Shown: positions 1-34,896 of the stretch, one piece after another
How the letters are laid out: every line of letters begins with the position of its first letter
Position numbering within the stretch: the stretch's first letter is position 1
From: a virus
DNA: 34,896 nt
Reading direction: 5' to 3' (one strand)
IMG/VR virus record: IMGVR_UViG_3300036791_001912
Location: 1 to 34,896 of that record
The notes under the pieces: generated by a model
What the model was told of the DNA's origin: nothing
Databases searched by the model: none
What the model saw: the letters and a program-made list of their open reading frames with translations, nothing else
Position numbers and translations under genes: made by a program

Positions 1-207
1 ATGATTGACACGTCAGATGGACCCGTGCATCTTCGCGACTACCACACCAAGACGTTGTACGGACACCTGGTGCGGACCCGACGCGCGATGCTCTGGGCCA
101 TCCACGACCGCGATGCGGAGTCTGCGGCACGATCCGCCAAGAAGGCCGCTCGCTATGTGCGTCTGATTTTTCAGCGGATCGATAAGTACGGCTGGAGATC
201 GAACTAG
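1..207 (+). CDS. Small basic helical protein, unknown function
   Basis: A 68-residue protein starting at the first base of the window. It is rich in Arg, Lys and Ala and looks mostly helical, with no domain I recognise. If the contig is circular it lies directly after the last small membrane gene (stop at 34896), so it may be the end of the late operon. Its last 20 or so residues (KAARYVRLI..QRI.KYGW) are encoded a second time, mostly with synonymous changes, at 585-644, on the far side of an HNH endonuclease gene. The intact copy may therefore carry a 3' end replaced during arrival of the HNH element. A DNA-binding role is possible from the charge alone, but this is not shown. Confidence 0.6.
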   Translation: MIDTSDGPVHLRDYHTKTLYGHLVRTRRAMLWAIHDRDAESAARSAKKAARYVRLIFQRIDKYGWRSN

Positions 208-259
208 CCCGGTTACGTTTGAATGGCTGTTGTCAAGGCCCTTATCATTTGATGGTGTA

Positions 260-535
260 TCATTCGTTCTTCTTATGGGTTCGCGCCCTCGCGATGTCGT
301 GGAGACGCCCGAGACGATTACTCTTGTCCCAGCTTGGATAGTGTTGTTCGTAGTGATGAGACCGGCACAAGAATGCGATGTTCATTGGGTCGTTATTGGT
401 TTTGTCGTGATCGATGTGATGGCGTTCGACGCCGATAGAAGTTCCGCAGCGTTCACAAGGGCGCAACATGCGCTCGGCTCCTACCCAGAGCTCACCATCT
501 TCTCCTTGATCACTCCAAGGATTATCGAAATTCAT
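260..535 (-). CDS. HNH endonuclease (free-standing homing type)
   Basis: A 91-residue protein with a compact HNH nuclease core. A zinc knuckle Cys27/Cys30 is followed by the His39-His40-x-Asp42-His43 segment, Asn52, Cys57, His60 and His61, the usual HNH order. Such proteins nick or cut DNA and often act as free-standing homing endonucleases in phages. I chose the ATG at 535 because GAGGGAG lies about six bases upstream; an in-frame TTG at 550 is also possible. The gene runs opposite to gene 1 and sits between gene 1 and a second copy of gene 1's 3' end, which suggests insertion by recombination at that gene end. The coding sequence looks AT-richer than the structural genes, in line with separate origin. 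Confidence 0.85.
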   Translation of the reverse strand: MNFDNPWSDQGEDGELWVGAERMLRPCERCGTSIGVERHHIDHDKTNNDPMNIAFLCRSHHYEQHYPSWDKSNRLGRLHDIARARTHKKNE

Positions 536-574
536 TTGCGTCTCCCTCAACTAATATTTACTATTCGACCCCGG

Positions 575-952
575 TCACGCACAAAAGGCCGCGCGATATG
601 TGCGGTTAATTTTGCAGAGGATTGAAAAGTACGGCTGGCGATGACGAGGGGCGCGCGTCACTGCCACGTTCTCGACGATGAAGGAACAATCAACCTGTTT
701 GGCCTGCGCTTGGGCCTGCGGAGACGTCGGCGGCTGGGCAGGCGTTAGGTTCTGTATCAACTGCGGCGTCACGCTTTGGAAATTGGATTGCACATTCGCA
801 AACACAGCTTGGTCAACTGCCGCTTTTTCTCCAATTCCGAGTGAGAAGTAGCTCTTCCCGTACATCTCGCGCGCGGCGGTCATCGCGTTCAAAAAGAAAA
901 GCTGCGAAACGATAACGCGCTGAAGATCCTCTCCGAACTGTGCGTCAGCCAT
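575..952 (-). CDS. Hypothetical protein with Gln/Pro-rich tail
   Basis: A 125-residue protein of unknown family. The first 75 residues look helical; a Pro/Gln/Ala-rich linker follows around residues 85-105. The ATG at 952 has AGGGG about seven bases upstream. The last 20 or so residues are encoded antisense to the displaced gene-1 fragment, so the native C-terminus may have been replaced when that sequence arrived. It is divergent from the small basic gene at 984, with only about 30 bases between the starts. No membrane segment or signal peptide is visible. Confidence 0.6.
   Translation of the reverse strand: MADAQFGEDLQRVIVSQLFFLNAMTAAREMYGKSYFSLGIGEKAAVDQAVFANVQSNFQSVTPQLIQNLTPAQPPTSPQAQAQAKQVDCSFIVENVAVTRAPRHRQPYFSILCKINRTYRAAFCA
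585..644 (+). pseudogene. Displaced 3' fragment of a gene-1 homologue
   Basis: Reading from 585 in frame gives KAARYVRLI-L-QRI-E-KYGWR then TGA at 642-644, nearly the same as the end of the protein at 1-207. Most nucleotide differences are synonymous, so the two copies diverged while both were under protein-level selection, before one became a fragment. The frame is closed upstream by TAA at 552-554 and the residues before KAAR do not match, so only the 3' end is present. It lies just beyond the HNH gene and antisense to the end of the gene at 575-952. Confidence 0.7.
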
Positions 953-983
953 TTGTGACCCCTAACGTGCGATACTGGAGTTG

Positions 984-1208
984 ATGCGGCCGAAACGTCC
1001 GCGCGACACGAACCAATTGGCGAAGTTCATCGTTGACCTCTCGGTTGGCGATGCGGTTGAGTCCGATCCGCTTGACGGTAAGAACGCGTCTGCCGTTGAA
1101 CGCGGCAGACGCGGCGGAATGCGCGGCGGCAAAGCACGAGCCGCTGCGTTGTCGGCGAATAAGCGGCGAGCCATCGCAAAAAAGGCTGCCGCCGCACGCT
1201 GGAAGTAG
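984..1208 (+). CDS. Small basic protein with GGxxGGKARA / AAAARW tail
   Basis: A 74-residue, very basic protein. Its C-terminal half carries a Gly-Gly-rich turn followed by GGKARA, a basic helix and the ending KKAAAARWK. This tail occurs in many small phage and bacterial proteins of unknown role, some loosely annotated as histone-like or RNA-binding. The N-terminal half is less conserved. GGAG lies only a few bases before the ATG at 984; a TTG at 981 is an alternative start. A strong hairpin terminator follows at 1278-1326. Nucleic-acid binding is an inference from composition. Confidence 0.65.
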   Translation: MRPKRPRDTNQLAKFIVDLSVGDAVESDPLDGKNASAVERGRRGGMRGGKARAAALSANKRRAIAKKAAAARWK

Positions 1209-1277
1209 TAGCGCCCACCACGGCAGCGTCCCTTCGGTCCCGACCAAGGTCTTCGGGGAAGCAGCTACCTTCCGGTT

Positions 1278-1326
1278 GTAGCCTCCGCTATCGGTGAGCA
1301 TAGATAGCGGAGGCTACGACTTTTTT
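1278..1326 (+). terminator. Rho-independent terminator
   Basis: Arms GTAGCCTCCGCTATC (1278-1292) and GATAGCGGAGGCTAC (1303-1317) pair perfectly over 15 bp around a 10-base loop. GAC and six T residues follow at 1321-1326. The T-run is on the plus side, so it serves the gene at 984-1208. It lies between convergent genes, just downstream of the stop of the leftward DUF5343-like gene. Confidence 0.9.
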
Positions 1327-1358
1327 CATCGTCGCCCTCAAGAGTTCAAAACTCATCA

Positions 1359-2084
1359 TCACTTCACCTCGAATCCGTTCTGCGATTCGTACTGGTCGAA
1401 CTTGTCGATCAAGTCGAAGACGAACTTGCGATCGGCGGCGCTCAACGACATGAACTTCGTCGTTGCCGAAAGCGTCAACGTTCCGCCGCTGCGCAATTCG
1501 AGCGAACGCGATTCAGCAGCTGGTGCATCGTGCTGATCGTCGTCATCGTCGTCTTCAGGCTGAACGTCTTCGTCGTCGCGAACGCGCGTCGTGCGGCGCT
1601 TACGCGGCGTCGTACCGTTTGCGAGCGGCTTCGTCTTGTCCTTCAGCAGCAGATGCGATACCTGAATGCCCAGATATTCAGCGGCGTTAAGAAAAAAGCG
1701 GGTCGCCTTCAGGCGCGTATCGCCGGTGATGTTGTACGCCTTCGTCATCTCTTCCCCGAACTCCGCAGGCGTCGTCTTCGTGAGGTCGAGCGCGATCAGG
1801 GCGGCGTACTTCTGTTCGATCAACTTACGCATCGCGTTCTTGCGAGCGGTTTCGTCTGCGACGGCGACAGCGAGAAGCGCATGCGTGGGCTTCCCGTCGT
1901 CGTTGATGAATCCGAAGAATCGAAACGCCAGCAGGATTTGGTTTTGAGCTGCTCCCGACTGACCAGGAAATGCGGTCTTGTCGATTCGGTTCGGCATGTG
2001 CTTGGCGAGTCCGTCGAGCGTATTGACGAACGTTCTCCAAGGCAGGTACGCGGGCGTCAGGTTGGTAATAGTCTCGGTCGGCAT
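1359..2084 (-). CDS. DUF5343-like protein
   Basis: A 241-residue protein. Residues 10-150 fit my recollection of the DUF5343 family: a short helix with Trp and Asn-Thr-Leu-Asp, then RIDK..FPGQSG, then LLAFRFFGFI..DGKPT, and a helical region ending GIQVSHLLL. Function is unknown. Residues 170-195 form a very acidic stretch with an Asp run, followed by a short C-terminal domain. AGGAGAG lies just upstream of the ATG at 2084, and a good sigma-70-type promoter lies at 2120-2149, so the gene is a single-gene unit. The compact wHTH-like appearance allows a DNA- or protein-binding role, but this is unproven. Confidence 0.65.
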   Translation of the reverse strand: MPTETITNLTPAYLPWRTFVNTLDGLAKHMPNRIDKTAFPGQSGAAQNQILLAFRFFGFINDDGKPTHALLAVAVADETARKNAMRKLIEQKYAALIALDLTKTTPAEFGEEMTKAYNITGDTRLKATRFFLNAAEYLGIQVSHLLLKDKTKPLANGTTPRKRRTTRVRDDEDVQPEDDDDDDQHDAPAAESRSLELRSGGTLTLSATTKFMSLSAADRKFVFDLIDKFDQYESQNGFEVK

Positions 2085-2119
2085 GTCTCTCTCCTCTTGG
2101 TACCGTTCGGCACATCAAG

Positions 2120-2149
2120 ACAATACCAACTATCCACGATACCTGTCAA
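2120..2149 (-). promoter_or_regulatory. Promoter of the DUF5343-like gene
   Basis: On the minus strand a perfect -35 TTGACA (2149-2144) is separated by 18 bp from a -10 TATTGT (2125-2120). Predicted transcription would start about 30 bases before the ATG at 2084, leaving room for the AGGAGAG ribosome site. Confidence 0.6.
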
Positions 2150-2227
2150 TCGTTACGACTGGTCGTCGCGAGATTGTTAGCGATTATCTCTTGTGGTATG
2201 AGAATACGCACGCGAAGATTCTTGGCA

Positions 2228-2432
2228 TGATCACACAAACACTTTTGAATCATGTAGTTACAGTTCAATCAGCACGTGGACCTATTCGCCGCACCGTTGT
2301 TGCTGAACTTGGCGATGTGCTGATCTTAGCCGACCTTGAGAGCGCAGACGAGGCGAAAATGGCTGGAATCACGCCATTTTCTATAGGTTTTCCTCGAAAC
2401 GACGTCCTAATCGATGAGGGGCTTGACAGTCA
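2228..2432 (+). pseudogene. Small unknown gene interrupted by an IS1-family element
   Basis: An open frame from the ATG at 2228 gives about 68 residues (TVQSARGPIRR, VVAELGDVLIL, IGFPRNDVLID) with good coding character but no family I can name. It runs straight into the left end of the insertion element at 2433. If the element (2433-3299) is removed, the frame continues past the right end for a few residues (DFDQDAVQR) and stops at 3328-3330. This fits a short gene cut by the insertion. The start is uncertain because no clear ribosome site precedes 2228. A minus-strand gene could equally have been cut here (see 3301-3363). Confidence 0.4.
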
Positions 2433-2451
2433 GGTATTGCTCAAGCATAAT
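2423..2451 (+). promoter_or_regulatory. Hybrid promoter across the IS left end
   Basis: TTGACA at 2423-2428 lies in phage sequence just outside the element. After 17 bp, CATAAT lies at 2446-2451 inside the element. The transposase ATG at 2459 is only eight bases downstream of the -10, so the message would be almost leaderless. Confidence 0.5.
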
Positions 2452-3299
2452 GTTCAGTATGAACCGGCTGAGCACGGCGGAGAGAGTTCGGATCATGTCG
2501 ATGTTGGTGGAAGGCAACAGCCTTCGAAGCATCAGCAGAATGGCTGACTGTTCGATCAACACAGTCACGAAACTGCTTGTTGACCTGGGCACAGCCTGTG
2601 CGGCGTATCAGAACGAGCATGTGCGCAATCTGCGATCGCAGCGGATTCAGTGCGATGAGATTTGGTCATTCGTCGGCGCGAAGGAAAAGAACGTGACGCC
2701 GGAGCAAAAGGCCGCTGGCTGGGGTGACATCTGGACCTGGGTCGCGCTCGACGCAGACACCAAGCTGGTGCCATCCTGGTTCGTGGGACATCGTGACGCG
2801 ACTACGGCGTGGTGGTTTATGCGTGATCTCTGCTCACGACTCGCGACGCGCGTTCAGCTCACGACGGACGGGCACAGCGCGTATCTGACCGCTGTTGATG
2901 AAGCGTTTGAGAGTGAAATCGATTACGCGATGCTCGTGAAGGTCTATGGCGCAGCGCGCGACGGAGCGCAACGTTACAGTCCGGCGCCATTTCTCTCGGC
3001 GCGTCGGGAGGTCATAAAAGGCGACCCAGACCCCGCGCACATTAGCACGAGTTATATCGAGCGCCAGAATCTCACCATGCGAATGTCGATGCGTCGATTC
3101 ACTCGGCTGACGAATGGATTTTCAAAGAAGGCTGAGAATCACGCGCACGCCATCGCGATTCACTACATGCACTACAACTTCGCGAAGATCCACAAGACGT
3201 TGCGCGTCACGCCAGCGATGGCGTCTGGTCTCTCAACGCATGTATGGTCAATCGAAGAAATCGTTGGTCTTTTGTCCTAAGTGAAACTGAGACACTACC
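2433..3299 (+). mobile_element. IS1-family insertion sequence (about 867 bp)
   Basis: The left end GGTATTGCTCA (2433-2443) matches the inverted right end: TGAGACACTACC at 3288-3299 reads GGTAGTGTCTCA on the other strand. The transposase fills the interior. I do not see a clear target duplication in the flanks, so exact ends are uncertain by a few bases, or the insertion is old or rearranged. Confidence 0.65.
2459..3280 (+). CDS. IS1-family DDE transposase
   Basis: A 273-residue transposase of the single-frame IS1-related type. The N-terminus (MNRLSTAERVRI, then a helix-turn-helix to about residue 45) is typical of these enzymes. The catalytic acids are visible: Asp66 in QCDEIWSF, Asp137 in TTDGHSAY and Glu201 in SYIERQNLTMRM. 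The protein would cut and join DNA ends for transposition of its own element. The ATG at 2459 fits the family N-terminus; upstream in-frame codons would extend outside the family pattern. No frameshift or premature stop is present, so it may be active. Confidence 0.9.
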   Translation: MNRLSTAERVRIMSMLVEGNSLRSISRMADCSINTVTKLLVDLGTACAAYQNEHVRNLRSQRIQCDEIWSFVGAKEKNVTPEQKAAGWGDIWTWVALDADTKLVPSWFVGHRDATTAWWFMRDLCSRLATRVQLTTDGHSAYLTAVDEAFESEIDYAMLVKVYGAARDGAQRYSPAPFLSARREVIKGDPDPAHISTSYIERQNLTMRMSMRRFTRLTNGFSKKAENHAHAIAIHYMHYNFAKIHKTLRVTPAMASGLSTHVWSIEEIVGLLS

Positions 3300-3300
3300 C

Positions 3301-3363
3301 GACTTTGATCAAGATGCGGTACAGCGCTAAGTTTTGCGTGGTCATCTGGTCCCGCTCGAGCAT
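3301..3363 (-). pseudogene. Remnant of a leftward gene truncated by the IS
   Basis: On the minus strand a short reading frame starts at 3363 or 3345 (MTTQNLALYRILIKV) and is closed by a TAG formed by the IS right end. Just upstream, at 3375-3405, is the same junction sequence (GAACGGTGAG, ATGCCGACCATGAG) that precedes the J-domain gene. This could be the start of a further gene of the leftward operon, cut off by the insertion. With the element removed the frame would continue to a nearby stop (TVKPLID). It may instead be a chance frame, because a plus-strand gene also reads across this site. Confidence 0.3.
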
Positions 3364-3403
3364 GGACGACGTGCGCTCATGGTCGGCATTGTTCTCACCG
3401 TTC

Positions 3404-3898
3404 TTAGAGCTGCTTGAGTGAATACTTCGTGCCGTTCTTATTGATCAACCCCGCTTGGTTGAGTTTGAAGATCAATTGCGGCACGTTGCTCCGACGAATC
3501 CCGATCGCGATGCCGATCTGCGTGTTGTTCATTTCGCCGTGGAGCAACAGCGCATCGATCACCTTCGCCGGATTGCCTGGGAGTTTCTGTTTCCACGAAT
3601 CCCAAACGGCCGATACTCGCGCAGAGGTCGGCGTGAGTTCGTCCTCCCCGCCTACGCGCGCCATCTCACCGAAGACAAGCTGCAACGCCTGATAGAGCGG
3701 ACTCAGTTGCTTCCGAAGGGCCGCGACTGCCTGCGACGCTTCTCGTTTCGCCGACGCGACCTCTCCATTTGCGACCACGAGACTCCGCCGAAGGTCCTTG
3801 TTGACCTGCTCAAGGTCCTTGTTGGCCTGCTGAAGCTCCAGAATCAACGTCCTATCTTCAAATACAGCGCCTTCCAACAACAAATGTGTCGGCATCAT
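3404..3898 (-). CDS. Coiled-coil / winged-helix-like protein
   Basis: About 164 residues. Residues 15-65 form a heptad-type coiled coil (ILELQQANKDLEQVNKDL), followed by a helical middle. The last 60 residues look like a winged-helix DNA-binding fold: AKVIDALLLHGEMNNTQIG, a helix with RRSNVPQLIFKL, then a wing LINKNGTKYSL. This suggests a dimeric regulator or DNA-binding adaptor. Two adjacent ATGs (3898 and 3895) follow AAGGTGAG; the second has better spacing. It lies 19 bases after the CGxYA gene in the leftward operon. The long frame upstream of 3898 is low-complexity Arg/Ser and overlaps the previous gene, so I rejected it. Confidence 0.65.
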   Translation of the reverse strand: MMPTHLLLEGAVFEDRTLILELQQANKDLEQVNKDLRRSLVVANGEVASAKREASQAVAALRKQLSPLYQALQLVFGEMARVGGEDELTPTSARVSAVWDSWKQKLPGNPAKVIDALLLHGEMNNTQIGIAIGIRRSNVPQLIFKLNQAGLINKNGTKYSLKQL

Positions 3899-3917
3899 GC
3901 TCACCTTGGCATCATCT

Positions 3918-4595
3918 TTAGACTTTGTTCCACCCAAAGAATCCCGGTGCGAGCGCAAGCGGTTGCGCGTAGATATTCGCCAGCGCTTGCGCGGGCTGTT
4001 GGGTATTAACGGCTTGCAGGGACAGGTACTGATAATGGAGTCCCTGCTGGTTCTGTTGGAGTTGGCCGTACTGCTGGAGTGCCTGGTGGTAGCTGTTCTG
4101 GTACTGGCTGATAGAGAGGGTCTGCCAATGGTTCTGCGATGATGATGCGGACGGGTCGGCCAAGGTCCATACTGCGACTCCTTTGTCAATCGTGACGGGA
4201 CGATGGTAGCGAGCTTCCAGTGCGGACCTCGCGGGGAAATCCTCAGGCACGAATATCTCGATGATCGTCATGCGGGCGGCGCGATACCCACGTTCGTGCT
4301 CAGCGATGCGGCCTGAGACCTCAACACGCGCCAGTACGCGGCCCTGGTGGCTATGGGCCAGCGCATCACTGCGCGTCTTGTAGGCATAGTACCCACAGGT
4401 GCAGGCCAGCTCAGGAGCCGGATGATTGCCGGTCTCCATACAAAACGCCCGACCAATGTCGGCGGACGGAAACGGTTGCGCTTGGGCGACGCTAAACAGG
4501 ACGGCATCACACGGCCCGTTCGCATCGCTATGCACGCGACACTCGAACTTGCGCCAGCCTTCAAGGGCGTGGAAAAAATCAGGTATCTGCGTCAT
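3918..4595 (-). CDS. Conserved CGxYA / EHExGYRA family protein with Gln-rich tail
   Basis: A 225-residue protein. Residues 65-150 carry CTCGYYAYK, an Ala/His-rich helix, VLARVEVSGRIAEHERGYRA and a following strand. I recall this signature from bacterial and mobile-element proteins of unknown function. Two Cys residues precede it and could bind metal. The C-terminal 70 residues are Gln/Tyr/Ser-rich and probably disordered. The ATG at 4595 overlaps the stop of the J-domain gene (ATGA), so the two genes are probably translationally coupled. The frame is open upstream to 4682 but that part overlaps the previous gene. Confidence 0.65.
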   Translation of the reverse strand: MTQIPDFFHALEGWRKFECRVHSDANGPCDAVLFSVAQAQPFPSADIGRAFCMETGNHPAPELACTCGYYAYKTRSDALAHSHQGRVLARVEVSGRIAEHERGYRAARMTIIEIFVPEDFPARSALEARYHRPVTIDKGVAVWTLADPSASSSQNHWQTLSISQYQNSYHQALQQYGQLQQNQQGLHYQYLSLQAVNTQQPAQALANIYAQPLALAPGFFGWNKV

Positions 4596-5239
4596 CGCGC
4601 CACTCCCACCGATGGCCCGGCATCGGACGCCAAGGCCATGAAGCCCTTGAACGCGCGCTCCAGCATGGACGACGTCCCACACCGTTCGATCTGGCGAATC
4701 GCTTTCAAGGTAAACGCAATCGCCGCGAGGTTCAGCCGGACTTCCTTAAACGTGTCACACGCGATGACGAAGTCGGGGGTGGCCGTCGAACGATTCGCCC
4801 ACCGCAGCGCGTTATCGCGATGCTGCGTCAGCGCCCGAAACATCTCGATGTCTCCGCCACGGTCAGGGTGGTGAATGGCGGCGAGCCGACGATACGCGTC
4901 GTTGATCTGATCATCGGTCGGCGCCGGATCGTGAATCCCCAGCGCGTCTTGCCAGCGAAAATTTTCCTTTTGGGGCTTCGAGAAGTAGATCGCGACGCCA
5001 ACGTCGCGCGGTTCCACGCCGGATGTCATCGCGCCGCGCAGATTGAGCGGCACGCTCGTGGAGATCACCGCGACGGGGGCCTTGATGCGTTCCAGTTCCT
5101 TGGCGAGTTCTTCCCGATATTGATTCGCCGTGCGCTTCCAGGCCGCCATCGCCTTCTGATCCTGCGGGCGCGTCCGGGGCCAATCCTTCGGCCACGATAG
5201 GGGGAAGGCTTCCTTCTTCTCGGCACTCATGGTCGGCAT
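4592..5239 (-). CDS. Phage J-domain (DnaJ-like) protein
   Basis: A 215-residue protein of a phage family that begins FPLSWPKDWPRT. A J domain spans roughly residues 95-150, with the diagnostic His-Pro-Asp at 124-126 in HHPDRGGD. J domains stimulate the ATPase of Hsp70 (DnaK). Here the domain sits inside a longer phage-type protein: residues 57-90 (VISTSVPLNLRG, VAIYFS) and 160-205 (CDTFKEVRLNLAAI, ERAFKGFMAL) match the conserved frame of this family as I know it. It could recruit host DnaK for replication or repression control, which is an inference. I chose the ATG at 5239 because of GTGAGG just upstream; GTG 5248 and ATG 5230 are alternatives. Confidence 0.85.
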   Translation of the reverse strand: MPTMSAEKKEAFPLSWPKDWPRTRPQDQKAMAAWKRTANQYREELAKELERIKAPVAVISTSVPLNLRGAMTSGVEPRDVGVAIYFSKPQKENFRWQDALGIHDPAPTDDQINDAYRRLAAIHHPDRGGDIEMFRALTQHRDNALRWANRSTATPDFVIACDTFKEVRLNLAAIAFTLKAIRQIERCGTSSMLERAFKGFMALASDAGPSVGVAR

Positions 5240-5244
5240 GGTCC

Positions 5245-5655
5245 TCACCGTTCCTCAATGTCCGCGTCGGCACGTTCGCGTTCTTCTGCCGCCGCTAGTT
5301 CTTCATCGAACGTTGGAATGTGAAACGAATCAGGATCGAATGATTCATCATGCTCAACGATCTGTCCCAGCGGAACGAATCGTACTTCTAGTCCGACGTC
5401 GTGCGCGGATGCAATTCGCAGCAACGTCTCTAGATTAAAACGACGTTTGCTCGGTTTCTCGATTTCCGCGATTCGCGGCTGACTCATTCCGGCGCGTTCC
5501 GCAAGTTCTTCTTGTGTCCAGCCCTTTTGGATTCTGAGCTGTCGCGCCTGAAAAGGCAGCCCAATTGCAATTTGTGACGCGACATAGGCATCACGATATT
5601 CCTTGCTCTTGAGTTCAGCGATCAGCGATGAGTGTGTATTCACTGGAGTTGTCAC
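5245..5655 (-). CDS. XRE-type helix-turn-helix regulator
   Basis: A 136-residue protein. Residues 38-92 form a classic XRE domain: RQLRIQKGWTQEELAERAGM, SQPRIAEIEK, then RFNLETLLRIASAHDVGLEVRF. The family includes antitoxins such as HigA and phage or plasmid repressors. No toxin gene is adjacent, so a stand-alone repressor or orphan regulator is more likely. The start overlaps the previous stop (GTGA at 5655) and its stop lies within the ribosome site of the J-domain gene. The C-terminus is acidic and ends DIEER, as does the preceding gene, because both genes share a repeated junction sequence. Confidence 0.85.
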   Translation of the reverse strand: MTTPVNTHSSLIAELKSKEYRDAYVASQIAIGLPFQARQLRIQKGWTQEELAERAGMSQPRIAEIEKPSKRRFNLETLLRIASAHDVGLEVRFVPLGQIVEHDESFDPDSFHIPTFDEELAAAEERERADADIEER

Positions 5656-6095
5656 CGTTCTTCAATGTCCACGTTGTCTTGCAGCTTCAGCCACTTTTTG
5701 TCGCGGCGGTAGGTCGCGGTTCGCACCCCTTTCACATCGATCACATGACGATCCCCGCGCGTGTCGAAGAACACAAAGTCCGCAAGGTATTCCGCCACAA
5801 TCGCCGTCCCGCCCTGCTTCGTCGGGCACATCAACGGGAAGGGTTCTTGTAATCGCAGGTCGGTAATCTCTCCAGCCGCTTGGCGAATCTTCAGCTCCTG
5901 ATAACACACCGCCTCTTTTTTCGATGCGAACTCATGCTGCAACCTGGGATGGCCGCCGACGATTTCGACGCTGCGGAAGACGACGAGCGTTTGTTCATTG
6001 CGATACTTTGATTCGTCCTTGTAGGGAATCGTCGCGACCGACTTCTGGCGTTTCTGGAGGTGCCGCCGCAGATCGTCTTCGGTCCACTTCGTCAT
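5652..6095 (-). CDS. DUF1064-family nuclease-like protein
   Basis: A 147-residue protein of the phage DUF1064 type, often found in replication or recombination regions and thought to have a PD-(D/E)xK-like nuclease fold. Visible family elements are KYRNEQT near residue 30, FASKKEAVCYQELKI (56-70), AGEITDLRLQEPF, a strand with YLADFVFFD (the acidic position) and HVIDVKG (Asp-x-Lys). These would form the metal-binding E/D...D-x-K site. A structure-selective nuclease role is inferred from the family. It follows the 71-residue gene by 12 bases and overlaps the XRE start by four. Confidence 0.75.
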   Translation of the reverse strand: MTKWTEDDLRRHLQKRQKSVATIPYKDESKYRNEQTLVVFRSVEIVGGHPRLQHEFASKKEAVCYQELKIRQAAGEITDLRLQEPFPLMCPTKQGGTAIVAEYLADFVFFDTRGDRHVIDVKGVRTATYRRDKKWLKLQDNVDIEER

Positions 6096-6107
6096 TTTTT
6101 AAATGCG

Positions 6108-6323
6108 TCACTCCGCCACGATCTGCTTGCAGAGTTCGCAGCGCAAGAGACCGTGGCCATCGATATACGTTGTTTGCTCGAGCCGATAACACGCTTCGCG
6201 CAGCAATTCAACCGTGTCGGTTTCGAAGGCTTCGTCTTCTCGCCACGCGCGAATAGCGCGCACCAACTGCGCCCGCGTCATCGCGGTGATCGCCAGATCG
6301 TGCAAGTCGCGAATGTCGATCAT
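6108..6323 (-). CDS. Small protein with C-terminal CxxC
   Basis: A 71-residue protein of unknown family. Its middle is helical (RAQLVRAIRAWRE, VELLREACYRLEQ) and it ends LLRCELCKQIVAE, with a single CxxC that could bind zinc as a dimer. The ATG overlaps the stop of the previous gene (ATGA), so it is part of the leftward operon. Confidence 0.65.
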   Translation of the reverse strand: MIDIRDLHDLAITAMTRAQLVRAIRAWREDEAFETDTVELLREACYRLEQTTYIDGHGLLRCELCKQIVAE

Positions 6324-6523
6324 GGGCCGGCGATCCCTTCGTCCATGATGCGATTCAGCATGCGCAGCGCCGCCTGATTGGCATTGATCGCCGAGACGAG
6401 CGCGGCATCATGGCCGGCAAAGGCCGCCTGCATCGCCGTGTGCGCGGACCGAATCGCCGCGAGCGCGTCGGCGTGCGCGTCGAGAATATCGTGCATGGAT
6501 TGCCGGATTTCCTGCTCAGTCAT
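6320..6523 (-). CDS. Small Ala-rich helical protein
   Basis: A 67-residue protein, almost entirely helical and Ala-rich (MTEQEIRQSMHDILDAHADA onward), with no known domain. It probably forms a coiled coil or helical hairpin. I chose the ATG at 6523, which overlaps the end of the RHH gene by eight bases; the longer frame upstream lies inside that gene. It is coupled by ATGA to the next gene. Confidence 0.6.
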   Translation of the reverse strand: MTEQEIRQSMHDILDAHADALAAIRSAHTAMQAAFAGHDAALVSAINANQAALRMLNRIMDEGIAGP

Positions 6524-6785
6524 GATCGGCAACAGGCGTCGCGTGCGAGAGCACATTATGGGCGTTCGGAATCCCTGCTGGACGTTTCCGGCGTCCCGCA
6601 TTCTTCTTCTCGACGTCGGCGAGGGCCTGCAGTAACAGCTCGCGAATAATCCAGGATTGCGATCGTCGTTCCTGCGCGGCCAACGCCCCGATGCGACGCC
6701 GCAAGTCGACGTCGGCCTTGAAGCCCATCATCTTGACGTCCGCTGCCGATGTTGTTCCGTCCGTAGCCGATGTTTTCTTTTTCAC
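6516..6785 (-). CDS. Ribbon-helix-helix-like regulator, first gene of leftward operon
   Basis: An 89-residue protein from the GTG at 6785. Residues 19-58 (MMGFKADVDLRRRIGALAAQ, ERRSQSWIIRELLLQAL) fit a ribbon-helix-helix DNA-binding fold: a short strand, then two helices with the common S-x-x-I-I-R-E pattern. The C-terminal tail is basic. The predicted promoter lies so close that translation from GTG 6785 would be nearly leaderless; an ATG at 6731 is an alternative start. A perfect palindrome within its own promoter makes autorepression likely (inference). Confidence 0.65.
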   Translation of the reverse strand: MKKKTSATDGTTSAADVKMMGFKADVDLRRRIGALAAQERRSQSWIIRELLLQALADVEKKNAGRRKRPAGIPNAHNVLSHATPVADHD

Positions 6786-6792
6786 GACAACA

Positions 6793-6822
6793 AGAATAAG
6801 CGTCACTCAATGAGTGTGTCAA
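6793..6822 (-). promoter_or_regulatory. Operon promoter with palindromic operator in the spacer
   Basis: On the minus strand TTGACA (6822-6817) is followed after 18 bp by TATTCT (6798-6793). The spacer holds the perfect palindrome CACTCA-A-TGAGTG (6804-6816). A dimeric repressor bound there would block RNA polymerase. The first gene of the operon encodes a ribbon-helix-helix-type protein, the natural candidate. Confidence 0.6.
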
Positions 6823-6851
6823 GTGCATAGCGTGTGTATCTATGTTTAATC

Positions 6852-6939
6852 ATGCGTTTAACCTGGATTGTGGTGGAAGATCGATTCGCTGGCGGACAAA
6901 GTAGGGCATCCACGGACATGGACGCTGATGGGCGCCCAC
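6852..6939 (+). pseudogene. Decayed copy of the 5' end of the DUF1376 gene
   Basis: From the ATG at 6852 the sequence aligns with the start of the gene at 7105: ATGCG.TT.ACC, TGGTGG, ATCGAT, CGCTGGCG, CACGGACATG and GGGCGCC appear in the same order. Small insertions and deletions break the reading frame. It is a remnant of the gene's 5' end, left about 250 bp upstream of the intact copy. Confidence 0.6.
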
Positions 6940-7000
6940 ACTGGTACTTCATGCAGTGTCGAACTGGTACTTCATGCAAGTCAAGCTGGCAGTACATGTT
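6940..7000. repeat. Iteron-like direct repeats upstream of the DUF1376 gene
   Basis: ACTGGTACTTCATGCA occurs at 6940-6955 and again at 6963-6978, a period of 23 bp. A weaker third copy (CTGGCAGTACATG) starts near 6986, about one period on. A second repeated theme (GGTAG...TTACG) occurs twice at about 7001-7040. The length and spacing, about two helical turns, are typical of binding sites for plasmid replication initiators. The rest of 7001-7104 holds no gene I can support. Confidence 0.45.
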
Positions 7001-7104
7001 AGGTAGATTCTTACGTTACGGTAGGCCAACTTTTACGCACTTGAAGCCTGCGTTCGATCGGCGTAGCGTGCGCGAATCTTCAAGGCACAAGACGGAGCGT
7101 ACGT

Positions 7105-7731
7105 ATGCGGTTGACCGGGCTCTGGTGGTGGATCGATCGCTGGCGAAAAAGTACGGCCTACACGGACATGACCCTCACGGAACAGGGCGCCTACCGGAAT
7201 CTCCTGGATGAAGCCCATCTACGCGGCGGCCCCCTCCCAAATGACGAGCGTATCCTCGCCAAAGCGTGCGGCGATGCCATGGCATGGACATCGGTCCGCC
7301 AAGCAGTGTTAGCTCGGTTCGAACTCAAAGGCGACTGCTTATATAATGAAACCCTCAATGAGGTATTGCAGCGGTCGCGAGAAATGTCTGAGCGTCAATC
7401 ACTTAACAGCCGAAAACGGTGGGATAAATACAAAAACGGACACGCCACAAAGTCATCCCGCTTATCCCATTCACTGTCCCACTCGACATCCCAAATGGCA
7501 TCCCAAACCGATGCCACAACCTATCCCTCCGGATCCGGATCCGGATCCGGATCAGAAAGAGAAGAAGAAGAAGCGAAAAACCGTGCGGACGATTCAGCCG
7601 TGCCGCCGGGGAATGCCGACGCTGCCTCCCCCCCTGTAATCGAGCAGGAGAAAATACAAGAAATTCGTAAAGCGATGGCGGCGACCATGCGCCGCCCCCA
7701 TGACAAGCCGCCCCGGCCGGTGCCGCGATGA
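7105..7731 (+). CDS. DUF1376-family replication-type protein
   Basis: A 208-residue protein. Residues 1-90 match the DUF1376/YdaU-type phage family: WWIDRWRKSTAYTDMTLTEQ, GAYRNLLDEA, LPNDERILAKACG, then LYNETLNEVL. The family is found in phage replication regions, often upstream of helicase loaders. The middle is a Ser-rich linker with a Ser-Gly run encoded by GGATCC repeats (about 7530-7552), followed by a Glu run. The C-terminal end, IRKAMAATMRRPHDK, is nearly the same as that of the HTH replication protein at 9638-10399. GGAG lies seven bases before the ATG. It overlaps the next gene by four bases. Confidence 0.8.
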   Translation: MRLTGLWWWIDRWRKSTAYTDMTLTEQGAYRNLLDEAHLRGGPLPNDERILAKACGDAMAWTSVRQAVLARFELKGDCLYNETLNEVLQRSREMSERQSLNSRKRWDKYKNGHATKSSRLSHSLSHSTSQMASQTDATTYPSGSGSGSGSEREEEEAKNRADDSAVPPGNADAASPPVIEQEKIQEIRKAMAATMRRPHDKPPRPVPR

Positions 7732-7982
7732 GAACCTGGGACCGTGTGCGGTATCACGAGCGCTGCGGCGGGTGTGGGCTGTTACTCGAGATCAGCGAAC
7801 CGGTGTTGCGGATCGTGCTGCGCGGCCTAGACCGCCCCCTGCTGCGCTGCCAGGATTGCGCCGGGCTCGCGCCGCTGGACCTGCCGCCGCTGCCAGAGCG
7901 CGCCCCCGTGGAACCGCACGTCACACGGATCGCCCCACGACACGCGGCGCGGGAATGGATGCCCTACCCCGATTCGGATTAG
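7728..7982 (+). CDS. Small zinc-ribbon-like protein
   Basis: An 84-residue protein with two cysteine pairs, CGGC (residues 13-16) and CQDC (about 41-44), separated by a hydrophobic strand region. This suggests one zinc ribbon. The rest is Pro/Arg-rich. The ATG overlaps the stop of the DUF1376 gene (ATGA), so it is in the same unit. The function is unknown; small zinc proteins of this kind often sit beside phage replication genes. Confidence 0.7.
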   Translation: MRTWDRVRYHERCGGCGLLLEISEPVLRIVLRGLDRPLLRCQDCAGLAPLDLPPLPERAPVEPHVTRIAPRHAAREWMPYPDSD

Positions 7983-7992
7983 GAGCCCCGAC

Positions 7993-8157
7993 ATGAGCGC
8001 ACAGTGGAAAGTCATCAAGACCTCGTTGGAACGCCTGGACCGCGTCCAGAGCACTGAATTTGCGCTGAACGATCTGGCTAAGCAAGACTGGGACGTGGTC
8101 GAGCTGATCCAAGAGCAGGGGTATGTCTACATAATCGCAAAAAAGCCAGCAAATTAA
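7993..8157 (+). CDS. DUF4177-like small protein
   Basis: A 54-residue protein that begins MSAQWKVIKT, continues with a helix (EFALNDLAKQDWDVVEL) and ends with a strand, GYVYIIAKK. This strand-helix-strand pattern with the Gly/Asp-Trp-x-x-V turn is that of DUF4177 proteins, which have no known function. AGGAG lies seven bases before the ATG. It is the last gene of the short rightward unit. Confidence 0.65.
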   Translation: MSAQWKVIKTSLERLDRVQSTEFALNDLAKQDWDVVELIQEQGYVYIIAKKPAN

Positions 8158-8165
8158 TACAAACC

Positions 8166-8248
8166 CGCGAGAAGGCCATTTAAAGGCCGTCTGTGGCCCG
8201 TAGGTGAGCGCTCCTGCAAAGGGGGGATAAGGGGGCGCCGTTCTCGCG
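8166..8248. other. Long-range inverted repeat, possible structured RNA
   Basis: CGCGAGAA (8166-8173) pairs with TTCTCGCG (8241-8248). The pairing extends inward by GGC/GCC with one bulged base. Inside are a GGCC(ATTTAAA)GGCC motif and the palindrome GAGCGCTC. It lies between convergent genes (8157 and 8330), and nothing else is visible in that 170-base gap except G-runs at 8221-8235. It could be a terminator-like structure, a small RNA or a DNA site. Confidence 0.35.
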
Positions 8249-8329
8249 TCCTAGCGCCTTCCAGCCGCCTTGCTGGGCATCCTGGCTTGGCTGGTTGCCG
8301 TGGAAGAATGTAAAACTTACCAACGGTGG

Positions 8330-8572
8330 TCAGGAATCCAGCCTTTTCCGCAGTTGGCGGATTTCGTCGCTCTGGGTCAGCACCAATGCCTCCAGCCGCG
8401 CGACGGTGTCTTGAAGCTCCCGCATCCGCTCGTCAAGAGACCCCCGTTCGACGGTGATGGTCTTAAGCGCCTCGAACGCCTCGATGAAGGCCGCATCCGC
8501 AGCGTCAAACGCGACGTGGGCACGGCGAAGGCTGTTCCCCATCCGACCAAGCGCGCTATCGAAATCCGTCAT
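8330..8572 (-). CDS. Small coiled-coil protein
   Basis: An 80-residue protein, nearly all helix, with heptad-like repeats in residues 40-80 (ERMRELQDTVARLEALVL and onward). No known domain. The ATG at 8572 has no strong ribosome site. It is the last gene of the Rep-ParA leftward unit and may be an accessory to partition or replication; this is only suggested by position. Confidence 0.55.
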   Translation of the reverse strand: MTDFDSALGRMGNSLRRAHVAFDAADAAFIEAFEALKTITVERGSLDERMRELQDTVARLEALVLTQSDEIRQLRKRLDS

Positions 8573-8604
8573 ATGCGGGCAATTTCATGTCTGTGTAGTC
8601 TATT

Positions 8605-8620
8605 GACACTACGTAGTATC
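8605..8620. promoter_or_regulatory. Palindromic site beside the partition genes
   Basis: The 16-bp near-palindrome GACACTACGTAGTATC contains the perfect 10-bp core ACTACGTAGT. A further GTAGT lies about 20 bp to the left. It straddles the end of the small ParA partner gene. It may be an operator or part of a centromere (parS-like) site for the partner protein. Confidence 0.35.
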
Positions 8621-8975
8621 ATCGGTCTCGTGGTTGGCGATGTTGTTTCAAGCGCCCATCCAGTTGCGCGGCCTCGCGATAGGCATCCAGGAACCCGGCG
8701 CCGGTCTTGGCTGTCCGCAGCGCAGCACGAATCACCATGCTATCGGTGGGACGCACGCCTTGCCCGGCCAGCCACGCGGCCAGCTCGCGGACCAATTGGC
8801 GGTCTTCCTGATGCAGCCAAAACTGAATCGGCTGCCCGACGCGGCGTGTCGTCCGGCTGTTGCGCGCGTTCACGGGCTCGACGGTCAGAGCGTCAAGCAC
8901 GGCGGGGCGTGGCGCGGTGCGCTGAATCGTCGCCAACAGGCCGTTGACCTTGGAGGTGGACGTTTTACGGCTCAT
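8619..8975 (-). CDS. Small ParA partner, possible centromere-binding protein
   Basis: A 118-residue basic protein directly after ParA, overlapping it by four bases. The N-terminal 45 residues look disordered and basic, as in ParG/omega-type partners. Residues 48-90 contain a strand QFWLHQEDR followed by two helices, LVRELAAWLAGQG and DSMVIRAALRTAK, consistent with a ribbon-helix-helix-like fold. In type Ib plasmid partition, a short ParA is paired with exactly this kind of small DNA-binding protein. A 10-bp tandem duplication, GGCTCATAAT, covers the gene overlap (8969-8988). The family assignment comes from position and pattern, not from a strong motif. Confidence 0.6.
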   Translation of the reverse strand: MSRKTSTSKVNGLLATIQRTAPRPAVLDALTVEPVNARNSRTTRRVGQPIQFWLHQEDRQLVRELAAWLAGQGVRPTDSMVIRAALRTAKTGAGFLDAYREAAQLDGRLKQHRQPRDR

Positions 8976-9592
8976 AATGGCTCATAATACTGAGTCTGTT
9001 TAGACTGTGTTGTCTGTGGAGTGTATGACGGCAGCGCTAGCACCGCCACGGCGAGCTGTAAGACTTCCTCGCGCGCCGGGCTGTCGAGCGCTTTCCAGCC
9101 TTGCCCCACGGCATGCTGATAACACTGGCGGGCGCTCAGGGTCGTCGGCAGGGCCGGCACGCTGAGCTGTTTCGCACTCGCCTCGACCAAGCGGCCTAGC
9201 AGCGTCCCTTTCTGCACTTTGTTGAAGGCCACGCGCACGATCGCCGTGGCGTTGCGCCCGTGGACGAAATGCACGGCGTCTTCGGCTTCCCAAATATCGG
9301 CGGGGGAGGGGCTGGTCACGACCAGCACGAGATCCGCATGTCGCACAGCGGTCGCGGTCGCCGTGTGGTCCAGGTTGGGCGGAGTATCGAAAATCACGAT
9401 CTCGGGCGTGCGGGCGTGCGGGTCAGTGGCCAAGAGGGCCAAGGCTTTGGTGCTGGTGCCCTGGACGTCCCAATCGTGCAGGGTCACGGCTTTGCCGGCC
9501 TGCCGAAAGGCTTCAAAGAGCAAAATCGAGAGCGTGCTCTTGCCGACGCCGCCCTTTTTGGCGAGAAGGGTAATATTCAACACAGTCTGCAT
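8972..9592 (-). CDS. parA: ParA-type partition ATPase
   Basis: A 206-residue P-loop ATPase. The deviant Walker A box KKGGVGKST lies at residues 12-20, the Walker A' Asp in HDWDVQGTS at about 40-47, and Walker B IVIFDTPP at 65-72. There is no N-terminal DNA-binding extension, which places it among the short (type Ib) ParA proteins. These move plasmid or phage-plasmid copies along the nucleoid. It is followed by a small basic partner gene and preceded by the Rep gene. The ATG at 9592 has no clear ribosome site. Other members of the superfamily (Soj, MinD) are less likely given the neighbours. Confidence 0.88.
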   Translation of the reverse strand: MQTVLNITLLAKKGGVGKSTLSILLFEAFRQAGKAVTLHDWDVQGTSTKALALLATDPHARTPEIVIFDTPPNLDHTATATAVRHADLVLVVTSPSPADIWEAEDAVHFVHGRNATAIVRVAFNKVQKGTLLGRLVEASAKQLSVPALPTTLSARQCYQHAVGQGWKALDSPAREEVLQLAVAVLALPSYTPQTTQSKQTQYYEPL

Positions 9593-9637
9593 ATTATCAT
9601 GAGTTTATGAAAGCTATGTAGAGTAACGACATCCGTG

Positions 9638-10399
9638 TCAGCGCTGGCCACGTCGTTTGTCATAGGGCCGACGCATGGCGGCGGCCATCGCTTTTCTCAG
9701 CTCACCGATACCAGGGGGGGCAGCCCACGAATTCCCCTGCGGCGGGACTGTACGCGGAACGCTCTTCTCTTTCTTTTCTTGATCTGATTCCTTATATGTA
9801 GCGACTGGGGAGTCGCTTAGTTGGGACTGAGCGACTGGGGAGTCGCTTAGTGAGGCTGACTGAACGACTGGGGAGTCGCTTAGTGAAGTTGACTGAGCGA
9901 CTGGGGAGTCGCTTAGTTGGGACTGAGCGACTGGGGAGTCGCTTAGTTGGGACTGAGCGACTGGGGAGTCGCTTAGTGAGGCTGACTGAACGACTGGGGA
10001 GTCGCTTAGTGAAGTTGACTGAGCGACTGGGGAGTCGCTTAGTTGGGACTGAGCGACTGGGGAGTCGCTTAGTGAGGCTGACTGAACGACTGGGGAGTCG
10101 CTTAGTGATATGGCCGTGACAATTACGTAGTCCAGCCCGGCGATATGTCCAGCCGCGTCGTATCGCTTCTTCGTCAGGATCGCCCCGGCGTCGCGGAGCA
10201 CCTGAAGCGCTCGCTCGATCGCCTTGACTGACAGGCCCAGATCCCCGGCGAGGGTCTGTCGCGTTGGCCCGTCACACTTCCAGTAGCGCGTGCCCAGCCA
10301 GACGTACACGAGCACCGCGTGCGCGTTGAAATCGACGCGTTCCACCACCCACTCGGGCACCATCTGAAACCGCCCGATGTCGTTTGGACGTTCGCACAC
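9638..10399 (-). CDS. HTH replication initiator-like protein with repeat linker
   Basis: A 253-residue protein from a GTG at 10399, preceded by GGAGGTG. Residues 10-95 form an HTH domain like that of plasmid and phage replication proteins: VPEWVV, HAVLVYVWLG, then GPTRQTLAGDLGLSVKAIER, ALQVLRDAGAI and a wing. Residues 98-200 are a Ser-rich linker of 10-11-residue units (LSDSPVAQS variants), encoded by ten copies of a palindromic DNA repeat. The end, LRKAMAAAMRRPYDK, matches the C-terminus of the DUF1376 protein. It heads the leftward Rep-ParA-partner unit. By analogy with lambda O, the initiator may bind the repeats inside its own gene; this is inference. Confidence 0.7.
   Translation of the reverse strand: MCERPNDIGRFQMVPEWVVERVDFNAHAVLVYVWLGTRYWKCDGPTRQTLAGDLGLSVKAIERALQVLRDAGAILTKKRYDAAGHIAGLDYVIVTAISLSDSPVVQSASLSDSPVAQSQLSDSPVAQSTSLSDSPVVQSASLSDSPVAQSQLSDSPVAQSQLSDSPVAQSTSLSDSPVVQSASLSDSPVAQSQLSDSPVATYKESDQEKKEKSVPRTVPPQGNSWAAPPGIGELRKAMAAAMRRPYDKRRGQR
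9801..10105. repeat. Ten-copy palindromic array, candidate replication origin
   Basis: Ten copies of CGACTGGGGAGTCGCTTAG occur, each containing ACT-GGGG-AGT arms (core GCGACTGGGGAGTCGC, first copy 9801-9816). They are separated by spacers of 11 or 14 bases of three types, giving unit lengths of 30 and 33 bp. All units are multiples of three, so the Rep frame stays open. A pyrimidine/AT-rich stretch (CTTTCTTTTCTTGATC, then CTTATATGTA) adjoins at about 9767-9800. Palindromic iterons inside an initiator gene next to an easily melted tract match the layout of lambda ori within gene O. Confidence 0.7.
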
Positions 10400-10447
10400 G
10401 AGCCACCTCCCGGTGAGACGTGCGCGGTGCGAGGCTGTGCAGGTTGA

Positions 10448-10507
10448 CCGCGAGCGATGGGATGCAGTACCCTTCTCGCGGTATTGACCTGACGGTGCCC
10501 GCCGTCA
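10448..10507. promoter_or_regulatory. Two hairpins in the Rep leader
   Basis: CCGCGAG (10448-10454) pairs with CTCGCGG (10475-10481), with an inner GGG/CCC pairing. TGACGG (10490-10495) pairs with CCGTCA (10502-10507). Both lie upstream of the Rep GTG at 10399 and would form in its leader RNA, so control of Rep expression is possible. Confidence 0.4.
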
Positions 10508-10516
10508 CGTCTTTCA

Positions 10517-10558
10517 GCGGCCAGTAGGACACCATCCTGCTGGCCGCGTTCGTTTTTC
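10517..10558 (+). terminator. Strong hairpin with T-run between divergent units
   Basis: GCGGCCAG-T-AGGA (10517-10529) pairs with TCCT-G-CTGGCCGC (10535-10547); the middle T/G is a wobble pair in RNA. GTTCGTTTTTC follows. This is a rho-independent terminator on the plus strand. No plus-strand gene lies just before it, so it may end an antisense transcript over the Rep leader, or isolate the late promoter. Confidence 0.6.
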
Positions 10559-10586
10559 TGGCCCGCATTCTACACCAGGTTGTGCC

Positions 10587-10618
10587 TTGTTCGTTCGCCT
10601 ATCCCTGATATAGCGCTA
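10587..10618 (+). promoter_or_regulatory. Candidate late promoter
   Basis: TTGTTC (10587-10592), a 16-bp spacer and TATAGC (10609-10614), with TG two bases before the -10 (extended -10 form). The palindrome TAGCGCTA (10611-10618) overlaps the -10 and could bind a regulator. It is the last plausible promoter before the long rightward gene block. Confidence 0.45.
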
Positions 10619-10702
10619 CACGTATACACCGATACACATCGCCTTCGTGCGGCGGACCAGCTAGACCACCGTGCTAAGGTTAGCGGCCAAGGAAAGACCC
10701 GC

Positions 10703-10921
10703 ATGGCGAGACTGCCGCGCTATCGTCCGACGCCTCGCGGGGCCGTGGCGGCGTACGCCCCGGCCATTGATGGCCCGTTTCGCTGCGATCACTGCGAGAA
10801 CTTTGTGGACGGCGATTGCAACAAACCGGAACTCGTCGAGGAAGCGAAAATGCTGCGCGGCTTGCCACGCTCGCGCCGTGTCGCGCCGGTCGAAGACGCC
10901 GCGTTGTTGCAACTTTTATAA
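10703..10921 (+). CDS. Small zinc-binding protein
   Basis: A 72-residue protein with Cys-x-x-Cys (CDHCENF, residues 31-34) and a further Cys at 42 (DGDCNKPE), a small zinc-finger-like site often seen in phage proteins. The ATG at 10703 follows AAGGAAAG with good spacing; the frame is open further upstream but without a ribosome site. It is the first gene of the rightward late block. The function is unknown. Confidence 0.65.
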   Translation: MARLPRYRPTPRGAVAAYAPAIDGPFRCDHCENFVDGDCNKPELVEEAKMLRGLPRSRRVAPVEDAALLQLL

Positions 10922-10976
10922 GCCGAAATCCTTGAGGGCGCGGAGTGTCTAAAGTAGTTTTCCGAAGGGAGCGAAA

Positions 10977-11171
10977 GTGGAATACGACGGCATCGTCTAC
11001 GACGACGACGATGAGATCATCGATTGTGACGGCACGTACGAAGTCCACCCGGCGGCGGACGGCGATGGATGGATCGTCGTGAATAGTGCGACTGGCGAAC
11101 TCCGCAACGAACGGCATCACGACTGCGAGGACGCGATCGCAGCCGCCCGCGCGCTCAACGAGGGGGAGTAG
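10977..11171 (+). CDS. Small acidic protein
   Basis: A 64-residue, strongly acidic protein with an Asp run (residues 9-13). A strand pair, YEVHPA.DGDGWIVVNSATGE, is followed by a helix, CEDAIAAARALNE. It starts at a GTG with GGGAG eight bases upstream. Acidic proteins of this size can mimic DNA or bind positively charged partners, but no family is recognised. No small terminase was recognised; this and the other early late-block genes are the positional candidates. Confidence 0.6.
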   Translation: MEYDGIVYDDDDEIIDCDGTYEVHPAADGDGWIVVNSATGELRNERHHDCEDAIAAARALNEGE

Positions 11172-11179
11172 CGCCTTAA

Positions 11180-11476
11180 ATGTCGTTGATCTTCAAAGGC
11201 AAAGCGGCGCAGATCCTGCGCGACACGACGCCCGAAATCCTTTATGCGGGGTGGCGAAATGCCACTGATCTACAGATGAATGGCGATATCTACTATTTCA
11301 CCGAGACCGGCGAATGGTGGATGGCGACTGACAACATCCTCGTCAATAACGACGTCCTCGTCGCACACCCCGACGCCATGCGTATCACGAACGCGTACGC
11401 CGTGCTCGATCCTGCGTTCATCGCGATCCTGTGTGGCGGCGAAGTTCACGGCCGGAACAAACGGCAATTTCCATGA
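11180..11476 (+). CDS. TerL-N-terminus fusion ORF, unknown
   Basis: A 98-residue frame whose first 20 residues, MSLIFKGKAAQILRDTTPEI, are almost the same as the start of the large terminase 307 bp downstream; the DNA is nearly identical over 59 bases. After that the sequence is unrelated (MNGDIYYFTETGEWWMATDN onward from residue 33, ATG at 11276). It could be a fusion, or a separate 66-residue protein starting at 11276 placed behind a displaced terminase fragment. A mini-copy reading MPLIYR then stop lies at about 11258. It is not a functional terminase. Confidence 0.5.
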   Translation: MSLIFKGKAAQILRDTTPEILYAGWRNATDLQMNGDIYYFTETGEWWMATDNILVNNDVLVAHPDAMRITNAYAVLDPAFIAILCGGEVHGRNKRQFP

Positions 11477-11486
11477 GCCGCAATAA

Positions 11487-12950
11487 ATGCCGCTGATCTT
11501 CAAGGGCAAAGCGGCGCAGATCCTGCGCGACACGACGCCCGAAATCAAAGTGCAGGGCGGCTTGAACGCCGGCAAGACGATTGTCTGCCTCGCGAAAGAA
11601 GTGCGCGCCGCGCTCCGCTGGCCGGGGATTTGGATTCTGATCGCCCGCTGGACGGATGAAGCGGTGAAGACGCTGCTGCGCCCGGCGTTCGAACAGGTCG
11701 CGCGCATTGAAGGCATCGCCGACATCCAGCAACGCTGGCGCGACAAAGAGCATTACTACCATTTGACCAACGGCAGCCGCGTGTACGCCTTCGGGTTCAA
11801 AACGCAAAGTCAGGACGTGGAACAACGGTATGGCAAAATTCGTGGGTTTGCCGGCTCCCGCATTTTTGTGGACCAGGCCGAACAACTCCCGCGCGACATC
11901 GCGGAAGAACTCCGCGCCCGATTGCGGCCGGACATCGAAGCCGCCCACAAGGGCGTCAGCTATCCGACGCAACTGACGTTCTCAAATAATCCGACGAATC
12001 ACGGCTCGTGGCTGGCCGTGCAATTTCCGGCGAAGGGCCACATCGAAGGCCGCTACCGGTACGTGCTCTCGCTGTTTGACAATGAGCACAATCTGCCGCC
12101 CGCCTCGATGACGGCCATTCTGAGGACGTACCCGCCCGACCATCCGAAGTACCACACGGTCGTCCTGGGGGAGGACGGCCCGAACATCATCGGCGATGCG
12201 ATCTATGACGCGCAGTTCGATCGCAAGGCGCATGTCCGCGAGATCGCCTATCGGGACGACATGCCGCTGCTCGAGGCGTTTCATTTCGGCACGCACAATC
12301 CCGTGTGGCTGACGATGCAGCGCTCGCCGCATGGCGGCATGCAGTTCCTGGGCGGCCTCATTGGGCGCCATCTGATGCTCGATGATTTTTTCCCCGTCGT
12401 GCATCGGTACCGGAGCGAATGGTTTCCCGACGACGCCGACATCCGCACCTGCACGGGGCCGATGGGCAAAACGTCAAGCGGCTATACCTTGCTCGATCAG
12501 ATTACGGCCGCCCACTTTCTCCCGATCTCGCGCATCGATGGCAACTCGCCGGATGTGCGTCTCGCCATGATCGAATTTCTGGGCGGGGAATTGCGCCGGC
12601 GGACGGTGGCGCGCGAAGAAGCGGTCGGCGTCAATGCCGATCCGGCGAAGTGGCTCAGCGTCGATCCGAAGGGCAATATCGAGCGCACGCCGTTTCTCGC
12701 GTTCGCCTTCGAAGGCGGGTACGTGTGGGACGAAGAACCGGTGAGCGTGGGGAATAAACTGCTGCGGCAGGCCTATGAAGACGACGAATTTGCCAACGCC
12801 ATGCACTGCGTGGAACATCTCGCGCTGAATTTCTGCGCCGGACAGGAAACGGAACAGGAACGGGAGCGGCGCGAACGGCAACAAACGCAGGACGCGCTGA
12901 TGGAGGGGCCGGCGATCGCGGGCGGAGATTTGTCATGGCTGACGATGTAA
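11487..12950 (+). CDS. terL: Terminase large subunit
   Basis: A 487-residue DNA-packaging motor protein. The ATPase half shows a Walker A variant GGLNAGKT (residues 24-31) and a Walker B region RIFVDQAEQLP (about 125-135). Further on it follows one TerL subfamily (NNPTNHGSWLAVQFP, LFDNEHNLPP, NSPDVRLAMIE). In that subfamily, as I recall it, the nuclease half normally has IDFGxHHP and CCDPAG. Here those places read FHFGTHNP (His266) and CTGPMG (Gly324), so two metal-binding aspartates seem to be missing. The start has no strong ribosome site, and the 5' end is duplicated upstream. It precedes the portal cluster as in P22-type phages. Confidence 0.88.
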   Translation: MPLIFKGKAAQILRDTTPEIKVQGGLNAGKTIVCLAKEVRAALRWPGIWILIARWTDEAVKTLLRPAFEQVARIEGIADIQQRWRDKEHYYHLTNGSRVYAFGFKTQSQDVEQRYGKIRGFAGSRIFVDQAEQLPRDIAEELRARLRPDIEAAHKGVSYPTQLTFSNNPTNHGSWLAVQFPAKGHIEGRYRYVLSLFDNEHNLPPASMTAILRTYPPDHPKYHTVVLGEDGPNIIGDAIYDAQFDRKAHVREIAYRDDMPLLEAFHFGTHNPVWLTMQRSPHGGMQFLGGLIGRHLMLDDFFPVVHRYRSEWFPDDADIRTCTGPMGKTSSGYTLLDQITAAHFLPISRIDGNSPDVRLAMIEFLGGELRRRTVAREEAVGVNADPAKWLSVDPKGNIERTPFLAFAFEGGYVWDEEPVSVGNKLLRQAYEDDEFANAMHCVEHLALNFCAGQETEQERERRERQQTQDALMEGPAIAGGDLSWLTM

Positions 12951-13060
12951 AGGCGACCGGTGGTCTACACCGGGCCGCCGCGAATCTGGTTACTGCCTGC
13001 CGTGTCCTCATCCGGGCCACGAATGGGGCACGGGCTCCGGATCGCGGCTGCCCGATCTAG
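12935..13060 (+). CDS. Very small protein overlapping the TerL end
   Basis: A 41-residue frame (MADDVKATGGLHRAAANLVT onward) starting 16 bases before the TerL stop, with GGAG about eight bases before its ATG and a stop at 13058-13060. It fills the gap to the next gene. It is likely real because of the ribosome site and tight packing, but no family is known. Confidence 0.45.
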   Translation: MADDVKATGGLHRAAANLVTACRVLIRATNGARAPDRGCPI

Positions 13061-13078
13061 ACCACCGAGACTGACGCC

Positions 13079-13417
13079 ATGATCGATGAATTCGCGGATC
13101 AACGGCTCCCTGACCTCCCGACCGACGGGTACGCAACGCGGCGGGAACGCGCGCTGACCGATGAAATCATGTTCTTCATTCGCGGCGCGGAACGGGATCG
13201 GCTGTTCTTGCTCTCGCTCGTGTGCGACGGCCAAGACAAATTTCGCCGCGTCGCGCATAAGGCGTGGCACCATCTGCGCGCCGATACCGACCTGTGCGAT
13301 GCAGTCTTCCGGTACCTGGAGCTGCTGGCGGGCGCGCATCCGCATTTGCAGCGCGATATCTTGCTCCACGAATTGCCGATGACCGGGATCGATCATGTGT
13401 GGGGACGGCGGCCATGA
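13079..13417 (+). CDS. Hypothetical helical protein
   Basis: A 112-residue protein of unknown family, mostly helical (IMFFIRGAERDRLFLLSLVC, LCDAVFRYLELLAG). It lies between the terminase and the portal and is coupled by ATGA to the next small zinc gene. Position would allow a packaging or head-assembly role, but nothing in the sequence proves it. Confidence 0.6.
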   Translation: MIDEFADQRLPDLPTDGYATRRERALTDEIMFFIRGAERDRLFLLSLVCDGQDKFRRVAHKAWHHLRADTDLCDAVFRYLELLAGAHPHLQRDILLHELPMTGIDHVWGRRP

Positions 13418-13614
13418 CGCCCGTCGTCTGCGATGCCTGCGGGAACGACACGGCCCAGCGCGTGACGATGCTGCTCATGGTGGATGACTGGCCGGCGCAG
13501 GGACAGAGCGATGCCACGCGCCAGCTCCAACTGCAGCATGTGCTGCCGCCCGACTCGATCACGCGTATCTTGTGTGAACAATGTCGCGCGAAGATCCGCG
13601 CGCTGGTGCCGTGA
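13414..13614 (+). CDS. Small zinc-ribbon-like protein before portal
   Basis: A 66-residue protein with CDAC at the N-terminus (residues 6-9) and CEQC near the C-terminus (about 55-58), separated by a hydrophobic strand region. This is a probable single zinc ribbon. Both ends overlap neighbours by ATGA-type junctions (13414 and 13614), so it is translated with the portal. The function is unknown. Confidence 0.65.
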   Translation: MTPVVCDACGNDTAQRVTMLLMVDDWPAQGQSDATRQLQLQHVLPPDSITRILCEQCRAKIRALVP

Positions 13615-15938
13615 TGGCGACAAAAACGAAACTCAAGGCCGTGCCGGAGGAAGCGCTGAAGCGGTTCAAACGGTGCGCGGAGCACGAAGAAGAACAGCGC
13701 AAAGCGATTCTCTCCGCCAAGAATTTTCGCGTGGGCAACCAGTGGCCTGACGAAGTGCGCCTGCAACGGCAAGGGGCGCCGGCGATTCAAGGGCTCGCCC
13801 CCCAACCGGCCCGCCCCTGTCTCACCGTCGATCGCATTTCGCAGCCCGTGCGGCAAGTCAGCAACGGCGTGCGGCAATCGAATTTTCTCATCGAAGCGCT
13901 GCCCGCCGGCAACGGCGCGACGAAGGAGACCGCGCGCATTTTCAAAGGCTGGATGCGGCGCCTGCAGAACGATGCGCGCGACGACGCGCCGATCGAATGG
14001 GCGGCGGACCAGGCGGCGGAAGGCGGGATCGGCTGGTTTCGCCTGATGACGTTTGAAACCGATCTCGATCCCCAGCATCCCTTCGATCAGGATCTCCGCA
14101 TCGAGCGCGTCACGAATAATCTCAGCGTGTACTGCGACGAAACCGCCGTGAAGCCGACACGGGCGGATGCGCGGTATCTGTTCGTCACCGAAAATGTGCC
14201 GCGCGACGAATTCACCGATCTCCATCCGAACGCGAATGCGACGACACTCGATGAATTCCGCGCGACGGGCGACGGCGACGGCTGGGTGACGGAAGACAGC
14301 GTGCGCGTGGCCGAATACTGGCGCGTCGAATGGGACGAGACGCGGCAAGTGGAGCTGCACGACGGCACACTGCTCGAGGGGCAGGCGATTGGCGAGGCGA
14401 CCTCCGGCGACGGCCCGACCGATATCAAGCGGGAGCGCACGAAGCGCACGCGCAAGGTGATGTTTTCGAAGATCACGGCGACCGAAACGCTATTCGAAAC
14501 CCCCTGGCTCGGCACGCACATTCCCTATATCCCGATTCTCGGCGAAGAATTGAACGTGGACGGCAAGATCGTCGTGCGCGGCGTCATTGCGCCGGCGATG
14601 GACGCGCAACGGATGGTGAATTACACCTACTCGGCCGCCATCGAAGCGATTGCCCTCGCGCCGAAAGCGCCGTTTCTCTACGCGGCGGGGCAGATCGACC
14701 GCTACAAGCGCATTTGGGCCTCGGCGAACACCGCGAATTATTTCGGCCTGCCGTACGATCCCATCACCATCCAAGGGCAACCCGTGCCGCCACCGCAGCG
14801 CTCGACGGCGGAAGCGCCGATTCAGGCGATGGTGCAACTGATGATTCAATCCGAAGAAGGCGTGAAGGCGACGACGGGCATTTTCGATCCCTCCCTCGGC
14901 AATCTCACGACGAAAGATCGCAGTGGCACGGCGCTGCAAGCGCTGCAGGGCGCGTCACAATTTGGGCAATCGAATTACCAGGATAACGTCACGCGGGCGC
15001 TCGTCTATGCGGGCGAGCTGATGGTGGAACTCGGCCCGAAGATTCTTGACCGGCCGGGGCGCGTGCTCCAGATTCTCCAAGACGGCGACGAGCCGGCCAA
15101 CGTCATGCTGGGCCAGCCGTTCACGCAGGCCCCTGACAGTGGCATGCCGCAGCCGGTGCTCGGCCCCAATCAGCAGCCCGTGACCGATCCGCAGCAGGCG
15201 CAATTGTTCGCGGCGGGCCTGGCGAAGTTTTACGATTTGGCGGCCGGCAAGTACGGCGTCGTCGTGAACGTCGGCCGCAATTCGATCACGAAACGGCAAG
15301 AAAGTAATCGTGCGCTGGGCGATCTGATCCCGCATCTGCCCGAGCAGATGGCGGCGGTCCTCACACCGGAGTACATCGAAACGCTCGACTTCGATGAAGC
15401 CGATACCGCCGCCGCCGCCGCGCGTCGTGCGCTGCCGCCCAATCTCCAGGCGCCGCCGGATCAAGCGCTCTCGCCGGCCGTGCAGGCGCAGCTCGCGCAA
15501 TTGACCACACAAACCCAACAGCTCAATGCGGCTCTCAGCGGCGCCAAGCAGATCATCGACACCGACCAGATCAAGGCGCAGCGCGATCTCCAGAAAATGA
15601 AACTGGAAAAGACCGCCGACATGCTCCGCGACCACGTCAACAATGCCGCGAAGATTCTGATTGCGCGGATTCAGGCGTCCAAGGATGCGTCCTTCGCGGG
15701 CGGGCAGGAAGAAGCGCTGTCCACGGGCATCACCCAGGCGCACGAGGCGTATCAGGCCGCCCTGAATCGTAACCACGATTTCCTGCTGGCGGAGCAGGGG
15801 CACCGGCACACCCTGGAGCAGAACGCGCAAGATCACGCCCATACGATGGATGAGCTGGCCGCGTCCCCGCCGCCGCCGCTGTCCAACGGAAACGGCGCCG
15901 ACGCGGGGAATGGCGCGGATACAGGAGTGTCGGCTTGA
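13614..15938 (+). CDS. P22-like portal protein
   Basis: A 774-residue portal of the P22 type. The N-terminus has the usual HEEEQRKAILSAKNF, QWPDEVR, then PCLTVDRISQPVRQVSNGVR and EALPAGNGATKETA. The DNA-channel and clip region follows (AADQAAEGGIGWFRL). After residue 560 it is Gln/Ala-rich and helical, like the barrel extension of P22-type portals, ending in a Pro/Gly-rich tail. It forms the dodecameric entry ring for DNA and the platform for the gp4-like adaptor. The ATG at 13614 overlaps the previous stop. The order TerL-portal-scaffold-coat matches P22. Confidence 0.9.
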   Translation: MATKTKLKAVPEEALKRFKRCAEHEEEQRKAILSAKNFRVGNQWPDEVRLQRQGAPAIQGLAPQPARPCLTVDRISQPVRQVSNGVRQSNFLIEALPAGNGATKETARIFKGWMRRLQNDARDDAPIEWAADQAAEGGIGWFRLMTFETDLDPQHPFDQDLRIERVTNNLSVYCDETAVKPTRADARYLFVTENVPRDEFTDLHPNANATTLDEFRATGDGDGWVTEDSVRVAEYWRVEWDETRQVELHDGTLLEGQAIGEATSGDGPTDIKRERTKRTRKVMFSKITATETLFETPWLGTHIPYIPILGEELNVDGKIVVRGVIAPAMDAQRMVNYTYSAAIEAIALAPKAPFLYAAGQIDRYKRIWASANTANYFGLPYDPITIQGQPVPPPQRSTAEAPIQAMVQLMIQSEEGVKATTGIFDPSLGNLTTKDRSGTALQALQGASQFGQSNYQDNVTRALVYAGELMVELGPKILDRPGRVLQILQDGDEPANVMLGQPFTQAPDSGMPQPVLGPNQQPVTDPQQAQLFAAGLAKFYDLAAGKYGVVVNVGRNSITKRQESNRALGDLIPHLPEQMAAVLTPEYIETLDFDEADTAAAAARRALPPNLQAPPDQALSPAVQAQLAQLTTQTQQLNAALSGAKQIIDTDQIKAQRDLQKMKLEKTADMLRDHVNNAAKILIARIQASKDASFAGGQEEALSTGITQAHEAYQAALNRNHDFLLAEQGHRHTLEQNAQDHAHTMDELAASPPPPLSNGNGADAGNGADTGVSA

Positions 15939-16020
15939 CACCGAAATGCCGTGAGGCGCAGACTGGGGCACTTTCTATGCCAACAGGAATCGTCAGCGCG
16001 CTAAGTCTCGGAGGCTGACC

Positions 16021-16245
16021 ATGCCGAAATTCCTCGAGAATAAACTCAAAGCCGAGTACGGCCAAGACAGCGCCACCCCCTACAAGGTCATGAACGCCCT
16101 CGGCGTCATGCGCGGCAACGTCGAAACGCCGAAGGGCGTGGCGATGGAGGCCAAGCATGCGGCGGGGCTGGACGCGGCTCGTGCCTCGCATCCGTATGCG
16201 CCCCGCTTGGGAAAATTTTTGCATCCCAAAAAATTCTCGCGGTAA
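16021..16245 (+). CDS. Small conserved phage protein
   Basis: A 74-residue basic protein (MPKFLENKLKAEYGQ onward, ending PRLGKFLHPKKFSR). Short proteins starting MPK..E.KLK are common in phage head regions, but their role is unknown. CGGAGG lies six bases before the ATG. It stands between the portal and scaffold genes. The 80-base gap before it contains only a 13-codon frame that I do not support. Confidence 0.65.
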   Translation: MPKFLENKLKAEYGQDSATPYKVMNALGVMRGNVETPKGVAMEAKHAAGLDAARASHPYAPRLGKFLHPKKFSR

Positions 16246-16248
16246 GCC

Positions 16249-17253
16249 ATGGCCGACGATCTGACGCCGACGGACGCGCAGCACACCGTGGAACTGGACA
16301 ACGGGATCGTGCTCGCCGGCATGGGCGGCGACCACGAAGCGCTGCAGGCGCAGTTCGAAGATCGCGCAGAAGCCCTCACTGGCACGCCGGTGGAGGGCAC
16401 CTCAGAGACGCAGGCGCCATCAGCAGCGCCTGCGCCCCCCCTCACTGAGCCGGTCGAGCCGACGCCTCGCGGACGCAAGCGCTACGACGTCCTCACGCGC
16501 GAACGTGAAGACGCGATTCGTGCGCGCGACGTGGAGAAAACGGCGCGCGAAGCCGCCGAAGCGAAAGCGCGGGATCTCGAAGCCCGGCTGGTCGCGCCCC
16601 CCGCCACGGCGCCGCCCCCCGTGCCCGCGCCACGCGTTACGGAGGGGATCCGCGCGAAGCCGGTCGAAGAAGAAATCGGGATCAAATACGCGACCCATGC
16701 CGACTTTATCGTGGACCTCGCGCGCTGGGTGGTGGAAGGTGAACGCGCAGAACTCATACAGACGCTCGACGCCCGGACCACGTCTCGCATCGAAGCGGAC
16801 CGGGCCTCTCGCAACCGGATGGATCTCGCAAACAACGCGTTTGCGCGTGGCCGTTCCGCTTATCCCGACTTCGATGCACGGCTCAATGCCCCGGAGGTCG
16901 CGAAGATTCTGCTGCCCCCCAGTCATCAGGCGGCGATTCTCGCGATGCCGGAGGCGGAGCATGTCATGTACGAACTTGCAAGTCATCCCGAGACGTTGCA
17001 GCGGCTGGTGAGCTTGCCGCCCAGCGTGGAACTCGGCATGGAACTCGCGAGGCTCGTCCCGCGCACGGCTGTCGCCTCCCCGGCCTCGACAGCGTCCGTG
17101 GTCCGTTCCACCCTCGTGCCTGCGCCCCCTCAGCCGGTGGGGTCAGGGACACGGACCACGAATCCTTCGGCGGCGGACATAGCCATGAAGGGCGGCGATG
17201 ATTACGACAGCTCCGGCTATCGCGAAAAACGCCGCACGGAATTGCGCCGCTGA
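16249..17253 (+). CDS. Putative scaffolding protein
   Basis: A 334-residue protein in the scaffold position between portal and coat. It has a Pro/Ala-rich N-terminal part, a charged coiled coil (residues 80-125, EREDAIRARDVEKTAREAAE), a second Pro-rich linker, a helical middle (170-280) and a short basic C-terminus (YREKRRTELRR). P22-type scaffolds are likewise elongated, helical and end in a basic helix that binds the coat protein. Sequence similarity to a named scaffold is not obvious, so the call rests on architecture and gene order. Confidence 0.6.
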   Translation: MADDLTPTDAQHTVELDNGIVLAGMGGDHEALQAQFEDRAEALTGTPVEGTSETQAPSAAPAPPLTEPVEPTPRGRKRYDVLTREREDAIRARDVEKTAREAAEAKARDLEARLVAPPATAPPPVPAPRVTEGIRAKPVEEEIGIKYATHADFIVDLARWVVEGERAELIQTLDARTTSRIEADRASRNRMDLANNAFARGRSAYPDFDARLNAPEVAKILLPPSHQAAILAMPEAEHVMYELASHPETLQRLVSLPPSVELGMELARLVPRTAVASPASTASVVRSTLVPAPPQPVGSGTRTTNPSAADIAMKGGDDYDSSGYREKRRTELRR

Positions 17254-17288
17254 CAGAAGACGTCGTCGGTCCACGGTAACGGGAGCCG

Positions 17289-17912
17289 ATGATCGGGTCG
17301 GGCGTTTACGCCATTCAGAATCTCGTCACGGGTCGGACATATATCGGTAGTAGCCGAAATCTGTCGAGACGGTGGAAAGTCCATCTCTACGACCTGAAGC
17401 ATGGCGAGCACCATGCGCGAGAGTTGCAGACAGACTGGCAACTCTATGGTGAATCCTCGTTTGTGTTCGTTGTTCTCGAACGCATTCAGGATGCGGAACT
17501 GCTTCTCATCAGTGAGCAGTTGCACTTAGATCGCATCGACAACCCATACAACACCTATAAGCGGGCTGATTACCGAGAGTTTTGTCGCGAACTCGGATAT
17601 ACCAATCGTGGTCGCGTTCGCAGTGCAGCAACGCGGGCAAAGATCGCGGCTGGCCACAGAGGCAAAAAGCTCAGTGCGGCGCATCGCGCCAAAATCAGCG
17701 CTGGTCTTCGTGGCGGAAAGCGCAGTGCGGAGACTCGTCGCAAGATGAGCGAATCGCGGCGGAAAGTTGTTGTCACGTGGGGTCCGCAGATCAGCGCGGG
17801 CAAAAAAGGGAAGTCGATTCCTGCGATTAGTGTCGCCAAGAAAGGCAAACCCTGGTCCGAAAAACGTCGCGCTCTATTTGCCGCTAAAGTATTGCAGGAT
17901 AAGGATAAGTAG
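17289..17912 (+). CDS. GIY-YIG homing endonuclease
   Basis: A 207-residue protein. The GIY-YIG nuclease domain spans residues 1-95: GVYAIQN (the GIY strand), TYIGSS (the YIG strand), RRWKVH with the catalytic Arg region, and ELLLISEQLHL with the metal-binding Glu region. The C-terminal half has repeated basic NUMOD3-like DNA-binding motifs (AATRAKIAAGHRGKK, AAHRAKISAGLRG, AETRRKMSESRR). It is a free-standing homing enzyme inserted between the scaffold and coat genes. Its stop directly abuts the coat ATG and its last codons supply the coat ribosome site (AAGGATAAG). The codon choice looks AT-richer than its neighbours. Confidence 0.9.
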   Translation: MIGSGVYAIQNLVTGRTYIGSSRNLSRRWKVHLYDLKHGEHHARELQTDWQLYGESSFVFVVLERIQDAELLLISEQLHLDRIDNPYNTYKRADYREFCRELGYTNRGRVRSAATRAKIAAGHRGKKLSAAHRAKISAGLRGGKRSAETRRKMSESRRKVVVTWGPQISAGKKGKSIPAISVAKKGKPWSEKRRALFAAKVLQDKDK

Positions 17913-19169
17913 ATGTCTGCTAACAACTTCCTTACAAATCAGGTGATCACGTACGAAGCGCTTGACGTGTTGGAGAACACCGACAGCGCCTCGCGCATTA
18001 TCAACAAGCAATACAGCGACGAGTTTCGCTTTGGCGGCGCGGTGCTGGGCCAAACGCTCTCCATCAGAAAACCGCCGCGTTATGTCGGCCGTCTCGGCCA
18101 GGCGGTCAACATCGAAGGCATCGCCGAAACCTTCGTGCCACTCACGCTCGCATTTCAACGGGGGGTGGACACGACCGTGACATCGCAGGATCTCCTGCTG
18201 CGGATCGATGATTACCGCGAGCGCATCCTCAAGCCGCAGATCGTCCGCGTCGCAAACCTCATCGATCAAGATGTGTGTTCGCTCGCGCAAGGGCTCAACA
18301 ACTTCGTCGGCGTACCGGGCACGACGCCCACGACGCTGACGACGTACCTCGCGGGCAAAACCAAACTGGACAACTTCGCGGCGCCGATGGACGGCGAGCG
18401 CAACGTGATCAACAACCCGGCGGCGGACGCGTCGATCATGGACAACCTCAAGGGCTTGTTCCAATCGGCGAGTGAGATCAAAGAGCAGTACTTGTCCGGC
18501 GCGATGGGCCGCACGATCGGCGCCGACTGGTACATGGATCAGAACATTTTCGTGCAGACGGTCGGCGCGCTCGGGACGACGTCGAATCCGATCGTGAGCG
18601 CGGGACAATCCGGCTCGACGATCACGACGACGGGCTGGCAGGCGGGCGCGGTCACGCTGAACGCGGGCGATATCGTGTCGTTCGTCTCGGCGACGACGCC
18701 GGTGAACGCCTTGAACCCGCCGAGTTACCAGAACACGGGACAGCCGATGCAGTTCGTCGTGACCGCCACGACGAGCGATGTCGCCGGCACGATCGCGATT
18801 CCGATTGCGCCCGCGCTCGTGCCGCCGGGATCCTCCACGCCGCAGAATCAGAACGTCACGAACGCCCCGCCGACCGGCTGCCCGGTCTTTGTCTACAATC
18901 AGCCGGCGGCCAACTTCGCGCAAATCTCCGGCGTCTCGTCCCCGCAAAATCTGTTCGTCCACAAGGATTTCGGCACGTTGGCGATGGTGGACATGCCGCT
19001 GCCTGGCGGCGTGGACAAGGCGTATCGCGCGGCGTCGCGCAAGACGGGCAATACCATCCGCGTGATTCGCGATTACGTAGCCACCAGCGACATGTGGATT
19101 GCCAGGCTCGACGTCCTCTATGGGACCGCCGTGCTGCGGCAGGAGTACGGGGCGCGAGTGGGAGGGTAG
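17913..19169 (+). CDS. Major capsid protein, P22 coat type
   Basis: A 418-residue coat protein matching the P22 gp5 family. The N-terminal region reads ITYEALDVLENTDSASRIIN, then FGGAVLGQTLSIRKPPRY, VPLTLAFQRGVDTTVTSQDL and RILKPQIVRVANLIDQD. The middle contains Gly/Thr-rich strands of the inserted domain, and the end carries the closing strands DMPLPGGVDKAYRAASRKTG and VIRDYVATSDMWIARLDVLY. It forms the icosahedral shell with the HK97 fold. Its ribosome site is within the end of the upstream GIY-YIG gene. Confidence 0.92.
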   Translation: MSANNFLTNQVITYEALDVLENTDSASRIINKQYSDEFRFGGAVLGQTLSIRKPPRYVGRLGQAVNIEGIAETFVPLTLAFQRGVDTTVTSQDLLLRIDDYRERILKPQIVRVANLIDQDVCSLAQGLNNFVGVPGTTPTTLTTYLAGKTKLDNFAAPMDGERNVINNPAADASIMDNLKGLFQSASEIKEQYLSGAMGRTIGADWYMDQNIFVQTVGALGTTSNPIVSAGQSGSTITTTGWQAGAVTLNAGDIVSFVSATTPVNALNPPSYQNTGQPMQFVVTATTSDVAGTIAIPIAPALVPPGSSTPQNQNVTNAPPTGCPVFVYNQPAANFAQISGVSSPQNLFVHKDFGTLAMVDMPLPGGVDKAYRAASRKTGNTIRVIRDYVATSDMWIARLDVLYGTAVLRQEYGARVGG

Positions 19170-19225
19170 GATGCTGACCGGCTTCAGTGCAGCGAGCGCA
19201 GCATCGTAATTCTGGAGAAACCATC

Positions 19226-19840
19226 ATGGCGACAGTACAGACGACCACCAAAGGAGCAATGACCAACAATCAGTCCACGGTCGTGCTCACGGCGTATACG
19301 GCGCCCGCCGTCGGCGCGATTCCCGCGCAGAAAATTCTGCGCGTCGATGGCGAATGGATGCTGATTGCGGATGACACGCTCGCGCCGTCGCTCGCCGTCG
19401 TGCGCGGCTTCAACCTTGGCGCGCAAACCTCGTATGCCGTGGCGCACGGCAATCTCGCGACAGCGGTCTACGGCATCGCGACGGATTTCCTCGCGCCGGG
19501 TCTCGTCTTCGCCGGCACGAGCATCCAGAGCTACAGCGCGAGCGGGTCGATCGCCGTTCCGACGATGCCGAGCGGCGTGCCGATCATGATCTTCCTCAAC
19601 GCCACAAGCGCCGCCGCGATGACGTTGGCGGCGCCGGCGCCCGAGCAGGATGGGGTGACGCTGGTCATCACGTCGAACACCGCCTTCGCGCATACCGTGA
19701 CGGCGACGGGGCTGTTCAATGACGGATCGACGACCACCAACGTCGCGACCTTGGCCGCGAATGCGGGCGCCTCGATGACGCTCGAGGCGTCACGCGGCAA
19801 GTGGAATGTGATCAGTTCCACGGCGGTCACGTTCACCTAA
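19226..19840 (+). CDS. Putative capsid decoration protein
   Basis: A 204-residue protein rich in Thr, Ala, Val and Ser, with strand-forming segments and no clear helices. It follows the coat gene directly, where decoration or head-fibre proteins often lie. GGAG lies eight bases before the ATG at 19226; upstream in-frame codons lack a ribosome site. The 56-base gap before it can form a 7-bp hairpin (GATGCTG/CAGCATC). The function is inferred from position and composition only. Confidence 0.5.
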   Translation: MATVQTTTKGAMTNNQSTVVLTAYTAPAVGAIPAQKILRVDGEWMLIADDTLAPSLAVVRGFNLGAQTSYAVAHGNLATAVYGIATDFLAPGLVFAGTSIQSYSASGSIAVPTMPSGVPIMIFLNATSAAAMTLAAPAPEQDGVTLVITSNTAFAHTVTATGLFNDGSTTTNVATLAANAGASMTLEASRGKWNVISSTAVTFT

Positions 19841-19857
19841 ACCCTGCTGTGATCATG

Positions 19858-19881
19858 GGACGTCGTCGATGGGCGACGTCC
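19858..19881 (+). terminator. Intercistronic hairpin after decoration gene
   Basis: GGACGTCG (19858-19865) and CGACGTCC (19874-19881) form a perfect 8-bp stem with an 8-base loop. Only a weak T-bias follows (TTGTGGTCATTT). It may attenuate transcription or protect the abundant coat message. Confidence 0.35.
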
Positions 19882-19911
19882 TTGTGGTCATTTCGCAAAG
19901 GAGCAGTGTCG

Positions 19912-20448
19912 ATGTCCACGAATCAGTCAGGCGGCGCGTTCCTGCCTGGCGAGGATGCCGTAATCACGGGGGCGTGGCAGTTTTCGCGCGTCTTGACGGC
20001 GTCAAGCGATGTCACGGTCGGCGGCACGTTGACGGTCGCGGGCCACGTCGTGCAGTCCTATACCGAAGGCACATGGACACCGACCTTGTCAGGGACCGGG
20101 GGCGGATCTGGACAGGTCTATGGTGAGCAAGTGGGGCACTACGTCAAAGTCGGCAAGCTCGTGACGGCCTCGTTTGACGTGGGCGTGAGCACGGCGGGCA
20201 CAATCTCTGGTGCCGTGATTGTAGGGGGCCTGCCGTTTCCTGCGAGTGGGAAGTCCACATGCTCGACGCTCTGGGCGACCACGGCGACAAGTTGGGTCAA
20301 CGTCATCGGCTTCTCGGGGAACTCGACGAGTTATATCCAACTATTGGGTACGACGCTTGCGGGGAATACAAACAGTAATCCTTTAACGCCGGCGGATATT
20401 ACGAGCGGCACGACGTTTTACGGCACGATCTCCTATTTCACGCCCTGA
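19912..20448 (+). CDS. Putative head-fibre or decoration protein A
   Basis: A 178-residue protein. The first 25 residues, with SGGAFLPGEDAVITGAWQF, match the N-terminus of the next gene. The rest is a Gly/Ser/Thr-rich beta-type domain (YTEGTWTPTLSGTGGGSGQ, then YVKVGKLVTASFDV) resembling phage fibre or spike domains that contain YTEGTWTP. The ATG at 19912 follows AAGGAG. The shared N-terminus suggests a common virion anchor with an exchangeable display domain. Confidence 0.55.
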   Translation: MSTNQSGGAFLPGEDAVITGAWQFSRVLTASSDVTVGGTLTVAGHVVQSYTEGTWTPTLSGTGGGSGQVYGEQVGHYVKVGKLVTASFDVGVSTAGTISGAVIVGGLPFPASGKSTCSTLWATTATSWVNVIGFSGNSTSYIQLLGTTLAGNTNSNPLTPADITSGTTFYGTISYFTP

Positions 20449-20482
20449 AAGGTCACATCAGTTTTTCGCCAAGGAGTCTCGG

Positions 20483-21046
20483 ATGTCGAATTCATCAGGC
20501 GGCGCGTTCCTCCCAGGCGACGGCGCCGTGATCACGGGCGCGTGGCAGTTTCTGTTCGATCCGGTCCAGCCGTCCTTCAGCGCGACGCGCGTCTTGACGG
20601 CGGCTGATTCCGGTCAAACGTTTCTTTTCGATCGGCCGGACGGCATGACCTACACGCTGCCGAAGCCGGAGATCGGCTTGCATTTTGGCTTTATCGTCAC
20701 GGTCTCAAACACGAGCCACACGAATGAGATCGACGTCGATGCGGCGACGACGTTTCTGCTCGGCACCGTGCTGGTCACGAGCATCACCGACGGCGCGACG
20801 CATGCCGCCGTGGCCGATGGCACCGCCCACGTCAAGCTCGCCGGCAACGGGACGACCACGGGCGGCCTGAAAGGTTCGCAGTTGTGGGTCCGGGCTGTGT
20901 CGGGATCTATCTGGCACGTCTTCGGGTTCTGGAACGCGAGCGGCAGCCTCGTGACGCCGTTTGAATCTGCGGATCCACCAGCCACGCCACGGCCGAAGAC
21001 GCAGACGCCGGCGGCGTACGACCCGCACGGCCCTCGCCGCCGGTAA
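20483..21046 (+). CDS. Putative head-fibre or decoration protein B
   Basis: A 187-residue protein. Its N-terminus SGGAFLPGDGAVITGAWQF is shared with the preceding protein. A different beta-rich domain follows (FLFDRPDGMTYTLPKPEIGL, VTVSNTSHTNEIDVDAATTF, then GSIWHVFGFWNASG), and the tail is Pro/Arg-rich and probably disordered. AAGGAG precedes the ATG. It is probably displayed on the capsid or tail; this is inferred. Confidence 0.55.
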   Translation: MSNSSGGAFLPGDGAVITGAWQFLFDPVQPSFSATRVLTAADSGQTFLFDRPDGMTYTLPKPEIGLHFGFIVTVSNTSHTNEIDVDAATTFLLGTVLVTSITDGATHAAVADGTAHVKLAGNGTTTGGLKGSQLWVRAVSGSIWHVFGFWNASGSLVTPFESADPPATPRPKTQTPAAYDPHGPRRR

Positions 21047-21096
21047 CGCATCCAATTTGAATCACTCCACCATAAAACCTAGAGGAGATATGAGCC

Positions 21097-21453
21097 ATGC
21101 CAAGCAAACAGGTAACGATTCAGGGGGTGATGACCTGGGAGGGGAGCGGCGGGCCTGGTGACGGCGGTGAGCATCCGGCGCACCCGATCATGGGGCCGGG
21201 CATCCCGACGCATCCGATCGCGGGACCGCCTCCCGGCATCTGGCCGTCACCCGGCACGCCGACGCATCCGATCGCGGGACCACCTCCCGGCATTTGGCCG
21301 TCACCGGGCACGCCGACGCATCCCATCGTGATCCCTCCGGAAGCGCCGCCGCCGCTGGATATGGTCGCGCCGCCCGCCGTGAACGTGCCCGTGGAGTACA
21401 CGCTGATGTTTTCGCCGACCTATGGGTACGTGTTGATCCCGGCGAAGTCCTAA
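21097..21453 (+). CDS. Proline-rich repeat protein
   Basis: A 118-residue protein dominated by a Pro/Gly repeat, THPIAGPPPGIWPSPGTP, present twice as an exact unit, with partial copies around it. The last 30 residues (VEYTLMFSPTYGYVLIPAKS) could form a small strand unit. GAGGAGA lies before the ATG. Similar Pro-rich proteins occur in phage structural regions, but their role is unknown. It may be an extended linker or surface protein. Confidence 0.6.
   Translation: MPSKQVTIQGVMTWEGSGGPGDGGEHPAHPIMGPGIPTHPIAGPPPGIWPSPGTPTHPIAGPPPGIWPSPGTPTHPIVIPPEAPPPLDMVAPPAVNVPVEYTLMFSPTYGYVLIPAKS
21208..21315 (+). repeat. 54-bp tandem repeat, two copies
   Basis: The units 21208-21261 and 21262-21315 are nearly identical and encode 18 residues each of the Pro-rich protein. 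The unit length keeps the frame, so copy number could change without loss of the gene. Confidence 0.75.
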
Positions 21454-21463
21454 AGGAGTCCCT

Positions 21464-22033
21464 GTGCCCTCGATCAATCTCGAAGACTTGCCGCCAGAAA
21501 TTCAGGCGCTCGTCAGCAATCTGAACGGCGGGCGCTCGCCGATTCCCAGGCCGTTGGCGGATTTGCGTCCGCCGACGACGGCGCGCGGGCGGTTGCATCG
21601 GCCGCACTTCGAATGGAGCGCGGACCCGGATCCGAATCCGCCGCCGCTCGGGCCATATCCGATGTTGTTCTGGGACGCGCACGGCATCGAGCATCGCGTC
21701 ATGAGCGACGCGGAGCTGCAGGCGAAGCCGGCGGATTGGATGCCGTCGCCGCCGCTCGTCGCCACGCGTACCGGCGCCGATGCGCTCCAGCACGAACTCG
21801 ACGCGCTCGCGCCGGAGGATCGCGCGTTCCTGCTGGACGCGCAAAAGAAGCAGCGCCTGCAACGGATCTCGGATCGCCTCGCGCAGTTGACCGATACCGC
21901 CTGGGCGGCCCTGCAATCATCGACGCCGCCGCTGGAGGCCAAGGGCGCGGACGCAGGCGATCGTGCCGCGCCGGCCGGTGTGGGCACGAGCGTCAGGGGC
22001 GCCGACGGCAAGGGTGGGAAACGATCGGCGTAA
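21464..22033 (+). CDS. Hypothetical structural-region protein
   Basis: A 189-residue protein starting at GTG 21464 with AAAGGAG seven bases upstream. It has an acidic N-terminus (INLEDLPPEIQALV), a Pro-rich middle with GPYPMLFWDAHGIEHRVMSD, a helical charged segment (EDRAFLLDAQKKQRLQRISD) and a Gly/Ala tail. No family is recognised. It is tightly packed with the next gene (no gap). Confidence 0.6.
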   Translation: MPSINLEDLPPEIQALVSNLNGGRSPIPRPLADLRPPTTARGRLHRPHFEWSADPDPNPPPLGPYPMLFWDAHGIEHRVMSDAELQAKPADWMPSPPLVATRTGADALQHELDALAPEDRAFLLDAQKKQRLQRISDRLAQLTDTAWAALQSSTPPLEAKGADAGDRAAPAGVGTSVRGADGKGGKRSA

Positions 22034-22288
22034 ATGATCTTTCTCACGCTGACTCGCTCGCAGGCGCAGGACATCGCGGAGAGAACGCAGGACGTCTCCG
22101 TGCTGGACATGATCTGTTCGCAGATGCTCGCGGAGGACGCCTGTGATCTCTGCGACGAACCGAAGACGATCGTGTTCCGGGATGACGGCGACGGGCTCCG
22201 CGTGGCGGCGATGTCGTTCACGAATGCGTCGGCGGCGGATCAGGCGTGGGATCATTTTCTGACGGGCCGCTGGCAACGGGGGCATTGA
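22034..22288 (+). CDS. Small hypothetical protein before gp4-like gene
   Basis: An 84-residue protein with a helical N-terminus (LTRSQAQDIAERTQD), a CDLC motif near residue 38 and a C-terminal helix. No family is recognised. It directly abuts both neighbours (stop at 22288, next ATG at 22289), so it is part of the late operon. Confidence 0.55.
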   Translation: MIFLTLTRSQAQDIAERTQDVSVLDMICSQMLAEDACDLCDEPKTIVFRDDGDGLRVAAMSFTNASAADQAWDHFLTGRWQRGH

Positions 22289-23026
22289 ATGGCGACGGTG
22301 CTCAGTATCCTCAGCGACGCGCTCTATGAAATCGGCGCCTACGCCGTGGGCGGCACGATTTCGGCCGCGCATCAGGCGCTCGGGCTGCTGCGCTTCCAGC
22401 ATCAGCTCGAGGCGTGGCAGGCGGACGATCTCACGCTGTTTCTCGAGGAACGCGACGTCTTTCCGCTGCCGGCGGGCAGCAATACCTTCACGATGGGGCC
22501 GACGGGCAATCTCATCACGACGCGGCCGGTGTATATCGGCAGCATGAACTACATCGTGCCGGGCACGGTGCCGCCGGTTGAAGTCCCGATGGGGCCGATG
22601 GATCGGCAAGCGTACGAAGCGCTCGCGATCAAAACGCTGTCCTCGTCCCTGCCGCAACTGTATTTCTATAGTCAGAGCGTGCCGAACGGGACAGTGTTTG
22701 TCTGGCCGACGGTGAACCAGATCGTGCAGCTCGCGATCTATTCGCCGCGTGGCGTGGATGTGCCGGCGACCTTGACGACCAACGTGACCGGGCCGCAAGG
22801 CTATGCGGAAGCGTTCCTGTATCAACTCGCCTTGCGCCTCTGCGGGCCGATGGCGCGGCCGATTCCAGAGGCCCTCCCGCAGATGGCGGAGGCGGCCTTT
22901 GCGCGCATGGTCCGCCCGAACGTGCAGCCGACGCAGCTCGGCGTGGATGCGGCGCTGGTGCCGTCCTTTGGCGGCGCGTTCAATGTGTTGACCGGCACGA
23001 CCGGCGGCCCATCAAGTCCGCGCTAG
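22289..23026 (+). CDS. gp4-like head-to-tail adaptor (P22 type)
   Basis: A 245-residue protein of the P22 gp4 type, the adaptor that binds below the portal and seals packaged DNA. The family pattern is visible: VLSILSDALYEIGAYAVGGT, then LRFQHQLEAWQADDLTLF, VFPLPAGSNTFTMGPTG, RPVYIGSMNYIVPGT, a helix YEALAIKTLSSSLP and AEAFLYQLALRLCGPMARP. In P22 gp4 also has muramidase activity; whether this applies here is unknown, but it matters because no other lysis enzyme was found. Gene order (coat before gp4) agrees with P22. Confidence 0.85.
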   Translation: MATVLSILSDALYEIGAYAVGGTISAAHQALGLLRFQHQLEAWQADDLTLFLEERDVFPLPAGSNTFTMGPTGNLITTRPVYIGSMNYIVPGTVPPVEVPMGPMDRQAYEALAIKTLSSSLPQLYFYSQSVPNGTVFVWPTVNQIVQLAIYSPRGVDVPATLTTNVTGPQGYAEAFLYQLALRLCGPMARPIPEALPQMAEAAFARMVRPNVQPTQLGVDAALVPSFGGAFNVLTGTTGGPSSPR

Positions 23027-23036
23027 GAGCGAATCC

Positions 23037-23303
23037 GTGAAATACCTGGCCCCGTTCAACAGTGCGTCGCAAGCGATTGTCACGAGTGACACTCTGTTTC
23101 TCGCCGTGCCGACGGACGCGATCTATGTCGGCGGGGGCGGCGATGTCACCGCGATCATGGCGATCGATCCCGTGGGGAATGCGGTCAAGAAGACGCTGAC
23201 GTTCAAGGCGACGACACCCGGATCGGTGCTGCCCCTTGCCTGCTGGGGCGTCCAAGCCACGGGCACGACGGCCACCAACATGATCGCGCTCTACAGCGTG
23301 TAG
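23037..23303 (+). CDS. Small beta-rich virion-type protein
   Basis: An 88-residue protein from a GTG at 23037 preceded by AGGAG. It is strand-rich, with AIYVGGGGDVTAIM, KKTLTFKATTPGSVLP and TTATNMIALYSV. Small proteins with YVGG(A/G)GDV and a TGTTATN...ALY ending are common in phage structural clusters and are thought to be decoration or spike-base proteins. The family recognition is from memory of the motif. It sits between gp4 and the GNAT gene. Confidence 0.6.
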   Translation: MKYLAPFNSASQAIVTSDTLFLAVPTDAIYVGGGGDVTAIMAIDPVGNAVKKTLTFKATTPGSVLPLACWGVQATGTTATNMIALYSV

Positions 23304-23306
23304 CCC

Positions 23307-23795
23307 ATGCCCACCCTCGTGGACGATCTGATCCGCTCAAGGATGGCGACGATCGACGACGTGCCGGCCTTGGTGCGGATGGGCCAGATGTTTCTGGCGA
23401 CGTCGCAGTATCGCCAGTACATCGGCGACGATCCCGCGTTCTGTACGGCGGCGATGGTGGGACTCCTGACGATGCCGGGGCGGACGATCTTTGTGTCGGA
23501 GCGGCGCGGCGAGATTATCGGGATGCTCGGCGTGATTGTCTTCGTGCAACCGTTCTCCGGGGAATTCGTGGCGACGGAAGTGTTCTGGTGGTTGAATCCC
23601 GCGCATCGGGGCTACGGGGGCTTTCTGTTACGCCGGGCCGAACGCTGGGCGCGTGCGTGTGGCGCCACGCGCATGACGATGATGGCGCCGATCGACGCGC
23701 CGCGTGTCGCCGAGACGTATGTGGGCCTCGGCTACACCGCGATCGAAACCGTGTTCTCGAAAAATCTCGCAGAGACGCCGCATGTCCGCGATTAG
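23307..23795 (+). CDS. GNAT-family N-acetyltransferase
   Basis: A 162-residue GNAT-fold protein. Residues 12-30 form the first helix region, FVSERRGEIIGMLGVIVF is the central strand pair, and ATEVFWWLNPAHRGYGGFLL contains the acetyl-CoA loop (R-G-Y-G-G). It closes with AERWARACGATRMTM and YVGLGYTAIETVFSK. GNAT proteins transfer acetyl groups from acetyl-CoA to amines; the target here is unknown. Similar GNAT genes occur in the tail or adaptor regions of many phages. Its end overlaps the start of the next gene by 14 bases. Confidence 0.85.
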   Translation: MPTLVDDLIRSRMATIDDVPALVRMGQMFLATSQYRQYIGDDPAFCTAAMVGLLTMPGRTIFVSERRGEIIGMLGVIVFVQPFSGEFVATEVFWWLNPAHRGYGGFLLRRAERWARACGATRMTMMAPIDAPRVAETYVGLGYTAIETVFSKNLAETPHVRD

Positions 23796-24312
23796 TGGCG
23801 CGGCGATCGCGGCGATCCTCGCTACGGAAGCGGGGGCGACGGTGGGCAGCGCGCTGATCTCGGCCAACGCCGCGAAAAGTGCTTCGCAGACGACGGCGGG
23901 CACCGCGCAAGCGTCGCTCGATTTCTTGAAAGCGCAGAAAGCGAAACAAGAGGCCGCGGCGGCGCCCTATCTGGCGCTGGGCAACTTCGCGACAACCCAA
24001 CTCCCGTTCCTCGCGGCGCGCTCGCCGTTTCAAACGGGGGCAGCAACCGGCGCCGCGCCGCCTATGTCGGCCGGACCCGCGCCCGCCGCGCCTGGACCCC
24101 TGCCGGGCGTGCCGACCGGACCCAGCGCGCAGATGTTGTCCGCCCCCCAGCCGCCGGCGGGGGGCACCGCGCCGCTCGCGCAACTGAATGCGCCGAGTCC
24201 CACGACGGGCGCGACGATCACGTTGCGGGCGCCGGACGGCTCGACGCGCAATTTCCATCCCGATGATCCGATGGTGGGCAAAGCGATGGCGATGGGCGCG
24301 GTGCAGGTCTGA
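23782..24312 (+). CDS. Putative ejection/tail protein, copy 1
   Basis: A 176-residue protein. A Gly/Ala-rich hydrophobic helix (residues 5-28) leads into a helix with NAAKSASQTT, QASLDFLKAQKAKQEA, APYLALGNFATTQLP and FLAARSPF. A Pro-rich linker follows, then an end with TLRAPDGSTRNF and GKAMAMGA. It is clearly paralogous to the next protein. The hydrophobic N-terminus followed by an amphipathic helix is like small ejection proteins in podoviruses, but no family name is certain. The ATG at 23782 lies inside the end of the GNAT gene. Confidence 0.5.
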   Translation: MSAISGAAIAAILATEAGATVGSALISANAAKSASQTTAGTAQASLDFLKAQKAKQEAAAAPYLALGNFATTQLPFLAARSPFQTGAATGAAPPMSAGPAPAAPGPLPGVPTGPSAQMLSAPQPPAGGTAPLAQLNAPSPTTGATITLRAPDGSTRNFHPDDPMVGKAMAMGAVQV

Positions 24313-24313
24313 C

Positions 24314-24946
24314 ATGGCCGATTGGTTCGACACCGTGCTGCCGTCGCAGTCGTATACCGGGATCGGGACGTTGCCTGGGTGGACGCTGCCGTCTCAGCAG
24401 TATTCCGGGATCGGGACCTTGCCGAGCGCCCTTCCATCGGTGCCCTTGCCGACGTCCAGCGGCGGGAGCAATGACAGCTCCTTCGCGGCGTACTCGGGAC
24501 TCGCGCAAGCGGGCACGGGCTTGCTGGGCGCGCTCATCCAGGCCAACGCGGTCAAAAGTGCCGCCGCCACGCAGGCGGCAACGTCGCAAGCGTCGTTGGA
24601 TTTTTTGAAATCGCAGAAAGCGAAGCAAGAGGCGGTAGCGGCGCCGTATCTGGCACTCGGCGATTTCGCCACGACGCAATTGCCGTTCCTGGCGGCGCGA
24701 TCGCCCTTTGAGACCGGGGCACCGACCGGCGCGGCACCGGTCGCGCCCGCCGCGCCCACGGCCTCGCTGCCGGCCGTGCCGCCGGCGGCGGATCCGATCT
24801 CGCGGGGCTTGGCGCAACTGCAGCGGCCCACGGCCGCGACACGCACCGAAGTCACCCTGCGGGCGCCTGACGGCACGCGCCGCAATTTTCGGATCACGGA
24901 TCCGCTCGTCGAGAAAGCGCTCGTCATGGGCGCGGAGCCGGTCTGA
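24314..24946 (+). CDS. Putative ejection/tail protein, copy 2
   Basis: A 210-residue paralogue of the preceding protein: it shares QASLDFLKSQKAKQEA, APYLALGDFATTQLPFLAAR, TGAAP and TLRAPDGTRRNF. It carries an extra N-terminal segment that begins MADWFDTVLPSQSYTGIG and contains an internal repeat (SQ.Y.GIGTLP twice). The DWFD start is also found in the large protein at 26236, so all three may belong to one assembly. A TnpB element separates it from that gene. Confidence 0.5.
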   Translation: MADWFDTVLPSQSYTGIGTLPGWTLPSQQYSGIGTLPSALPSVPLPTSSGGSNDSSFAAYSGLAQAGTGLLGALIQANAVKSAAATQAATSQASLDFLKSQKAKQEAVAAPYLALGDFATTQLPFLAARSPFETGAPTGAAPVAPAAPTASLPAVPPAADPISRGLAQLQRPTAATRTEVTLRAPDGTRRNFRITDPLVEKALVMGAEPV

Positions 24947-24991
24947 TGGTGGAGTTTCCGAAGTCGGCGACCTGGCGGCGGGGGCGGCGCG

Positions 24992-25010
24992 GAGAGAGAG
25001 AGAGAGAGAG
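24992..25010 (+). repeat. GA dinucleotide tract
   Basis: A run of about nine and a half GA units between the paralogue gene and the TnpB element. A 37-codon frame starting at 24946 reads through it, but I do not support it as a gene. Such a tract may vary in length. AGGAG at 25018-25022, just after it, may be the original ribosome site for the gene now starting at 26236. Confidence 0.7.
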
Positions 25011-25048
25011 TTGGGGGGAGGAGTCCCGTAATACTTTTCGTGACCACT

Positions 25049-25068
25049 CCGTCGCCTGAAGGCGACGG
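25049..25068 (-). ncRNA. Right-end hairpin, likely 3' part of the TnpB guide RNA
   Basis: CCGTCGCC (25049-25056) and GGCGACGG (25061-25068) form a perfect 8-bp stem with a 4-base loop, just after the tnpB stop. In this class the guide RNA covers the end of tnpB and the right end, and the sequence after the end acts as guide. Here that would be about 25020-25040, read leftward. Confidence 0.5.
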
Positions 25069-25072
25069 CTTC

Positions 25073-26188
25073 TCAAGACACGCACGGCGCCGTCGCCCAC
25101 GTTAACTCTTGATCGCGCAGTCCACGCGAGAGGATGAGTTGAGCCGAGACCAGATCCCGATCGTCGACCAGCCCGCAGGCGGCGCAGATATGCTCGCGAT
25201 CGTCGAGGATCTTCGGGACACGCGCCCCGCAGAGACAGGTCTGAGTCGTGCCGCGCGGATTGACCTTCATCAACACGCGCCCGGCACTCTCAGCCTTGTA
25301 CGCGAGTTTCGCGAGGAAGGACGCCCACCCGGCATCGTGGACCGACTTCGCCAGCATCCCGGCGGCCAGTCCCTTCACGTTCAGGTCTTCCACGGCGATC
25401 AGACCGTAGGCATTGACAAGCGAGCGCGCGGCCTTGTGATGAAAGTCGGCGCGTTGGTACCGAAGATGCGCATGCGCGCGTTGCAGCAGTCGGACGGCCG
25501 CGCGGCGCCCCCGGCTGCGTTTCTGTCGTCTGGCTATGCGACGTTGACACAGGCGCAACCGTTGCGCGGCCGCCCGCGCCAATCGCGGATTCTCGATCGT
25601 GGTGCCGTCGCTGAGCGTGGCGAAGTGCGTCAGGCCGACATCGATGCCGATGCTCTCAGTCGACACGGGCAGGGGCTCTGGCTCGCTTTCGACGCTGAAG
25701 CACGCGAACCACTTGCTGGCCTCGCGCTTGATGGTCAGCGTTTTCACTGTGCCGACGATGGCCCGATGCAATTTGATCTTGATCGCGCCAATCTTCGACA
25801 CCATCAGATGTCGGCCGTTCACCGCGAAGCCATGTTGCGGGTACGTGAGCGAATCGAACCGGCGCTCGGCGCGGAAGCGGGGGAATCCAGCCTTATCGCC
25901 GCGGCGCACGCGGCCAAAGAAGGCGCAGAATGCCTTGTCCACACGACGCAGGACGTCTTGCAGCACCTGCGCATAGACGCCCGCAACATCGGGTCGCTCA
26001 ATCTTAATCGCCGGCAGTTGCGCCGACTGCCGATTCAAGCTGATCGATACGCGGTTCATGCGCCACGCGTCCCGGCGCTCTTGCAGCGCTGCGTTATACA
26101 GTTCGCAGCAGATCCGCAATTGGTCGTCGAGTACGTCGCGTTGTGCCGATGTGGGGTAGAGCCGATAGCGGAAGGTCTTTTTAGACAT
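25073..26188 (-). CDS. tnpB: TnpB RNA-guided nuclease
   Basis: A 371-residue TnpB. The N-terminus (TFRYRLYPTSAQRDVL) is the usual OrfB helix-turn-helix region. RuvC motifs are visible: Asp183 in GIDVGLTHFATLSDG, Glu267 in LIAVEDLNVKGL and the DRD at 343-345. A zinc site is formed by Cys318, Cys320, Cys335 and Cys338; the first pair is CxC rather than CxxC. The usual N-A-A after DRD reads V-S-A. TnpB is guided by an RNA from the element's right end and cuts target DNA, favouring element retention. The length is normal, and the frame is intact. Confidence 0.9.
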   Translation of the reverse strand: MSKKTFRYRLYPTSAQRDVLDDQLRICCELYNAALQERRDAWRMNRVSISLNRQSAQLPAIKIERPDVAGVYAQVLQDVLRRVDKAFCAFFGRVRRGDKAGFPRFRAERRFDSLTYPQHGFAVNGRHLMVSKIGAIKIKLHRAIVGTVKTLTIKREASKWFACFSVESEPEPLPVSTESIGIDVGLTHFATLSDGTTIENPRLARAAAQRLRLCQRRIARRQKRSRGRRAAVRLLQRAHAHLRYQRADFHHKAARSLVNAYGLIAVEDLNVKGLAAGMLAKSVHDAGWASFLAKLAYKAESAGRVLMKVNPRGTTQTCLCGARVPKILDDREHICAACGLVDDRDLVSAQLILSRGLRDQELTWATAPCVS

Positions 26189-26235
26189 CCTTCTGCTGCT
26201 CCACGTACTGCTTTATCACTGATAGCGGCCTAATT

Positions 26236-27462
26236 ATGGCGCAAGATTGGTTCGACAATCTCAATAACCCCTATAGCGGTGCGTCGTCGGGCTGGGATGC
26301 CTCCATGCAGGCCAATGCGCCGGCCCTGCTGGCCCTCTATCAGCGCTACTACGGCACGTCCACGCCGCCAGTCGATGCGTTCAATGCGGCGCTCGGCAAT
26401 CCGGGCGGGATGGCCGCCGTCGAGGCGATGATGGCGGCGGACCCGAACAGTCTGCCGAATCAAGGACGGTCGGCCGCGACACCGCCTACGGCGACGACTG
26501 GAGCCGCCGCAACGCCCGCCGGTCCAGGAACGGCGGCGCCAGCAGCGAGTGATACGCGGCCCGCCGGGTCGTACGGCCATACGCCGCCGCCGGGGACGAC
26601 GCCGGACGGATCGGCCATCGTGGCGCCGGGCGTGAATCCCTACACCGGGCAAACCTCGGGCTTGCCTGCCGCTGACCAAGCCAATGCGTCGGCCCTGTTG
26701 GGCCTGTACGAAAAATACTATGGGACGTCCACGCCGCCGCTGGCCGACTTCAACGCCAACTTAGGCAATCCCGGAGGGATGGCCGCCGTTGAAGCGATGA
26801 TGAAGGCGGACCCGAACAACGTCCAAAACCGGCTGGCCGCGGCCCTGCAGCCAAAGCCGGGGGACGCGAATACCCCGCAGAATGCCGTGGCCGCCGCGCA
26901 GGCCGCCGCGCCGGTCGCGCCGATCACCGCCTTTCCACCGCCGCCGCCCTATCAGGGCCTGCCGCCGTTGTCCTTGCCGCAGATGGCGGCGCCGACGCCC
27001 TACGCGCTGCCGACGGCGGCCGATGTCGCGCAGATGCCGGGCTATCAGTTCACGCTCCAGCAGGGGATCCGGAACACCGAGACGTCCGACATTGCGCGCG
27101 GCACCGGGCTCGGCGGGCAAGCCCTGAAAGACCTCGCGCAATATACGACGGGGCTCGCCGATACGACGTACGGCAATCGCGTCGCGCAGACGATGGCCGC
27201 GAACAATCAGAACTTCTCGCAAAATTTGGCGACCAATCAGTTCAACGCGGGCGCGCAAAGCACGCAATACGGACAGAATCTCCAGAATCTCGGGCAGACC
27301 TTTCAAAATACCTACGTGCCCTATACGTTTGGGCAGACGTACAACATGGCGCTCAATAATCAACTTTATAACCAGTATCGGGGCTCGCAAAACGACGCGT
27401 TTAGTAATTGGCTCGCCCTCGCGCTGCTCGGGAATCAGACCAACCAGTTCACGTTTTCGTGA
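26236..27462 (+). CDS. Putative virion protein with internal 50-residue repeat
   Basis: A 408-residue protein. It begins MAQDWFDN and contains two copies of a 50-residue unit (residues 27-76 and 150-199): LLALYQRYYGTSTPP, FNAALGNPGGMAAVEAMM. Ala/Pro-rich linkers lie between and after. Residues 240-400 are Gln/Asn-rich and helical (NQNFSQNLATNQFNAGAQST), like tail or ejection proteins of podoviruses. No ribosome site lies just before the ATG, perhaps because the TnpB element was inserted there. The role is inferred from position. Confidence 0.5.
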   Translation: MAQDWFDNLNNPYSGASSGWDASMQANAPALLALYQRYYGTSTPPVDAFNAALGNPGGMAAVEAMMAADPNSLPNQGRSAATPPTATTGAAATPAGPGTAAPAASDTRPAGSYGHTPPPGTTPDGSAIVAPGVNPYTGQTSGLPAADQANASALLGLYEKYYGTSTPPLADFNANLGNPGGMAAVEAMMKADPNNVQNRLAAALQPKPGDANTPQNAVAAAQAAAPVAPITAFPPPPPYQGLPPLSLPQMAAPTPYALPTAADVAQMPGYQFTLQQGIRNTETSDIARGTGLGGQALKDLAQYTTGLADTTYGNRVAQTMAANNQNFSQNLATNQFNAGAQSTQYGQNLQNLGQTFQNTYVPYTFGQTYNMALNNQLYNQYRGSQNDAFSNWLALALLGNQTNQFTFS

Positions 27463-27468
27463 TGTGCC

Positions 27469-29490
27469 ATGCCACTGAACGAGGAAATCGCGCAAGCGTA
27501 TAACCGACTCGGCGAAGCCCAAGCGCTCGGCCAGATCGGCGCCGGCCAAGCGTGGGCGCAGGGCCTACAGCAGGTCGGCGCGACGGTCGGGAAGATCCCC
27601 GAGATGGTCGCGCAGCAGCGGCAACTGCAGGACGAGCAGCGCGTGCGCGATGCGCGAACGGCCTTCTCCACCGACCTCGCCAACACGCCGCCGCTCAACG
27701 TCGACGGCCTGAAGCTCTACGACATTCCCAGCCTCCTGAAGGCGGGCGCCACCAGAGGCTTTGCCGCCGACTATCTGCCGAGCCTCCAGCATCTCGATGC
27801 CGTCAATCAAGCGGTGCAAAACGTGAATCACACGCGCCGCGCGGCGCTCGAACCCATGGCGCTCGCGGTCGCGCACAGTAACTATGATCCCGGCCTCACC
27901 CTCAATTTACTGCAGAACGCCGAAGACAATCAGCTATGGAGCAAGGCGACGATCGACGGCTGGAGACAAGACGTCCAGAACCATCCGGAGAAAATCAAGG
28001 GGATCGTCGGCATCTTGGCGGGGACATCGGGACAAAAACAGACCGTCATTCCGGCGACGGGGCGAGGCGCGGCGCCTGCCCGCGTGATCAATGAACTCGG
28101 CGAGACGGTCGCGACCGGATCGCCCGCGTCTCCTGAGGAACCGACGACGCCGGCGGGCCTCCAGTTCTCGGCGGCCGGGGCCTTGGGCCCGAATCCGACG
28201 CCGGCGCAGATACAAGCCTATCGGGCGTTGGGCCTCGGGCCGCCGATCGCAGCGGCGCCTGGAGTGAGCCTCTTGGGACGCAGTTCGTTCTTGCCCAATC
28301 TGTTCGGCGGCGATCTGGCGACTGGGCAGGTCGCCGGTCAGGTGCCAGGTCAGGCAGCGCCCCTCGGGGGGATTGGGGCCGCGCAGGCGCCCGGTCCAGC
28401 GGTACCCAGTCCTGCGGTACCCAGTCCTGCGGTGCCTGGTCCGGCAGTGCCTGGTGCGGCGGTGCCCGGTGCGGTGGTGCCCAGTGTGGCGGCGGTGCCC
28501 GCAGGCCCGAAGCCGATCTATACGGCGCCTGAGCGCGACGAATTCAAGCCTGAACAACGCATGGTGAAGGGTGTGGCCACGACCCTGAACTATCACACGG
28601 GCGGCCCGTTGAAGGGGCAATATACGATCCCTGGCGCGGACACCGTCCCTATCCCCAACGCGCCGATGCCCCCGGCCGCGATCATCGTGAACAATGCGGC
28701 GGCAGCGGCGGCGGCCAATGCTCCGCTGGTGGACGCCTCGCGGCCGTCTGGGCCGACCGCGAACAAACTCGATCCGGCCACGGGCCTGACGCCCAACGGG
28801 ATGTATCAGTCGGCGATCGCGTGGGGGCTGCAAGGCAATGCGGGGATGCCGCCGACCGGCCGGGGGGACAGCCCGCGGGCGTCGGCGGTCCGGAACAGCA
28901 TCATCAATAAAGGGTCGGCCATTGCGGCGGCGGCGGGGGTCGACCTGCCGACGGTCCGCGCGGAATACCGCGCCAATCAGACCGCCCTCAATAAATTGCT
29001 GCCCCAAGCCCAAGCCACGGCCAATGCCGCGAATGCGGCGACGGACAATCTGGACTTAGCGCTCCAGATGAGTCCGAACGTGACGCGCACGGATTCGGCC
29101 TGGGTGAACCAGCGGGTGAATGAGTTTGTGCGGGGAGTGACGCCCGCCGTCGCCCTCACCGATTTTGAAGTCAAGCTGTACACGGCCGCCCGTGAATACG
29201 CCAAAGTGACGTCCGGCGGCGCCCTGTCCGCGCAAGGGCTCACGGATTCGGCGGCGAAGGAAGCCAGCGCGCTGATCAATGCCGCACAATCGCCCGACGC
29301 CTTGGCCGCCGCGGTCAATGCCATGAAAGCCGACATGGCGAACGTGACGCGTGAACAAACGAACGGCTTGAATCGCGTCTCGAGCACGATTGCGAATTTC
29401 TTCAGTGCGGCCAATGGCACGCCTGGTCCGACAGGGGCCGGCGGCCCGAGGAAATTGACGGCGCAAGAACTCATCGACAAGTACAAGTAA
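27469..29490 (+). CDS. Large putative ejection (DNA injection) protein
   Basis: A 673-residue protein rich in Ala, Gln and Pro. The N-terminal 230 residues are helical (QAYNRLGEAQALGQIG and onward). A Pro-rich middle contains a run of five-residue P-A-V-P-x repeats (about residues 308-340). The C-terminal 250 residues are helical and Ala-rich (AQATANAANAATDNLDLALQ, then SALINAAQSPDALAAAVNAM) and end KLTAQELIDKYK. Long, helical, low-cysteine proteins in this place between gp4 and the tailspike are the ejection proteins in P22-like phages. No lytic transglycosylase motif is visible. Confidence 0.5.
   Translation: MPLNEEIAQAYNRLGEAQALGQIGAGQAWAQGLQQVGATVGKIPEMVAQQRQLQDEQRVRDARTAFSTDLANTPPLNVDGLKLYDIPSLLKAGATRGFAADYLPSLQHLDAVNQAVQNVNHTRRAALEPMALAVAHSNYDPGLTLNLLQNAEDNQLWSKATIDGWRQDVQNHPEKIKGIVGILAGTSGQKQTVIPATGRGAAPARVINELGETVATGSPASPEEPTTPAGLQFSAAGALGPNPTPAQIQAYRALGLGPPIAAAPGVSLLGRSSFLPNLFGGDLATGQVAGQVPGQAAPLGGIGAAQAPGPAVPSPAVPSPAVPGPAVPGAAVPGAVVPSVAAVPAGPKPIYTAPERDEFKPEQRMVKGVATTLNYHTGGPLKGQYTIPGADTVPIPNAPMPPAAIIVNNAAAAAAANAPLVDASRPSGPTANKLDPATGLTPNGMYQSAIAWGLQGNAGMPPTGRGDSPRASAVRNSIINKGSAIAAAAGVDLPTVRAEYRANQTALNKLLPQAQATANAANAATDNLDLALQMSPNVTRTDSAWVNQRVNEFVRGVTPAVALTDFEVKLYTAAREYAKVTSGGALSAQGLTDSAAKEASALINAAQSPDALAAAVNAMKADMANVTREQTNGLNRVSSTIANFFSAANGTPGPTGAGGPRKLTAQELIDKYK
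28391..28489 (+). repeat. 15-bp tandem repeats encoding P-A-V-P-x units
   Basis: About seven degenerate 15-base units (GGTACCCAGTCCTGC type) encode P-S-P-A-V / P-G-A-A-V units within the large putative ejection protein. The repeats keep the frame and form a flexible linker. Confidence 0.7.
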
Positions 29491-30456
29491 ATGGCTGATC
29501 CCTTACCGCCGTTGAACGGCATCGTGCAGAAGATGATCGATGCTGGCGAATCCGAAGAGAACATCGCGACCGTCATTCAACATTACCAAGCGAATAGCGG
29601 TGCCAATTCGCAGACGACATCGCCGGACACATACGGGACCGGAGCGCTGATCGCCGGGGCCGCGAAAGGCGCGTCTGGGGCGCTGTCCGATACGGCCAAT
29701 GCGGCCTTGAAGTACGCGCTGACCCCAGCAAGCGCCTTGCGCGTTGCGCCTGAGACGGGCTCTGCGATCGGGCAAGGAGTCACGATTTTGGGCGGCCTAG
29801 GGACGGCGGCCACGGCCGCTGCGACAGGACATCCCATCGAGGCGGGCACCGTCCTCCTCAACACGGGGCCAGCCGCATACTTTGCGGGACGAGGCGGCTG
29901 GCATACCGCCAAATTAGCGAATCGACTGATGCCACCCGCCGAAGCCGCCGTCAAACAAGGTGCGCTCAATCTCGCGTTGAATCCCGTGACGCCCTATCTG
30001 CAATCCGCCTTGAAAGCGGTGAGCGCCGTGGGAGGCGCCCAAGGAGTGAACGATCTGGCGCAGATGGCCGAACCTGGACGCCAAGACATAGGTGTCCTTG
30101 GCGTCGGCCCCTCGGCCTCGGCAGACACGATCACGCCAGAAGCCGAAAAGCAGATTATGTATCGCGTCAATCAACGCCTCAAAAACGGCGAATCGCCGTA
30201 CAACGCGCTCGTCGCCGAAAGCGGCAATAGTGCGGCGATCGCCAACCGCATCATGTCGCGTTTCATTGAATCTGGCCCGAACATTGCCAGCACGCCCACG
30301 TCGAACCCGTCCACGGCGCAAGTGCAGGCCGTGCAATCGCTGATCGACACGAAAGGGCTGAGCCCATCGGCGGCCATTAAGAGCGTCACGGGTGGCGATG
30401 ATCGGCTCTTCGGGCCGCTCATGACGGCCTATATGCGGTCTCGGATCAAGCCATGA
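29491..30456 (+). CDS. Putative ejection protein with hydrophobic Gly/Ala region
   Basis: A 321-residue protein. The N-terminal helix (IVQKMIDAGESEENIATVIQ) is a motif often seen in phage internal proteins. Residues 50-150 are Gly/Ala-rich and hydrophobic (TGALIAGAAKGASGALSD, QGVTILGGLGTAATAAATG) and could enter membranes. The C-terminal part is helical and polar. It begins directly after the stop of the previous gene and overlaps the next by four bases. A role in DNA ejection is inferred from composition and place. Confidence 0.5.
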   Translation: MADPLPPLNGIVQKMIDAGESEENIATVIQHYQANSGANSQTTSPDTYGTGALIAGAAKGASGALSDTANAALKYALTPASALRVAPETGSAIGQGVTILGGLGTAATAAATGHPIEAGTVLLNTGPAAYFAGRGGWHTAKLANRLMPPAEAAVKQGALNLALNPVTPYLQSALKAVSAVGGAQGVNDLAQMAEPGRQDIGVLGVGPSASADTITPEAEKQIMYRVNQRLKNGESPYNALVAESGNSAAIANRIMSRFIESGPNIASTPTSNPSTAQVQAVQSLIDTKGLSPSAAIKSVTGGDDRLFGPLMTAYMRSRIKP

Positions 30457-30671
30457 CGAACGCGGAGCGGCTGATTCTGCGGGCGCGGCAACTGCTCGAC
30501 GACAACACGCTGTCGAATAATCAGCGCATTCAGTACGCGCCCGCCTTGCTGCGCCAGCTCGCCCTCAACACGCCGTCCCTCGCGCGGCGGCGGGCGGCGC
30601 TGAATGAAGTCACGGATCCGGCCGTGCAGGCGGCGCTGGCCGCCGCGCTCGAGGCCATCGTTCCCGTATGA
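30453..30671 (+). CDS. Small helical protein before gp10-like gene
   Basis: A 72-residue helical protein (MTNAERLILRARQLLDDNTL, then LARRRAALNEVTDPAVQAAL) starting in an ATGA overlap with the previous gene. No family is recognised. It is probably a virion-assembly accessory, because it is translationally coupled to a putative ejection gene. Confidence 0.55.
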   Translation: MTNAERLILRARQLLDDNTLSNNQRIQYAPALLRQLALNTPSLARRRAALNEVTDPAVQAALAAALEAIVPV

Positions 30672-30707
30672 TTCGCCCCCATATTCTCTGCGGCGGCGAG
30701 CGCTAAC

Positions 30708-32171
30708 GTGGTCCTCGCCGGCTTCATAGGTCCGTCATATGTGCTGACCTCACCCAATGTGGCGGTCGAGACGCTGTACAACTGGGCGCCGCAAACGGTC
30801 GAAGTCCCCAACGAACGCGCCAAGCTCGTCTACGCGCCCACGCCGGGCCTCACCGTCTACGCGCTGCTCGATGATGGGCCGGTGCGCGGCGGCTTCTACC
30901 AGGACGGCCGATCGTTCTGTGTGTCGGGCCTCGGCGTGTATGAATTCTTCACCAATGGGCCGCCGATCAAGCGGGGCATGGTCTCGGCGAAGGATGCCAA
31001 TCCCGTCACGTTCTCGAGCAACGGCAATGCGGGGCATCAGCTCTACATCACGAGCGCGGGGCGGGGGAATATCTACGATCTGAATGCCAACACGGTCGCG
31101 CCGATCACGGCGCCGGGCTATCCGGCCGCGACGCCGATGGGCGCGTATCTCGACACCTATTTCCTGACGATTCAGGGCGGCTCGGCGCAATTCAACATCA
31201 GCGCGATTGAAGACGGCACGCAGTGGGCCGCCCTCGATTTCTCCATCCGCGTCGGCGGCTCCGACAATTTGGTCGGGATTATCGAGAACAACAAGATCAT
31301 TTTGCTCTTTGGCACCAAGACGACCGAAGCGTGGTACGACGCGGGCGCCGGCACGTTTCCGTTTCAATCCGTGCCGCAAACGATTCTCGAGATGGGCTGC
31401 GTCGCCCCGTATTCGATCGCGAAAACGAGCGGGGCGGCCGGCGCCGTCGTCTGGCTGCATCAGACCTCGCGCGGGCGGGGCATCTTTGTCATGCAGTCGG
31501 GCGGATCCTATGGGACCCAACGCATTAGCACGTACGCGCAGGAACAGGAGTGGCTGAAATATCCGACGTTCAGCGATGTCGTGACGTTCACGTACACCGA
31601 AGGCGGCCACGATTTCGCCGTCGTGACGTTTCCCTCCGGCAATGCGACGTGGGTCTATGATTTCGGCGAACATCTGTGGCATCGGCGCGGCTGGCTGAAT
31701 CCCACCACGGGCCTGCAGGATCGGCGGCGCGAGTGGGTCCATTGGTTGTCGCCGAGTGGGCAGCATCTGGTCGGTGATTGGGAAGTCGGGACGGTCTATG
31801 TGCTGGATCAAACCGTCGGCACCGACAACGGCCAGCCGATTCAACGGCAACGCCGCGCGCCGCATCTGGTGACGGAGCTGACCACGAATTTCTATTCCGA
31901 TTTCCGCCTGGACATGGAAACGGGGCTCGGGGCAACCACCGGACAAGGGAGCGCGCCGCTGGTGCTCTTGAATTGGTCCGATGACGGCGGCCATACGTGG
32001 AGCGATGCGCTCGAACTCGATGCGGGGAGCCTCGGCAAGTATCGGCTGCGGTGTCGCGCGGCGGGCACGCTCGGCAGCTCGCGCGATCGCGTGTTTCAGG
32101 TCACGGTGTCCGATCCGATCCCGTGGCGCGTCAATGAAGCGTACGTGAACGTCATCCAAGGCACCTCATGA
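30708..32171 (+). CDS. gp10-like tail hub / DNA-stabilisation protein (P22 type)
   Basis: A 487-residue protein of the P22 gp10 family. It is strand-rich throughout, with the family start (GFIGPSYVLTSPNVAVETLY, NWAPQTVE), TPGLTVYALLDDGPVRGGFY, the central FSIRVGGSDNLVGIIENN, LLFGTKTTEAWYDAGAGTFP and a closing domain TNFYSDFRLDMETG. In P22, gp10 binds below gp4 and carries the needle and tailspikes. It starts at a GTG at 30708. Here it lies after the putative ejection genes, whereas in P22 gene 10 directly follows gene 4. Confidence 0.85.
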   Translation: MVLAGFIGPSYVLTSPNVAVETLYNWAPQTVEVPNERAKLVYAPTPGLTVYALLDDGPVRGGFYQDGRSFCVSGLGVYEFFTNGPPIKRGMVSAKDANPVTFSSNGNAGHQLYITSAGRGNIYDLNANTVAPITAPGYPAATPMGAYLDTYFLTIQGGSAQFNISAIEDGTQWAALDFSIRVGGSDNLVGIIENNKIILLFGTKTTEAWYDAGAGTFPFQSVPQTILEMGCVAPYSIAKTSGAAGAVVWLHQTSRGRGIFVMQSGGSYGTQRISTYAQEQEWLKYPTFSDVVTFTYTEGGHDFAVVTFPSGNATWVYDFGEHLWHRRGWLNPTTGLQDRRREWVHWLSPSGQHLVGDWEVGTVYVLDQTVGTDNGQPIQRQRRAPHLVTELTTNFYSDFRLDMETGLGATTGQGSAPLVLLNWSDDGGHTWSDALELDAGSLGKYRLRCRAAGTLGSSRDRVFQVTVSDPIPWRVNEAYVNVIQGTS

Positions 32172-33208
32172 CGAACCCGAACCTGCTCTTCGATCCGCTC
32201 AATACGCCGTGGGTCCAGCGGGATAACAAACTCACCCCAATTGCGTGGTCCGTTCTGCAGGGCCTCAAGGTCGGCCTGTCCACGATCGATCTCACGGATC
32301 AAGTCTCAGGGATTCTTGGGGCCGTCAATGGCGGGACTGGGGTCAACAACGGCGCGCGCACGCTCACGCTGAATGGCGCCAGCCTCACGTTGACCATGAC
32401 GGCGCCCACGTCGGTCACGCTGCCGACGTCCGGCACGTTGTTCGCGCAAGGCGGCGCGCTCACGGCCTCAAGCGTGACGGCGTCGGGCACTGTCCAAGGT
32501 GGAACCGTGACGTCGTTGGGCAATGTCCAAGGCGCGACCGTCACGGCCACGGGCAACGTGTCGGCCGCGAACGTCGTGGCCTCGGGCACCGTGTCGGCCG
32601 CGACGATGGCGACCTCGGGCAATGCCCACATCGCCGGCAATCTGACCGTGGACGGCATTCTCACGCCTGGCGTGCAGAGCCGCAAGGTGACGCCCACGAC
32701 CATCACCAACAGCAACGCCGAAACGGCATTACATACCTACACCGTGCCGGGCGGCACCCTCGGCACCAATAGAATTCTGCATATCAGCGGCACCGGCACG
32801 ATCACGCAAGGGACGGGGGCGGCGCAAAATATTACGTTTCGCGTGAAATACGGCGGGACGATCGTCGCTAATCTCAACTTCTCCAATGTTCCGCCGTACG
32901 CCGCTGGCATCCTCGGGCCGTGGAGTTTCGACTGCGAGATCGCCGGGGCAGGCGCGACCAATGCCCAAACCTCAAAATGCATCGGCGCGATCGCGTTTAA
33001 TAGTGGGTTGTTCACCGGGACGGGGTCGTCCTTTCTGGACCTGGCGGCCACGAACATCGTGCAGTCAACGGCCGTCCTGCCCTCGGTGCATGCGAGTGTC
33101 GCCGTCGATTCGACGGTGAGCCAGCCGCTCGTGGTGACGGGCATTCTGGGGGTCGCTCAGCCGACGATATCGATCACGCTCTCCACGGCGTATGTCGAGG
33201 TGAAATGA
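32168..33208 (+). CDS. Tail fibre protein
   Basis: A 346-residue protein. A short N-terminal anchor (FDPLNTPWVQRDNKLTPIAW) is followed by a Thr/Val/Gly-rich repetitive shaft (residues 60-165: SVTASGTVQGGTVTSLGNVQ and related hexads), typical of trimeric fibres. The C-terminal 170 residues form a beta-rich head (ALHTYTVPGGTLGTNR, FDCEIAGAG) that is homologous to the end of the next protein. It probably binds a host receptor as a trimer. It overlaps gp10 by four bases. Confidence 0.75.
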   Translation: MTNPNLLFDPLNTPWVQRDNKLTPIAWSVLQGLKVGLSTIDLTDQVSGILGAVNGGTGVNNGARTLTLNGASLTLTMTAPTSVTLPTSGTLFAQGGALTASSVTASGTVQGGTVTSLGNVQGATVTATGNVSAANVVASGTVSAATMATSGNAHIAGNLTVDGILTPGVQSRKVTPTTITNSNAETALHTYTVPGGTLGTNRILHISGTGTITQGTGAAQNITFRVKYGGTIVANLNFSNVPPYAAGILGPWSFDCEIAGAGATNAQTSKCIGAIAFNSGLFTGTGSSFLDLAATNIVQSTAVLPSVHASVAVDSTVSQPLVVTGILGVAQPTISITLSTAYVEVK

Positions 33209-34353
33209 TGGCGGCGATTCAGGGCGTCGGCCTCATCAATCCGGTGCTGCAGTTCGAAGATGGCAACGGGATTCCGTATGCCGCCGGGACCGTGAGCTTC
33301 TACGCGGCCGGCACGACCGTGCTCCAGAACATCTACAGCGATACGGCACTCTTGGTACCCCTCGCCAACCCGATGACGCTCAATGCGTCGGGCCGCTCGA
33401 GCAGTGACGGCACGAACACGTCGCCGGTCTATTTTCTGCCGCTCGCCTATGACTACACTCTGAAGGACAGTACCGGGGTCGTGATCTATGGCCCGGAGAC
33501 GTTCTCGGGCAGCATCTGGCCTGGATCGCTGCAAGGGATCACCGTGCTCAGTCCGCTGGCCGGCCAGAATGGCTACACGAACCGGGTCACGACCACCCTC
33601 AACAAAGCGGCGAGCGGCACGCACGCGCTCTTCACCGGCACGCGGTTCGATCGGACGCAGATCGGGGCGAATCCCTCGACGCTCACGGAAGCGGACACGG
33701 TGTACATCGAAGGGCCGCCGACGGCGGGCAGTACGGTCTACGCCCTGAATGTGGCGTCGGGCAATGTCCATATCGGCGGGACGCTAACGGCGGATGGAGG
33801 CGTTTCTGGCACGTCCGCCGTCTTGGACCACAAAACGACGCCCACGGTCATCAGCAATAGCGCCGCCGAAACCACGTTGTATTCCTTCGTCGTGCCGGGC
33901 GGCACGCTCGGCGCGAACAGAGTGTTGCGTCTCAGCGGCATCGGATCGGTCTTTCAAAATACTGGGGCGACGCAAACGTGCATCCTGAAAGTCAAATACG
34001 GGGCGTCGCAGGTCGTGTTCATCACGTTCAACACCATCCCCGTCAGTCCGAACGCCGGCCCCTTCAATTTTGACTGCGAGATATTTGCCCTCACGACCGG
34101 CCAACAAGCCACAAAATGTGCGGCGGTGCTCGGCGTGAATAACGTGGGCGCGATCTTCAATGCGAGTACGGGCACCTCCAGCGTGGATATGTCCCAGACA
34201 AATATCGCGCAGCAAATGCTGTGGATTCCGTCCGCCGGCACGGTGAACACCGATTCCACGGTGAACCAAACCCTCACCGTCACGGGCCAACTCTCGGTCG
34301 CCTCCGCCGCGATGAACATGGAACTGCAGGCGGCCTACCTCGAACTCAAATGA
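33205..34353 (+). CDS. Tailspike-like protein
   Basis: A 382-residue protein. Residues 1-100 resemble a P22-type tailspike head-binding domain: NPVLQFEDGNGIPYAAGTVS, VLQNIYSDTALLVPLANPMT, LPLAYDYTLKDSTGVVIYG. A middle region with TLTEADTVYIEGPP follows. The C-terminal 165 residues match the end of the preceding fibre (VPGGTLGANRVL, FDCEIFAL, DSTVNQTL). No polysaccharide-lyase repeat is evident, so it may bind rather than cleave its receptor. It is coupled to both neighbours by ATGA-type overlaps. Confidence 0.75.
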   Translation: MMAAIQGVGLINPVLQFEDGNGIPYAAGTVSFYAAGTTVLQNIYSDTALLVPLANPMTLNASGRSSSDGTNTSPVYFLPLAYDYTLKDSTGVVIYGPETFSGSIWPGSLQGITVLSPLAGQNGYTNRVTTTLNKAASGTHALFTGTRFDRTQIGANPSTLTEADTVYIEGPPTAGSTVYALNVASGNVHIGGTLTADGGVSGTSAVLDHKTTPTVISNSAAETTLYSFVVPGGTLGANRVLRLSGIGSVFQNTGATQTCILKVKYGASQVVFITFNTIPVSPNAGPFNFDCEIFALTTGQQATKCAAVLGVNNVGAIFNASTGTSSVDMSQTNIAQQMLWIPSAGTVNTDSTVNQTLTVTGQLSVASAAMNMELQAAYLELK

Positions 34354-34529
34354 GCAGCGTTGAATTCGTGTTGATCGTCGTCGTGATCCTCGTGGTGGCG
34401 GCGCTGACCCATTGGTTCGGCGATGATCCCGCGTACTTTGGCGGCAGGCCGGGACTCAAACCGCCGATCGTGTGGGCGCTCGCCGTGCTGATGATTCTCC
34501 TGGTCTGCGGGGAATTCGCCGGCCGGTAA
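34350..34529 (+). CDS. Small membrane protein 1, holin candidate
   Basis: A 59-residue protein with two hydrophobic helices (FVLIVVVILVVAALT, residues 5-20; and VWALAVLMILLVCGEF, about 40-56) separated by a short polar loop. This is the size and topology of class II holins. Its start (MSSVEFVLIV) resembles that of the next gene. It is in the late operon directly after the tailspike. The role is inferred. Confidence 0.5.
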   Translation: MSSVEFVLIVVVILVVAALTHWFGDDPAYFGGRPGLKPPIVWALAVLMILLVCGEFAGR

Positions 34530-34543
34530 ACACGGAACTCACA

Positions 34544-34735
34544 ATGAGTCTCGTTGAATTCGTGCTAATCGTTCTCCTGATCGTCGGGCTCGCGGCGCTC
34601 CTGGTGCCGCGCGTCGTTTGGGCAGGCATCGCGCTCGTGCTCATGGTCGCCGGCTGGCTCGCCGTGACCGTCGTGTACGAGGTGCTGACGGTGGTCCGCG
34701 CGTGTCGTCGGGGGTTCCGGCCCGGAGTCCGATGA
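34544..34735 (+). CDS. Small membrane protein 2, holin/antiholin candidate
   Basis: A 63-residue protein with one or two hydrophobic helices (FVLIVLLIVGLAALLV, then WAGIALVLMVAGWLAVTVVY) and a basic tail (RACRRGFRPGVR). Its first 12 residues resemble those of the preceding gene, so the two may be a duplicated pair, such as holin and antiholin. The stop overlaps the next ATG. Confidence 0.5.
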   Translation: MSLVEFVLIVLLIVGLAALLVPRVVWAGIALVLMVAGWLAVTVVYEVLTVVRACRRGFRPGVR

Positions 34736-34896
34736 ATTATCTAATCGTCGGCATGGTGGGGTTCGTCGCGGGCGCTGTCTGCTTGGAGCTGTTCGCGAAA
34801 CGCCTGGAGGCGGCCATCATCCGCGCGATGACGATCCCGTCGCTGCCGCCGCCGCGCAGCGCAACGAAGGCAACGACACCGTCGGAGCCGTTATAA
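34732..34896 (+). CDS. Small membrane-anchored protein
   Basis: A 54-residue protein. One N-terminal hydrophobic helix (MNYLIVGMVGFVAGAVCLEL) is followed by a charged helix (FAKRLEAAIIRAM) and a Pro/Thr-rich tail. The arrangement is like a small spanin or a membrane accessory, but no motif proves it. The ATG overlaps the previous stop (ATGA at 34732). The gene ends on the last base of the window. Confidence 0.5.
   Translation: MNYLIVGMVGFVAGAVCLELFAKRLEAAIIRAMTIPSLPPPRSATKATTPSEPL

Follow-up and report, generated by a model that had tools for sequence, protein, structure and literature searches.

How does a phage with a P22-type virion come to carry partition genes, and does it persist in its host as a plasmid? 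The window, by which we mean the whole stretch of DNA analysed, is a linear IMG/VR contig of 34,896 bp. No exact terminal repeat of at least 8 bp was found at its ends, and the contig probably does not cover the whole genome. Portal, scaffold and coat genes of P22 type were all present according to Pfam and PHROG profile matches (PF16510, phrog_8865 and PF11651), and together with the head closure protein (phrog_578) they agree with the original prediction of P22-like virion genes (Table 1). Homologues of the large terminase subunit were found in the related records G025, G029, G038 and L133-L135. The window also contains two transposase genes, an IS1-like one (2414-3280) and a TnpB gene (25073-26188); a search with TnpB returned only distant, plasmid-borne matches (at most 50%). 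A promoter scan was dropped, as it gave 1 match against 0.9 expected by chance.

The genes in question form a minus-strand operon of rep, parA and a small partner gene, placed between the DUF1376 primosomal gene and the terminase gene, with the neighbouring genes oppositely oriented. All three ORFs are intact. The unit described at the outset, ParA with a small partner and a repeat-bearing Rep gene beside a DUF1376 gene, was thus recovered with all its elements in place.

Table 1. Features of the window relevant to replication, partition and virion type.
Feature	Position	Strand	Evidence or remark
CopG-type ribbon-helix-helix regulator, divergent from DUF1376	6516..6806	-	PF01402, 3e-6
DUF1376 primosomal protein	7105..7731	+	PF07120, E=1.5e-11; PHROG 'primosomal protein' (phrog_9327), 1e-16
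DUF1376 C-terminal tail RKAMAATMRRPHDK, coding DNA	7669..7706	+	84% identical over 38 bp to rep tail, opposite strand
Small CxxC protein after DUF1376	7728..7982	+	homologue in G004 comes after an O-like initiator instead
Small coiled-coil-like ORF, downstream of partner	8330..8572	-	SlyX/DUF465-type matches, all sub-threshold
Small partner, candidate ParG-like centromere-binding protein	8619..8975	-	start overlaps parA stop by 4 bp
parA, ParF-like Walker ATPase, 206 aa, without N-terminal HTH extension	8972..9592	-	PF13614, phrog_164, NF041546
Most AT-rich 40 bp of the window, rep-parA junction	9573..9612		72.5% AT
rep, probable O-like initiator: putative HTH domain at the N-terminus, linker encoded by the repeats, basic tail at the C-terminus	9638..10399	-	phrog_270, phrog_345
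Rep C-terminal tail RKAMAAAMRRPYDK, coding DNA	9657..9694	-	sequence comparison with DUF1376 tail
AT-rich tract abutting array, candidate unwinding element	9765..9804		67.5% AT
Array of ten 30/33-bp units, candidate origin iterons and/or centromere	9800..10108		repeat searches
Terminase large subunit	11487..12950	+	phrog_979, 3e-5
P22-type portal	13581..15938	+	PF16510, 4e-123
Head scaffolding protein	16249..17253	+	phrog_8865, 5e-14
P22-type coat protein	17913..19169	+	PF11651, 5e-19; phrog_283, 6e-52
Head closure protein	30708..32171	+	phrog_578, 2e-77

Partition genes are present, ParA by matches in three libraries and the partner by homology to a plasmid pair. ParA matched PF13614 (1.3e-11), phrog_164 (2.7e-20) and NCBIfam NF041546 (ParA_partition, 1.6e-32), the last with 112.7 of 180 bits and therefore below the curated cut-off. 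The protein is short, has a deviant Walker A motif (KKGGVGKST) and lacks an N-terminal HTH, as type Ib proteins do, and its best PDB match was the plasmid protein ParF (4dzz, 9e-7). Judged by length, motifs and best PDB match, ParA is ParF-like. Its nearest relative (42% identical) is encoded by the Verrucomicrobial plasmid of Opitutaceae TAV5, on which the gene after parA likewise overlaps it and encodes a homologue of the window partner (BLASTP 2e-9, a single comparison). The partner gene lies directly downstream of parA, as in type Ib systems, and may encode an RHH protein; its product had no family match in Pfam, PHROGs or NCBIfam and no match among plasmids better than E=6, and its predicted structure was poor (pLDDT 46.5). 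Searches of viral contigs with ParA and with the two-member ParA alignment gave no confirmed relative.

The replication gene had been called plasmid-type, a label that the profile matches do not support. Rep matched phrog_270 ('replication initiation', 2.1e-9) and phrog_345 ('O-like', 7e-5), with HTH_36 below cut-off (0.0027), and had no library match to a plasmid RepA; it appears to be of phage type, resembling lambda O. The Rep N-terminus found no confirmed relative among viral contigs, and its predicted structure was poor (pLDDT 45.0). Two Streptococcus plasmid matches to Rep were discounted as low-complexity because they were confined to residues 102-203, the repeat-coded part.

This part of rep contains ten copies of GACTGGGGAGTC at spacings of 30, 33, 33, 30, 30, 33, 33, 30 and 33 bp, an arrangement not due to chance (TRF score 454-577). 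A palindromic core, GCGACTGGGGAGTCGC, is complete in 7 of the 10 copies, and its inner 12 bp are present in all 10. We rejected core conservation as proof of a DNA role, since a 126-bp block is duplicated exactly and recent amplification accounts for identical copies. The palindromic core, the near-helical spacing and the flanking AT-rich tract, whose AT content is matched or exceeded by no more than 0.18% of the window's 40-bp stretches, argue for a DNA site rather than a mere coding repeat. In layout, the in-gene repeats and adjoining AT-rich tract correspond to a lambda-type origin, in which iterons lie inside the initiator gene with an AT-rich tract alongside (PMC7466680). The 16-bp palindrome occurred once each in seven contigs, and none of these loci had a phmmer match to the 28 window proteins that were compared.

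It is somewhat unlikely that the small partner binds the array as a centromere for partition (parS/parH-like), whether in place of an origin or in addition to one. The units of the array can be read as tetramer boxes 8 bp apart (GACT, GACT, AGTC), as in ParG-type systems, and three equally spaced boxes per unit arose in 174 of 20,000 shuffles. The array immediately precedes parA, a position taken on the TAV5 plasmid by a long array with 8-bp phasing, and no other direct-repeat family of at least 12 bp was found in 8150-9640 or 10100-11500. In RedRock, parS is built from an 8-bp motif repeated eight times in direct orientation (PMC7157519). Several ParF-type plasmids have lag 8 as the first or a high-ranking lag upstream of parA; among the 13 loci compared, the window included, it was the top raw upstream lag in 4 (TAV5, pCB3171_6, P. 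avellanae and P. syringae) and not in the window, Salipiger, phiHAP-1, Thiothrix, Agrobacterium, Thioclava, Nostoc and two Sulfitobacter records. In the window array, lags 5 and 4 are higher and lag 12 is equal. By lag-8 excess score the array falls in the top 0.18% of its own genome, but a better score still (0.05%) was obtained for the control S. indolifex, for which no small partner is listed. Given this control and the 4 of 13 loci, we treat the phasing as suggestive only. Moreover, a position inside the initiator gene is equally that of lambda-type origins.

The surroundings of the cassette are those of a phage. A DUF1376 gene upstream of the terminase gene is usual and occupies the identical position in records L134 and L135, where ORFs related to the CopG-type regulator lie beside it; in G004 and G038 an O-like gene holds this slot. 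As L134 and L135 have the order RHH, DUF1376, terminase without the cassette, the cassette looks inserted into real phage DNA. Rep and the DUF1376 protein have a common C-terminal tail that is absent from every other ORF searched. ParA was found in 0 of 44 portal relatives and 0 of 17 DUF1376 relatives, which leaves this contig as the only one known to date to carry the cassette. That it was joined to the phage by chimeric assembly with a plasmid is very improbable: the window is a single contig and nothing related to the cassette was found within this phage group, but the flanking phage genes are ordered as in L134 and L135, and the common tail ties the cassette to a flanking gene.

Neither Phage_integrase (PF00589) nor Resolvase (PF00239) was matched within the window by profile search, in line with the original prediction that no integrase is seen. 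The step from there to a plasmid is weak, because none of the 44 portal relatives searched has a tyrosine or serine integrase either, nor ParA; absence from the window is therefore not diagnostic. The portal relatives may simply be virulent. By extension, this phage might be virulent too, and the rep-par operon a recently captured plasmid fragment without a role in prophage maintenance. The operon is indeed a minus-strand island and the two transposase genes indicate gene traffic, but we regard this as unlikely: the intact ORFs, the overlap of parA with its partner and the match of the Rep tail to the phage's own DUF1376 protein suggest that the cassette functions within the phage.

Integration by a host recombinase or by an integrase in a missing part of the genome, with par helping only at times, is a further alternative. 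Most of the longest relatives measure about 38-49 kb against 34.9 kb for the linear record, so that an integrase could lie in a missing part. Of the 17 records encoding a relative of the DUF1376 protein, 7 matched Phage_integrase (4 above cut-off), and the glacial phage CY1_63_1964 carries an integrase together with ParA-ParB (PMC4490671). However, neither integrase family occurs in any of the 44 portal relatives, which include circularly permuted genomes of 41-49 kb, and we consider integration distinctly unlikely. Searches of genome contigs with the portal, singly and as an alignment, found no relative, and no clear lysogeny repressor was identified. P22-like 'plasmids' in PLSDB (14 records, 2 examined) were rejected as precedents: one has a lambdoid P22-like phage layout (37.9 of 39.9 kb covered), the other encodes an integrase, and no par gene was listed in the stretches covered of either.

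The positive case for a plasmid state is that an intact rep-par operon sits among phage genes as an insertion. We favour, with a probability of about 0.6, an extrachromosomal prophage, probably a free circle, as the state of this P22-type phage. Of the original phage-plasmid proposal, the operon, the P22-type virion genes and the closeness of ParA to that of a plasmid stand; the missing integrase is not diagnostic, Rep appears to be of phage type, and neither a circular form nor a plasmid state was seen. In such a prophage, Rep would bind the ten palindromes that its own gene contains, melt the adjoining AT-rich tract and recruit the host helicase for low-copy replication, while ParA and the ParG-like partner would separate the copies when the cell divides. 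Lytic replication would fall to the DUF1376 protein, whose gene has the customary primosomal position, and the common basic tail might dock both proteins to one helicase or loader. An improbable extension is that one array serves both as origin for Rep and as centromere for the ParG-like partner, coupling copying to segregation, with DUF1376 and Rep competing for the helicase through the tail.

To our knowledge, described phage-plasmids span few virion types. If the favoured state is confirmed, a P22-type podovirus joins them, and the case would show how an integrase-less phage group can gain plasmid lysogeny through uptake of one 2-kb operon. With the in-gene array it could be tested directly whether one coding element can act as both origin and centromere, and the common tail offers a handle on the switch between lytic and plasmid replication in one phage. 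New here are the pairing of a rep-par cassette with a P22-like virion and the C-terminal tail common to both replication proteins.

Among known systems, the TAV5 plasmid has the closest ParA and a homologous, overlapping partner; however, it carries a MOBF relaxase, and its array differs in sequence and lies outside annotated genes. The telomere phages phiHAP-1, VHML and VP58.5 have a related ParA (about 30-36%) but a virion type other than P22-like, and phiHAP-1 differs in its protelomerase and RepA. The iterons of lambda are palindromic. Lambda O and ori-lambda comprise an initiator gene with iterons and a flanking AT-rich tract (PMC7466680), as in the window, which differs in having ten longer units rather than four, a short Rep C-terminus and attached partition genes. 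TP228 ParF-ParG-parH (type Ib) is similar in its 206-aa ParA without HTH, short downstream partner and upstream repeats (PMC7308502); the window partner, in contrast, is not detectably ParG by sequence, and its repeats are GC-rich and inside rep, whereas the parH spacers are AT-rich. A close functional precedent comes from the cluster A mycobacteriophages, of which about 20%, RedRock and Miko among them, have parABS where others have the integration cassette (PMC7157519). These phages carry parAB and, in a few cases, repA; they lack an integrase, and none is seen in the window either. For that group, of other phages and other hosts, an extrachromosomal prophage has been demonstrated; the cluster A RepA is plasmid-like and is transcribed in the direction opposite to parABS, while Rep of the window is O-like and belongs to the same operon as parA.

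The window, a linear IMG/VR record of 34,896 bp with a GC content of 62%, has no exact terminal repeat of at least 8 bp, and neither tRNA genes nor Rfam matches were found in it. Virion and packaging genes on the plus strand (terminase, portal, scaffold, coat, head closure) begin at 11.5 kb. They are preceded by an early region, mostly on the minus strand, with an HTH regulator, a DUF1064 resolvase-like gene and a CopG-type RHH regulator, after which a DUF1376 gene follows on the plus strand. The island of rep, parA, a small partner gene and a small coiled-coil-like ORF, all on the minus strand, lies between DUF1376 and terminase. Gene coordinates, the PF16510 and PF11651 matches and further family matches confirmed the original prediction of such a unit near DUF1376 in a P22-type virion genome.

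Coordinates and family matches of features in the window
Feature	Position	Strand	Remarks
IS1-like transposase gene	2414-3280	+	early region
DUF1064 Holliday-junction-resolvase-like gene	5652-6095	-	
Decayed copy of DUF1376 gene start	6852-6920		80% over 69 bp to 7105-7170
Two exact 16-bp repeats, ACTGGTACTTCATGCA	6940-6978		23 bp apart, upstream of DUF1376
Small coiled-coil-like ORF	8330-8572	-	
partner	8619-8975	-	start overlaps parA stop by 4 bp
parA	8972-9592	-	
rep	9638-10399	-	
Upstream copy of terminase gene start	11177-11239		95% over 63 bp to 11484-11546
98-aa ORF opened by this copy	11180-11476		
P22-type portal		+	PF16510, 4e-123
P22-type coat		+	PF11651, 5e-19
ORF between scaffold and coat	17289-17912		GIY-YIG homing endonuclease look by eye
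Diverged direct-repeat pair 1	23825-24763		late genes; 71-74% for the three pairs
TnpB/OrfB-IS605 gene	25073-26188	-	within virion gene region
Diverged direct-repeat pair 2	26266-26818		late genes
Diverged direct-repeat pair 3	32662-33976		late genes

The copied terminase start spans the first ~60 bases of the gene, start codon included, and the copy at the DUF1376 start is a second duplication of the same kind. The 16-bp repeats are a possible operator, and the late-gene repeat pairs suggest duplicated segments of virion or tail genes. ORFs similar to the DUF1064 gene were found in loci L133 and L144; ORFs matching the one between scaffold and coat were located near the coat gene in three portal relatives (G005, G029, G038).

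A portal search of viral_contigs matched 100 loci, the best 80 of which were kept. Among 45 records (the window and 44 of these 80, picked by length), ParA and DUF1376 occurred in the window only, and neither Phage_integrase nor Resolvase was found in any. A main argument of the original prediction for a phage-plasmid was the missing integrase; this absence is typical of the phage group and says little. Portal was present in all 17 long portal relatives, coat, scaffold and head closure each in 16, terminase in 3 and the small gene 7728-7982 in 1; rep, parA, partner and DUF1376 were in none. In several relatives (e.g. G020, G023, G027, G029, G030, G038) virion genes are split over the record ends, as would be expected of a circle opened at differing points. 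A search with the DUF1376 protein gave 17 other loci, none with ParA; Phage_integrase was matched at E<=0.001 in 7, in 4 of them above cut-off.

In two of these loci (L134, L135), the RHH regulator, DUF1376 and terminase are arranged in the window's order, and the island is absent. Two portal relatives (G004, G038) carry an O-like gene upstream of portal or terminase, without a tandem array like that of the window; in G004 it immediately precedes a homologue of gene 7728-7982. Across 35 records, phrog_270 was present in 4, window counted, and ParB_N gave a single weak match, in G004, below cut-off. By this comparison, the usual slot holds a single primosomal gene, and the window phage has an extra initiator beside parA.

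Rep itself matched phage replication-initiation families (phrog_270, 2e-9; O-like phrog_345, 7e-5), and its family search gave no match to plasmid RepA. The middle of rep is encoded by ten units spaced by 30 or 33 bp, about three helical turns. Every unit carries the 12-bp core GACTGGGGAGTC, extended in seven to the 16-bp palindrome GCGACTGGGGAGTCGC. An AT-rich stretch of 40 bp (67.5% AT, top 0.18% of the window) adjoins this array, and no 40-bp stretch anywhere in the window exceeds the one at the rep-parA junction in AT content. Array and AT-rich tract together are a candidate origin.

Rep ends in RKAMAAAMRRPYDK followed by KRRGQR, and the DUF1376 protein in RKAMAATMRRPHDK followed by PPRPVPR; the tail-coding DNA of the two genes, on opposite strands, is 84% identical over 38 bp. 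The motif was absent from all other ORFs of the 17 long portal relatives and loci L126-L149, and DUF1376 relatives (47-74% identity over the matched part) end in different C-termini. We infer that the common tail may be a docking surface shared by both proteins, perhaps for a helicase. Phage P1 has separate initiators for lytic and plasmid replication, a parallel to the Rep/DUF1376 pair.

ParA (206 aa, motif KKGGVGKST) lacks an N-terminal extension. It matched NCBIfam ParA_partition at 1.6e-32, under the curated cut-off, and its best PDB matches were plasmid ParF (9e-7) and a chain named ParA. Among 72,556 plasmids, the one of Opitutaceae TAV5 carries the closest ParA, with 41% identity in tblastn and 42% in an alignment; phage relatives, including phiHAP-1 and VHML, are distant (13 of 50,697 records, ~27-36% identity). 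In TAV5, an overlapping ORF after parA is homologous to the window partner (BLASTP 2e-9, single comparison), and both proteins share N-terminal MSxKxSxSK and C-terminal RAALR segments. The window partner matched no family in the profile libraries. The TAV5 protein matches the ParD family weakly (1e-4, below cut-off), a hint of a possible RHH fold. In the Rhizobium plasmid pCB3171_6 (L163), boxes of the ACAGAAAN type, phased by 8 bp, precede parA and a gene annotated as ParG.

No other direct-repeat family of at least 12 bp was found around parA, in 8150-9640 or 10100-11500, which makes the array the obvious choice should the partner require a long repeated site. The regularity of the array unit, GACT-4-GACT-4-AGTC, was reached by 174 of 20,000 shuffles. 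Directly upstream of the TAV5 parA lie ~1.3 kb of 8-bp-phased TGCCAGTT-type repeats (L122, 18699-19981), a probable centromere, and parS of RedRock, a cluster A mycobacteriophage with parABS, is built of 8-bp repeats (PMC7157519). However, a sliding-window test was mixed: the array's top raw lag is not 8, and it was outscored by a control for which no small partner is listed. We regard a partition centromere in the array as unlikely, and dual use as origin and centromere as quite improbable. These two readings overlap each other and the explanation as an extrachromosomal prophage.

An extrachromosomal prophage is the reading we favor, at a probability of roughly 60%, from one probably incomplete contig; the phage-plasmid interpretation of the original prediction is supported in part. 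What upholds it, in place of the integrase argument, is the rep-parA-partner operon, which is intact, includes a candidate origin and is inserted amid otherwise conserved phage gene order. Among the papers listed for P22-like or podovirus phage-plasmids, none named a P22-like phage carrying partition genes in its title or abstract opening. Metagenomic phages with ParA/ParB are described from glacial viromes (PMC4490671). The nearest proven parallel to the window phage is offered by the cluster A mycobacteriophages: parABS replaces the integration cassette in ~20% of them, with repA too in a few, and prophages of those with parABS are extrachromosomal (PMC7157519).

Follow-up and report, generated by a model that had tools for sequence, protein, structure and literature searches.

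The initiator-like gene at 9638-10399 on the minus strand of a contig from a soil-type phage carries ten inverted-repeat iterons within its own coding sequence, and the best-supported reading, which we consider probable, is that of a lambda-type origin, with the array inside the initiator gene and the melting region on its 3′ side. The contig (the window), classed as linear, makes up an entire IMG/VR virus record of 34,896 bp. A preliminary description had likened the site to the lambda O origin; the likeness gains support from the family matches of the protein, from the position of the array 3′ of the winged helix, from an A+T/purine-rich tract flanking the array on the side where lambda and P22 have theirs, and from DNA-level conservation of arrays in other phages.

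Ten matches to GCGACTGGGGAGTCGC lie at 9801-10101, in an iteron array placed at 9801-10106 on the minus strand, seven of them exact and three with one mismatch (starting ACGACT instead of following the consensus GCGACT-GGGG-AGTCGC); shuffled controls gave a mean of 1.2 and a maximum of five matches (with up to three mismatches), and no further copy occurs outside the array anywhere in the 34,896-bp contig. The ten 16-bp cores reported earlier inside the gene are thus borne out, and so are the units of 30 or 33 bp said to keep the frame: start-to-start distances on the plus strand are 30, 33, 33, 30, 30, 33, 33, 30 and 33, each a multiple of 3, and all ten iterons share one frame of the ORF. 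The term palindrome fits the arms, whose symmetry reaches about 26 bp in most copies (ACTgAGCGACT-GGGG-AGTCGCTtAGT; 10 of 11 arm positions), but not the centre, where GGGG is asymmetric, which makes the iteron an interrupted inverted repeat. Iteron plasmid origins of the P1 oriR type have direct repeats in helical phase that are bound by monomers; the repeats here are inverted. The first iteron is at codon 101, 300 nt into the gene and 3′ of the DNA-binding domain. Helical phasing of the iterons is at most suggestive, with R 0.82 at 10.5 bp, a value that 12% of 30/33 arrangements reach. Positions 9800-9925 and 9926-10051 are identical in sequence; a recent duplication of 126 bp thus accounts for part of the array.

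On the 3′ side of the array a candidate DNA-unwinding element is located at 9755-9800 (minus strand), A+T-rich and with a purine-rich coding strand. The 30-mer at 9768 has 27% GC, which is the lowest 0.03% of the contig, and the 40-mer at 9760 is 80% pyrimidine on the plus strand, within the top 0.1% of the contig for strand asymmetry; a pyrimidine/A+T-rich tract flanking the array, as described earlier, is therefore present. Over the 50 nt next to the array on its 3′ side, GC is 40%, in the lowest 2% of the gene, and purine is 70%. GC skew, which the preliminary description had proposed as a check, was uninformative, with no clear switch at the array; this, and the existence of a second candidate replication gene at 7105-7731, speak against the origin reading.

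The gene encodes a protein of 253 amino acids from a GTG start behind GGGAGGT, with a winged helix at residues ~10-95, the repeat-encoded linker at ~99-200 and then a C-terminal tail. Against PHROG profiles it matches phrog_270, “replication initiation protein”, with E 2e-9 over residues 13-156, a match that partly covers the repeats, and weakly the O-like families phrog_345 (E 7e-5) and phrog_678 (E 5e-3); HTH_36 fails the Pfam cut-off (E 0.0027), and Phage_rep_O (PF04492), the Pfam family of lambda O, gives no match at E<=1. An AlphaFold (AF2) model built from six aligned domains is winged-helix-like with a pLDDT of 75. The solved structures nearest to it belong to winged-helix proteins of a general kind, among them DnaD-N and an entry named “initiator”, none with E <0.001; on the viral side, HTH phage proteins are among its structural neighbours, as are RepA-like or replisome-organizer proteins. 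The phrog_270 match and the model together uphold the assignment as an HTH replication-type protein. No close relatives of the winged helix were found in the viral contigs or genomes searched, and tblastn of the repeat region against phages returned zero matches.

A search of phage genomes for the same arrangement, also proposed in the preliminary description, was carried out as pattern scans. Two spaced GACTCCCC sites led to a different phage with an HTH_36/phrog_270 gene (L223), in which four GTGACT-CCCC-AGTCAC copies directly follow the winged helix at 22-23 bp, so that successive copies fall in different reading frames. Scanning viral contigs for three GACT-N4-AGTC copies yielded 42 stretches, in which 12 array-bearing genes besides that of the window resemble replication genes of phages: six have matches to PHROG replication-initiation families (L223, L349, L352, L362, L373, L378), L358 matches a DnaD-like family only, and weakly, L370 has a sub-threshold HTH_36, and L354, L361, L374 and L380, without an informative match, were assigned by eye. 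A control scan with reversed arms (TCAG-N4-CTGA; 36 viral stretches) likewise recovered genes of initiator families, namely L391, L392 (Phage_rep_O PF04492, E 3e-13), L400, L406 and L404, and less certainly L408 and L417; the architecture thus appears to be general and the arm sequence free. A GACT-specific code common to all initiators was rejected on the same ground. A scan for single palindromes gave one copy per locus and was uninformative, and the triple scan of genome contigs found mostly coding tandem repeats and intergenic elements, with one initiator-like gene (L259, by eye). Relatives found through the portal protein mostly carry other replication genes; phrog_270 matches in 2 of 45, without this array. 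Short repeats were also seen between the DNA-binding and C-terminal parts of replication-type genes in two related P22-like phages (L210, 1590-1630, AGA x14; L211, 1250-1276, CCATCT x4.5).

The triple scans of viral contigs thus add about 19 phage genes with arrays, most of them in replication-initiator families, and in other phage initiators, too, the array sits immediately behind the winged helix. Eleven of the 19 have their copies in two or three reading frames without loss of the palindrome, which indicates that the DNA is conserved rather than the peptide. The arm sequence differs between phages while complementarity is kept; one base further out than the searched arms, 62 of 68 copies are still complementary, those of one gene not being independent. 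GC content in the 50 nt beyond the array on its 3′ side ranks in the lowest 12% of the gene in 12 of 18 genes (one near-duplicate dropped; binomial p 8e-8) and, with similar genes merged, in 10 of 15 (p 1e-6), the 12% threshold having been picked after seeing the data.

The contig encodes virion proteins of the P22 type (portal, PF16510 E 4e-123; scaffold; coat; head-closure Hc3), and its structural region holds a 54-bp tandem repeat of 2.3 copies (21205-21328). An HTH transcriptional regulator, possibly a prophage repressor, is encoded at 5245-5655 (phrog_1373, E 2e-13). Directly downstream of the initiator gene, on the same strand, lies a gene for a ParA-like ATPase of 206 amino acids (8972-9592; phrog_164 E 3e-20, AAA_31 E 1e-11) for which no close relatives were found in the viral contigs searched. 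The 45 bp that separate the stop of the initiator gene from the start of parA (9593-9637) overlap the 60 bp with the highest A+T content in the contig (9567-9626) and may be a promoter or centromere. The stop of parA is overlapped by an ORF of 118 amino acids (8619-8975, minus strand) whose second half looks RHH-like by eye and which may encode a small RHH ParB-like protein; it has no Pfam or PHROG match, and its AF2 single-sequence model is of low confidence (pLDDT 46).

The second candidate replication gene (7105-7731, plus strand) encodes a DUF1376/primosomal-type protein (PF07120 E 1.5e-11, phrog_9327 E 1e-16), and the C-terminal region of the initiator (9647-9720, minus strand), with the tail LRKAMAAAMRRPYDK, has a counterpart in it (9641-9720 against 7631-7728). 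This tail, [IL]RKAMAA[AT]MRRP[YH]DK, is shared by two otherwise unrelated replication-type proteins (BLASTP E 1e-7; score 96 against a maximum of 70 in 2000 shuffles) and is absent from every other ORF of the fetched loci. Inside the DUF1376 gene, at 7453-7582, six TCCC lie within 75 bp, four at an exact spacing of 12 bp, forming the densest such cluster on either strand of the contig, and are followed by four TCCGGA and a tract of 87% purine; these repeats and the purine tract are possibly a second origin. The contig, which may be incomplete, gave no match to DnaB (DnaB_C) or DnaC/IstB and none to a tyrosine integrase or serine recombinase.

Under the lambda-type reading, the initiator's own coding sequence would serve as origin: the encoded N-terminal domain would occupy the ten iterons as dimers, the A+T/purine-rich tract at 9755-9800 would be melted by the resulting nucleoprotein complex, and a replisome factor would be brought in by the C-terminal tail. 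That factor would probably come from the host, since the contig yielded no gene of the DnaB or DnaC type. The parA neighbour suggests that the replicon maintains an extrachromosomal prophage, and such a prophage with a host-recruited helicase is plausible from the sequence, given the shared tail and the missing matches to DnaB, DnaC/IstB, integrase and recombinase. More tentatively, and in our view rather doubtfully, the phage might possess a lytic replicon in the DUF1376 gene beside a plasmid-prophage replicon made up of the ten-iteron initiator, parA and the RHH protein; the two initiators, different in their DNA-binding domains, would then recruit the same host replisome factor through a common tail.

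The nearness of parA raises the question of whether the array instead functions as a type Ib partition centromere, where the RHH-like protein of 8619-8975 would bind the repeats and ParA would segregate an extrachromosomal prophage. Type Ib centromeres are commonly located upstream of parA, and here parA directly follows the array gene and is overlapped by the possible RHH ORF. However, when 13 other records (12 array phages plus Arthrobacter phage Altadena) were compared with the window, a ParA-type ATPase (PF13614) was encoded only in the window; the array goes with the initiator rather than with parA, and an A+T-rich 3′ side is no feature of a centromere. We consider this explanation unlikely, while a dual role of the array as origin and centromere is possible.

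The repeats might also merely encode a flexible Ser/Pro/Gln-rich linker that grew by tandem duplication, the palindrome being incidental. Since all copies of the window are in one frame, its gene taken alone leaves a role of the peptide possible, and the exactly duplicated 126 bp, as well as the fact that the same pattern in cellular genomes often represents ordinary coding tandem repeats, fit such an origin of the array; the 11 initiators with intact palindromes in different frames, and arms that vary and yet stay complementary, do not, which renders the linker explanation very improbable. Initiators often autoregulate, and inverted repeats can form RNA hairpins, so the array could, instead of an origin, be a set of operators for autoregulation of the initiator-parA operon, or of hairpins through which its expression is controlled. 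A position 300 nt into the gene, behind the DNA-binding domain and with the melting tract on the lambda side, speaks against this explanation, to which we give hardly any weight.

The lambda-type reading offers a concrete, testable candidate origin for a P22-like phage without close cultured relative. The palindrome-array scans suggest moreover that it is common among phages for the initiator gene to contain its own inverted-repeat origin, whose repeat sequence drifts freely while its symmetry is kept, and they provide a sequence-only route by which phage origins may be located and initiators matched with their binding sites.

In lambda, the iterons are inverted repeats which bind O dimers and lead to opening of the neighbouring A+T-rich region (PMC5043065). 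The four annotated lambda iterons, taken as a yardstick, start at codon 117 of O and are read in three frames, with 28% GC and 70% purine in the 50 nt on their 3′ side. Both in gene O and in the window inverted-repeat iterons follow the DNA-binding domain and precede an A+T/purine-rich tract; the window, however, has ten copies at 30/33 bp in one frame as opposed to four at 20-24 bp in three, a different repeat sequence, an initiator outside PF04492, and parA where lambda has P. P22, which shares the portal, scaffold, coat and head-closure types, also has its origin in a gene, gene 18, with four repeats spaced 20, 24 and 23 bp apart and, on their 3′ side, an A-rich tract; there a DnaB-type helicase gene (gp12) follows, whereas no phage helicase or loader gene like gp12 or lambda P was found beside the initiator in the window contig, which may be incomplete. 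SPP1 has two origins, of which oriL is located in gene 38, whose product gp38 binds to repeats within that same gene, next to an A+T-rich DUE (PMC6316719); these repeats are described as direct, unlike the inverted ones of the window, and SPP1 encodes its own loader and helicase. The mycobacteriophages Miko and Rachaly, extrachromosomal prophages with RepA and parABS, resemble the window in that the initiator adjoins parA; their authors suggest an origin maybe within repA, and no repeated motif was identified in the putative origin regions (PMC7157519). Altadena gp41, a phrog_270 protein of an actinophage, is 37% identical over the winged helix (E 4e-3), and a 24-nt repeat occurs twice after the domain, in direct copies only and, unlike in the window, without ParA. 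The design of an origin within the initiator gene is already known, and it would occur here in an initiator from outside the lambda O family; distinctive of the window are the ten copies, their spacing, the linkage to parA and the shared tail.
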